From the NCBI GenBank assembly GCA_038043445.1, contig JBBTBY010000080.1, positions 1 through 46,362 of the forward strand: DNA of 46,362 nucleotides, given 5' to 3'. The notes beneath the pieces were generated by a model that had not been told where the DNA came from, ran no database searches, and worked only from the letters and a program-made list of their open reading frames with translations. This document shows, one piece after another, positions 1-46,362 of the stretch; positions within the stretch are counted from its first letter, which is position 1; each line of letters begins with the position of its first letter. The translations under genes were made by a program, and so were the position numbers. The DNA comes from Spirochaetota bacterium. Its GTDB lineage: Bacteria; Spirochaetota; Brachyspiria; Brachyspirales; JACRPF01.

Positions 1-282
1 CGTGGCGGCGGCGCCGTCCTCAAGATAGTATTTCGTGTCCTGGCAGAGCACCGCTATGCACACCGGCGCATGTTCGATGAATTTTCCGTTCTCGGTCACG
101 GCGGCTATCTGCCGACGCACGTCAGCTGTCTTGACGACGACGAATTCCCAGGGCTGAACGTTCCGTGCGGTAGCCGCCAGCTGCCCGGCACGGACTATGT
201 TCCCGATGATATCATCCGCTACGGCATCCGTTTTGAATGACCGTACGCTCCTTCGCGTATAGAGCATGGTAAGTCCGTCCAT
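1..282 (-). CDS. Nitroreductase-family protein (C-terminus cut off by window edge)
   Basis: This is the first 94 residues of an FMN-dependent nitroreductase-type oxidoreductase. The protein opens with a TRRSVRSF motif, the typical N-terminal nitroreductase signature in which the Arg/Ser residues contact the FMN phosphate. It continues with AATARNVQPWEFVVV, matching the family's 'A(P)SxxNxQPW' helix. The later IEHAPVCIAVLCQD strand also fits the family. The start at 282 is supported by GGAGGG five bases upstream. A possible -10 (TATACT, read on the minus strand at 311-306) would give a short leader, but no convincing -35 is seen. The gene is divergent from the flagellar operon and probably unrelated to it. 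The substrate cannot be deduced. Confidence 0.85.
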   Translation of the reverse strand, partial: MDGLTMLYTRRSVRSFKTDAVADDIIGNIVRAGQLAATARNVQPWEFVVVKTADVRRQIAAVTENGKFIEHAPVCIAVLCQDTKYYLEDGAAAT

Positions 283-337
283 GGTTCCCTCCGAAATGCA
301 CCCATAGTATATATCGGAAAAAAACGATTAAAAGGGC

Positions 338-366
338 TTGACAGAATAATAATAATATGTTAACAT
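338..366 (+). promoter_or_regulatory. Sigma70-type promoter of the flagellar export operon
   Basis: A perfect -35 TTGACA (338-343) is followed by a 17-base spacer and the -10 TAACAT (361-366), which is preceded by TG at the extended -10 position (358-359). The predicted transcription start near 373 leaves a leader of about 48 bases before fliP. This argues against any start codon for fliP upstream of 421. The match to a housekeeping promoter suggests the operon, which itself encodes the sigma-28 factor, is not purely sigma-28 dependent. Confidence 0.7.
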
Positions 367-420
367 GTGGTCACTACCGACCGGCAAACCGATCTGGTAT
401 CTCTTTTCTGGGAGGAAGAG

Positions 421-1197
421 ATGTCAGCAAGACGCAACCTGCGTACTCTGCTATTCTACATCATCGTTCTCGCTGCAATTCCTGCTGCAGTGTCTTTTGC
501 GCAATCCATTCCCATACCCTTCGTCGATGTGCGCGTGAAGGAGGCACAGTCTCCGCGTGAGGTGTCACTCGGACTGCAAATACTGTTCCTTCTTACTATC
601 CTTTCCCTCGCGCCATCGATCGTCATCATGGTCACGAGCTTTCTGCGCGTGTCCATCGTCCTCAGTTTTCTCCAGCGCGCCTTGTCGCTGCAGGAAACGC
701 CGCCCCGCGCCATCATCATGGGGCTTTCGCTTTTTCTTACTTTTTTCATCATGCAGCCGACGCTCAATGAAATGAACAAGCGTGCACTTGAGCCGTATCT
801 TGCCGGGAAGATCGGCGTGAACGATTTCTTCGGACAGGTGGAGCAGCCGCTCAGGAAATTCATGCTCACTACGCTCAACTCCAAGGGCGGCATGTCGAAT
901 CTGGACCTGTTCATCTATCTCTCGAAAAAGGGATCGCTCAAGGACCCTGCGAGCATACCGACGTCGGTGATTATTCCGGCATTCGTCATCAATGAACTTA
1001 CCGTCGCCTTTAAGATGGGGATATTCCTTTTCATCCCGTTCATCGTCATCGATCTCATCGTTGCCGCGGCGCTCATGGCAATGGGGATGATAATGCTCCC
1101 GCCTGTCATGATCTCGCTGCCGCTTAAGCTTATTTTATTTATTGCCGTCGACGGCTGGAAACTCATATCCTATCAGCTTGTGCAAAGTTATAAGTGA
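421..1197 (+). CDS. fliP: Flagellar export gate protein FliP
   Basis: FliP is a membrane component of the flagellar type III export gate and assembles with FliQ and FliR into the export channel at the centre of the basal body. The 258-residue product has an N-terminal hydrophobic signal-like segment, as in many FliP proteins. Next come a helix pair containing LTILSLAPSIVIMVTSFLRV and the conserved LTFFIMQP segment. The C-terminal membrane region contains PAFVINELTVAFKMGIFLFIP and GMIMLPPVMISLPLKLILF, both hallmarks of FliP. An in-frame start exists upstream near 367, but GGGAGG just before 421 and the predicted promoter favour 421. It is the first gene of the operon, and fliQ follows after ten bases. 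Confidence 0.95.
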   Translation: MSARRNLRTLLFYIIVLAAIPAAVSFAQSIPIPFVDVRVKEAQSPREVSLGLQILFLLTILSLAPSIVIMVTSFLRVSIVLSFLQRALSLQETPPRAIIMGLSLFLTFFIMQPTLNEMNKRALEPYLAGKIGVNDFFGQVEQPLRKFMLTTLNSKGGMSNLDLFIYLSKKGSLKDPASIPTSVIIPAFVINELTVAFKMGIFLFIPFIVIDLIVAAALMAMGMIMLPPVMISLPLKLILFIAVDGWKLISYQLVQSYK

Positions 1198-1207
1198 GGG
1201 AAGGGGC

Positions 1208-1477
1208 ATGTCGCAGTCGGAGATAATGAAACTTGCCATTGACGCGATGTGGGTGATGCTCTATGTGTCCGCACCCATACTCATCGTGAGCGTCGTTGTC
1301 GGTCTTATCATTTCCATTTTTCAGGCGACGACGAGCATTCAGGAACAGACGCTCACCTTCGTACCGAAGATCGTCGCTATTGTCGCGGTCATCATAGTCA
1401 TGGGCGGCTGGATGCTCACCATGCTCACCCAGTACACGATGGGTATATTCAAAGCGCTGCCGATGCTGGCGCGGTAA
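1208..1477 (+). CDS. fliQ: Flagellar export gate protein FliQ
   Basis: This is an 89-residue protein with two transmembrane helices, the standard size of FliQ, a structural subunit of the export gate. The sequence VGLIISIFQATTSIQEQTL followed by FVPKIVAI is the conserved FliQ core. The start at 1208 is chosen because AAGGGG precedes it and because it gives the family length. A longer open frame begins inside fliP and has no such support. It sits between fliP and fliR with gaps of about ten bases, consistent with cotranscription and stoichiometric assembly of the FliPQR complex. Confidence 0.95.
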   Translation: MSQSEIMKLAIDAMWVMLYVSAPILIVSVVVGLIISIFQATTSIQEQTLTFVPKIVAIVAVIIVMGGWMLTMLTQYTMGIFKALPMLAR

Positions 1478-1487
1478 GGGAGGACGG

Positions 1488-2288
1488 GTGCAGGAGTTCG
1501 TTCAGTTCACTCAGCTCTATGTGCTCATCATGGTGCGGATGTTCGCCATACTCATGGTCGCACCGGTGTATTCTTCTACCGTCATCCCGGTACAGCTCAA
1601 AGGCATACTTGCGTTCGTCATCACGGCGATATTGTTCCCGCTCATCGCGGACAAGGCGGGCGCTGTGCCCACGGCGCTCGTGCCTTTCGTGCTTGCCGCC
1701 GCCAATGAGGCGATGATAGGGATACTCATCGGGTTCCTTATGACGATAATATTCGCGGCGTTCCAGACGGCAGCGCGCTTTTTCGAGGTGCAGATGGGCT
1801 TCGGCGTGACCGACACCATCGACCCGCTCTCGCAGATATCCATACCGATCATCGGGCAGTTCCAGAATCTTATCGCAACACTCGTGTTCTTTGCCATCAA
1901 GGGGCATCATCTCGTCATACTCGCGCTCTATGAAAGCTATAAAAGCCTGCCGGTGCTCGGTACGCAGTCGAAGAAAGTGTTCACCACCGGCGGCGGCGCC
2001 ATCGTCGATCAGCTCATCCATTTTACGAATGCGATGTTCTTCGTGTCGCTGCAGCTCGCCTTCCCGATACTTGCAACGCTTTTCGTTCTCACGCTCGCCC
2101 TCGGGCTCCTTGCGAAGGCCGCTCCGCAGATGAACATGCTCATGCTCGGTTTCCCGTTCCAGGTGGCCGTCGGCATCATCACGATAATGGTGATAACCCC
2201 GATGCTCGTCGGGACCATCGCTGATGTCCTGCAGGTCACCTTCCGCGATATCTTCCGTTTTGTCGACGGTTTGGGAACGGCGCGATGA
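1488..2288 (+). CDS. fliR: Flagellar export gate protein FliR
   Basis: FliR completes the FliPQR export gate. The 266-residue polytopic protein shows the FliR pattern of repeated hydrophobic helices, with AAFQTAARFFEVQMGFG (about residues 86-102), a strongly conserved region. It also carries the C-terminal LAKAAPQMNMLMLGFPFQV motif typical of FliR and type III SctT proteins. The start codon is GTG at 1488, with GGGAGG a few bases upstream. The stop codon overlaps the flhB start (ATGA), suggesting translational coupling. Confidence 0.95.
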   Translation: MQEFVQFTQLYVLIMVRMFAILMVAPVYSSTVIPVQLKGILAFVITAILFPLIADKAGAVPTALVPFVLAAANEAMIGILIGFLMTIIFAAFQTAARFFEVQMGFGVTDTIDPLSQISIPIIGQFQNLIATLVFFAIKGHHLVILALYESYKSLPVLGTQSKKVFTTGGGAIVDQLIHFTNAMFFVSLQLAFPILATLFVLTLALGLLAKAAPQMNMLMLGFPFQVAVGIITIMVITPMLVGTIADVLQVTFRDIFRFVDGLGTAR

Positions 2289-3601
2289 AGACATGCGGAT
2301 TCGCGCAGATCGGTGTCATGCCGTTGGATCGTGCGGCGAGTGCGCCCATGGTCGTTTCGCTCCTCAGGTGGCGCGAGGGCGTTTCGTGCTCACGGAAAAA
2401 ACATTCTCAATTCGCGATCGAAGAGCGCAGAGGGAAACAGCGTACTGCGGCGTACTACGACCCGTTCCGCGACGATGTGTTCCGATACGATCTTTCGCTT
2501 TTTGCCGCTGACGATGAAGGCAGGACAGAACAGCCGTCCGACAGGAAGCGCCGCCGTGCCCGTGAAGAAGAGGGACGTGTCGTCAATTCCATAGAGATTA
2601 ATCAGACGCTTTCCTTAGGCGCCGGCGTCGCCGCGATCGTGCTTCTTTTGCCGTACTGCATCACCCAGGTCCGGGAATACACGGTGAAAACGCTTTCCGG
2701 CATTGGAAAAGCGGATGCTGTCATCACGACGCAGAACTATCAGTCGCTGTTCATGGATATGGGTATGGTGACGTTCAAGGTGCTCGGGCCGCTGCTCATC
2801 GTGCCGCTCATTATCGGGCTGTTGTCGAATCTGGCGCAGACACGCTTTCTCTTCACGTCGAAGAACATCAAGTTCGATCTCAAGCGCATCGCTTTTTCCT
2901 GGTCCAACTTCAAGCAGCGAGTGTTCTTCTCGAAGCAGAATATCATGAATCTCGCCAAGATCGCGTTCAAGATAGTCGTCATCACCGTATTTACCGTTAT
3001 GACGATCACGAGCCATTATCGGGAGCTTATTGCGACGCTCAAGATATCCCCGGCGCAGTCGGCGCTGCTCCTCGGGCAGATATCGCTTGATCTCATGATA
3101 AAGGTGCTCGTGTTCCTCGCCGTCATTTCCGTCATTGATTACATTTTCCAGCAGCGGCAGTACATCGACAGCTTGAAGATGACGAAGGCCGAGGTCAAAG
3201 AGGAAATGAAGGAATTGGAAGGCGACCCGGCGGTCAAGGGGCGCATACGCGAGATGATGCATAAGCTCGCGTTCCGCAATATGTACAAGTCGATACCGGA
3301 AGCCGATGTCATCATAACCAACCCGACGCATTTCGCCTGCGCGCTCAAGTATGAAGCGGCTGCAATGCAGGCCCCGCAGCTCGTTGCGAAAGGTGCCGAT
3401 GCGGTGGCGCTTCGCATACGCCAGATAGCCGAGGAGAACGGCGTGTCGATCATTGAGAATCGCGAGCTTGCGCGGCATCTCTACTATAATGTTGAGATTA
3501 ACGAATACATCCCTGAGCAGCTTTACAATGTTGTATCATTGATCCTAGCGAAGGTCTATCGTATGCGCGACGAACGCGCATCGGTACGAATGGCGGGGTA
3601 G
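2285..3601 (+). CDS. flhB: Flagellar export switch protein FlhB, with long N-terminal extension
   Basis: FlhB is the export-gate protein whose cytoplasmic domain cleaves itself to switch from rod/hook to filament substrates. The family start is visible only at about residue 66 (FRYDLSLFAADDEGRTE, then RKRRRAREEGRV-like). Four hydrophobic segments follow, then the cytoplasmic domain with the autocleavage site NPTH at residues 346-349, inside TNPTHFACALKYE. The 438-residue length is about 60-80 above the usual. The first 65 residues are basic, have little predicted structure and are not recognised. The ATGA overlap with fliR supports the start at 2285. A GTG at 2477 would give a standard-length protein. 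Function is confident; the start is not. Confidence 0.93.
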   Translation: MKTCGFAQIGVMPLDRAASAPMVVSLLRWREGVSCSRKKHSQFAIEERRGKQRTAAYYDPFRDDVFRYDLSLFAADDEGRTEQPSDRKRRRAREEEGRVVNSIEINQTLSLGAGVAAIVLLLPYCITQVREYTVKTLSGIGKADAVITTQNYQSLFMDMGMVTFKVLGPLLIVPLIIGLLSNLAQTRFLFTSKNIKFDLKRIAFSWSNFKQRVFFSKQNIMNLAKIAFKIVVITVFTVMTITSHYRELIATLKISPAQSALLLGQISLDLMIKVLVFLAVISVIDYIFQQRQYIDSLKMTKAEVKEEMKELEGDPAVKGRIREMMHKLAFRNMYKSIPEADVIITNPTHFACALKYEAAAMQAPQLVAKGADAVALRIRQIAEENGVSIIENRELARHLYYNVEINEYIPEQLYNVVSLILAKVYRMRDERASVRMAG

Positions 3602-3608
3602 GTAGCGT

Positions 3609-5693
3609 ATGGCAGACGCGACAATAGCCGGGCCGTTCAACTTCCTCCCGAAGAACTGGCTTAAGAACAGCGACCTTCTTTTTGCCGCGGCGGCTATCCT
3701 TGTCGTCGCCATGCTCATCATCCCGCTGCCGGCATTCCTGCTCGATATCCTTCTTATCCTTGACATACTGCTGAGCCTGCTTGTGCTCCTCATGGTCATG
3801 AACGTCAAAAGTGCGAGCGAGTTCAGCGTATTCCCGTCGCTCCTGCTCGTCATGACGGCGTTCCGTCTTGCGCTCAACGTTTCGGCCACAAGGCTTATCC
3901 TCACGCAGGGAACGAATTTCAAGGGGCGCATCATCAGCGCATTCGGTGATTTCGTCGTTTCCGGGAATATCATCGTCGGGGTGCTGATATTCATCATCCT
4001 TATCATTGTGCAGTTCATCGTCATCACCAAGGGCGCGACGCGCGTTGCCGAGGTCGCCGCCCGTTTTGCCTTGGACAGTATGCCGCCCAAAATGCTTGCT
4101 GTCGATGCCGAGCTCAATGCGGGTGCCATTACCGAGAAGGAAGCCAATGATCGGCGGCTGAAGATACGGCAGGAATCCGATTTCTACGGCACCATGGACG
4201 GTGCCACGAAATTCGTCCAGGGCGACGTCATCGCCGGCATCATCATTACCTTCGTCAATATCATCGGCGGATTCGTCATCGGTATAGCCATGCGCGGTGA
4301 ATCGCTTGAGGTCGCTGCGAACGCGTATACGCGGTTCACCATCGGCGACGGTCTCGTGACGCAGATACCGGCGTTCTTCATGAGCTTCGCCACCGGCCTT
4401 CTCGTAACGCGATCGGCGAGCGAGAACAATCTCGGTACACAGATCGTTTCGCAGGTGCTTGCCAATCCGAAGAACCTGTTCGTCGCAGCGGGGTTCGCTT
4501 TCGTCATGGCGTGGCTCCCCGGCTTCCCGACCATTATCCTCCTCATTTTCGCTGTGGGCATAGCGTTCATAGCATGGAATATACAGCGTCAGAACGAGGA
4601 GCTCGGGCTCACGAGCAAAGGAGCGGAGGAAACGGCCGCACGCAAGGGCCCCATCGATGTGTCCTCGCTGCTTAAGGTGGAACCGATAGAACTTTCCATC
4701 GGGGCGAATCTCATTCCCCTCGTCGATGAATCACAGGGGGGGGATCTCCTCAACCGCGTCACCAATCTCAGGCGCGAGCTTGCGCTTGAAATGGGTATGG
4801 TCGTGCCGCCGGTGCGCATTACCGACAATGCGAACATAGAGCCTGAAGAGTACGTCGTGAGCATCAACGGCACTGAAATGGCGCGCGGCAATGTGCGCTC
4901 GAGCAATCTCCTCGCGCTCAATCAGAAAGGCGACGGGGATAAGCTCGATGGAGAGCTTACGAAAGAACCCGCGTTCGGTCTCCCGGCATATTGGATATCG
5001 TACGAGGACAGGGACCTTGCTGAGAAAAAAGGCTATATGGTCTTCTCGCCGACGGCCGTCATCGCTACGCATCTGACGGAGACGATAAAACGCAACGCGA
5101 TGATACTCCTCGGGCGCCAGGAAGTGCAGAAGATACTGGATGTGCTCAAGGAAACCCATCCGACACTGGTGTCGGAAGTCACCGGGAAGCCCAACGCCAT
5201 CGGTTATGTGCAGAAGGTCATGCAGCATCTCCTTTCCGAGGGCGTATCGATACGCAATACCGTGGTCATCATGGAATCGGTCGCCGATGCGTTCGACGCG
5301 CAGATCGGTCCGGATCAGGCATCCGAGCTCGTGCGGCAGCGGCTGGCCCATCAGCTGTCGCGACAGCATGCGAGCACGGACAATACGATACGCGTCATCT
5401 CGCTCTCACAAACGATGCAGGAGGAGATAAGCAATGCCCTGGCCGAAGGGGGGGATGGCCGGGGACAGACGGTGGCCATGGAGATAGGGGCCATGCAGGC
5501 GCTCGTAAAACGGCTGAAGGAAGCCGCCAAACTGGTCGGGGAGCGCGGCTACGAGAGCGTACTCCTCACATCGCCGCTCATACGCAGGGGTATGTACAAT
5601 CTCGTATCGAAAAATGTAGGGAAAATGGGGGTGGTTTCATCGGCGGAGATAGCCCCCGGGTACAAGGTCGAGTCGCTTGTGCTGATAAAGTAG
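3609..5693 (+). CDS. flhA: Flagellar export gate protein FlhA
   Basis: FlhA is the major export-gate protein. Its membrane half acts in proton-driven export and its cytoplasmic half docks chaperone-substrate complexes. The 694-residue length is normal. The N-terminal part (about 1-325) holds some eight transmembrane helices and the FHIPEP-family region containing VFPSLLLVMTAFRLALNVSATR. The cytoplasmic loop carries GATRVAEVAARFALDSMPPKML. The C-terminal domain (about 350-694) is intact. Two uninterrupted G runs occur inside the gene, G8 at 4736-4743 and G7 at 5448-5454, and both are in frame here. Confidence 0.96.
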   Translation: MADATIAGPFNFLPKNWLKNSDLLFAAAAILVVAMLIIPLPAFLLDILLILDILLSLLVLLMVMNVKSASEFSVFPSLLLVMTAFRLALNVSATRLILTQGTNFKGRIISAFGDFVVSGNIIVGVLIFIILIIVQFIVITKGATRVAEVAARFALDSMPPKMLAVDAELNAGAITEKEANDRRLKIRQESDFYGTMDGATKFVQGDVIAGIIITFVNIIGGFVIGIAMRGESLEVAANAYTRFTIGDGLVTQIPAFFMSFATGLLVTRSASENNLGTQIVSQVLANPKNLFVAAGFAFVMAWLPGFPTIILLIFAVGIAFIAWNIQRQNEELGLTSKGAEETAARKGPIDVSSLLKVEPIELSIGANLIPLVDESQGGDLLNRVTNLRRELALEMGMVVPPVRITDNANIEPEEYVVSINGTEMARGNVRSSNLLALNQKGDGDKLDGELTKEPAFGLPAYWISYEDRDLAEKKGYMVFSPTAVIATHLTETIKRNAMILLGRQEVQKILDVLKETHPTLVSEVTGKPNAIGYVQKVMQHLLSEGVSIRNTVVIMESVADAFDAQIGPDQASELVRQRLAHQLSRQHASTDNTIRVISLSQTMQEEISNALAEGGDGRGQTVAMEIGAMQALVKRLKEAAKLVGERGYESVLLTSPLIRRGMYNLVSKNVGKMGVVSSAEIAPGYKVESLVLIK

Positions 5694-5766
5694 GGAGAAA
5701 TACAGTCAATGGAATTCACGGCTATCCGATAATAGTAACAATAAGGAAGAGCGAGGAGGCATCAGT

Positions 5767-5958
5767 ATGCGTGAGAAGAAATTCTTCGGAAAGAGCAGGA
5801 GTGACGTGCTTGCCAAGGTCCGTAAGGAGTGCGGCGAGAATTTTTACATCATCCAGGTGAAAAAGATCGTGCGAAAGCATTTTTTCGGGTTCAATGACGA
5901 GTCGTTCGAAGTGCTCGTGGCCATACCCGAGTTCTTCCTTACGCCCGACGTCCACTAA
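5767..5958 (+). CDS. Stand-alone mini-protein resembling the FlhF N-terminal domain
   Basis: This 63-residue protein begins MREKKFFGKSRSDVLAKVRK and continues GENFYIIQVKKIV. The same layout appears in the first 60 residues of the adjacent FlhF: RMYRGKTRKEALCNAR, then GSNFTILSEKEV, then a short loop and EVRIML. The mini-protein ends with the matching FEVLVAI strand, so it looks like the FlhF N-terminal (B-region) fold without the NG GTPase. The start is supported by GAGGAGG eight bases upstream. It lies between flhA and flhF, 19 bases before flhF. A role in modulating FlhF is inference; a decayed duplication is the alternative, but the intact ribosome site and frame argue for a real gene. Confidence 0.75.
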   Translation: MREKKFFGKSRSDVLAKVRKECGENFYIIQVKKIVRKHFFGFNDESFEVLVAIPEFFLTPDVH

Positions 5959-5977
5959 GCAGATCTGGGGAGGGAGC

Positions 5978-7507
5978 ATGCTTGATATTCGAATGTACCG
6001 GGGAAAGACGCGCAAAGAGGCGTTGTGCAATGCGCGCGTCGCTCACGGGAGCAATTTCACCATCCTGAGCGAGAAAGAGGTTTCCAAGGGCGGCATTGCC
6101 GGTATTATCGGCGGCAAGAACGGCAGGACGGAATACGAAGTTCGCATCATGCTCCAAAGTCAGAACTATACTGTACTGGACGAGAAGCCGCGCGGCATGC
6201 GGGACCCTGAGCTCGCGAAACATACCCCGGTAAAGACCGAAGAGATCGATCAGCGCATCTATGCCATAAACAAAGCCGCCCCGCGGGACGTCCCTCGTTC
6301 CTCGCCGCGGGAAGCGCGTGAAATACCCCGAGAAGCACCCGCACCGATAACGGAAGCAGCGAACGCGTTCGGGAATAAGCTCGATAATCTCGAACAGAAA
6401 TTCGAAATGCTCATGTCCATGATGATGGAAACGCGTGCGAAAGAAGCCGCGCCGCCGACGGAAGAGCCGCCGGTGCGCCGTGAGCGTGCTGTTGAACCGG
6501 AAGCCCTGCGGGAGAGCACGTATGCTCGCCCGGTACCGGTGCTCAATGACAATGCCGGTATCGCGGAAGACGATTCATTCGCCGATGTCCCGCTGTTCCG
6601 AAGTGCCATGGCGGAGCGTCCCGCGAAGAAAAAAGAGAGCGCAGCATCCGCCGCCCGCGAGGTGTACTATACGGAAGCGCATACTGCTGAAAAAGCGCCG
6701 AAAGCCGATGAGGCTGCCGGTGACGCCATATCACGGCATCTATCGCTTCTGCGCCGCCGGGAATTCCCCGAGGACGCTATCGATGAATTGCGCGATTATC
6801 TCTACCGGCAGTCCGATGCGCGTTTCTATCAGGACAATGAGACCGTGAAAGCGGCGATAGAGAAATATTTCGATGCCAACCTCTTCCTCTCCAAGGGCAT
6901 AGCGCTCTCGCAGCGCAAGAAGATAATCATGCTCGTCGGACCCACCGGCGTCGGCAAGACCACGACGATACCGAAGCTTGCTTCGCTTTTCCGCACCGTG
7001 CGCGAGGATATGAAATTCGTAACGCTTGACTGCTACCGCATCGCTGCGGAGGAGCAGCTGCGTCGGTATGCGGACATCATGAAGGTGCCGTTCGCCATCT
7101 GCCGCAATCCCGAATCGTTCCGCGAGGAAGTGCTGTCGTTCAAGGGCAACGGGATCATTTTCGTCGATTCGGTGGGACGTTCCCCGAAGAACGCGCAGGA
7201 AATAATGGAAGTGAGCAAGTATATCAAGAACGCCGGCCGCATCGATATGGATATACAGCTCGTCCTCTCCGCGACGACGAAGTATCACGACGCGCTCGAC
7301 ATCATCGATAATTTCAAGATGCTCAATTACAGCGGGGCGATAATCACCAAGCTCGATGAGACGAACTATATCGGGTCGGTGCTCTCGGCGGTCATCAAGA
7401 GCCGCACCGCGCTCTCGTATCTCTGCGTCGGACAGAGCGTGCCCAAGGACATCATTGAGGCGGCGAAAGGCAAGGCGCATCTCATGGACAGGATCTACGG
7501 AGTATGA
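5978..7507 (+). CDS. flhF: Flagellar placement GTPase FlhF
   Basis: FlhF is a signal-recognition-particle-type GTPase that directs where flagella are built, and its partner FlhG stimulates it. The 509-residue protein has an N-terminal domain (1-70), a long low-complexity linker rich in Ala, Glu, Pro and Arg (about 75-260), and a C-terminal NG domain. The P-loop GPTGVGKT is at residues 321-328. DCYRIAAEEQLRRYADIM and TKLDETNYIGSVLS (the guanine-specificity region) are present. The G3 region reads VDSVGRSPKN where most FlhF have DTAGR-like sequence. The start at 5978 is set by GGGGAGGGAG upstream and by alignment with the FlhF N-terminus; an in-frame start at 5894 lies inside the previous gene. 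Confidence 0.95.
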   Translation: MLDIRMYRGKTRKEALCNARVAHGSNFTILSEKEVSKGGIAGIIGGKNGRTEYEVRIMLQSQNYTVLDEKPRGMRDPELAKHTPVKTEEIDQRIYAINKAAPRDVPRSSPREAREIPREAPAPITEAANAFGNKLDNLEQKFEMLMSMMMETRAKEAAPPTEEPPVRRERAVEPEALRESTYARPVPVLNDNAGIAEDDSFADVPLFRSAMAERPAKKKESAASAAREVYYTEAHTAEKAPKADEAAGDAISRHLSLLRRREFPEDAIDELRDYLYRQSDARFYQDNETVKAAIEKYFDANLFLSKGIALSQRKKIIMLVGPTGVGKTTTIPKLASLFRTVREDMKFVTLDCYRIAAEEQLRRYADIMKVPFAICRNPESFREEVLSFKGNGIIFVDSVGRSPKNAQEIMEVSKYIKNAGRIDMDIQLVLSATTKYHDALDIIDNFKMLNYSGAIITKLDETNYIGSVLSAVIKSRTALSYLCVGQSVPKDIIEAAKGKAHLMDRIYGV

Positions 7508-7514
7508 CACGCAT

Positions 7515-8375
7515 ATGACCGACCAGGCAGAAGAACTCCGAAAGATGATGAGCGGGCCCGTGCAGTATCAGCAGCGGGTCATAGCGGTAACGAGCGGCAA
7601 GGGCGGCGTGGGGAAGACCAATGTCGCCATCAATCTCGGCATCGCGCTCTCACGGTACAAGAAGAAAGTGATAATCATGGACGCCGATCTCGGGCTCGCC
7701 AATGTGAACGTCATACTCGGGAAGATACCCGAATTCAATCTCTTCCACGTGATGAAGGGTCTGAAGAAGATGCGCGATATCGTCATCACGACGAATTACG
7801 GGATACGATTCATCGCCGGTGCATCGGGATTTTCTCAGCTAGCGAACCTTACCGAAGAGAGCCGGATGAACCTTGTGAAGGGGCTTGAGGAGTTGAACGA
7901 CGCCGATATCATCATCATCGATACCGGCGCGGGTGTCTCCAACAATGTGCTCTCGTTCGTGCTCGCCGCGGATGAGGTGATAATCGTAACGACGCCGGAA
8001 CCGACCGCGATAACCGATGCCTACGGTATCATCAAGGCGATATCCGCCGAAGCGTCCAATCCCGAGCTCAAGCTCATCGTCAACCGCGTGAAGTCGGTCG
8101 TCGAAGCGCGCAAGGTGAGCGAGCGTGTGGTGAATATCGCGAGCCAGTTCCTCAACATGAAGGTGAATTACCTCGGGTTCGTTTTCGAGGATGAGATAAT
8201 ATCGCAGGCCGTCATACGGCAGATGCCGTTCATCGAATTCGACGCCCGCGCCCGTGCCTCCCTCTGCCTCGATCACCTGGCGCAGCGGCTCCTCAAGATA
8301 ACGGAGAAGGAATTCCGCGAGCCGAAAGGGCTTGCCGGTTTCGTGAAAAGTATCGTCGACTTCTATTCGGAATGA
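7515..8375 (+). CDS. flhG: MinD-like ATPase FlhG
   Basis: FlhG (also FleN or YlxH) is a MinD/ParA-type ATPase that limits flagellar number and stimulates FlhF. The 286-residue protein starts with TDQAEELRKMM. This matches the DQAxxLR element known in FlhG to activate the FlhF GTPase. The deviant Walker A KGGVGKT is at residues 29-35, followed by VIIMDADLGLANVNVILG (Walker A' region) and IIIIDTGAGVSNNV (Walker B). The C-terminal part fits the family membrane-targeting region. It starts seven bases after the flhF stop. The close pairing supports function. The ribosome site is weak (GGAG about ten bases away). Confidence 0.94.
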   Translation: MTDQAEELRKMMSGPVQYQQRVIAVTSGKGGVGKTNVAINLGIALSRYKKKVIIMDADLGLANVNVILGKIPEFNLFHVMKGLKKMRDIVITTNYGIRFIAGASGFSQLANLTEESRMNLVKGLEELNDADIIIIDTGAGVSNNVLSFVLAADEVIIVTTPEPTAITDAYGIIKAISAEASNPELKLIVNRVKSVVEARKVSERVVNIASQFLNMKVNYLGFVFEDEIISQAVIRQMPFIEFDARARASLCLDHLAQRLLKITEKEFREPKGLAGFVKSIVDFYSE

Positions 8376-8378
8376 ACC

Positions 8379-9368
8379 GTGGCGGATGATGTGATCACAA
8401 AAATACGCGACACGCTCAGGCGCAATGCCGATGTGCAGGCGTTCCTGGCGGGTTTTGTCATCGGCTGGATATTCTCGTTCATCGTCGCATTGATGAATCA
8501 CCATGGCTTTTTCGCATCGTTCGGACGCGGGCTCATCGGCGCTGTCGTCGTCGGTGCCGTGTTCTGGGGTGTGAAGTTCGCCGTCTATAAAGCGGCCCCG
8601 GAGCTTTTTGAAAAGGACGATGCTCCCCGCGAGGGTGATGCGGCGTCATTCCCGGAAGGGATACCGACAGCATCTGCATCACCTGCCCCGGCCGGATCCG
8701 CTCCTGTCGATGGTACGCCGTCCCGGGCGACCGCAGCCGCCGCCTATGCCGCCGGGAATCGCAGTAATGAACCGATGTTCGTCCCGCCGCCCTCTGCCAA
8801 TGCAGTGCGTGAGGAAGAAGAGAGAAAAGCGAGATATGCCCTTACACGATCGAATGTCGATGGTTTGGAGGATGATTACGCTTCAACGATAGCGGCATCG
8901 CCCTCGTCGCCGACGCCTTTTCCGGCGGCGCCACCCCCGGTGACACCTACCCAGCCTGTCGCTCCTTCGGGGAATGATACGGTTCTTCCGACCGCACCGG
9001 TCATGGATGACGTGTCGCCCCCGCTTATTCCCAGTGTGGACCCAATGGATGATGTTGATAAAAATTCGAATTTAAGGCATAATACCACGGCTACTCCACC
9101 CGCATCCGATACTATCGATGCCATCATCGCTCCCCCGACGAAGTCGCTCATCGATGATTTTGCGCTCGACAAGGCGAAAGAGCAGATGCGGATAGAGTCG
9201 CGATCGAACGATGAAGCGGAGGGGAGCGTACGCGGGTTCACGAAAAGCCAGTCGGGGGGATCGTTCGTGTACGATAAGAATCGGGAGATAAAGCTCCCGA
9301 ACAACCCTGAGGTCATGGCGCGTGCGGTACGTACGATGCTGAAGCGGGACACGGACGGCGGGAAGTGA
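8379..9368 (+). CDS. Membrane-anchored protein of unknown function in flagellar operon
   Basis: This 329-residue protein begins at GTG 8379, three bases after the flhG stop. I do not recognise a named family. Residues about 20-40 and 46-66 form two hydrophobic helices separated by a short HHGFFASFGRG loop, so the protein probably forms a membrane hairpin. The following 170-190 residues are rich in Ala, Pro, Ser, Thr and Asp and are probably disordered. The last 35 residues are more ordered (FVYDKNREIKLPNNPEVMAR, then a helix ending MLKRD) and may be a docking motif. Its place between flhG and fliA suggests a role in motility or its regulation, which is inference only. Confidence 0.75.
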   Translation: MADDVITKIRDTLRRNADVQAFLAGFVIGWIFSFIVALMNHHGFFASFGRGLIGAVVVGAVFWGVKFAVYKAAPELFEKDDAPREGDAASFPEGIPTASASPAPAGSAPVDGTPSRATAAAAYAAGNRSNEPMFVPPPSANAVREEEERKARYALTRSNVDGLEDDYASTIAASPSSPTPFPAAPPPVTPTQPVAPSGNDTVLPTAPVMDDVSPPLIPSVDPMDDVDKNSNLRHNTTATPPASDTIDAIIAPPTKSLIDDFALDKAKEQMRIESRSNDEAEGSVRGFTKSQSGGSFVYDKNREIKLPNNPEVMARAVRTMLKRDTDGGK

Positions 9369-9393
9369 ATGACGATTTTCCACGGGAAGGAGA

Positions 9394-10182
9394 ATGGAGT
9401 CAGTGAAGATCACGGATGAGAACGAGCTTGAGCACTGGCGCAAGTACAAAAAGAAGAAGACTTCGGCGCTTCGCGAAGCGCTCATAAAGAAGTATGCCCC
9501 GCTCGTGAAGTACGTGGCGGGGAAGATCGCGATGTCCATGCCCGAGAACATCGATTTCAATGACCTTGTCAGCGACGGTTCCTTCGGTCTTATCGATGCC
9601 GTCGAAAAATACGATCCCGACCGGGACATAAAATTCAAGACCTATGCGGTCACCCGTATCCGCGGCGCCATATTCGATGCGCTCCGTTCGCGCGACTGGG
9701 TCCCGCGTTCGATGCGCAAGAAAGCGAAAGAGATAGAACGTGCCGTGCAGATACTCGAGGCGAAATTCGGCCGCGATGTGAGCGATGATGAGGTCGCCAA
9801 AGAGATAGGCATGGATATGGACGAGTACCAGAAGGTGATGAAACGCATCACCGAGTCGTCGGTGGTCTCGCTCAATGATGTGTACTACACCGGTGATGAT
9901 TCGGATGAGATATCGTTCGCCGATACGCTTGCCGGCCCCGAGGGGCTCAATCCCGATATCCTCGCCGAACGCGACGAGATACGAGGGACCATCGTAGAGG
10001 CGCTCAAGACGCTCCCTGAAAAAGAGAAGCAGGTGCTCATCCTCTATTATTATGAGGACCTCACGCTCAAGGAAATAGGCGCGGTGCTCAACGTGACCGA
10101 AAGCCGCGTATCGCAGCTGCATACGAAAGCCATTCAGGAATTGCGCTACAAGCTCAATGAAATAAAGAAGAGTCTCGTCTAA
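9394..10182 (+). CDS. fliA: RNA polymerase sigma-28 factor FliA/WhiG type
   Basis: This is an alternative sigma factor for late flagellar and motility genes. The 262-residue protein contains region 2 (about 25-95, including PENIDFNDLVSDGSFGLIDA and the RIRGAIFDALRSRDWVPRS segment characteristic of the FliA/WhiG/SigD group). Region 3 spans about 100-165, and region 4 about 195-255 ends in the helix-turn-helix LKEIGAVLNVTESRVSQLH. The start is supported by GGGAAGGAG directly upstream. Late flagellar genes are not in this window, so its targets lie elsewhere. Confidence 0.95.
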   Translation: MESVKITDENELEHWRKYKKKKTSALREALIKKYAPLVKYVAGKIAMSMPENIDFNDLVSDGSFGLIDAVEKYDPDRDIKFKTYAVTRIRGAIFDALRSRDWVPRSMRKKAKEIERAVQILEAKFGRDVSDDEVAKEIGMDMDEYQKVMKRITESSVVSLNDVYYTGDDSDEISFADTLAGPEGLNPDILAERDEIRGTIVEALKTLPEKEKQVLILYYYEDLTLKEIGAVLNVTESRVSQLHTKAIQELRYKLNEIKKSLV

Positions 10183-10204
10183 TCATTGACAAGGCGTATC
10201 GCGC

Positions 10205-12172
10205 ATGAATGAACTCAAAAAAATGATACTGGCGGGCGACCTGTACCGCACTATGAAGGACGCGCCGCGCCGCGTTGAATTCGCCGTCCCGTCGGTGGAG
10301 GCGGGTCTCAGGAAAGCGGCCGAGTATTTTCGCTGCGCTGTCGAGGACGTTGCCTACGATATCATCGAGAACGGCAAAGAGGGTGTGTTCGGCGTCGGCG
10401 GGAAACCGTACCGCGTGTCGTTCAGCTATACCCCGAGCATCCAGGGCTCGCTTCTGTCCGCTCGGTCGGAAGAGCAATTCATCCTGGGCCCGCTTCCGGA
10501 TGCGCGCAAGGTCATCGAGCCCAAGGATAAAGACAGTGAAGCGACGGTACGCGTGACGCGCAATGGCGTCATGCTCAAGGTCACGCCGAAAAAAGGGAAG
10601 GGCAAGGCTATCGAGGATCCGTTGGTGGTGCAGCAGATGCTCCTTGCAAAGGAGATATTCCAGTACGATGTGGAACTCGTCAATAGGATCGTAAAACAGG
10701 CCAAGGGACAGTCGATCAAGATAGCCGACTGGCAGCCGAACATCTACAACGACGGGCGCGTAACGCTCGATATCGCCGAAGACGAGATGCGCGTATTCGT
10801 CAATGTCTCCGCGCCGCAGAAGACCGGACGTGAGATAGACGAACAGGACATCAGGGAGATGCTCGAGAGTAACAGTGTCTCCTACGGCATCGATGAAAAG
10901 GCGATAAAAGAGGTCGTCGAACGATCGATAACCGGCAGGCCCTTCCTTATCGCAACAGGCACGCCCGCCGTGAACGGCGAGAACGCGCGCATTGAATACA
11001 AGGTCGATATCGAGAAGAAGAACGTCCCCAAGGCCATCGATGAGAATTCCGATGTCGATTATAAGGACCTGAGCATCATTGAGAACGTCACCGTCGGACA
11101 GGTGCTTGCGCAGAAGATAGAGGCGAGCGACGGTGTTCCCGGCAAGACGGTCAAGGGCCGCTTCATGGAGGCCAAGAAAGGGAAGGATATCGAGTTCGGC
11201 GATATCCTGGGACAGAACGTCGAAATGTCGGCAGACAAGACAAAAGTGGTGTCCAAGATCAACGGGCAGGTGGTCAATAATTTCAATAAGCTTTCCGTGG
11301 AACCGATATTCACGGTCAAGGGCGATGTGGGTCCGGAGACGGGGAATATCACGTTTCTCGGCAATGTCATCGTCGGCGGCAATGTTCTCGATAATTACAA
11401 GATACAGGCCGCGGGGAATATCGATATCAAGGGCTCGGTCGGGAAGGCCGAACTCGATTCCGAAGGCGACATCATGGTCAAGCTCGGCATCCAGGGCAAG
11501 GGCGGCGCGAAGCTCAAGGCCGGCAATGATGTCATCGTGAAATTCCTTGAGAACGCGCATGTCGATGTCGGGCGCGATGTGGTCGTCACCGAATCGATCA
11601 TGCATTCAACGATCGATGCCGGGCGGCGCGTCATACTCGTCGGCAGGAAATCCGTTATTACCGGCGGGCGCGTCCGTGCGTTCGAAGAGGTCAATGCGAA
11701 GGTGTTCGGCTCCGCCTCATCGGCGAAGACCGTCATCGAGGTGGGCATCGCCCCGCGCATTCGCCAGCGCATGGACGATCTGAACGCCGAAAAAGAGGGC
11801 ATAGAGAAAACGATCGAAGAGCTCGGGCGCAACGTCAAAACGCTCGAGGGGCTTGCCAAGGCGAAAAAACTCGACGAGGAGAAAGAGAAGCTCTTTACCG
11901 ATTCGAAGCAGAAGTACGCCGATGATCAGGCACGCATGATCGCCATTGCGAAAGAACTTGAGGAGATAACCGCATATCTCATGGGCGTACAGGTGGAGGC
12001 CCGTATCTCCGCAGCGAAGACGGTGTTCCCCGGCGTCCGCGTAGCGGTAAAGAGCGCGTACCTCGATGTGCGCGATACGTTCAAGGCCGTCACCTTTTTC
12101 GAGGAAGCGAACAATATCCAGATAGAAGCATACAAGGGTACACCGACGCAGGTGAAACGGGCGGCGGTGTAG
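10205..12172 (+). CDS. FapA (DUF342) family protein
   Basis: This 655-residue protein belongs to the FapA/DUF342 family of polymerising, beta-helix-containing proteins often found near motility genes. The N-terminal 20-75 residues resemble a Jag-N/KOW-like module (VEAGLRKAAEYFRCAVEDV, then GVFGVGGKPYRV). The central region has the family features GTPAVNGENARIEY, VTVGQVLAQKI and GVPGKTVKGR. It is followed by a glycine-rich beta-helix (about 390-510: GNITFLGNVIVGGNV and later repeats). A coiled coil (about 520-595) precedes the C-terminal module with FPGVRVAV. Cell-surface or polar roles are known for some relatives, but the role here is unknown. Confidence 0.9.
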   Translation: MNELKKMILAGDLYRTMKDAPRRVEFAVPSVEAGLRKAAEYFRCAVEDVAYDIIENGKEGVFGVGGKPYRVSFSYTPSIQGSLLSARSEEQFILGPLPDARKVIEPKDKDSEATVRVTRNGVMLKVTPKKGKGKAIEDPLVVQQMLLAKEIFQYDVELVNRIVKQAKGQSIKIADWQPNIYNDGRVTLDIAEDEMRVFVNVSAPQKTGREIDEQDIREMLESNSVSYGIDEKAIKEVVERSITGRPFLIATGTPAVNGENARIEYKVDIEKKNVPKAIDENSDVDYKDLSIIENVTVGQVLAQKIEASDGVPGKTVKGRFMEAKKGKDIEFGDILGQNVEMSADKTKVVSKINGQVVNNFNKLSVEPIFTVKGDVGPETGNITFLGNVIVGGNVLDNYKIQAAGNIDIKGSVGKAELDSEGDIMVKLGIQGKGGAKLKAGNDVIVKFLENAHVDVGRDVVVTESIMHSTIDAGRRVILVGRKSVITGGRVRAFEEVNAKVFGSASSAKTVIEVGIAPRIRQRMDDLNAEKEGIEKTIEELGRNVKTLEGLAKAKKLDEEKEKLFTDSKQKYADDQARMIAIAKELEEITAYLMGVQVEARISAAKTVFPGVRVAVKSAYLDVRDTFKAVTFFEEANNIQIEAYKGTPTQVKRAAV

Positions 12173-12182
12173 GAGGCGATCG

Positions 12183-12518
12183 ATGAGCATATCGCCCCTC
12201 GATCTGCAGCAGATATACGCACAGCAGGTGAACGTGAGCCGTTCCGAGCATGCGCGTGTCGTCGAGCGCGCGCTTGCCGTGCAGTCCGAGGACCTCGATA
12301 TCTACCGCGATTCCGCCCTCAGGGATTCCACCGTCATGCGCGGAAATGAGACCTCAGAAAGCCGTTCCGTGCGGGAGCGGCGCGAGGGAAAGGGCCGGCG
12401 TTTTCTCTACCGGAATTATCGCCGCAGGAAAGGACCGGACGGCGAGGCTGTCATCGAAGGGGAATTCTCCCCCGATGCCGTTCCCGGGAAAGGGTCGATC
12501 ATCAATATTCTGAAGTAG
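12183..12518 (+). CDS. Small basic protein of unknown function, last gene of flagellar operon
   Basis: This 111-residue protein starts at 12183 with GGAGG six bases upstream and ten bases after the fapA-like gene. The N-terminal SPLDLQQIYAQQVNVSR is helical. The middle holds ETSESRSVRERREGKGRRFL followed by YRNYRRRK, a strongly basic stretch. It ends KGSIINILK. The pattern looks like a short conserved companion of flagellar-operon FapA genes, but I cannot name a family with certainty. The basic patch could bind nucleic acid or acidic protein surfaces; nothing more can be said. Confidence 0.75.
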   Translation: MSISPLDLQQIYAQQVNVSRSEHARVVERALAVQSEDLDIYRDSALRDSTVMRGNETSESRSVRERREGKGRRFLYRNYRRRKGPDGEAVIEGEFSPDAVPGKGSIINILK

Positions 12519-12523
12519 CGCGC

Positions 12524-13495
12524 CTATCGGGCGAGGCGTGACAGCTTCGACGAATGCGGTTTTGCCGCGTTGTAGCCGATGGCGATCATCTCTTTCGCTT
12601 TCGTGAAATCGAACATATTGAAATCGCGTACATCCGGTTCAATGAGCGTGTACCTGCCCCAGCTCCGCTTCGGGCGTATGAGTTCCTTCGAGAATATCCA
12701 TATCATGTTCGAGATGACATCGAAGATGCCCGGTGAAGAACGGCGCGCGGTCAGTATCGACCGTATCGCGTTGGGCTTGGTCTGCGGCGGCCCGCCGTGT
12801 CTGCGCGTCAGGTCCGCGATGCCCTTCGTGATGGCATCGATCGATTTCAGGGCGATGCGCTCCCTGCGGTCGGAAAAGATATCGTCCAGTTCGGCGAGAC
12901 GTTCGCGGCGCAGGCGCCGTCGCTCCTTCGGCGTTACCCGCGGGAGCACATTGACCGCGATGGAATAATTGCCGAGCTTCCGCGCGACATCCATGGGGAG
13001 CGGGTTCGTGATGCCCCCGTCGACGAGCATGCGTCCGCCGACGGCTACCGGTGCGAAGATCGCGGGCATGGAAAGCGATGCTACCACGGCTTCCACGAGC
13101 GGCCCTTCGGAGAATATCACTTCTTCCCCGGTGACGATATCGGTGGCCACGCAGACGAACGGTATCGGCAGGTCCTCGATGCGGTGGTCCCCGAGTATCT
13201 CGGTGAGGAAATTGCGGACATGATCGCTTTTTATGATGCCGCCGTGAGGGAATGACGGCCAGAAGAGATTGGTGAGCTTGAGGATATCGAGATTGCCGAT
13301 GATGCGGAGGATATCCTTCGTCCGAAGCCCGGCCGCGTACATGCTCCCAAGTACGGCCCCCATCGAGGTGCCGACTATCGCCGAGGGCGTGAGCGATAGC
13401 TCTTCGAGGTGCTTGAGCACGCCGATATGGGCGTAGCCGTATGCCGCGCCGGAACCGAGCACATAGACGATGCGTTTCTTGCCGAGACCGAACAT
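12524..13495 (-). CDS. Patatin-like phospholipase / RssA-type serine hydrolase
   Basis: This 323-residue patatin-fold hydrolase probably acts on phospholipid or acyl esters. The catalytic dyad is visible as the nucleophile-elbow motif GTSMG (Ser44) and DGG with Asp159, inside LVDGGITNPLPM. The oxyanion-hole region is unusual: GSGAAYGYAHIGVL (residues 14-27), where the family has GGGxRG and an Arg; here Tyr19 takes the Arg position. The C-terminal 120 residues are basic and not recognised. There is no signal peptide, so it is probably cytoplasmic. AAGGAG lies seven bases before the start. It ends five bases from the convergent flagellar operon. Confidence 0.88.
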   Translation of the reverse strand: MFGLGKKRIVYVLGSGAAYGYAHIGVLKHLEELSLTPSAIVGTSMGAVLGSMYAAGLRTKDILRIIGNLDILKLTNLFWPSFPHGGIIKSDHVRNFLTEILGDHRIEDLPIPFVCVATDIVTGEEVIFSEGPLVEAVVASLSMPAIFAPVAVGGRMLVDGGITNPLPMDVARKLGNYSIAVNVLPRVTPKERRRLRRERLAELDDIFSDRRERIALKSIDAITKGIADLTRRHGGPPQTKPNAIRSILTARRSSPGIFDVISNMIWIFSKELIRPKRSWGRYTLIEPDVRDFNMFDFTKAKEMIAIGYNAAKPHSSKLSRLAR

Positions 13496-13501
13496 GCATC
13501 A

Positions 13502-13543
13502 CTCCTTGCGAAGGAGTATATCACGCTTCCTTTTTTTTGACCA
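13502..13543 (-). promoter_or_regulatory. Putative promoter and ribosome-site hairpin of the patatin gene
   Basis: Reading the minus strand, TGGTCA (13543-13538), a 17-base spacer and TATACT (13520-13515) form a plausible sigma70 promoter. Immediately downstream, AAGGAG and CTCCTT with a three-base loop (13502-13516) form a six-base-pair inverted repeat. Its second arm is the ribosome-binding site of the patatin gene. If transcription starts near 13508, only part of the hairpin would be in the RNA; if it starts further upstream, the site could be masked. Confidence 0.4.
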
Positions 13544-13599
13544 GCAAGCGCTTATCGCAACGCTTGCCGCAGTGCACAGCGATGGATATCTGCTCAGTA

Positions 13600-13631
13600 A
13601 GAGAACAGCGGGTTGCAACCCGCTGTTCTCT
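13600..13631. repeat. Perfect 32-bp palindrome between divergent genes
   Basis: The two 15-base arms, AGAGAACAGCGGGTT and its exact complement, are joined by a central GC, so all 32 bases are self-complementary. It lies between the divergent patatin and glutathione peroxidase genes, upstream of both promoters. There is no U-run on either side and it is not downstream of any gene, so it is unlikely to be a terminator. A large operator for a dimeric regulator or a mobile palindromic element are the options. Confidence 0.8.
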
Positions 13632-13667
13632 CGTGCATTCAGATATGAATCGCATGGTTGTGATGCG

Positions 13668-13695
13668 TTGACCATTCATCGAATATTAGTATATT
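13668..13695 (+). promoter_or_regulatory. Putative promoter of the glutathione peroxidase gene
   Basis: TTGACC (13668-13673), a 16-base spacer and TATATT (13690-13695) each match the sigma70 consensus at five of six positions. The surrounding sequence is AT-rich compared with the window. The predicted start near 13702 gives a leader of about 34 bases, with AGGAG eight bases before the start codon. Confidence 0.55.
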
Positions 13696-13735
13696 TAATT
13701 GAAGGCAGCTGGTTGATTTGACAGGAGATTTACGT

Positions 13736-14311
13736 ATGCGAAAATATGTGCTTGAATTTGGGGTAGCATTATTGTTGGCGGCATTTCTTGCCGGCGCAGA
13801 AAAAAAGGAGATACGTATGGCACCGATCTATGATAGTACGGTACAAGATATCGATGGGAAAGACCTGCCCCTGCGGTCGTTCTCGGGGAAAGTGCTCATG
13901 GTCGTGAACGTTGCGAGCAAATGCGGGTTCACGCCGCAGTATGAAGGACTTGAACGGCTCTACCGGAAGTACAAGGACAGAGGTTTCGTGATACTCGGCT
14001 TCCCGGCCAATGACTTCATGTGGCAGGAGCCGGGGAATGAAGGCGATATCAAACAATTCTGTAAAATGAAATATGATGTTACGTTCCCCCTTGCATCGAA
14101 GATATCGGTCAAGGGCAAGGATATGCATCCGGTGTACAAACTGCTCACATCAAAAGAGACCAACCCGAAGACCGCCGGCGAGATCGGATGGAATTTCACG
14201 AAATTCATCATCGCCCGGGACGGTTCTGTAGCGGCAAGGTTCGAATCCGCCGTTGTACCGGAAAGCCCCGATATCGTGAACGTGATAGAATCGCTTATCG
14301 CGAAGAAGTGA
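13736..14311 (+). CDS. Exported glutathione peroxidase (thioredoxin-dependent type)
   Basis: This is a peroxidase that reduces hydrogen peroxide or lipid peroxides. The 191-residue protein has an N-terminal signal-like segment (1-21, ending FLAGAEKK), so it probably acts in the periplasm, unlike most bacterial members. The catalytic tetrad is complete: peroxidatic Cys63 in NVASKCGFTPQY, Gln97 in MWQEPGN, and Trp152-Asn153 in GWNFTKF. Cys109 in KQFCKMKY sits where the resolving cysteine of thioredoxin-dependent enzymes is found. The start at 13736 is preferred over an in-frame TTG at 13718 because AGGAG precedes it. It has its own promoter and no clear operon partner. Confidence 0.92.
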   Translation: MRKYVLEFGVALLLAAFLAGAEKKEIRMAPIYDSTVQDIDGKDLPLRSFSGKVLMVVNVASKCGFTPQYEGLERLYRKYKDRGFVILGFPANDFMWQEPGNEGDIKQFCKMKYDVTFPLASKISVKGKDMHPVYKLLTSKETNPKTAGEIGWNFTKFIIARDGSVAARFESAVVPESPDIVNVIESLIAKK

Positions 14312-14334
14312 ACATGAGATTTTTGAACGGTCGT

Positions 14335-14357
14335 GCGCAGCGCTGCGCGATCATTTT
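14335..14357 (+). terminator. Possible terminator between convergent genes
   Basis: A 14-base perfect palindrome (GCGCAGCGCTGCGC, 14335-14348) lies 23 bases after the peroxidase stop. It is followed by GATCA and then five T residues. The T-run is offset from the stem, so the call is tentative. The palindrome ends two bases before the stop codon of the convergent HIRAN gene, so it could serve both. Confidence 0.4.
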
Positions 14358-14770
14358 TCCGCGGGGAAGCGTATCATTATCTCAAGACGGACGTAATCGT
14401 CGTAATATTCCTTGCGGTTTATCTTCTTGAGCTGGCAGGCGACGGTGCCCGACTCGAGCTCAGGCGCGATGAGCGGCGTGATGATGCGCGGTACATAGCC
14501 GAGCTGTACGTAATCCTTTGAGTACACGGCGATTGCATGCGGGTCGTAGGGGTTATAGAGTTCTCGCACGAGCAGAAGATCCTCGCGCGGGTGCAGAAGA
14601 TCGATGATGCTGTCCCCGTCGTGATAATGGTAGCCGGCAACAAAACAGTGGATGCGCACGCACTTCTTGCCGTAATCCTGGCGGATGATAACGCGTTTAA
14701 AACTGTCATCCGAACGGACGACAGTCGTCTTGACCGCGGCTTGTTTCACGTTATCGGGGCTCCCTTGCAT
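14351..14770 (-). CDS. HIRAN-domain protein
   Basis: This 139-residue protein is essentially a single HIRAN domain, a small beta-barrel that in eukaryotic HLTF binds 3' DNA ends and is often stand-alone in bacteria. The motif set is visible: VAGYHYHDG, then LVRELYNPYDPHAIAVYS (the core L-x-REPxNPxDpxAI signature) and LGYVPRIITPLI. The first 40 residues are not recognised. No clear ribosome-binding site precedes the start. The gene is isolated between convergent and divergent neighbours. A DNA-repair or DNA-binding role is inferred from the domain only. Confidence 0.88.
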   Translation of the reverse strand: MQGSPDNVKQAAVKTTVVRSDDSFKRVIIRQDYGKKCVRIHCFVAGYHYHDGDSIIDLLHPREDLLLVRELYNPYDPHAIAVYSKDYVQLGYVPRIITPLIAPELESGTVACQLKKINRKEYYDDYVRLEIMIRFPAEK

Positions 14771-14906
14771 GATCGTCTTTGGAATGTAACGCAGGAATGG
14801 AAAATGTCAATACGCGAAAGGCGTGTTCTGCGGCGTGAGCGCCATATGCGCTTTACTTTTCATCATGGACGGTATATACTGCTTACCCCTCGCGCAGAGT
14901 GCGCGC

Positions 14907-14934
14907 TTGACACCGCATGGAATTATCGTAGTTT
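14907..14934 (+). promoter_or_regulatory. Candidate promoter of the activase gene
   Basis: A perfect -35 TTGACA (14907-14912) is followed after 16 bases by TAGTTT (14929-14934), a weak -10. The flanking DNA becomes AT-rich up to 14955. The 227-base gap between the divergent HIRAN and activase genes holds nothing else that I recognise. Confidence 0.4.
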
Positions 14935-14997
14935 AGATATTCTATCAATACTCAAAAGCGCGCATTGGGCGCGAATACCCGCAAGGAGAGTCCTGCA

Positions 14998-17900
14998 ATG
15001 AAAGTCATCGGAGTATGTCTCGGGGCATCGACGGTCTCATTCGTGAAAATGGAGAATGAGGGCGGAACGCCGCGCGTATTGGAAGTGAAGAGCATTGTCC
15101 ATAACGGTGACCCGAAGGGTGTGTTCCTTGAGAACCTGAAATCGCTTGACCGCGAGCATCTGCCGGTGGTCGTGACCGGCCGGAAATTCCGTGAGCTCGT
15201 GAAATTGCCGACGATATCCGAACCGGAAGCGGCGGAAGCGGCGCTTCAGTTCATCAACAAGGATAATAAGAAATACTCCTGCATCGCGAGCGTCGGCGGC
15301 GAGACGTTCATCGTCTATACGCTCGATGCCGAGAACCGCATCAACAATGTCGTCACCGGGAACAAATGCGCATCCGGCACCGGCGAATTCTTCATGCAGC
15401 AGATAAAGCGCATGAACCTCGACATCAAGGACGCAGTGAAGGTCGCCCGCGGGGTGAAGCCCTTCAAGGTGTCCGGCCGCTGTTCCGTGTTCTGCAAGTC
15501 CGATTGTACGCATGCGCTCAATAAAGGCACGGATATCGGCGAAGTGACATCCGGTCTTTCACAGATGATAGCGGAAAAGATCGTCGAGCTTCTGCGCAAG
15601 GCGAAGCAGGACCGTGTCCTGGTCGTCGGCGGCACGTCGCAGAACGATGTCGTCATGGATTTTCTCCGTGCACAGGTGCCGACCATCGAGATCCCGAAAG
15701 AGGCGACGCATTTTGAGGCGCTGGGCGCCGCGCTCTACGGTCTTGCGAACGATGTCGATAAGGTCGAATCGTTCGATGATATCTTCATCCCGCGCGAGAG
15801 CTCCTTCGATTTCCTTGAGCCGCTGTCCCGATACGAGAGCCATGTGACCTTCAAGCACATGGACCGCGGTATCGCTCATGACGGCGACCGGTGCATCATC
15901 GGTCTTGACGTCGGTTCTACGACCACAAAAGCGGTCGTGCTGCGCACCGAGGATAATAAGATCCTTGCATCGATATATCTCCGCACGAACGGTAATCCCG
16001 TGCAGGCATCGCGCGAATGCTATAAGGCGCTCCTGGAGCAGATCGGTTCGGCGAAGATAAACATCGTCGGGCTCGGTACCACGGGTTCCGGCCGCCAGAT
16101 CGCCGGTCTTCATGCCCTCACCGACGGTATCATCAATGAGATAGTGGCCCATGCCACTGCGGCAACGCATTTTGACGATGAAGTCGATACCATTTTCGAG
16201 ATCGGCGGGCAGGACGCGAAATACACCTATATCGTCAATAAAGTGCCCGCGGACTATGCGATGAACGAGGCATGTTCGGCCGGTACGGGATCGTTCCTCG
16301 AGGAATCGGCGTACGAATCGCTTCGCATCGATGTGAAGGATATAGCCGAGATCGCCATGAAGGGCAAGCGTCCGCCGAATTTCAACGATCAATGCGCGGC
16401 GTTCATTTCGAGCGACATCAAGACCGCGTTCCAGGAAGACATTTCCCGCGAGGACGTTGTCGCCGGGCTCGTATACTCCATCTGCACTAATTATGTGAAC
16501 CGCGTGAAGGGCACGCGCACCGTCGGCAAGAAGATATTCATGCAGGGCGGTGTGTGTTATAACAAAGCCGTTCCCATGGCCATGGCGGCGCTCACCGGCA
16601 AGCACATCATCGTCCCGCCGGACCCGGGACTCATGGGCGCGTACGGCGTCGCCCTCGAAGTGAAAGAGAAAATATCGCTTGGTTTTCTCGACGAAAAAGC
16701 GTTCGATCTCGCAGAACTCGCCGGCCGTGAAGTGAAGTACAAAAAGCCCTTCATCTGCATGGGCGGTACCGAGCACTGCGACCGTAAATGCTCGATCAAC
16801 ATGATAGAGGTGATGGGAAAGACATTTCCCTTCGGCGGGGCATGCAACAAGTACTACAATGAGCTTCTCAAAGTGAAGTATGAGACAGAAAAATACGATT
16901 ATGTGAAGAAGCGCGATTATCTCACCTTCGTCAAGCATGCCGTCGCACCGGCAAGTTTACCGAAGGACGCGAAGACGGTAGGGATAAACCGATCGTTCCA
17001 TACGAGCACACTGTTCCCGCTGTACTATAATTTTTTCACCCAGCTCGGGTACAATGTCATCGTGTCGAGCGAGGCGAAGGATGAGGGCATAGAGCGCGAA
17101 CTTACGTCGTTCTGTTACCCGGCACAGCTGTCGCTCGGGCTCTTCCAGGACCTCATCGACAAGAAACCCGACTTCATTTTCCTCCCGAACAATGTCGAGA
17201 TGTATGTGAACAAGGCGGAGCACAACCGCGTCGACTATAACGCGACGTGCATTTTCGTGCAGGGCGAGCCGTACTATCTCAAGCAGTCGTATAAGAACGA
17301 TTACGATTTCAACAAAGTGATATCGCCGACGTTCAATTTCGCGTACGGGTACGAGACGCAGGAGAAACCGTTCGCCGAAGCGGCGCACGCCCTCGGCGTG
17401 AAGGATGCCGCGAAGATAAAAGCGGCGTACGATCTCGCCGTTGCCAAGCAGAAAGAATATATGCAGGAGATGAACGCTATCGCGAAGAAGTTCATGGAAG
17501 AGCTCGAGAAGAACCCGCAGGATTTCGCCATCGTGCTTTTCGGGCGGCCGTACAACTCGTTCATCGACGTGGCGAACAAGGGTATACCGCAGAAATTCGC
17601 ATCGCGCGGCGTATATATCATTCCGTATGATATGTTCGATTATCACAATGAGCCGGTGAACCCTGACATGTACTTCGAGGTGGGCAAGAAGATACTCAAG
17701 GGCTCGCAGATCGTCAAGCGGCATCCGCAGCTCTTCGGCACCTATATCACGAATTTCTCGTGCGCGCCGGATTCGTTCATCGTGACATATTTCCGCGATG
17801 TGATGGGAACGAAACCCTCGCTCACGCTCGAGCTCGACGGGCATACCGCCGATGCGGGGATAAACACCCGTATCGAAGCGGCGCTCGACATCATCCGCAA

Positions 17901-19323
17901 TTACCGGAAGATCTCGCACAAGATAAAGGACATCGATTACAGCGACTTCAAGCCGGCGAAGATAGAGATGCATGGAAATGTCAATTACTTCATAACCTCC
18001 GAGGGCGAGAAGGTGCCGCTGACGGACCCTCGTTTTGTGCTGGTCATCCCTTCGATGGGTGATCTCGGTTCTCCGATATTCGCTGCAGGGATAAAGAGCC
18101 TCGGCATAAACACGTACTGTATGCCGGAGCCCGACCCGGAAATGTTGAAGCAGGGGCGTGCGAACGCCACCGGCAAGGAATGTCTCCCGTACATACTCAC
18201 GCTCGGCGCCATGCTCGAGTATCTGGATAAGCACTGGGACGGCAAGAAATATGTCGCCTGGTTCCAGAACAAGGCATCCGGGAATTGCCGCGTGGGGCAG
18301 TACCATCTTGCCATGCAGGACGTGATACGCCGCCGCCGCATCAAGAACGTATCGATACTCGCGCTCCAGAACGACGACGGCTATGCCGGTCTCGGCATGG
18401 CTTTCGCGATGAAATCGTGGCAGGCTGTCGTTGCAGGCGACGTGATGGACGACATCAGAAGCGGCATTATGGCGCATGCGAAGGACCCCAAACGAGGTGT
18501 GGAGATACTTCTCGAAGAATATAAGAAGCTCTGCGATAATTTCGCGAAAGGGGAGACGGTATACCCGAGCTTGAAACTGCTCGCAAAACGCATTCGCGAT
18601 GAAGTGCCGTATCGCATACCCATCTCCGAAGCGAAATATGTCGCCATGTGCGGTGAGATCTATGTGCGCCGCGACGGCTTCTCGCACAAGTGGCTCAATA
18701 AGCGACTTGCCGGCAAGGGCTTCATTGTGAAGGACGCTGCTGTCGGCGAGTGGATAATGTACCTTGAGTATCTCATCAAGAACAAGCTCCTTGAGCCGAA
18801 GTTCACGATTTGGGACCGGATGGAAATGATCGTTCGTCAGATGTACATGAAGCACACCGAGCGCCGCATAAAGCGAATACTCGTAAAAACTGGATACTAT
18901 GAATTCGCAATGACGATCATCGACCCGCTCATCGATCACAGTCAGCACGTGGTCGCCAATAAGATCAAAGGCGAGCCGGGGCTTACCGTTGGCGTGGGTA
19001 TGCACGAGACGGTGGAGCGCTACTGCGGCGTCATCAACATCGGCCCCTTCGGCTGTATGCCGGTGCGCTTCACCGAATCGATCATGACGCCGGAAATGAA
19101 CATCGAGAAGAAAAAAGTGGCAAAGCGCATCAATGATAAGCATTACGATCTTCCTGCATCGTTCAGCGATACGATGAGCATACCGTTCCTGACGATCGAA
19201 TCGGACGGGAATGTGTATCCGCAGGTCATCGAGGCGAGGCTTGAGACGTTCGCTATGCAGGCGGACAGGATGGCGCGGCTCATGAAGGAAGAGCGGGAGA
19301 AGGGGAATCTGGTCCGCCATTAA
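14998..19323 (+). CDS. Giant 2-hydroxyacyl-CoA dehydratase activase-like protein
   Basis: This 1,441-residue protein of the BadF/BcrA/HgdC activase type uses ATP hydrolysis to drive low-potential electron transfer from a [4Fe-4S] cluster to a partner iron-sulfur enzyme. Two ASKHA-type domains are in tandem. The first (1-265) starts VIGVCLGASTVSFVK and has KCASGTGEFF (Cys124). The second (300-560) starts IIGLDVGSTTTKAV (Asp304) and has EACSAGTGSFLEE (Cys426) and a later DQCAAFISSD. The remaining 870 residues combine a DUF2229-like region with dehydratase-subunit-like segments rich in Cys (EHCDRKCS, KECLPYI, GPFGCMPVRF). The first domain has Cys7 where the phosphate-binding Asp is expected. AAGGAG precedes the start. 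No dehydratase gene is adjacent. Confidence 0.93.
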   Translation: MKVIGVCLGASTVSFVKMENEGGTPRVLEVKSIVHNGDPKGVFLENLKSLDREHLPVVVTGRKFRELVKLPTISEPEAAEAALQFINKDNKKYSCIASVGGETFIVYTLDAENRINNVVTGNKCASGTGEFFMQQIKRMNLDIKDAVKVARGVKPFKVSGRCSVFCKSDCTHALNKGTDIGEVTSGLSQMIAEKIVELLRKAKQDRVLVVGGTSQNDVVMDFLRAQVPTIEIPKEATHFEALGAALYGLANDVDKVESFDDIFIPRESSFDFLEPLSRYESHVTFKHMDRGIAHDGDRCIIGLDVGSTTTKAVVLRTEDNKILASIYLRTNGNPVQASRECYKALLEQIGSAKINIVGLGTTGSGRQIAGLHALTDGIINEIVAHATAATHFDDEVDTIFEIGGQDAKYTYIVNKVPADYAMNEACSAGTGSFLEESAYESLRIDVKDIAEIAMKGKRPPNFNDQCAAFISSDIKTAFQEDISREDVVAGLVYSICTNYVNRVKGTRTVGKKIFMQGGVCYNKAVPMAMAALTGKHIIVPPDPGLMGAYGVALEVKEKISLGFLDEKAFDLAELAGREVKYKKPFICMGGTEHCDRKCSINMIEVMGKTFPFGGACNKYYNELLKVKYETEKYDYVKKRDYLTFVKHAVAPASLPKDAKTVGINRSFHTSTLFPLYYNFFTQLGYNVIVSSEAKDEGIERELTSFCYPAQLSLGLFQDLIDKKPDFIFLPNNVEMYVNKAEHNRVDYNATCIFVQGEPYYLKQSYKNDYDFNKVISPTFNFAYGYETQEKPFAEAAHALGVKDAAKIKAAYDLAVAKQKEYMQEMNAIAKKFMEELEKNPQDFAIVLFGRPYNSFIDVANKGIPQKFASRGVYIIPYDMFDYHNEPVNPDMYFEVGKKILKGSQIVKRHPQLFGTYITNFSCAPDSFIVTYFRDVMGTKPSLTLELDGHTADAGINTRIEAALDIIRNYRKISHKIKDIDYSDFKPAKIEMHGNVNYFITSEGEKVPLTDPRFVLVIPSMGDLGSPIFAAGIKSLGINTYCMPEPDPEMLKQGRANATGKECLPYILTLGAMLEYLDKHWDGKKYVAWFQNKASGNCRVGQYHLAMQDVIRRRRIKNVSILALQNDDGYAGLGMAFAMKSWQAVVAGDVMDDIRSGIMAHAKDPKRGVEILLEEYKKLCDNFAKGETVYPSLKLLAKRIRDEVPYRIPISEAKYVAMCGEIYVRRDGFSHKWLNKRLAGKGFIVKDAAVGEWIMYLEYLIKNKLLEPKFTIWDRMEMIVRQMYMKHTERRIKRILVKTGYYEFAMTIIDPLIDHSQHVVANKIKGEPGLTVGVGMHETVERYCGVINIGPFGCMPVRFTESIMTPEMNIEKKKVAKRINDKHYDLPASFSDTMSIPFLTIESDGNVYPQVIEARLETFAMQADRMARLMKEEREKGNLVRH

Positions 19324-19338
19324 GCGGCATGCATTACC

Positions 19339-19434
19339 CTACTTTATGATCCCTATGCAGCCGAAGCGCGAGGGGTCGCGTATTCCGTCAAGCCCGCCGA
19401 GCAAACGGAATGATGCGCCCGCGCCACCGTTATT
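19339..19434 (-). pseudogene. Relic C-terminal tail of a lost CBM9-like paralogue
   Basis: Directly after the stop codon of the 1,518-residue glycosidase gene, a second open stretch of 31 codons ends in TAG at 19339. It lies in a different frame. It reads NNGGAGASFRLLGG, LDGIRDPSRFG and CIGIIK. The living gene ends GGGLDENRNASKFG, RVVIIK, and the 1,117-residue gene of block B ends NNDGSGRIGWLGWSGGIG, DDKDPSQFGKL. The relic is therefore the last part of another CBM9-type domain. It has no start codon and a stop just upstream in frame. The join to the living gene is almost exactly at the stop codon, as expected after deletion or recombination between two tandem paralogues. Confidence 0.75.
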
Positions 19435-22400
19435 TTATGATTACTACCCGCCCGAACTTTGATGCGTTCCTGTTCTCGTCAAGTCCGCCGCCGAATTGCA
19501 TGCTGCCTTTTTTTCCGCTCTTCCCGTAATTATTTATCAAGAGTGATACTCCCATCTGCTTTGCATCGCGGGGGGCTGCCGTCGGGATGCGCAGCGCATA
19601 GTAGGTGAACATTCCTTCGCGGAATACCGCCGCATGTGCCGCGTCGAACGGCCGTGCGCCTTCCAATCCCGTATTATGCTTCCAGTCATGCGAGTATTTT
19701 ATGATCTGTCCATCGGAGCGAAGCGCGAAGCCGCATTCGAAATCGTCGTCCTGAAAGCCCTTTGTCCGGCTGTCATCGTTCGGATCGATACCGATGATGA
19801 TGCTGTCACCCTGGCCTATCTGCCCGCGGACCGATACCTGTTCATGTTCGCCATCGGCGACACGTGCAATGACCGTCAATTCACCCGAGCGATACCCGAA
19901 GAGCACGTTCGCCGTGCCGCCGTCCCCCGTCAGGTTCATCGCCGGGCCCTTGGCGAAAAGCGCATCGGCAGAAGCGGCGTTCCGTATATCACCGGCCTCG
20001 ATCTGCTGTGCGAGCGCAAATGCAGGCTGATATCTCATAAGCACTTCGTTCTCTCTGCTGTCCGGGACAAAGCGGAACGATATGTCGGCCGCGCCATGCG
20101 ATTCCTTCACGCCGGCACTTTTGCTTATCACATCATAGGGAAGGATCTGTTCATCGCCGGGAGAGATGGTTATCGGAGCAGAGAGCGGTGCCACGTCCTG
20201 TATCTTGCTCGAGATATGAAAAGCCCCTTTCGCCGCTGACGAACCGTTGTTCCTAACACGTACAAAACGGCTTTCGGGTTCGATGGAAATATCTCCCTGC
20301 ACGGAAACAGAAAGCACGAGCGGGGCGAGCGATATGCCGTTGACCGTTCCCGCTATGGTTACGGACGTATTTGATATGGCTTCGGCTGCGCAGAGCGAGA
20401 TCAGCACGTCCTTTTTTTCACCGGGCGCAAGCGTGATCGTTTTTACCGGTACATCAACGGCGCACTGTTTCACTGCGGCTTCGCATGAAAGAACAACTGA
20501 TGCCGGTGATCTGCCGAAATTCTTTACGTAGACGGGTATCGGTCGTGATTCGTTCTTCACGAGCGTAACGTCAAAGAACCCGGTGAAATCCTTTGTGAGG
20601 AGAAGTACGTTCTTGTCATAGGTCACCGGTTTAAAGGCAGCGGCGGGCGTGAAACGTTCCTTGCTTGGTAATGCCTCCACATCGATGTCGTTCACATATA
20701 CCGGTATCCGATCGGAAAGCGCAACGGTTATGACGCCGCCGGATGCGGGGAATCGTGCGGTTATGTCATTACCGAAAACATCATACACGGCGTATCCCTG
20801 CTTCACCGGCACCGATGCGGATGTCTTGGGAGCATACCCTTCCTTCCAGACAGCGGCAAAATGGCGCCCCCCCTTGGCAAAGAGGTATGCCACGTAGTCA
20901 TTAAGCGCAGCACGCCCTGCCGTTACGGCACCGGCATAGAGCCCGGTTTGAAATGAGAAGGTCGGGTATGTCGGCGCGGATGAACCGTAATAGGCGTACA
21001 TGTGACCGTTGACCATTCTGTCAATTCCGAATTCATGATGCCGTGCAACTCCGTGATACAGCAGGAACGGGCGCTTTTTTGCGATCAATTCTACGGATTC
21101 TTCCATACTGTTACGCGGCTCCGAGCCGGATTCCGTATCATACACCACCGGGGATCGGTGATATACAGACAGGCCGTTCATGAGGGCGGCCATATCTTCC
21201 TTGTAATTAGCACTGGTAAGAAAATCGTAGAAATGGAAAGCAAAAACATCATAGAAATTACCTTTGTTCAGATCGACGAAATCGTTCATGAATCCCACAT
21301 ATGAGACACAATTGAACCCTGCTGTCATGACCAGCGCGGACGGATCGGCGCTCTTTACCGCGTTATATGCTGTGCGCAGGAGCATACTGTATTCACGGGG
21401 GTCTGAATTCGGCGGCCACCCCATCCATAGATCGACCTCATTGCCGATCTCATACCCGAAAACCTTGCCTTTTAAATGCGATGCCAGGGCGAAAAGATCG
21501 CGGTAAAAAGCTTCCAGGTCGCTGATAGGCTTGTTCGAACCCTCCTTGACCACACGCGGAAGGAGTATGGTATCAACACCCCTGGCGGCCGATGCATTTA
21601 GAATAGTGTCAACACTGCTGAAATCATATTTCCCGGGTGATACTTCATAGGTTGAATGCACGAACATTTTTGCTGTGCGCACCTTGAGCGAAGCCATTGT
21701 CTCCGCGATAGCCGCCGCGCTTTTCGGGAGATAGATGGCGTGACTGGTCATGATCTGGCATATCTCAGCGCCTTCTTTCGGCCTCGCGCATATGCTGATG
21801 TCGGTCTCGCGGAATATTTTCCTGCGGGTTTTAATGTCTTCGACCGCAACGGAGATCTTGAAATTTCCCAGTGCGGTGACAGACATGACCAGCGGAATAT
21901 TCGTCCATTCACCTGCGCTGACGGTCACTGCCATGGTGTGCGCACTGACATTGGTTTTATAGTGAAAATCCCTGGCGCTGTACTGGACCTTAAGGTCTGC
22001 CGCTGCCCCGCTGTTCGTCAGCGAGAGGATGAATATCTTCTTTTCCAGCGGAGCGAAGGATTGATCGTGTTTTCCGATGATCAGCTGCGCATCAATATCG
22101 CCGGGCACAAAGCGCGTGAGAACGACATTGTCGAACCACATCTTTTCTCCGGCAATCTCGAACGAGTCAAAATAGGTCTGCATGACATTGTCTTTTTTTA
22201 CATGGTCGGCGGGTATGGTAAAATCGAATTCCTTTCGCAGCCACCCGTCGGCGGCGGTGATGCGGACTTTGCCGACGCTTTTTATGATATATGACGGCGT
22301 TTTCGTCCGAACGGTAAATGAGACGCCACCTGCTGACGTCGTCTTTACAGAGAACGCGATGCGGTATTTTTCGCCGGGGAGGACGTTGACCGTATGTGCA

Positions 22401-23986
22401 CAGAGCATGAATCTTCCGGCGCTGGCGGAACGCCCGGAGGCAGCGAGACCGGCCCGTGCTGTCCCGTCTATGCAGAAGGAACGCGTTCCCTGTGCATAGG
22501 TGCCTGTATCCGATGCATATATCAGCCCCAATCCCTCAATACCATACCAGTTGTGCCAGCCTTCATCATCACGTTCGAAATCTCCGTTGACGAGCAGGTT
22601 CAAATGCCCCGGATTCGTATTTACGATCTCGCGTTCTTCCTCTGCCGCATCGGTGCTTGCCGGCCGCGTATCGAGCACAAGCGGCATCCCCTTGCCGCTC
22701 ACCACTACCGCCGCGCCCAATACCGACGGTTTTTTGAACGATTCGTCCTTGGCGTCGTACATGCTCCAAGTCACTTTATGATCGCGCCCCTTGCCGCGGT
22801 CATTGTCGCTGTAGGAGATATTGAAACCGAACGGGCGTCCGTCGAACGGCGCAAGCGCAAAGAGCGAATTCTCAAGCGGTATGGCTATCTCAAGACGGAA
22901 CCCTTTCGATGTACGTGCGCCCTTTACCAGCGCGCCGACCTCGGCGAATTTCCTTCCGGTGATGATGACATCCGAAATGGCGTCGTTCTGCGGGCAGAAC
23001 ACGAGTTGCGTTTCCCGCTCACCGTTCTTCACATCCTGATTGAAGTCCGGGCTGATGAACACTTCGACAGAGTCATCGTTCCAGTTCTTCTCTTTGCCGA
23101 AGACAAGCGTTTCGTCGGCGATGGAAACGAGGATGTACAGGTTCTCATCATCCATGGCCAATTTGAATTTTCCGGACGCATCCTGCTCGTTGTCCGGAGT
23201 GGAGAACGGGCCGCTGTGGCGGTCGATAGAGCCGTCAGCGTCAACATCTCTCCAGTCAGAAGGGTCGCCGTCCACGATAATGGTCTTCGGATGTATCACG
23301 GGTATGACGGCATTGGGCGCTGCGGACAATCGCATGCGTTGTGCGGCATCGCCCGTCGGGGTTATGGACCGTGCTTTTTCTGCCGCTATGCCGAGGGCGG
23401 AAGCCTCCTCGAAGGTAAGTGTTGCGGTCAGTGACATGGACCTGAGATATACTTCAGCGACATCGGCGATCGCAAACGACGGTGCAACCGTGACCGCCCC
23501 TTCCGGGACGCGATACGTGATCTCATAATCCTGAAAATCGGCACTCCCCTTGAGGTCGAGTTTCATGCCGCGCTCTTTGTCGTCATAGACGTTCTTTTTT
23601 GCAGCATTCAAAAAATCGACGAACAGCTTCGGCGGCGTGCCTTCACTGCTCACGATCTTGATGTTCGCGCGAAGGCGCACGGTGCTGCCGGGGCGCAGCG
23701 TTACCGGTATTATCTGCCATACCTTACGGTAATCCTTGCTTTTGCTCCGGAACGCGGTCACCGACACACCGTCGGCCTTCTCAAGCGCACAGAGATGGAA
23801 TTGCCAGGCTTTTTTTTCCTGGGAAAAATCACCGTTCTTCAATATGTTGAATTCGCTTTCGGATGAACGAGACTCTTTGTGCTTCGATTCCAGCTCCTGA
23901 TAATGGCGTATCAGCGCTTCTTTTGCGTCGTCGGCATGGAGGAGTGCAGCGGCCAGGATGATAGTGATGATGAGCCGAGGATTCAT
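19430..23986 (-). CDS. Secreted multi-domain putative glycoside hydrolase (GH-A barrel, CBM9-like modules)
   Basis: This 1,518-residue exported protein starts with signal peptide MNPRLIITIILAAALLHA. Rough domain order is: jelly-roll CBM4/9-like (45-190), CBM9-like with VDGDPSDW (240-440), a second CBM4/9-like with LLVNGDFERDDEGWHNW (465-640), a beta-linker, and a clan-A TIM barrel (750-1080). Ig-like regions and a C-terminal CBM9-like domain (1345-1518) follow. Candidate catalytic residues are Glu850 in YEIGNEVDLW (acid/base) and Glu952 in VVYDTESGSEP (nucleophile). The barrel is GH39/GH5-like, but the family and substrate are not certain. The start at 23986 is set by GGAG eight bases upstream; an earlier in-frame start overlaps the previous gene. 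It is the last gene of a three-gene unit led by the GntR-type regulator. Confidence 0.85.
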   Translation of the reverse strand: MNPRLIITIILAAALLHADDAKEALIRHYQELESKHKESRSSESEFNILKNGDFSQEKKAWQFHLCALEKADGVSVTAFRSKSKDYRKVWQIIPVTLRPGSTVRLRANIKIVSSEGTPPKLFVDFLNAAKKNVYDDKERGMKLDLKGSADFQDYEITYRVPEGAVTVAPSFAIADVAEVYLRSMSLTATLTFEEASALGIAAEKARSITPTGDAAQRMRLSAAPNAVIPVIHPKTIIVDGDPSDWRDVDADGSIDRHSGPFSTPDNEQDASGKFKLAMDDENLYILVSIADETLVFGKEKNWNDDSVEVFISPDFNQDVKNGERETQLVFCPQNDAISDVIITGRKFAEVGALVKGARTSKGFRLEIAIPLENSLFALAPFDGRPFGFNISYSDNDRGKGRDHKVTWSMYDAKDESFKKPSVLGAAVVVSGKGMPLVLDTRPASTDAAEEEREIVNTNPGHLNLLVNGDFERDDEGWHNWYGIEGLGLIYASDTGTYAQGTRSFCIDGTARAGLAASGRSASAGRFMLCAHTVNVLPGEKYRIAFSVKTTSAGGVSFTVRTKTPSYIIKSVGKVRITAADGWLRKEFDFTIPADHVKKDNVMQTYFDSFEIAGEKMWFDNVVLTRFVPGDIDAQLIIGKHDQSFAPLEKKIFILSLTNSGAAADLKVQYSARDFHYKTNVSAHTMAVTVSAGEWTNIPLVMSVTALGNFKISVAVEDIKTRRKIFRETDISICARPKEGAEICQIMTSHAIYLPKSAAAIAETMASLKVRTAKMFVHSTYEVSPGKYDFSSVDTILNASAARGVDTILLPRVVKEGSNKPISDLEAFYRDLFALASHLKGKVFGYEIGNEVDLWMGWPPNSDPREYSMLLRTAYNAVKSADPSALVMTAGFNCVSYVGFMNDFVDLNKGNFYDVFAFHFYDFLTSANYKEDMAALMNGLSVYHRSPVVYDTESGSEPRNSMEESVELIAKKRPFLLYHGVARHHEFGIDRMVNGHMYAYYGSSAPTYPTFSFQTGLYAGAVTAGRAALNDYVAYLFAKGGRHFAAVWKEGYAPKTSASVPVKQGYAVYDVFGNDITARFPASGGVITVALSDRIPVYVNDIDVEALPSKERFTPAAAFKPVTYDKNVLLLTKDFTGFFDVTLVKNESRPIPVYVKNFGRSPASVVLSCEAAVKQCAVDVPVKTITLAPGEKKDVLISLCAAEAISNTSVTIAGTVNGISLAPLVLSVSVQGDISIEPESRFVRVRNNGSSAAKGAFHISSKIQDVAPLSAPITISPGDEQILPYDVISKSAGVKESHGAADISFRFVPDSRENEVLMRYQPAFALAQQIEAGDIRNAASADALFAKGPAMNLTGDGGTANVLFGYRSGELTVIARVADGEHEQVSVRGQIGQGDSIIIGIDPNDDSRTKGFQDDDFECGFALRSDGQIIKYSHDWKHNTGLEGARPFDAAHAAVFREGMFTYYALRIPTAAPRDAKQMGVSLLINNYGKSGKKGSMQFGGGLDENRNASKFGRVVIIK

Positions 23987-24006
23987 GGTGTTTTCTCCTT
24001 GTACTT

Positions 24007-27000
24007 TCATTGCAGTTTCAGTGTGCCGAAATGATACGCGCCGCCGTTATCGGACAAACCGCCTGCCCAGCCGAGCCTGCTTTTTCTGTCTCCGTCGATA
24101 TCATTGACAAGAACGGCGAACCCGATCTCTTTTTCCCGAGCGGTTGCGAACATCGGGAATATCGCAGGTGATGCGTTTTTTATTTCATAGGTCGTGGTGC
24201 TGCCCGAGCGAACGACCGCTGCGGTGATCCCTTCCGGCGCCTCGCCGATACGGTACGACGGAACGATGTCCGGTGACGGTATGATGCTTTTGCGATAGAC
24301 CGCGGTGCTGCCGTTCTTCCTGCCGACCGCGATACGGAAACTTCCAGAAATATCGATGGACGGTGCCATACCTATCTCCACGCTGTCGCCGTCCGCGAGC
24401 GTTTCATCGGCAGTGCTCGGGGTGTCGGTATCGTCGGTGACCGTGATCGCGAGTACGATGCCGCCGCTCTTCCAGGCTGCGGCCATGGAGAATGAACAAT
24501 CACCGTCGCGCCAGTCGTCTTCAGCAACAGCATTCTCATCGTTCACTGTAATGAAGTCGGCGGCATTCCATTCGCCGATATCGCCGTCGGCAGTGATAGC
24601 CGCGCCTTCTTTTGCATTCATTCGATAGAGTATCCTGTTGACCGGCATGAGGGGATCGATGCGCATGACCGATACATCGCCGAGCTCGAAGTGTCCGGCT
24701 GTTTTAAACATGAGGAAATTAAGCTCCATGCCGGATACATTCATGGCGGTATTGACCTTTCGAGAGAAGGGCGTCCAGTACGGTTTCAGTTTTGCACGGA
24801 AAAATCCGGTATCCTTCGGCGATCTTTTTCCGTCGGCGAACATGGTGTTGAAATGCGTACTGAATTCACCCTCGCCGCGCAGGCGTGCCGATACCAGATA
24901 TGACCGCGACGGCTGAACGGCGATGGGCGATGCGATGGAGATGCCGCCGGTGTCGCTATTTACGAATTCCTTTTTTGCTGTCGTCATGCCGCGAAGCACA
25001 CCGCGTGTCAGTGTGCCCTTGCCCCAGGAAGTCCATGCCTTCGCACTCTCGGAGAGCGTGTCGGCGTTAAGGATGTTCTCTCCGATGGGTCGTTTGTTCA
25101 CCGCTACCGGGATCTCTCTCAGCATTATCATCGGCGTGCGTTCGGCGCGTATGCGGATAATATGATCGCCCTCCGGCGCATTGTTGAGCGGGATGCGCAG
25201 ACGATACGACGATAGTGTACCTGTCGGCGTCAGGCTTGTCCGTATCGGGGGGCCGAGACCGCTTTCGACAATGAGCGTGACCGGTGATGTTCCTGTTATC
25301 CGTATATCAGCTTCGATAGTGCCGTCGGGCAATGCATCTATCTGCGGCGGGTTGACAGCGATATCATCCTGGGCAAGGAGCGCACGGCTGTCGGCGCCGA
25401 GAACGATGACGGGGTTCTCATCGAGCGTGAACGTGAGTACGCCCCCTTTTGTCGCTGCGATACGTTCGTTGTCCATGATATCGACGAGGGTGACACTGTC
25501 CTTGCCGCAGTATATCGACATCGGCTTTGTCCCCGCGCGATTGAAAATGAAAAGCGCGGTTTCGCCGTGATTCTCCCGGATGCGGACAGGGTTCATGTAG
25601 CGGTAAAGGAAAGAATCGACGTTCGCAGCGAGCGCGATACGCTTCTCAAAGCGCGCCCCGGCAGTACGGTTGACGGCGGTCTTCATCACGCTGAAGAGAT
25701 ATTTCGGCGTGTTGTCGGGGTTCACAAGGCCGTATATACGCTCTGCGAGAGAACGCATCATGAATTCATACGTCCGTGCTATTCCGTTCGCATTTCCGTA
25801 GATGAGATTGCGAAGCATCATGCGTGCGGACTTTTTTCGCAGGTCCTCGGTCACCTCGCCGACATTATCTCGTATACCGGACTTTGTCTCGTTCGCGTAC
25901 AATCCGCGGTTCGTTCCCACGGATGCAAGAAAGAGGTTCACGCTTTCCAGGCGCTCATCCGTCCAATAGTGATCGGCGGGGTGATCGATATACTTCCCGA
26001 CGCCCAGGGCGTAGAGCTTCTGCGAGAAGTCCAACTGCCGTGCCCACACCGTTTCGGCCACGATGGCGATGCGCGGGTCGACGGCGCGTACCGTTTCGGA
26101 TGCGTTCTTAATGAGGTCGAAATAATCCGAGGCGTCCGCTTTATACCAGAATTTTGAGAACTCGGAGGGCTCATTCCAAACCTCTATCTCGGATATTTTC
26201 CCTTTGTAGCGCGTTGTCACATCAGTACATAATCGCCGCCATTCATTCATGTCCGGTTTGCTGTAGGTGCCGTCCCATATATATTTCCGATCCGGGTACA
26301 GTTCTTTCGCATGCCATTCGGGAATGGTGAGAAGCGTTACCTGCAGGCGTACCCCGTCGCGATGCTCCCCGTCAATGAGCTTGTCCCAGAAATCCCAGCG
26401 GTATTCACCCTTGTTCTTCTCAAGGTGTGCCCAGCGCAGGGAGTGAAGCCGTTCATGAAAGGTGCCGAGAATTCGGCGCCATGCGCGATAGTCATTGATA
26501 TCATGCTCGAAATAGGACCTGTCATCATAGGGGTCGAATATGGTCGGCTCAAGTGAACTCATGCCGAGGAATTGCATGTCCTTTTCCTCTTCGCTCATCG
26601 GGGCTATCGTCCGTACCGCTGCTGCGCGGAGCATCACATTCGTCTTTCCCATCTGTATCTTCTGCGCTGTCCCGCCTATGCTGAGCGATGCAAAGGCACG
26701 CACGCTTCCGGCGACCGAGGGCATTGGTGTCTCAAGCTGCATCCGTCCGTTCTCGTTCGCGGTGCCTGTTACTGTTCGTTCAGCGATGACGGTGTCGAAA
26801 AAATCAAGGAAACGTACGGCAACAGCAGCATCGGCACGCGGTACGAGATTGAACACATGCAGGCTGAGGAATGCCGGTTTGTCGCGGTCGTACGCGGTGC
26901 TGTGGAGGAAGCCGCGCGCGGGGGCGAGCTCAAGTACCGGTACATTACGCGCGGCGTCGTTCTCGCGCATGACTTTCAGATAGTCGTAGTGATAACATCG

Positions 27001-27555
27001 GCGATACGTTTTCCCCGAATTCTCCAGGAGCTCTATGACGTTTTTACCTTTACGCGGTGTGAACGATGCACGTACGGTGACCGGATTTTTGAGGTCATTG
27101 GGAAGATATTGATGGAAGAGTTGCTCCGAGGGCAATGAGATGCGCAGGGAGTACTGCACGAGCGTATCGGGGTCGAGGTTCTCATTGAGCGGTCCGGGAC
27201 CGATGACAAGCACACCGGAATTGATGATCTTTATTTCGAATACGCGCGTACCTTCACCGTCGTCATCCCAGGTGATGAACTGCCGGTTCGCCCATGTCGG
27301 GTTTGCTGCCCCGGGCGACGATATACCTGCGGGGAATTTCGGGCGGCCGTTCTCGCCGAGGGCGGCCGTATAGGTGAACTGATGTTTGAGCGCATCATAT
27401 CCCGGAAGATTGGTGAATTCTCTCGAGTATATGAATTCCTTGCTGGAGTACGGTACGAATTCCGTGCTCGTTCCGTCGCTGACGCCGAGTTGCCATACCA
27501 CATCCGCGGGGAATGTCAACGTTGCGGTAATCAATATGATGGCTATGATTCTCAT
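24007..27555 (-). CDS. Secreted putative GH39-like glycoside hydrolase with C-terminal CBM9-like domain
   Basis: This 1,182-residue protein has signal peptide MRIIAIILITATLTFPADV. The N-terminal third (20-315) is beta-rich and contains a PROPEP-like accessory region. A clan-A TIM barrel follows (about 325-660), with acid/base Glu462 in EIEVWNEPSEF and nucleophile Glu556 in LYANETKSGI; the 94-residue spacing is normal for the clan. The C-terminal half has Ig-like and jelly-roll (CBM4/9-like) regions (ILNADTLSESAKAWTSWG onward). A CBM9-like domain (about 1000-1182) ends GWAGGLSDNGGAYHFGTLKL. GAGGAG precedes the start. It lies nine bases after the regulator gene and 20 before the next glycosidase, so the three are probably cotranscribed. 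Confidence 0.87.
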   Translation of the reverse strand: MRIIAIILITATLTFPADVVWQLGVSDGTSTEFVPYSSKEFIYSREFTNLPGYDALKHQFTYTAALGENGRPKFPAGISSPGAANPTWANRQFITWDDDGEGTRVFEIKIINSGVLVIGPGPLNENLDPDTLVQYSLRISLPSEQLFHQYLPNDLKNPVTVRASFTPRKGKNVIELLENSGKTYRRCYHYDYLKVMRENDAARNVPVLELAPARGFLHSTAYDRDKPAFLSLHVFNLVPRADAAVAVRFLDFFDTVIAERTVTGTANENGRMQLETPMPSVAGSVRAFASLSIGGTAQKIQMGKTNVMLRAAAVRTIAPMSEEEKDMQFLGMSSLEPTIFDPYDDRSYFEHDINDYRAWRRILGTFHERLHSLRWAHLEKNKGEYRWDFWDKLIDGEHRDGVRLQVTLLTIPEWHAKELYPDRKYIWDGTYSKPDMNEWRRLCTDVTTRYKGKISEIEVWNEPSEFSKFWYKADASDYFDLIKNASETVRAVDPRIAIVAETVWARQLDFSQKLYALGVGKYIDHPADHYWTDERLESVNLFLASVGTNRGLYANETKSGIRDNVGEVTEDLRKKSARMMLRNLIYGNANGIARTYEFMMRSLAERIYGLVNPDNTPKYLFSVMKTAVNRTAGARFEKRIALAANVDSFLYRYMNPVRIRENHGETALFIFNRAGTKPMSIYCGKDSVTLVDIMDNERIAATKGGVLTFTLDENPVIVLGADSRALLAQDDIAVNPPQIDALPDGTIEADIRITGTSPVTLIVESGLGPPIRTSLTPTGTLSSYRLRIPLNNAPEGDHIIRIRAERTPMIMLREIPVAVNKRPIGENILNADTLSESAKAWTSWGKGTLTRGVLRGMTTAKKEFVNSDTGGISIASPIAVQPSRSYLVSARLRGEGEFSTHFNTMFADGKRSPKDTGFFRAKLKPYWTPFSRKVNTAMNVSGMELNFLMFKTAGHFELGDVSVMRIDPLMPVNRILYRMNAKEGAAITADGDIGEWNAADFITVNDENAVAEDDWRDGDCSFSMAAAWKSGGIVLAITVTDDTDTPSTADETLADGDSVEIGMAPSIDISGSFRIAVGRKNGSTAVYRKSIIPSPDIVPSYRIGEAPEGITAAVVRSGSTTTYEIKNASPAIFPMFATAREKEIGFAVLVNDIDGDRKSRLGWAGGLSDNGGAYHFGTLKLQ

Positions 27556-27564
27556 GCATGCTCC

Positions 27565-28479
27565 TCAGGTTTCGCCTTCTATCCATTCGCCCTTGAGATG
27601 TATCTCCATCTTCTTTTTCATGCGTTCGTTCACGATGCATTCGACCGCAACGGATGCGATGTCCGCATGCTGCGGCAGTATGCCGCTCACGAGCGTGCCG
27701 ATCTCATTGACCGATTTCTTCAGCGCTATCATATGCGGTTTATTCGATCCAGCCGGCAAAGTACGGAGCAGCAGGTTCGCCTCGATATTGTTGAACGCGA
27801 TAATGGTCTCCCCGCGCCAGTCCGCCATGATGCGTTTCGCTTCTTCCTCATCGTACCAGAGCGATGCGGTATGCGCGCGCAGGTCCTTCGGTGCAAGCGC
27901 ATCGAAAGCATGCCGTATCTCATCGGCGCGCGTTGACGGCGGGAGTACCAGAAAGAGCGGTACGTCGCCGGCATGTTCGAGCGCGATGCGGCAGGCATGG
28001 GGCATATCGAACGATACTGACGGGAGCGCATCATGGACGGCATCGACGAGCACGGCATTCCTTCCCGCGAACGGTGCGATGTCCTTCGGGTCGAACATAC
28101 CGATGAGTATACAGTCGTCCGCGCGGTTGAAACCGGGAGCGTCGCTGTATATGACGTTCATGGATAACTTTCGGCGGGAGCATTCATCGGCGAATGCGTT
28201 GTAGGTCGACGCATGGGTAATGTCAAGATTGAACGGACGATAACAGGCGTACGTCGCTATCGTTATCTGCTTTGAACGTTTGGCAACACGATATCCCTTG
28301 CCGGGGAGGAATGACACCGAACCGTTATCTTTGAGATGCTTCACCGCCGTCTGCGCGGTTATCTTGCTCACCTTGAAGCGCTTCATGATGTCACTGAAGG
28401 ACGGGATATAGTCCCCTTCATTCAGCGACTCGCCGATATCGGCTTCGATATTTTCAACAATTTTTGAGTAATTTGTCAT
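27565..28479 (-). CDS. GntR-type regulator with LacI-like sugar-sensing domain
   Basis: This is a 304-residue transcriptional regulator. The N-terminal winged helix (1-75) shows the GntR layout: KIVENIEADIGESLNEGDYI, PSFSDIMKRFKVSKITAQTA (recognition helix), and a wing LPGKGYRVAKR. The rest (80-304) resembles a periplasmic-binding-protein/LacI effector domain (ITIATYACYRPFN, LIGMFDPKDIAPFAGRNAVL). An earlier in-frame start exists, but the promoter and operator at 28488-28538 place the RNA start near 28503, so 28479 is chosen. The leader is only about 24 bases with no clear ribosome site. It is the first gene of the unit containing the two glycosidases and is probably their repressor and its own. 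Confidence 0.88.
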   Translation of the reverse strand: MTNYSKIVENIEADIGESLNEGDYIPSFSDIMKRFKVSKITAQTAVKHLKDNGSVSFLPGKGYRVAKRSKQITIATYACYRPFNLDITHASTYNAFADECSRRKLSMNVIYSDAPGFNRADDCILIGMFDPKDIAPFAGRNAVLVDAVHDALPSVSFDMPHACRIALEHAGDVPLFLVLPPSTRADEIRHAFDALAPKDLRAHTASLWYDEEEAKRIMADWRGETIIAFNNIEANLLLRTLPAGSNKPHMIALKKSVNEIGTLVSGILPQHADIASVAVECIVNERMKKKMEIHLKGEWIEGET

Positions 28480-28487
28480 GATATTAT

Positions 28488-28511
28488 CTATACATGTACA
28501 GGCATGTATAG
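28488..28511. promoter_or_regulatory. Inverted-repeat operator at the regulator promoter
   Basis: Two nine-base arms, CTATACATG and CATGTATAG, are separated by six bases (TACAGG). The left arm contains the eight-base palindrome TACATGTA (28491-28498). The repeat covers the predicted transcription start and the last bases of the -10 of the regulator gene, the classical position for repression. Binding by the adjacent GntR-type protein is inference. Confidence 0.65.
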
Positions 28512-28538
28512 TATAATCATATGTCACTGTTCTGTCAA
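28510..28538 (-). promoter_or_regulatory. Near-consensus promoter of regulator-glycosidase unit
   Basis: On the minus strand, TTGACA (28538-28533) is followed by exactly 17 bases and TATACT (28515-28510). The start is predicted near 28503, about 24 bases before the regulator start codon. This is one of the best sigma70 matches in the window. Its overlap with the inverted repeat suggests a strong promoter normally held off by a repressor. Confidence 0.75.
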
Positions 28539-28599
28539 GGGAACCCGCCGGCTTTTCTTTTTTGTCGATAGCGGGTATTATCACATAGTTATTGCTAGA

Positions 28600-28607
28600 T
28601 ACATGTA
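28600..28607. promoter_or_regulatory. Second TACATGTA site before the divergent gene
   Basis: The eight-base palindrome TACATGTA recurs 109 bases from its first copy (28491-28498), and 27 bases before the start codon of the divergent beta-helix gene. Flanking bases are only partly symmetric. Two copies of the same core in one 150-base divergent region suggest shared control by the GntR-type regulator. Confidence 0.5.
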
Positions 28608-28633
28608 CTGACAATTCACAGGAGGAGTTACGG

Positions 28634-29350
28634 ATGATTCTCCGAAGCAGAAAAATCGACCTTGCGGAAAAAATGACAGGCGACGGCGTTACGGACAATT
28701 ACGCCGTCCTTCAGGATGCGCTCAACGGAGGCGATCGTTCGATCCATCTCCCGCCCGGGCGTTTTCTGATTTCAAAGACACTCAAGGTGTTTTCCAACAC
28801 CAGAATAATTGCCGATACCCGAACGGTACTGAAACTGGCGGCGCATACCGGCAAGCGATTTGACGACTGGCTTCTCACCAATGCCGATCATGAGAAAGGC
28901 AACAGCGATATAGAAATAGCGGGCGGTATCTGGGACGTCAACGGGAAAGAAAATCCGCGCGGAGTTCCGGAACAGCTTGACGATTACGGCGGCGTGGGAA
29001 TATATTTTCTGCGCATGTCACATCTCATTTTGAAGAACCTGACCGTTGCCAATCCGGACTCGTTTTTTGTCATGCTTTGTGAGACCGAAGATTTCCGTGT
29101 TGAGAATGTTAAGCTTTTCAATGACAACCCGAAGATCAATCAGGATGGCATACATGTCGGTGGATTCTGCAGAAATGGATTGATACGAAAATTGCACGCG
29201 ATCTCTCCACTCACGCCAGGCGATGATCTAGTGGCATTGAATGCCAATGACGGCGCACGGCATTTTACGCATGGGCAGAAGCCGGGGCCGATAGAAAATA
29301 TCGTTATCGATCATGATTTTTTATTTCCAGTCCATGCGTATATCATGTAA
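28634..29350 (+). CDS. Truncated right-handed beta-helix (pectate lyase / GH28-like) protein
   Basis: This 238-residue protein resembles the N-terminal half of pectate-lyase-like/GH28-related beta-helix proteins. It shows GDGVTDNYAVLQDALNGG, then IHLPPGRFLISKTLKVFSNT, LLTNADHEKGNSDIEIAGG and INQDGIHVGGFC. TPGDDLVALNANDG is the region that normally holds active-site Asp residues. Family members continue for another 100-200 residues; here it stops after FLFPVHAYIM, and the next gene starts 21 bases later, so the C-terminal rungs are missing. There is no signal peptide. AGGAGGAG directly before the start shows translation is still likely. It is either a recent truncation or a short family variant. 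Confidence 0.7.
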   Translation: MILRSRKIDLAEKMTGDGVTDNYAVLQDALNGGDRSIHLPPGRFLISKTLKVFSNTRIIADTRTVLKLAAHTGKRFDDWLLTNADHEKGNSDIEIAGGIWDVNGKENPRGVPEQLDDYGGVGIYFLRMSHLILKNLTVANPDSFFVMLCETEDFRVENVKLFNDNPKINQDGIHVGGFCRNGLIRKLHAISPLTPGDDLVALNANDGARHFTHGQKPGPIENIVIDHDFLFPVHAYIM

Positions 29351-29371
29351 AAGCTGTTGCCGGAGTTATTC

Positions 29372-29710
29372 ATGACTGTCACGCTCGATCTCGGTTCGCT
29401 GAAACTGACCGCTGAGCTCTTCGATACGAAGGTCGCCCGCGCATTCTATTCGCATCTTCCCTGCACGATAGAGCTCACGCTCTGGGGCAGAGAAGCATAC
29501 GGCCCCATACCATTTGATCTCGGTGATGAAAAACCCGTTCCGAGCATACCGCCGGGCGGGCTTGCCTATACGCGCAAGGGAAATTACTTTTGCATATTCT
29601 TCGGGCAGCAACCGGCGTGGGCGGTGGAATACATCGGTCAGATAGCCGGTGAGACATGGCGCTCACTTGTCGGGAAAAGGGATATCAGCCGCGTGACCGT
29701 AATGCGCTGA
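29372..29710 (+). CDS. Cyclophilin-like fold protein (TM1367/DUF-type)
   Basis: This 112-residue protein matches the small bacterial cyclophilin-like family typified by TM1367. Features include an N-terminal strand set, ARAFYSHLPCTIELTLWGRE, IPFDLGDEKPVPSIPPGGLA, and the signature YTRKGNYFCIFFGQQPAW followed by VEYIGQI. This family adopts the cyclophilin fold but is not known as a proline isomerase, and its function is unclear. In other genomes it often sits beside sugar or organic-acid genes. GGAG eight bases before 29372 supports that start over an upstream TTG. It is probably cotranscribed with the beta-helix gene. Confidence 0.85.
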   Translation: MTVTLDLGSLKLTAELFDTKVARAFYSHLPCTIELTLWGREAYGPIPFDLGDEKPVPSIPPGGLAYTRKGNYFCIFFGQQPAWAVEYIGQIAGETWRSLVGKRDISRVTVMR

Positions 29711-29747
29711 TAAAACCGTTCTGGGACATGCCTCGGTTTCGACACCA

Positions 29748-30419
29748 CTACTTTGCGAGTGCGGCCAGCTCGTCGGATCCTAACACCCGGTTGTACACGC
29801 ACAGATCGTCGATGGCGCCGAACATGGGACGTATACCACCTGCGGGGCCAAGGCGTCCGACAACGAATTTTCCAGCGACAGTGAAGTCGATATGGGCCGT
29901 ACTGCCGCTTCCCGCGATCACTCCATTGATGAGAAAGTCCCATTTTCCGTTTGCGTAAGTCACTGCCACATGCTGCCATATTCCCGATTTTATTTTCCCA
30001 TTCGAAGTTGCAACCGAGGCGGTTTCCGCCCGCACCAGCTGCAGTGTGCCGTCCTGATTGATGCGCAGATAGTGACTGCCCTTGGTGTTCCCCGAGAATA
30101 CCGACTGTTGTCCCGCGGCGAGGTTATCGCTTTTTACCCATGCAGTGATGGAGAACTCCTGTCCGATGGACGGCATCGTCTTCCCTTCGATACATGATTC
30201 TTTCCCGTTGAACTGTACTGCACCGAGCGTTCTTCCTTCGGTGAATACCGCGCCCTTCATGAGCGTGCCGTGATGCTTTCCCACGGCGTCCTTTACCGTG
30301 TTCGCTGCTTTGTCTGCGTCGGTGTCATCGAATGTCCAGCGCGCTATGAGTCCGGCAGTTGGTGATTGAGCCCCGAGCGTTGCCGCTGCGAGCGCTGCGA
30401 GAATGATCGATCGTTTCAT
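29748..30419 (-). CDS. Secreted stand-alone LamG (concanavalin A-like) module
   Basis: This 223-residue protein has signal peptide MKRSIILAALAAATLGAQS and then a single LamG/laminin-G-type jelly roll. Recognisable pieces are GLIARWTFDDTDADKA, AVQFNGKESCIEG, EFSITAWVKSDNL, HYLRINQDGTLQLVRAET, GIWQHVAVTYANGKWDFLIN and FGAIDDLCVYNRVLGSDELA. The same module, closely similar along its length, is fused inside the 1,153-residue glycosidase of this locus (about residues 175-375). It has no catalytic domain and is probably a glycan-binding protein. GGAGG precedes the start. It is the last gene of block B. Confidence 0.87.
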   Translation of the reverse strand: MKRSIILAALAAATLGAQSPTAGLIARWTFDDTDADKAANTVKDAVGKHHGTLMKGAVFTEGRTLGAVQFNGKESCIEGKTMPSIGQEFSITAWVKSDNLAAGQQSVFSGNTKGSHYLRINQDGTLQLVRAETASVATSNGKIKSGIWQHVAVTYANGKWDFLINGVIAGSGSTAHIDFTVAGKFVVGRLGPAGGIRPMFGAIDDLCVYNRVLGSDELAALAK

Positions 30420-30439
30420 GGTTCCCTCCATCGTTCTTA

Positions 30440-30474
30440 TACCCGGCGCCGACCGTCATGTCGGCGCCGGGGTA
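30440..30474 (-). promoter_or_regulatory. GC-rich intercistronic hairpin enclosing the sulfatase stop codon
   Basis: CCGGCGCCGAC (30443-30453) pairs perfectly with GTCGGCGCCGG (30460-30470), and the stem extends through a further TACC/GGTA with one bulge. The six-base loop contains most of the sulfatase stop codon. No U-run follows on the minus strand, so it is more likely an RNA-stability or processing hairpin that separates expression of the LamG gene from the upstream genes than a full terminator. Confidence 0.6.
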
Positions 30475-31805
30475 TTGCCCTGTCCGGCATAGTGTGCCAT
30501 GGAATGGCCGAAAAGTAAATCGGCAACGCCCGATTTTTCGTGTATTCGATCGCGTTCATTGCGGTCATTCGTTGCGGTGAGCATCGCGCTTCTGGGATAC
30601 GCATCGAGTACGAAGGAAAGCTTCCATGAGCGGTCACGAATCATCATGAATTTGTCATCGCGGCGAATATGCTGCGGTGTGTACATGAATTCACTCATCA
30701 CCGGTGAGGCTTTGTCGGTATCTGAGGACGAAGTAAGCGACGGTGCGACATCGGCTGGCGGGGAAATACCCGCAGCATCAAGCAGCGTCGGCAACAGCGA
30801 TGCAGTGCTTGCCGGAGAGGAGAGTCGCGTCCCGCTCCGCATCGCGTTCGGATATCTGAAAATGAGCGGTACACGGATGACCGGATCGAAGAATGTCTGT
30901 TTCTGTATCAAGCCGAAATCGCCGAGATGCGTGCCGTGATCGGACGTGAATGCGATAATGGTGTTGTCAAGGATATTCTCTTTTTCAAGATACGAGATCA
31001 CGCGCCCGAATTCCATGTCGAGGAAGGAGGCATAGCCGTAATAGTAGCGGCGCATGGCGCGTTGCTGTGCCATTGACAAGCGAGAGGCATCCGCATAGCC
31101 GCTTTGTATCAAGCGCGATGTCCATTCAGGGTGATCGGCGGGAAAATGCATCGTGTTGTCAGGGAAGCGTATATCGCCTTCGCGTATCATCGTATCGTAG
31201 GGCGCGGGCGGTACTACCGGCGTATGCGGGCCGTTGAACGAGACTTTCAGCAGGAACGGTTTTTGTGTATCGCGACCGGCGAGCCAATCAAGTGCTTTCG
31301 ATGCGACGATGTGCTCCGAGGTCTCCTCAAGGGGTGCGGGGAATTTTCCGCCGAGTATCCAGCGCGACTTATCACCCGGATATTTCACAACATCGAATTC
31401 CGATTCATCGTATATTTTCGCATAATCAAAATAATCGACATGCGATGACAGTGTTATCTCTTCCTGCGTCTGGAACGCTTTGTTCTTTGCATTGAAATGC
31501 ATCTTGCCGAAACCGGCTGTTTGATACCCCGCATCGGCGAAATGATGCGTAAGGAAAGCCAGCGGCTCCTCCGCACGCCACTCATTGTGCCAGCATCCCG
31601 TCTCATGCGGCATTTTTCCCGTGGCTATCGATACGCGGGCGGGGACACAGGCGGGGGCCGGTGTGATAGCGTTCTCGAATACAACGCCTTCACGCGCGAG
31701 ACGGTCGAGGCAGGGCGTTTTCACCCATGGACTGCCGTAGCATCCGAGGGAGTCGGTGCGCTGTTCGTCGGTCATGAGCCAGAGAATGTTGGGCTGCCGA
31801 CTCAT
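30456..31805 (-). CDS. Sulfatase (formylglycine type), probably cytoplasmic
   Basis: This 449-residue alkaline-phosphatase-fold sulfatase removes sulfate esters, probably from sugars. The N-terminus PNILWLMTDEQRTDSLGCYG carries the metal-binding Asp pair region. The modification motif C-x-P-x-R is present as CVPAR (Cys53), followed by TGK. HETGCWHNEW, SDHGTHLGDFG (metal-binding Asp/His) and a C-terminal subdomain complete the family. The protein starts MSRQPN with no signal peptide, unlike most of its neighbours. The start at 31805 is supported by GGAG eight bases upstream. It needs a formylglycine-generating enzyme or anSME, neither of which is visible here. Confidence 0.92.
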   Translation of the reverse strand: MSRQPNILWLMTDEQRTDSLGCYGSPWVKTPCLDRLAREGVVFENAITPAPACVPARVSIATGKMPHETGCWHNEWRAEEPLAFLTHHFADAGYQTAGFGKMHFNAKNKAFQTQEEITLSSHVDYFDYAKIYDESEFDVVKYPGDKSRWILGGKFPAPLEETSEHIVASKALDWLAGRDTQKPFLLKVSFNGPHTPVVPPAPYDTMIREGDIRFPDNTMHFPADHPEWTSRLIQSGYADASRLSMAQQRAMRRYYYGYASFLDMEFGRVISYLEKENILDNTIIAFTSDHGTHLGDFGLIQKQTFFDPVIRVPLIFRYPNAMRSGTRLSSPASTASLLPTLLDAAGISPPADVAPSLTSSSDTDKASPVMSEFMYTPQHIRRDDKFMMIRDRSWKLSFVLDAYPRSAMLTATNDRNERDRIHEKSGVADLLFGHSMAHYAGQGNTPAPT

Positions 31806-31828
31806 AGCGAACTCCGCGTAATCATTGG

Positions 31829-34800
31829 TCACTGCCCGTTCAATTTTCCGAACTGCGACGGGTCCTTGTCATCGCCGATGCCGCCGCTCCATCCGAGCCA
31901 GCCTATGCGTCCGCTGCCATCGTTGTTGTTCACAAGTACCGACAGTCGCACGGGCTTTTTGGGATCAAAACTGAACGGATAGAATTCCGTCCAGTCGACA
32001 TGGACCTTGTACAGTGTACGCCCGTCACTCTTATCGATGTCGGCGCGCGCGTATTTCACTTCCCTGTCGGCCGCCGTCCAGTTCTGCGGTATATCGCCGC
32101 CGATAGCCGCGGACATATGCTTCCAAATGACCGTGCCGTTCGCCGTGAGCGCGACGGATATCTCGGTTTGATCACCTTTTGCGCCTAACCCTTCCGCGTC
32201 GAGCGCGAACTGTATGCTGTCGCCGTTGTACGCGGCACCCGGCTTCTCATTCTGCACGAATTTGTTGTCGCGGACATCGACGATGATGTCAAGCCCGGTC
32301 TTGCCGCAGTATGCAGCAAAACGCGCTTTGAAACCATCCGGGCGATCAGCGTTATTGATACCTCTGAACACCCAGTCGCCGGTATTCCAAACCGCGTCGG
32401 ATGAGACCGGTCCCGTAACGTCTGAAAATATCGGAGAAGGAGAGAGCGTGCCGTTCGGTGCATTTGCATCGCTTGATGCTTTCTTGCGCTCAAGCGGATA
32501 GAGCAATGCCGTCGCAGGGGCATCGATACCCGTAAGGGCATTCTCGCTGAAGCCGGAGAGATAGTACATCGATGCGGTATCGAGCATACGGTCGGTCCAC
32601 GGTTTCCCTTCCCACGTGACGGCGATGCTGTTGTACGCCTTTGCGAGCCGGGCATCGAGCGCTGCCGGCTGATCGCCTTCGTTCCATACGACAAGATGCT
32701 GTTTTCCGCCGCTCATGAGGAGAACCGCTTTCTGAGCGCCGAGATCGTATTCGCGCACATAACTGATGCGGTCGGTCACACGGTCGATGAAATTCCGTAT
32801 CACTACGCCGCACATGCGCGGTTCGATCGACGGCTGAGAGCGGAACATCCCTGATGTGTGTGTGAATATCCCGTTGGCTTTTGCGAACTCAAGTGTTTCC
32901 TTCTCCGCGAGGTTGCGCACCTCGAAGAGCGCGATGCGTCCGGCGCCGAATTTCAGCTGCTGCATGAGATCGGTCATCATGCGTCGGCAGAGCTCAGGTT
33001 CATCGGAAAGTTTATTCCCCGAAAGCGACATATTGATGAGCACCGCATGCCATTCGGTAGCACCCCACGGCTTGGGTGTGAGGTTGCGCTTTTTCTCAAG
33101 GTCCCAGAAGAGCTTTACTTCCGGGAAACTCCCGTGCATGGAGAGTATGTCGTAGTAGGGGAATCCGCCGGAGTCAAGGAATTCCCTATAGAAGGGGATG
33201 TATCGTCTTCCGCCCTGTCCGCCGAGCCACACGGTAGCGTTCGGCTGCAGCTGCTTAATCGTTTCGTACCCGCTCTTCACGAGCGTGACATAATTGCTCG
33301 TCGAATCGCGCCAGAAGCAGCTTCCCGTCGGCAGATGCGGCTCATTCCAGAGCTCCCAGTTCGAGATCCGATTTTTGTAGCGCCCGAGAAGCGCATTGAT
33401 GAAATCGGTCCACGCGGAGATATCTGTTGGAAGCCACACCGAATACCTCGCAACACAGATGTCGATATCGGTGCGGTCGGGGTAGGGTGATACCCATTGC
33501 GGTGTGCCGAAAAGCGTGAGGACGTTGTTCTTCATGCCGTATCGCTCCGCTTGTTCGAGCCCGCGGTCGATACCGTCCCATTGGAAAACGCCTTTCGCCG
33601 GGTTCACGATGCTTTTTTTGTTCCAGTGATAACCCCAGTGCACCCACATGCGCATGTAGCCGAAGCCAAGAATGGATGCCAGGTTCATACCGTCATTGTC
33701 ATCGCTCTGGTGATCGAAACCGAATTGATCGGAGCGTGCGCCGCTGTGTTTTTTTATCACCGCGACGCTGTAGCGTCCGCGGTCGAAGCGTTTCGTTGCA
33801 TCCTTCCCGCGAAGCGTAAAGCTGCGTACGAACGGACGCGTCGTGTTTGCGGTCAACGCGCCGAATGCGATCTCATAATACCCCGGAGCCGGAGCGCGCC
33901 ACACCCAGCCGTTCCTGATGAATGCTGCACGGTCAACGGTGATCTCCGTGACCTCTGCGCCGCTCGAGTCGTATATCGTCCCTTTCACAGCGGTTATTTC
34001 CTCCGGCGGATCTTCGCAGGTGAAACTGACCGGGGTGTCCTCGAACCAGGCGTACTCGTGCGACGGTTTGAGCTTAAATTCACGTCGTGTCATGCTTGTT
34101 GCGGCGATGATATCGTCGATAAAGAGCGTGCCGGCGGGGTTCTTCTGGCCGAGCAGGGCGCAGTTGATCCTGAAAGAGTCCGCATCCTTCGGTATGTCCG
34201 TGCGTGCGACCTCGATCGATATTGTCTGCCATGATCCCTTGCTCACGACCGACGGTATATCGGTGCGCGATATGAAGGCGCCGCCCTTGTTCCAGGTGAT
34301 GAATATCCACGGGTTCGCGTTCAGGGTGGAGGAAAGTTTGAGGGACGCCTCTGCGGATAGGAATTTAAAATCACCGGCGAGCGGCACTGCGGGCGAAGAA
34401 TATCCCACACTGCCGAGTTCGGTGGCCGTAATGAACAGCGACTGCTTTCCTGATGCTGCTTCATCGGAAGATACACCGAGCGCCTTCGTGTCGTTCTTCG
34501 CTGCCCAGCGGGTTATCACCCACTGCGTCGGCTGGTGTGCGGAAAACCCCGCTTCCGCGCGTGACGATTCGAACCCCGCGTTCGGTATCATGGATGCGGG
34601 GTTCGCCGCTGCACCTGCCGTGTCGGCGCTGGTATAGGCGAGCGCGAGTGCATCATAGAGTATGCCCCCGCTCCCGTCCGCCGCACCCTGCACGGCGAGG
34701 TTCACGGCAATGGAATCCGCTTCCGCAGGTATATCAGCACGGTCGATGGTGAGGCGCACCTGCTTCCATTCGGTCTGCGCAGAGCCGATGACCGCGTCCT

Positions 34801-35182
34801 TTTTGTTGAGGAATTTCTGCTTTGCATGCCAGCTGACGAACGCCCACGGCGTATGCTTTGAGAGATCAGCGTCCGCTTTTATCCGGAACGTGAGCACTAT
34901 CGTGGCGAAATTCTCCGGGAGCGCGATGTTCTTCGATATAAATCCGATGCCCCCCGGCGATATCGGGCGTATTGCGATCGCATATTCGCCGGATACGCCG
35001 CCTTTTACCGCGGTGCACTCCGCCGCCGCTGTTTTCGTCCATTTGTACACGGTCCAGCTTTCCGGCATCGTGATGCCGTCTTTCACGGTTGTCCGTTCAA
35101 AATCGCCGTTCGGCACGGTAAGCTCACCCGCGGTTGCCATCGCGATGATCGCGATAAATGATGTCATGGTTTTCTTTATCAT
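31829..35182 (-). CDS. Secreted GH-A-type glycoside hydrolase with two binding modules and C-terminal CBM9-like domain
   Basis: This 1,117-residue exported enzyme starts with signal peptide MIKKTMTSFIAIIAMATAGE. Two tandem CBM4/9-like jelly rolls (20-180, VPNGDFERTTVK; 200-355, IPNAGFESSRAEAG) precede an Ig-like linker. The clan-A TIM barrel (about 470-800) has Glu614 in NWELWNEPHLP as acid/base and Glu710 in WGATEWHAVL as nucleophile. A CBM9-like domain (945-1117) follows, with the locus signature VNNNDGSGRIG near the end. It is a close paralogue of the 1,153-residue enzyme upstream, sharing segments such as GTPQWVSPYPDRTDIDICV. The family is probably GH39/GH5-like; substrate unknown. AAGGAG is five bases before ATG 35182. 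The sulfatase follows after 23 bases. Confidence 0.87.
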   Translation of the reverse strand: MIKKTMTSFIAIIAMATAGELTVPNGDFERTTVKDGITMPESWTVYKWTKTAAAECTAVKGGVSGEYAIAIRPISPGGIGFISKNIALPENFATIVLTFRIKADADLSKHTPWAFVSWHAKQKFLNKKDAVIGSAQTEWKQVRLTIDRADIPAEADSIAVNLAVQGAADGSGGILYDALALAYTSADTAGAAANPASMIPNAGFESSRAEAGFSAHQPTQWVITRWAAKNDTKALGVSSDEAASGKQSLFITATELGSVGYSSPAVPLAGDFKFLSAEASLKLSSTLNANPWIFITWNKGGAFISRTDIPSVVSKGSWQTISIEVARTDIPKDADSFRINCALLGQKNPAGTLFIDDIIAATSMTRREFKLKPSHEYAWFEDTPVSFTCEDPPEEITAVKGTIYDSSGAEVTEITVDRAAFIRNGWVWRAPAPGYYEIAFGALTANTTRPFVRSFTLRGKDATKRFDRGRYSVAVIKKHSGARSDQFGFDHQSDDNDGMNLASILGFGYMRMWVHWGYHWNKKSIVNPAKGVFQWDGIDRGLEQAERYGMKNNVLTLFGTPQWVSPYPDRTDIDICVARYSVWLPTDISAWTDFINALLGRYKNRISNWELWNEPHLPTGSCFWRDSTSNYVTLVKSGYETIKQLQPNATVWLGGQGGRRYIPFYREFLDSGGFPYYDILSMHGSFPEVKLFWDLEKKRNLTPKPWGATEWHAVLINMSLSGNKLSDEPELCRRMMTDLMQQLKFGAGRIALFEVRNLAEKETLEFAKANGIFTHTSGMFRSQPSIEPRMCGVVIRNFIDRVTDRISYVREYDLGAQKAVLLMSGGKQHLVVWNEGDQPAALDARLAKAYNSIAVTWEGKPWTDRMLDTASMYYLSGFSENALTGIDAPATALLYPLERKKASSDANAPNGTLSPSPIFSDVTGPVSSDAVWNTGDWVFRGINNADRPDGFKARFAAYCGKTGLDIIVDVRDNKFVQNEKPGAAYNGDSIQFALDAEGLGAKGDQTEISVALTANGTVIWKHMSAAIGGDIPQNWTAADREVKYARADIDKSDGRTLYKVHVDWTEFYPFSFDPKKPVRLSVLVNNNDGSGRIGWLGWSGGIGDDKDPSQFGKLNGQ

Positions 35183-35234
35183 CAATACTCCTTATCCTTT
35201 CGCGGACGTAATGCATTTCGATCGGGAGGGATAA

Positions 35235-35305
35235 GAACCACAGAGATCACAGAGAAGGAATGGGTTTTCGTTCCGCTCTGTACTTCTCTGTGCCCTCAGT
35301 GGTTC
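35235..35305. repeat. Imperfect inverted repeat of the CACAGAG type
   Basis: A 23-base left arm (35235-35257, GAACCACAGAGATCACAGAG then AAG) and a right arm (35283-35305) are complementary at 20 of 23 positions, around a 25-base loop. The same arm, with three changes, occurs at 44443-44465. It lies in the 131-base gap between the SGNH esterase and the next glycosidase, the only large gap inside that run of genes. The sequence type resembles palindromic intergenic repeats seen in many uncultured bacterial genomes. Confidence 0.75.
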
Positions 35306-35313
35306 GATTTTCT

Positions 35314-36891
35314 TCATTGCCTCACCGCCTCCGCCAACCGTTCCGCCATCTGCGCGAAACCGTCATCGTTCGGATGCACCCCCACTTTGTCAAAGAAACC
35401 GTCTTCGTGATCGATAAGCGACGGTCCGTCAATAAGTTTGATGTTCGCATCGCCCAGAGCGGCGACGATCTCACGTATCGTCCTCCGGTATTCTTCAAGC
35501 TCTATCGTTGCGGTTGCGGGTTTCCATGAAGCCGGTACCCAGAGCGGCGTGATGATGATGAGCGGTACGTTCGGCTGAACGCCCCTCAGGTTCTTCAGGA
35601 AACCCTCGTAGTTCGACTTGAACGACGCTATCGCCCGCCCGCCCTGCCAGTCGTTCACACCGATGAGAATACTTATGACATCACCGTTCTGCGATGCGAT
35701 GAACGCCCCTTCGTTCGGTGATGCGCTGCGCCCGCCTATACCCATATTCACGAGCTGCCAATCCATCCTGTTCGCAAATCGGAATATATATGACTTGGTC
35801 ACTTCGCTCGCGGTGAATCCGTGTGTGACGGAATCGCCGTATGCTATGAGGCGTTTCGTCGGACGCGGCGCGGGCGTTTCAAAACGCGCATTGTCGGGGA
35901 CCGTTATGCCGAGCACGTCGACCGAGTCGCCATAGGGGAGGACGATTGTGTATTCGTGCATGCCGGAAGACGGCGGCGTTATCGGAACGATGACGGTTTC
36001 GGGTTTTCGAACTGTCGATGTCTGTGCGGAAGTGAATCGCCACGAGCTGTCGCTTTTTCCGTCAATGGAATATCGTCCTATGGGGTTGCGCGCCGATGTC
36101 GAGACATGCTTCTCATTGTAGTAGAGATGCACGGACACTGACGCGGCATCGGTCTTGAACCGGAGCCGTGTTCCGGGATTATCCCATTGATACCCTTTGC
36201 CGCCCGGATCGATGATACGGTCGAAACGCACTGCTCTTCCGGCGGGGGTATCGACGATGCTTTTCCGTGCATAGTCGGAATAGAAAAGCCGTGTATCGTC
36301 TGAGGGCAGAAAACTGCTGTTACCGGTCTGCTGCATCGACGCCTCCCTGGCCCTCGCGCCATATACTTCCACCTTCCTCAGAAAGACATAGTTCAGATCG
36401 CTCTTGTTCATGAACCCGATCGCATGCCTGTCCTTGAATATTATCCTTACATATCGGATGTTGCTTTTGTTCAGCGTGCCGAGCTCGAAGATCTCCTGTG
36501 AATAATTTGCGAATTCCTTTTCGCCGATCGTTGTGAATTCGGCATTATCCGGCGATACCGCAACAGTGACGGTTTTCGTGCCGCCTTGTTTCGAATTGTA
36601 AACCTTTATTCTATCGACGTAATACGATCCCTCGAGGTCTATGGTGACCGTTTTCGGGAATTGTGCGGCATTGCCGGTGGCATATGTCGATGTCTTGTCG
36701 TCAGTCGAGAGGTCACCGTCCGTCAGGAACGAGTAGAATCCCCGCCCCACACTGGGATTGGGATCCGATGATACATGCGGTTTTTTCTGCGCAATATTTT
36801 CATAGGACGTCACGGGGGCCTGCGCGAGTATCTGCCCCGCGGCCGCGCACAGAGACAGGAGCGATTGGAAGAGAAAGCGGTGTTTTTTCAT
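35314..36891 (-). CDS. Secreted SGNH/GDSL carbohydrate esterase with F5/8C-type binding domain
   Basis: This 525-residue esterase probably removes acetyl or other acyl groups from polysaccharides. After a signal peptide (1-24, ending LAQAP) there is a discoidin/CBM32-like domain (about 28-185, with FLTDGDLSTDDK and VTIDLEGSYYVDRIKVYN). A jelly-roll domain of the CE2-like type follows (200-335), then the SGNH domain. Block I is YGDSVTHGF with Ser354, the Gly block is MGIGGRSA, the Asn block is IGVNDW, and the last block is VGVHPNDDG with His506. The usual Asp three residues before His is Val503; Asp501 lies five before. It starts six bases after the 816-residue gene. Confidence 0.87.
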   Translation of the reverse strand: MKKHRFLFQSLLSLCAAAGQILAQAPVTSYENIAQKKPHVSSDPNPSVGRGFYSFLTDGDLSTDDKTSTYATGNAAQFPKTVTIDLEGSYYVDRIKVYNSKQGGTKTVTVAVSPDNAEFTTIGEKEFANYSQEIFELGTLNKSNIRYVRIIFKDRHAIGFMNKSDLNYVFLRKVEVYGARAREASMQQTGNSSFLPSDDTRLFYSDYARKSIVDTPAGRAVRFDRIIDPGGKGYQWDNPGTRLRFKTDAASVSVHLYYNEKHVSTSARNPIGRYSIDGKSDSSWRFTSAQTSTVRKPETVIVPITPPSSGMHEYTIVLPYGDSVDVLGITVPDNARFETPAPRPTKRLIAYGDSVTHGFTASEVTKSYIFRFANRMDWQLVNMGIGGRSASPNEGAFIASQNGDVISILIGVNDWQGGRAIASFKSNYEGFLKNLRGVQPNVPLIIITPLWVPASWKPATATIELEEYRRTIREIVAALGDANIKLIDGPSLIDHEDGFFDKVGVHPNDDGFAQMAERLAEAVRQ

Positions 36892-36897
36892 AGGTAC

Positions 36898-39348
36898 CTA
36901 CCAGGAGATGAGAAGATCATCTGTGACGTTGTCGATCGCAAGGCATTCACCGTCCGCGGTCATCTCCCGTTTCGGCGTAACGAAATCACCTTTCAGGAAT
37001 GGGTTTTGCGGGTTCTTGAGGAAGGTCACCTTTGCATCGGTTCCCGTCTCGGGGAAAAAGCGCACCGTCGCGTTCTTCGTGCCGCGCAATCGCAGCCGCC
37101 GCGTGACTCCTACCATGCCGGAGCACTGCTCCGCGCATGAAACATCGGATGCTTCTTTCTGATCGATGAAAATGCGGCATTCACGCCGCCATGCTTTCGG
37201 CATGCGGTAGGATGACCGCCCGTTCTCGATGAATGTCTCAAGTCCGCACAGTGCCGGTGCTCCGTACGGGAATCTGAACGTCTGGGATACTCCCACGTTC
37301 GGCGAATGACCGGCGAAGTAGAATCCGCCTTTGTGGCGTGATACCGTCATGATGGGATTCTTCTGTGCACTTTCGCGTTTGTCGAGCATGAGATCGATAC
37401 TGAACGCGGACATCATCAGACGCATGAGGAGCTCGGGATAGAAAAACTCGTTCTGATCGCGCATGCCGGGCAGATGGGCTGCATGATGTTCCGGCAGTGC
37501 GAACGAATTCGTCCCGCGTACCCAGGTAATGCCGCCGCCGTTCCATTCCTTCTGCCTGCGCGAGAGCGCTATCACGCGTGTTTCTCCGTTTTTCGATACT
37601 GTTGCCGCGGTGTCTGCCTTTCCCGAAAGGACGGTCGTGATGCCGCCGGCGGATGATAATGGATCATGCAAGATCTTCACCGCTGCTTTACGCGCGGTCA
37701 GCGTATCGCACGGGATGGATACAGCGATATCCATTTCGCCGTCTATCGGCGATGCATGGGATATGCCGAGGAGATCGAGCATTGTTCTGTCCGCGTGGTC
37801 GGTGGGGCCATAGAGCATAAGCCGTCCGCCTGCCTCTACATGCGCGATGAGCGCTTTCGCGATAGCCCCGTTCGACGGTACCGGCGACGTGATTATCGTC
37901 TGTGCGAATCGCTTCGGATCCTTCGCGAGCGCGGAGAGATAATTCTTCGTGCTTACGACGGTATTCACCGGAAAGCCGTTATTTATCGCCGTGCGCATGA
38001 ACCAGTCGCCGAAGAACACCTCTCCGATGCGTTTGCCGTCGTACGCCATATCGTGATATTCATCGAACGGGTAAAGCCATGTGATAAGCCCCGGCGCGTC
38101 GGGCGATGTGCCGAAGCAGTCGAGCATGAACGGTATCACTTCGTTGGGTATGAGGTCCTGCGTCTGTCCGTACGTCCCGTCGACGGAGAGAATGTTCACA
38201 TCTGTGGGGAGCGACATATCACCGTTCCCGTCGACACGCGCGACCGCGAGCGGGAGGTAAATGTCATGCGGTTCGCGTCCGTAGCGGTCTATCCACGGAT
38301 CATTGATGAACCACAGATCGTGCACGTAGAAACGGAACGGATATGTCGTTCCCGGTATCTCGGCGATATGGCTCATCCAGCCGGCGAGCTCAAGGCCGAA
38401 GTCGCCGTTGAGCGCGGCCCATGGAGAATTGGGCGGCGGTTCGAGCCCGTATCCGCTGCGATAGATCTCGCGGAGCGGTACACCGTCGCTCGCAAGGTCG
38501 CGGCCTGTCGTCTGATTCGTACCCCGCGTGCGGAGCGGCAGGCTCGGGCATTCGCGGCGGAAGCTCGCCCAGAAATCGAGCGATATCTTCTTTACATCGT
38601 TCGCTTTTGCGGGGCTGAATTCCTTCCCGTTAAACACAGCACCGTACATTCCCCATGTTTCCATCCCGAAGCCGAAGCCGTTGGAGAGCCAGAGGAATTC
38701 GAATCCCATGTCGGCGCAGAATATCCTGCTCTGCCGTCCGAGGAATTCACCAAGCAGCGTCCCTTCCGGGATGCCGTTCGGATAGCCCGCGTATTTCCCT
38801 TTGTCCGCATGGAGCGTCGAATAGCAGACGACGAAGCTCGCCTTGCCCATGGTGCCGCCGAGGCATATCTCCGGATGCTTCTCGTATTTGAATTTCGACT
38901 TCGCGAATTCCGGGCCAGGATCGAATGTGGCGCCGAGACGTACGGGTTTTCCCGTGACCGCATGGCATTCCTCGCGTATTATCTCAAGGAAACGCTTGTA
39001 CCAGCGGTAGGTGAAGAGCGGCGGATTATCGATATAGGTGTACGTTGTGTGATGTATGCATTTTTTATTCGGGTCGCTGTCAGGGAGTTTTTCCCCGCGT
39101 GGATTGGCTACACCGACGGTGTACGACCATTCGAATTTCTCATCGAGATCGCCTTTGTAATCGAGTATCTCCGATCCGTCCGATGTCCACATCATGATCG
39201 AGACGCGGTCGGCGTGCTTGGTGAGCGCCAACCACTGTATGAATATTTCACGGGCTTTTGCACGTATCCCCGCTTCCGATGTGTCGATGAACGGGCGTAA
39301 GCTCAGTTCCAGTGTGACATCGTTGATCGTTCTGTTCAGGTACGGCAT
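36898..39348 (-). CDS. Large cytoplasmic protein of unassigned family, possibly a glycoside hydrolase
   Basis: This 816-residue protein has no signal peptide. It opens MPYLNRTINDVTLELSLRPF and has a long alpha/beta N-terminal half: HADRVSIMMWTSDGSEIL, LFTYRWYKRFLEIIREEC, LGATFDPGPEF, FEFLWLSNGFGFGMETWG and ITWLYPFDEYH. This could be a TIM barrel. Residues about 460-560 (AIAKALIAHVEAGGRLMLYG, then TDHADRTMLDLLGI) resemble the flavodoxin/GATase-like domain found after the barrel in GH42-type enzymes. The C-terminal 250 residues are beta-rich. I do not know a named family. The start at 39348 is set by AAGGAG six bases upstream. Its position among glycosidases supports a glycan role, by inference. 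Confidence 0.7.
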   Translation of the reverse strand: MPYLNRTINDVTLELSLRPFIDTSEAGIRAKAREIFIQWLALTKHADRVSIMMWTSDGSEILDYKGDLDEKFEWSYTVGVANPRGEKLPDSDPNKKCIHHTTYTYIDNPPLFTYRWYKRFLEIIREECHAVTGKPVRLGATFDPGPEFAKSKFKYEKHPEICLGGTMGKASFVVCYSTLHADKGKYAGYPNGIPEGTLLGEFLGRQSRIFCADMGFEFLWLSNGFGFGMETWGMYGAVFNGKEFSPAKANDVKKISLDFWASFRRECPSLPLRTRGTNQTTGRDLASDGVPLREIYRSGYGLEPPPNSPWAALNGDFGLELAGWMSHIAEIPGTTYPFRFYVHDLWFINDPWIDRYGREPHDIYLPLAVARVDGNGDMSLPTDVNILSVDGTYGQTQDLIPNEVIPFMLDCFGTSPDAPGLITWLYPFDEYHDMAYDGKRIGEVFFGDWFMRTAINNGFPVNTVVSTKNYLSALAKDPKRFAQTIITSPVPSNGAIAKALIAHVEAGGRLMLYGPTDHADRTMLDLLGISHASPIDGEMDIAVSIPCDTLTARKAAVKILHDPLSSAGGITTVLSGKADTAATVSKNGETRVIALSRRQKEWNGGGITWVRGTNSFALPEHHAAHLPGMRDQNEFFYPELLMRLMMSAFSIDLMLDKRESAQKNPIMTVSRHKGGFYFAGHSPNVGVSQTFRFPYGAPALCGLETFIENGRSSYRMPKAWRRECRIFIDQKEASDVSCAEQCSGMVGVTRRLRLRGTKNATVRFFPETGTDAKVTFLKNPQNPFLKGDFVTPKREMTADGECLAIDNVTDDLLISW

Positions 39349-39362
39349 GGAAACTCCTTGTA

Positions 39363-39920
39363 TCAATTATCGTTTTTAATGCCGGTGACGGCATCATAGA
39401 ACAGTGTTCCTTCGTAAGCAGTGCCGAGCGACAGCGTCGCCAGGCATACACGGATATGTGTGCATGCGGCGGGTATATCGCTTCGGCGCACGGTGAATGA
39501 GAGTTGTTTCCATTCGTTATCGGCGAGTGTTTTCGGCGCATCGATATTGTTTATGAACCGATCGTTCTGCCAGATCGTGATGAATATCCAGGGGCGGTTG
39601 CCGGCATAGTCGGCGGACTTTCGCTGATAGAACGTGAACGAATAGGACAGCGTGTTCGATGTGAGCGCTATCGGATGCGAAACGATGCCTGCTGCACCGG
39701 TAGTGATGCTCCTCACCGCGACGGCATTGCTCCCGTCATAGGACGATCGCACGACGCCGATGCGCACATCGTCAAGCGATCGGTCCCACGCATACCATTC
39801 CCAGCCGATAGGAAGCAGGCGCCCGCCGTTCATCTGTACGCGTTCAAAGCTTCCATTGCTGATGACGGACTCTCCGGCAGAGAGGAGCGATGCGAGCAGC
39901 AGTGTGCAAAGAATTCTCAT
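39363..39920 (-). CDS. Secreted stand-alone CBM4/9-like module
   Basis: This 185-residue protein starts with signal peptide MRILCTLLLASLLSAGES and consists of one jelly-roll module: ISNGSFERVQMNGGRLLPIG, WYAWDRSLDDVRIG, AAGIVSHPIALTSNTLSYSF, NRPWIFITIWQNDRFIN, DNEWKQLSFTVRRSDIPAAC and GTLFYDAV. The two N-terminal modules of the 1,117-residue glycosidase show the same landmarks in the same order (NGDFER, WAFVSWHAKQKFLN, EWKQVRLTIDRADIPAEADS, GGILYDAL). No catalytic domain is present. Its start codon overlaps the stop of the preceding glycosidase (ATGA), suggesting coupled translation. Glycan binding is inferred. Confidence 0.8.
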   Translation of the reverse strand: MRILCTLLLASLLSAGESVISNGSFERVQMNGGRLLPIGWEWYAWDRSLDDVRIGVVRSSYDGSNAVAVRSITTGAAGIVSHPIALTSNTLSYSFTFYQRKSADYAGNRPWIFITIWQNDRFINNIDAPKTLADNEWKQLSFTVRRSDIPAACTHIRVCLATLSLGTAYEGTLFYDAVTGIKNDN

Positions 39921-42900
39921 TCCGGTTCCAGTTTCCCATAGTACACGGCATCTTTCGCCGCACCGATGCCGCTTGACCATTCGAGATATCCTGCGCGCCC
40001 CGCGCCGTCGTTGTTGTTGATGAGCACGGAGAAGCGTACCGTTTTTCTTGCCGAGACATCGAACGGGTAAAGCTCGGTTGCATCGATATGGATACGGTAG
40101 CGCAGTGACGGCCCGTTCCTGTCGATGAGAATGCGTCCGTGCTTAAGCGGCGCGTTCGCGGCCGTCCAGCGCTGCGGGAGGTCGCCCCCCACTGAAGCAG
40201 CTATCGCTTTATAGATGAGCGGTCCTGTTGGTGTGAGAGCGGCGACGAATTCCGTCTGCCCGTACAGCGATCCGGTCCCATCCGTGTCTATCGCGAACTG
40301 TACACTGTCGCCTTTCCAGTAGTCGGGCATTTTCTCGTTCTGTGTGAACACAGGGTCCTTCACGTCGATGACGATATCAAGACCCTGCGCACCAATCGAT
40401 AGGGCGAATCTGCCCTTAAGACCGTCGGGCTTCGGTACACTTGTCTGCACATAGTTCCAGTCGACATTGACCCACGGAAGCGTATCGGCGGTGTTCAGAT
40501 CAGTATCGAGAATAGGTTTTGTAGCATAGCGTGCACGCGGGACCGCGACCGCGGCTTTCAGCGCCCTCACGTCGGGATTGAGCGATGCCGTCGACTGCGG
40601 AAGCGATGCGAAGAGCGATTCGGGGAGCCCTTTGATGAAATACATCCGTTCCGGTTCAACAGCGAACGCCCCGGTGAGCGGATAGCCTTCGGCGGTGGTG
40701 ACCGCGGCAGATGCGAGTGCACTCCGTATGCGGCTGTCGGGCTCGGCCGATGATCCTTCCGTCCAGAGCACGGCGAATGTCTTTGCACCGTCCTTGAAAT
40801 ACACGATGCGCTGCCCGGATGTAAGATCTGCGGTGCCTGTATAAACGAGTGTTGATGACACCTGATCGATGAACACGCGGAGCGCTACCGCTGCCGGACG
40901 CGGTTCTACGAGGGGGCGATGACGGAAAAGCCCTGCCGACTGCTGGAACGATCCGTCCTCGAAGGCTACGGGCAGCAGTTCCTTTTCGCCGTGTCCTTCC
41001 ATCATTGTGAAAACCGCAATGCGCTGCGCTCCGTATTTCAGCTGATCGCAGAGATCGAGGATCATGCGCTTGGCGAGCGCCGCTTCGCTCGGGGGCTTTT
41101 CCATGGCGCTGATGAGTATGCCGTGCCACTCCGTCGATCCCCATACGCGGCTCGGTGCCTTGAACGAGGTCTCAAGCTCCCTGAACTCTGGTATCGATGA
41201 GCCCGGCCATGCGCCGTGCATCGAGAGCACATCGAACGGTGCACCGCCGAGCCTGAGGAATTCGCGGTAGAAGGGGAGATAGCGTTTGCCGCCCTGGCCG
41301 CCGAGCCAAACGCGGTGCGACGTATCGATTCGCTTGATCGTATCGTAGCCGCTTTTCACGAGCTCAGCGTATTTTTCCGTCGTGTCGCGCCAGAACACGC
41401 TGCCGTTGGGAAGATGCGGTTCATTCCACATCTCCCAATCCTTCATGGAGGAGCCGTAGCGCTTTACGATAGCTTCGACGAAATCGGTCCAGTCCTTCAT
41501 GTCCGTCGGCGCCCAAGCTGCGAATTTCGAGACGCAGATGTCGACCTCGGTGCGGTCAGGGTAGGGAGATGCCCACTGCGGCGTGCCTATCAGTGTAGCA
41601 AAGAATTCATTGATGCCGTATTGCTTCAGTGTCTCTATCTTTTCGTCCATGTGTTTCCAGTCGTACTCACCGCGTTTTTTCGCGACGATCTTGGTCTTGT
41701 CCCAGTGATCGCCCCAGTCGACCCAGATGCGGGCGAAATTGAAACCGATGAACGATGCAAGCTTCGCCTCTCTGTCATTGGCCGTATCCGGCGTCACGCC
41801 GAACTGCGGCGGACGTTTTCCCGTTATCGGCGGCATGACAGCCACGGCGCGGCGCGCGCGCGAAAACTGCTTAACCGTGCCGCGCGTTGTCTGCAGATTG
41901 TACGCGAGTGCAAGCGGTATATCCTTTCCGTCGGCATGGTACGAGAATGCGATCTCGTAATACCCCGGTGCTGATGGCTGCCATTTCCATCCGCCGTTCA
42001 TGAATGCCGCACGGGGCAATGTGAGCTCCGTTATCTTTCTATTACGCGCATCGTACACTGTTCCGGTGAACGAACGTATCGCTTCATCGATGATGCCGCC
42101 TTCGGGAAGGAATGTCACCGGTTTGCCGACCGTGAACCAATTGTATTCCGCTGAGCCGGTGATGTTGAGCCCGAGTGTCGATGTGCGCCGGGCGGTACGT
42201 TCATCTGCCGATACCGCATCAAGTGAGCGCGAAAGGAGTGACTGGATCTCGCTGCCCGAGAGCACACGGTCATAGACGAATACATCATCGAGGTCACCTT
42301 TCATTGCGCGTATCGGTCCGCCGGCATTCGCCTGCCCGAGACAGTAGCGGTCGGCGTTCACGAACGGCTGATGCTTCGCTGTGCCGGCCCCGGCTGATCT
42401 GCCGTTGATATAGAATACGTAGCTTCCGTCCTCGCCGTATGTCATGGCGATATGCGTCCAATCCCCTGCGGCTACTGCGGCGCTGGAATTCGCCACGCCG
42501 GCAATGTCCGAACGTATCAGCGCGAGTTTGCCGTCCGCATTTACCCGGAAGTAATGGCATCCCTTCGCATCGCCCGCGTAAATGGAGTGCTGCCCCTCCG
42601 GGGTATGTGTCTTTTCGCCGAAATGCTCGGAGCGAAACCATGCGGCGATCGTGAAATTCTGGCCGAGCACGGGCGCGCCGTCGCCGACGATCTTTCCCGT
42701 AGCGCCGTCGAAGCGTACCGCCTGTCCGTTCTTGCCGGGGGTGTATATCGTTCCGGCAGCAAGGTCGCCGTGCGCGTTGCCGGCGCGGTCATAGATGGTG
42801 AGGCCGGAGGCATCGCCCGTATCGAATGACCAGCATCCGACGGGGCCGTCCGATCCGAGCCGCCGAGGATTGACACCGAGCGATGGTTTTACGGTCTTTT

Positions 42901-43378
42901 CATCGGCGATGAATTTGATATCGCCTAACTCGAACCAGCCATTGGCCTTGAACATGAGATAATTCATCGTGAAGAGCGCAGTGCCGTTGGATATTGAGAT
43001 GCGTTTTTTTATTTCCTTCCAGTCAGCGCCGAGCGCACCGAGGTCCTGCATGTCCTTGATAAGGACTTTCTTCGTCCCGTCATACTGGAAGAAATGCGCT
43101 GCAAGGCGGCCGGCACCGCGTACCTTGAGCGTGAGCGTGTGCATGCCGTCGCTGACGGCAACGTGCGAGGTGATTATGCCGCCGGTGGAATCCGGATCGG
43201 GGAAGCTCACCTTTATGGACGGCGTGCCGTTGAAGCCGTCGGAAATGAATTCCGTGCCAATCGACTTCGTCGACTTCCATTCGCTGAAAAGTCCCCCCTG
43301 TTTCAGCGCATCCGCTCCGATGTCGGCAGCGTACGCCGATACCGCAAGCGATAGTATGATCGTAAGATATGATCTCAT
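39917..43378 (-). CDS. Secreted GH-A-type glycoside hydrolase with LamG and CBM9-like modules
   Basis: This 1,153-residue exported enzyme has signal peptide MRSYLTIILSLAVSAYAAD. A CBM4/9-like module (20-155) comes first, then LamG (about 175-375, VGCWSFDTGDASGLTIYDRA, GDWTHIAMTYGEDGSYVFYI) and an Ig-like linker. The TIM barrel (about 505-835) has Glu653 in WEMWNEPHLP and Glu750 in WGSTEWHGIL as the likely acid/base and nucleophile, 97 residues apart. A CBM9-like domain (965-1153) ends NNNDGAGRAGYLEWSSGIG. It is paralogous to the 1,117-residue enzyme (shared YDIAFS-type linker, GGQGGKRYLPFYREFL, TPQWASPYPDRTEVDICV), but carries LamG where the other has a second jelly roll. Confidence 0.88.
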   Translation of the reverse strand: MRSYLTIILSLAVSAYAADIGADALKQGGLFSEWKSTKSIGTEFISDGFNGTPSIKVSFPDPDSTGGIITSHVAVSDGMHTLTLKVRGAGRLAAHFFQYDGTKKVLIKDMQDLGALGADWKEIKKRISISNGTALFTMNYLMFKANGWFELGDIKFIADEKTVKPSLGVNPRRLGSDGPVGCWSFDTGDASGLTIYDRAGNAHGDLAAGTIYTPGKNGQAVRFDGATGKIVGDGAPVLGQNFTIAAWFRSEHFGEKTHTPEGQHSIYAGDAKGCHYFRVNADGKLALIRSDIAGVANSSAAVAAGDWTHIAMTYGEDGSYVFYINGRSAGAGTAKHQPFVNADRYCLGQANAGGPIRAMKGDLDDVFVYDRVLSGSEIQSLLSRSLDAVSADERTARRTSTLGLNITGSAEYNWFTVGKPVTFLPEGGIIDEAIRSFTGTVYDARNRKITELTLPRAAFMNGGWKWQPSAPGYYEIAFSYHADGKDIPLALAYNLQTTRGTVKQFSRARRAVAVMPPITGKRPPQFGVTPDTANDREAKLASFIGFNFARIWVDWGDHWDKTKIVAKKRGEYDWKHMDEKIETLKQYGINEFFATLIGTPQWASPYPDRTEVDICVSKFAAWAPTDMKDWTDFVEAIVKRYGSSMKDWEMWNEPHLPNGSVFWRDTTEKYAELVKSGYDTIKRIDTSHRVWLGGQGGKRYLPFYREFLRLGGAPFDVLSMHGAWPGSSIPEFRELETSFKAPSRVWGSTEWHGILISAMEKPPSEAALAKRMILDLCDQLKYGAQRIAVFTMMEGHGEKELLPVAFEDGSFQQSAGLFRHRPLVEPRPAAVALRVFIDQVSSTLVYTGTADLTSGQRIVYFKDGAKTFAVLWTEGSSAEPDSRIRSALASAAVTTAEGYPLTGAFAVEPERMYFIKGLPESLFASLPQSTASLNPDVRALKAAVAVPRARYATKPILDTDLNTADTLPWVNVDWNYVQTSVPKPDGLKGRFALSIGAQGLDIVIDVKDPVFTQNEKMPDYWKGDSVQFAIDTDGTGSLYGQTEFVAALTPTGPLIYKAIAASVGGDLPQRWTAANAPLKHGRILIDRNGPSLRYRIHIDATELYPFDVSARKTVRFSVLINNNDGAGRAGYLEWSSGIGAAKDAVYYGKLEPE

Positions 43379-43431
43379 AGATGCCTCTCGATGGTGTCAG
43401 TGCACATCAGCGATCGTTCCGCTTCATACGG

Positions 43432-43459
43432 ATTGTACCACGTACGTTGCCGCTGACAA
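43432..43459 (-). promoter_or_regulatory. Possible internal promoter before the 1,153-residue glycosidase gene
   Basis: On the minus strand TTGTCA (43459-43454), a 16-base spacer and TACAAT (43437-43432) each match the consensus at five of six positions. The 86-base gap after the URO-D-family gene is larger than most gaps in the block, so the secreted-enzyme genes may be transcribed separately from the two cytoplasmic genes upstream. Confidence 0.45.
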
Positions 43460-43464
43460 GCATC

Positions 43465-44478
43465 TCAGTACGTCCCTGCATGGGCTGCTTCCACCAGAGC
43501 GCGGTAGTTCTCCGGCTTCACCGTATCGATTATCGAATGGCTCGATGCGACCACATAGCCGCGTCGATCGGACAGCCTGCGGATGTGCTCTTTCGTGTCG
43601 GCCGCTACCGCCTCCGGTGTCCCGAAGCTTAACAGCTCCTGCACGCAGATATTCCCGACGATGGTGAAATCGGGATACTTTTCGTGTATCGCATACACAT
43701 CGTTGACCACGGTCTGCACCGGGTTTATCGCATTCACTTTCCAGTCGGCGAAGAACGGAAGCACGTCCTTCATCGGTCCGCAGCAATGACACATAACCGG
43801 GCGGCCGGTCGCGCGTGCCGCTTCGATGATCTTCGCTTCGCGCGGCGCCCAGAGCTGGGCAAGGTGATCGGGACTCATGAAACCGGTGACATCATCGCCG
43901 ATGTAGAAGAAGTGGAAGGGGATGTCCTTCGTCGCTTCGATGACGTCGAGCGCGAATTTCGTATAGAGGTCAAGAAGTCTTGCGACGAGTTCGGGCTGTT
44001 CATATATCATGAGCATGAACGATTCTATCGCGGTCGGTCCGGCTGACATATATGCGGCGGTGAGCGGTCCTGCGAGATTGGCGCATACGCCGATGCCGGT
44101 GCCCTTCACGGCGGCGAGGTATCTCTCCATTTTTCCGCGCATGTCATTCATTGACGGGGGAACGATCGCGGCAATATCATCCATCGTTCTGACGCTCGCA
44201 TGCTTTGCGTGCATACGAAGCGCGCAGGGTATGGCGTCCTGCCCGACAAGTTTCGCCATCGATATCACATCGGCAAGGACATCCTCGTTCCAGAAGCTGT
44301 AACCGTCCGGCAGGGCATGGCCGAGGAGCGCTTGTGCATTCGTTTTATTGATGGCGATTTCGAAATTCGGCGTGCGGTCATGCGGCTCCTTGCGGAACGC
44401 ATGGATGAGCCGCGATATATCAGGTGCCACATGGCTCTCTGTGCTCTCCGTGTTCTCTGTGGTTCTATTTGTTTTCAT
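43465..44478 (-). CDS. Uroporphyrinogen decarboxylase-family protein (URO-D/MtaA-like)
   Basis: This 337-residue URO-D-superfamily TIM barrel includes tetrapyrrole decarboxylases and methyltransferases that act on corrinoid or methylated compounds. Typical pieces are RLIHAFRKEPHDRTPNFEIA, YIGDDVTGFMSPDHLAQLW, PVMCHCCGPMKDVLPFFADW and FTIVGNICVQELL (metal-ligand-type His/Cys residues in MCHCCG). A heme role is unlikely because no other heme gene is near. Residues 5-16 (RTTENTESTESH) are encoded by a CACAGAG-type repeat. A GTG at 44430, after that repeat, would start right before the conserved region. The annotated ATG overlaps the isomerase gene by 14 bases. Confidence 0.85.
   Translation of the reverse strand: MKTNRTTENTESTESHVAPDISRLIHAFRKEPHDRTPNFEIAINKTNAQALLGHALPDGYSFWNEDVLADVISMAKLVGQDAIPCALRMHAKHASVRTMDDIAAIVPPSMNDMRGKMERYLAAVKGTGIGVCANLAGPLTAAYMSAGPTAIESFMLMIYEQPELVARLLDLYTKFALDVIEATKDIPFHFFYIGDDVTGFMSPDHLAQLWAPREAKIIEAARATGRPVMCHCCGPMKDVLPFFADWKVNAINPVQTVVNDVYAIHEKYPDFTIVGNICVQELLSFGTPEAVAADTKEHIRRLSDRRGYVVASSHSIIDTVKPENYRALVEAAHAGTY
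44432..44465. repeat. CACAGAG-type repeat arm at gene junction
   Basis: Read on the minus strand, the unit GAACCACAGAGAACACGGAG (from 44465) continues with AGCACAGAGAG. It matches the left arm of the inverted repeat at 35235-35257 at 20 of 23 positions. It starts on the last base of the isomerase stop codon and lies within the first codons of the URO-D-family gene. Only one arm is present here. Confidence 0.7.
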
Positions 44479-45928
44479 TGCAGTTGCCCTTTACCACGAC
44501 CGCTTCAATGCCGAGTGCGTCCGCTATCTTCTTTATCGTCGCGGCATGTCTGCCCACACCGAGCGCGTAATGATGCGTCGGGCCTTCCATGACCCATGCC
44601 TTGATGAAGTCGCGCGTGTTCGGCGGGAAAAAGCCGCGCGTGTTGGTGTTCCCCGTCGGCGGTATCATCCCTTTTTTCGATTCGCCTTCGCCGATGACGA
44701 ATTTGAATTTTCCGTCGGCCTTCTGGGTGATGCCGAGCATGGTGATGGGGCCTTCCTTTATCTTGAACTCCACGCCCGCGCCGCTTCCCGGCTTGCCGTG
44801 ATACTTGGTGAGCGAACGGAGCACCGGCTTTCCGTCGGCGATATTCAGATGGTGAGGTCCGTCATGGCCTACCAGTATGAAGTCTTCCGAGAAATCGAAG
44901 GGATGGAATTCGGCGAAGCTGCCGCCGATGCCGAGCCTGTCCATGATAAGCATGGCGACATTGGTCTTAATATCGAATTCGCCGCACATGGGAAATCCTT
45001 TGGCGAGGAGAAGCGAATTGCCGACGATGAGCGTCGTCGCGATGGTGCGTTCGAGCGATTCGGGCTCACCTTCGTAGTAGTAGGCGAGGCCGGTGAGATC
45101 GAATTTCTTGATGAGACGGTCCAGTGCGCAGGCGCTCTTTGCCGCCTGTTCGAGGTCTTCCTTTGTGAGCTTCTTTGTCACCGGGTCCGATTTCGGATTG
45201 GGGAAATCGAATATCGCTTCGATGGCTTTGATCTTTTCCTTTACTTCTGCGTCGCTTACCTGCTTGTAGCATGCGGCGAGATCGGCTATCTCGATGAGCG
45301 GTACGTGTACGCCGAAGGCGGACGATATCGCGGTGGGGTCGGCATGCATGTCATACATCGATTCAAGGACATGGCCCATGAGACCGAGCCGTGCGCCCTT
45401 GAGCGAGCGGAGCACCCGTGCTATCGCGCACCATTCTTTTATCTCGGCATCCGCGCGCACGTCGCCGGTGAGCGTTCCGATGATGACGTCCGCAACTTTT
45501 TTACCGAGCCGTACTGCGACACCGGTGAATTCCGGCACGCTGCAGATATTATCGTTCTCAAGCTGCATGTAGGTGGACGCTTTGGTGTAATCCATGGCTG
45601 CCCGCGGCTGAAGCGCAACGAGAATGACCGGGACAGCGGCATCCCGCATGATCGGCGCGAACACTGAGGATGTGGCGTAGGTGAGCATATTACAGAAAAG
45701 AATGTCGACGTCGGCTGCCTTTATCTTTGTGAGCGTATCATATGCCTTGGCGTTGGTGTCGACCATACCGAAGTCGATCACCTCAGCGCCGAAAGCATCC
45801 ACTTTCTTCTTCAGCTCTCCGTGGTATCCCATAAGCCCCTGCAAGAGGCCTTCGAATTGATGCCAATAGGTGTCATGTCCCACGCCGAAGAGGCCGATGC
45901 GGGCTTTTCTCTGGTTCGCAGCGTTCAT
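44465..45928 (-). CDS. L-fucose/L-arabinose isomerase-like protein
   Basis: This 487-residue protein is of the sugar ketol-isomerase superfamily (FucI/AraA fold), likely cytoplasmic. The N-terminus ARIGLFGVGHDTYWHQFEG and the Rossmann-type region FCNMLTYATSSVFAPIM match AraA-like proteins. Later, LMGHVLESMYDMHAD, GFPMCGEFDIKTNVAMLIMD (metal-binding Glu region), GHDGPHHLNIADGKPVLRSL and EGPTHHYALGVGRH supply the conserved Glu/His residues. It probably converts an aldose released from the polysaccharide to its ketose, but the exact sugar is not clear. The start at 45928 is supported by GAGGAG six bases upstream. It leads block B behind a good promoter. Confidence 0.85.
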   Translation of the reverse strand: MNAANQRKARIGLFGVGHDTYWHQFEGLLQGLMGYHGELKKKVDAFGAEVIDFGMVDTNAKAYDTLTKIKAADVDILFCNMLTYATSSVFAPIMRDAAVPVILVALQPRAAMDYTKASTYMQLENDNICSVPEFTGVAVRLGKKVADVIIGTLTGDVRADAEIKEWCAIARVLRSLKGARLGLMGHVLESMYDMHADPTAISSAFGVHVPLIEIADLAACYKQVSDAEVKEKIKAIEAIFDFPNPKSDPVTKKLTKEDLEQAAKSACALDRLIKKFDLTGLAYYYEGEPESLERTIATTLIVGNSLLLAKGFPMCGEFDIKTNVAMLIMDRLGIGGSFAEFHPFDFSEDFILVGHDGPHHLNIADGKPVLRSLTKYHGKPGSGAGVEFKIKEGPITMLGITQKADGKFKFVIGEGESKKGMIPPTGNTNTRGFFPPNTRDFIKAWVMEGPTHHYALGVGRHAATIKKIADALGIEAVVVKGNCNENK

Positions 45929-45997
45929 TGATGGCTCCTCGTTTTTCATTGGGGATAACATATACACGGATATGCCGTCCGGCTTGGCGGGAATGAC

Positions 45998-46026
45998 ACT
46001 ATATCACGAGGGTTAATATTGTCCAA
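45998..46026 (-). promoter_or_regulatory. Promoter of the isomerase-led polysaccharide gene block
   Basis: On the minus strand TTGGAC (46026-46021), a 17-base spacer and TATAGT (46003-45998) resemble a sigma70 promoter. The leader to the isomerase start is about 65 bases. The promoter begins 14 bases after the stop codon of the AraC-type gene, which is a plausible local activator. Confidence 0.6.
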
Positions 46027-46039
46027 TATCGGTGTTCCT

Positions 46040-46270
46040 CTATGCCGGGGATGCCCCTGCCCGAAGGCGGTAGTTCCGCGGGGTCATCCCGAACCGTTTT
46101 TTGAACAGCCTGAAAAAACAGTTCGCATCGTTGAACCCGGTGGAGTAGGCGCTGCGGCTGATCGGGAGCGATGTGCCGGCGATGGGCTTTTTCGCATGAT
46201 CGAGCCGGCATTCACCGCATCGCACCTGCGCTCTCCGTTGCCGCAGCGGCGGTGCTGGCATATCTTCTCT
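46040..46270 (-). pseudogene. AraC-family regulator, C-terminal DNA-binding end (broken near contig end)
   Basis: The open stretch ends with the second helix-turn-helix of an AraC/XylS regulator: CRLDHAKKPIAGTSLPISRS, AYSTGFNDANCFFRLFKKRF and GMTPRNYR. These match the family signature closely. Upstream, the frame meets a stop at 46271-46273 and the expected first helix-turn-helix cannot be read in any frame. The remaining 90 bases run into a G homopolymer. The break is more likely caused by poor sequence at the contig end than by true mutation, but both are possible. The gene lies directly upstream of block B in the same orientation. Confidence 0.75.
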
Positions 46271-46346
46271 TCATGCGATCGTGATCCGGAGCTTCTCGCG
46301 GCCCAAGCAGCGGGAACGCCGTTGTGAGATGCATTGTTCTCCGGCA

Positions 46347-46362
46347 GGGGGGGGGGGGGGGG
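46347..46362. other. Terminal poly-G run (probable artefact)
   Basis: The last 16 bases of the window are all G. A terminal poly-G run is a known artefact of two-colour sequencing chemistry, where absence of signal is called G. It coincides with loss of the AraC reading frame just inside, so sequence from about 46270 onward should not be trusted. Confidence 0.8.

Follow-up and report, generated by a model that had tools for sequence, protein, structure and literature searches.

The gene at 36898..39348 on the minus strand of the window, by which we mean the whole 46,362-nucleotide stretch of Spirochaetota DNA that was analysed, encodes a real and widely conserved protein (here P0001) that has no name in Pfam, NCBIfam, PHROGs or PDB sequences. 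Its predicted fold, conservation, operon and partner gene together point to an intracellular exo-glycosidase that feeds an aldose isomerase. Specifically, P0001 would probably act in the cytoplasm as an exo-glycosidase from a family unnamed in the libraries searched, freeing by hydrolysis the aldose used by the isomerase.

The P0001 gene and its relatives

An earlier note, made from the sequence alone, had described an 816-residue protein at 36898-39348, and an open frame lies exactly there on the minus strand. It is a single unbroken frame of 816 codons that runs from an ATG at 39348 to a stop codon at 36898-36900, and an alternative TTG start is found six codons further upstream of the ATG. 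The gene and its start signal are as follows.

36898..39348, minus strand: gene for P0001, the 816-aa unnamed protein, stop codon included (open reading frame and 59 relatives)
39354..39359, minus strand: Shine-Dalgarno sequence AAGGAG, 5 nt before the P0001 ATG at 39348 (sequence)

Inspected by eye, the N-terminus (MPYLNRTINDVTLELS) shows no signal peptide. The GC content of the gene (56.5%) is close to that of the window (55.4%), and by this crude measure the gene therefore does not look foreign.

Searches of Pfam, NCBIfam, PHROGs and PDB sequences with P0001 and with its profile matched no family, so the remark in the earlier note that the sequence matches no family holds for these libraries. 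Among 20 family members none scored above the Pfam cut-off for GH42 (PF02449), and sub-threshold matches were observed to Glyco_hydro_42M (PF08532, the Rossmann-like trimerisation domain) in two and to GLMA_2nd in three. GH164 chains were absent from the PDB sequence matches of P0001 and of its profile at E 10, and comparison of the family profile with GH42 sequences from the host genome and a family relative gave only short, weak matches. We also found no curated NCBI model or solved structure that matches P0001 by sequence, no description of the family in a literature search, and no relatives in viral contigs.

Relatives with 31-75% identity occur in Verrucomicrobiota, Lentisphaerae, Spirochaetota, Planctomycetota, Chloroflexota, Hydrogenedentota and Omnitrophota, and the closest copy (75%) belongs to a genome recorded as 'Spirochaetes bacterium'. 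A single scan across bacterial and archaeal genomes returned 18 relatives from seven phylum-level groups. In genome samples that are not exhaustive, and whose groups are named after the titles under which the centre loci are recorded, the family is present in 41 of 289 genomes of the Verrucomicrobiota/Lentisphaerae group (a count that leaves out one fragmentary match), 5 of 296 Spirochaetota, 7 of 246 from the Planctomycetota group and 2 of 251 from the Chloroflexota group. An alignment of 59 distinct full-length members from the sampled set contains 35 invariant columns, indicating that the gene is real and more than a chance reading frame. Mean pairwise identity among these 59 is 51% in the barrel versus 32% for the rest of the protein. 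Several divergent members lie in longer frames of 958-1121 aa (L109, L110, G481:C29, G762:C2 and G647:C1), where the profile match splits near residue 540.

Predicted fold and active-site residues

The AlphaFold2 model of P0001, built from 19 sequences, has a mean pLDDT of 85.4 and a pTM of 0.90, and is divided into three predicted domains.

37975..39348, minus strand: predicted (beta/alpha)8 barrel, residues 1-458 (AlphaFold2 model)
Predicted barrel strands 1-8: residues 8-15, 46-53, 136-142, 218-221, 272-274, 336-341, 381-387 and 422-426 (AlphaFold2)
37378..37974, minus strand: predicted Rossmann/GATase-like (GH42 domain-B-like) domain, residues about 459-657, boundary approximate (AlphaFold2 and Foldseek)
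36901..37377, minus strand: predicted C-terminal beta domain, residues about 658-816 (AlphaFold2)

The model agrees with two suggestions of the earlier note, namely that the N-terminal half is barrel-like and that the middle resembles the GATase-like domain that follows the barrel in GH42 enzymes; the two motifs that it quoted are both present, around residues 494-530. The (beta/alpha)8 barrel that characterizes clan GH-A is likewise present in the model, as judged by AlphaFold2 and Foldseek.

When the full-length model was compared with the PDB using Foldseek, GH42 beta-galactosidases ranked first (Gan42B, 5dfa, and Bl-04, 4uni; E 3e-14), followed by the GH164 beta-mannosidase Bs164 (6t5o, E 2e-11; PMC7105311), which has the same three-domain architecture, and by the GH5 mannosidase 7bob (E 5e-9), an enzyme with a GH42-type homotrimeric structure (PMC8233224). 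P0001 and the GH42 enzymes share the order of barrel, Rossmann-like and beta domains. However, the barrel of P0001 has no significant sequence match to that of GH42 and is without Glu on strands 4 and 7, and the C-terminal part of P0001 is longer. Because the overall TM to GH42 is only about 0.4 (0.37-0.42), with an rmsd >10 A, the likeness to GH42 and GH164 is, on this model, one of architecture and not of close superposition.

The barrel modelled alone gave a poorer structure (pLDDT 69.7) that matched mostly unrelated glycosidase barrels and old-yellow-enzyme (flavin) barrels, with E values between 1e-5 and 1e-3, and GH42 was absent from the first 50 matches. Thus, as far as the models go, the likeness of P0001 to GH42 rests on the three-domain layout. 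The top match of the barrel alone was the endo-1,3-fucanase 9jp2 (E 2e-5), which we take to be GH168-type; this match is weak, comes from a low-confidence query model and has no counterpart in sequence, and 9jp2 is a single-barrel enzyme. We rejected the barrel-alone model (pLDDT 70) as a guide to the nearest family, as it is the worse model and has no clear nearest family.

Strand 4 of GH42 and GH164 enzymes ends with an Asn followed by the acid/base Glu, and strand 7 with the nucleophile Glu (PMC7105311). The corresponding strand ends in P0001, together with other strand ends that carry conserved acids, are listed below.

38902..38928, minus strand: strand 3 end TFDPGPEFA, with D143 and E147 invariant in 59/59 (alignment)
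38653..38685, minus strand: strand 4 end SNGFGFGMETW, with N223 invariant (alignment)
38317..38319, minus strand: D344, strand 6 end, invariant (alignment)
38179..38181, minus strand: D390, strand 7 end (GH-A nucleophile position), invariant Asp in 59/59 (alignment)
38059..38061, minus strand: E430, strand 8 end, in 56/59 (2 Asp, 1 Gln; alignment)

P0001 and Bs164 both have an Asn where strand 4 ends (N223 and Asn-159, respectively), but where Bs164 has Glu-160 on strand 4 and Glu-297 on strand 7 (PMC7105311), P0001 has Gly-224 and Asp-390. The same is true across the family. Position 224, the site of the GH42 acid/base Glu, is Gly in 56 and Ser in 3 of the 59 members, so that the Asn-Glu of clan GH-A is found in none of them, and the nucleophile position on strand 7 is Asp in every one. 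By contrast, the nine GH42-like proteins from the host genome and the family relative that we aligned all keep both Glu. The check proposed in the earlier note, which looked for a pair of Glu where strands 4 and 7 end, therefore fails. With strand 4 reading SNG (Ser in place of Gly in 3 members) and strand 7 reading VD with the invariant Asp 390, the standard catalytic pair of clan GH-A is, by alignment, absent from the P0001 family.

Among the polar and charged residues invariant across the 59 members are E14, D143, E147, E160, D182, N223, R275, R339, D344 and D390, as well as His 158. Five of the invariant acids lie at or near the ends of strands 1, 3, 6 and 7 (E14, D143, E147, D344 and D390). 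Candidate catalytic acids would be E147 or D143 on strand 3, D344 on strand 6, D390 on strand 7 and E430 on strand 8. E230 is kept in 49 of 59 members, and it was ruled out as a shifted acid/base because 10 have lost it. Note that pLDDT falls below 50 in the active-site loops 164-171, 230-235, 285-289 and 431-443.

The operon and its isomerase

Domain searches revealed a run of genes on the minus strand from 45967 to 29748 that codes, in order, for an AraA/FucI-like isomerase, a URO-D-fold protein, a LamG/GH39-like/CBM9 protein, a CBM_4_9-like protein, P0001, a GDSL esterase, a weakly GH42/GH10-like protein, a sulfatase and a LamG protein.

44465..45967, minus strand: AraA/FucI-like aldose isomerase, co-occurring partner of the P0001 family (domain match and co-occurrence)
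43465..44478, minus strand: URO-D-fold (MtaA/CmuA-like) protein, gene overlapping the isomerase gene by 14 bp
39917..43378, minus strand: 1153-aa protein with LamG, GH39-like barrel and CBM9, signal-peptide-like N-terminus by eye (domain search)
39363..39980, minus strand: CBM_4_9-like protein, just upstream of P0001 (E 5e-4, below the Pfam cut-off)
35314..36891, minus strand: GDSL esterase with F5/8 type C domain, just downstream of P0001 (domain search)
31829..35185, minus strand: 1118-aa protein with weak GH42/GH10 match, signal-peptide-like N-terminus by eye
30456..31832, minus strand: sulfatase (PF00884, 1e-49)

The 6-bp gap between the P0001 and GDSL esterase genes and the overlap of the isomerase and URO-D genes give the spacing expected of one operon. 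This gene content bears out the earlier description of the gene as lying inside a carbohydrate-degradation operon. No transporter gene was found in it. The host genome is rich in glycosidases, with 32 matches to PF02449 that reach an E of 0.001, although many cover the model only in part. Members of the family elsewhere have GH106, GH20, GH42-like and sulfatase genes as neighbors. URO-D genes also adjoin family members in three other loci (L007, L017 and L066), and a role for the URO-D-fold protein in methyl-sugar demethylation is a guess.

The window also contains four very large proteins of 1118-1526 aa (24007-27555, 19430-24010, 31829-35185 and 39917-43378) with only weak or partial GH39, GH53 and GH42 matches, which are possibly further unassigned glycosidases. 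A 1452-aa BadF/BcrA-type ATPase with DUF2229, of the CoA enzyme activase type, is encoded on the plus strand at 14965-19323, and ordinary flagellar export genes (FliP, FliR/FlhB-type, FlhA, FlhF), a sigma factor and FapA occupy 367-12172.

The isomerase is distantly related to L-arabinose isomerase. A profile of its subfamily, built from 17 aligned members, matches E. coli AraA over 390 positions at E 3e-17, but the protein scores only 66.9 bits against the NCBI AraA equivalog model, far below the cut-off of 622. E330, E353, H368 and H466 are invariant in all 17 members and were matched, in a PDB alignment, to the four metal ligands of E. coli AraA, which we take to be E306, E333, H350 and H450. 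The window isomerase is single-copy in its genome, where the next match is 23% identical; its gene is not adjacent to P0001 and lies four genes upstream in the same putative operon.

Across the Verrucomicrobiota/Lentisphaerae group the isomerase subfamily (taken as matches from about 750 bits upward, with one split copy added) is present in 45 of 289 genomes, and 39 of these 45 carry the P0001 family. Conversely, 39 of the 41 genomes with the P0001 family hold the isomerase subfamily and two do not (Fisher p 2e-39, a value that ignores the relatedness of genomes). The two genes are separated by <1.1 kb in 23 of the 39 genomes and by <200 bp in 20, counting pairs on the same contig, with contig ends hiding some. 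A sister isomerase subfamily (417-471 bits) occurs in 26 genomes and, by manual count, shares only two with the P0001 family, indicating that the link is specific and not a general trait of sugar degraders. This coupling of the P0001 family to one AraA-like isomerase subfamily is new here.

Proposed function, alternatives and a distant homologue

In the pathway that we propose, secreted glycosidases, the sulfatase and the esterase would trim a sulfated or acetylated glycan outside the cell, and the imported oligosaccharides would be cut in the cytoplasm by P0001, probably a trimer, with a GH42-like architecture of barrel, Rossmann-like and beta domains in which the active-site acids would be arranged differently. 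The AraA-like metal isomerase of the operon would then convert the freed aldose to a ketose. Plausible aldoses are the AraA-type substrates L-arabinose, L-fucose or D-galactose. Rhamnose or fucose as a fixed substrate, as the GH106 neighbors and the fucanase match might suggest, was rejected since GH106 adjoins in few loci and the neighbors vary (GH20, sialidase-like, sulfatase).

The earlier note had proposed a new glycoside hydrolase family, and much of this proposal stands, given the predicted TIM barrel with acidic strand-end residues, the predicted GH42-like Rossmann domain, the invariant acids, the carbohydrate operon, and the finding of neither a sequence family nor a clear match to a non-hydrolase family. 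None of the observations that the note named as refuting the proposal was made. The strand-4/7 Glu pair does not stand, and we regard the proposal as good but unproven. A larger claim, which we make tentatively as quite possibly correct, is that P0001 represents a new GH family that does not belong to clan GH-A. Such an enzyme would have the three domains of the GH42 type but would have lost its strand-4 acid/base, would have its catalytic acids elsewhere in the barrel and would be paired with a new AraA-like isomerase subfamily in an undescribed aldose pathway common to Verrucomicrobiota, Lentisphaerae, Planctomycetota and some Spirochaetota.

There is a modest chance that P0001 belongs to an existing CAZy family that has no Pfam, NCBIfam or PDB member, as CAZy gains families faster than Pfam; this reading overlaps with our own and differs only on novelty, and the lack of any matching solved structure or curated NCBI model, as well as the empty literature search, argue against it. 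A non-standard active site with invariant Arg 275 and Arg 339, His 158 and several acids, together with an isomerase partner that is nearly always present, could also suit an enzyme that cleaves glycosides by other chemistry (as a phosphorylase, a lyase, or with the assistance of a metal or cofactor) and still feeds the isomerase. We think this unlikely, however, as no phosphate- or cofactor-binding signature was recognised in P0001 and its neighbors in the window are hydrolases.

In our judgment P0001 is very unlikely to be a divergent retaining beta-glycosidase of the GH42/GH164 type, belonging to clan GH-A and working by an ordinary Glu/Glu mechanism, even though GH42 and GH164 are the top structural matches, Glyco_hydro_42M is weakly matched in 2 of 20 members, and strand 4 (WLSNGFG) resembles WHLSNEYGG in a GH42 protein of the same genome. 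All 59 members have Gly or Ser at the acid/base position, strand 7 offers Asp in place of Glu, 10 of the 59 have lost E230, and both Glu persist in all nine GH42-like proteins noted above. The loss of the strand-4 Glu could alternatively mark a catalytically dead glycosidase relative that senses sugars or serves as a scaffold. We give this reading very little credence, since the acids of an enzyme that has died are usually lost, whereas here many acidic and polar strand-end residues stay invariant among members with as little as 31% identity, and conservation is far higher in the barrel (51%) than in the remainder of the protein (32%).

If the glycosidase reading that we prefer is true, a family carried by about one in seven of the Verrucomicrobiota genomes sampled can be named as glycosidases, and the isomerase gives a direct handle on the substrate, as it has to accept the sugar released by P0001. 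A GH42-like scaffold that keeps the strand-4 Asn without the acid/base Glu would also bear on mechanism change in barrel glycosidases.

Finally, a distant homologue of the barrel was detected by tblastn in Nonomuraea gerenzanensis (L105:5884-7125, profile score 95.7 bits), where it carries no annotation. In its reliable profile-aligned part E147, H158, E160, D182, Q206 and N223 are kept and D143 is replaced by Glu, and E14 is also matched in a looser alignment. Its VDPW and NDTFG motifs resemble D344 and D390 by eye, with D344 not placed by the automatic alignment, and the protein looks cut short at its C-terminal end, ahead of strand 8. The homologue adjoins genes for a binding protein, ABC-transporter-like permeases, a LacI-type regulator, GH1 and GH3 (the regulator and permeases being assigned by eye), and thus appears to lie within a sugar-uptake operon.
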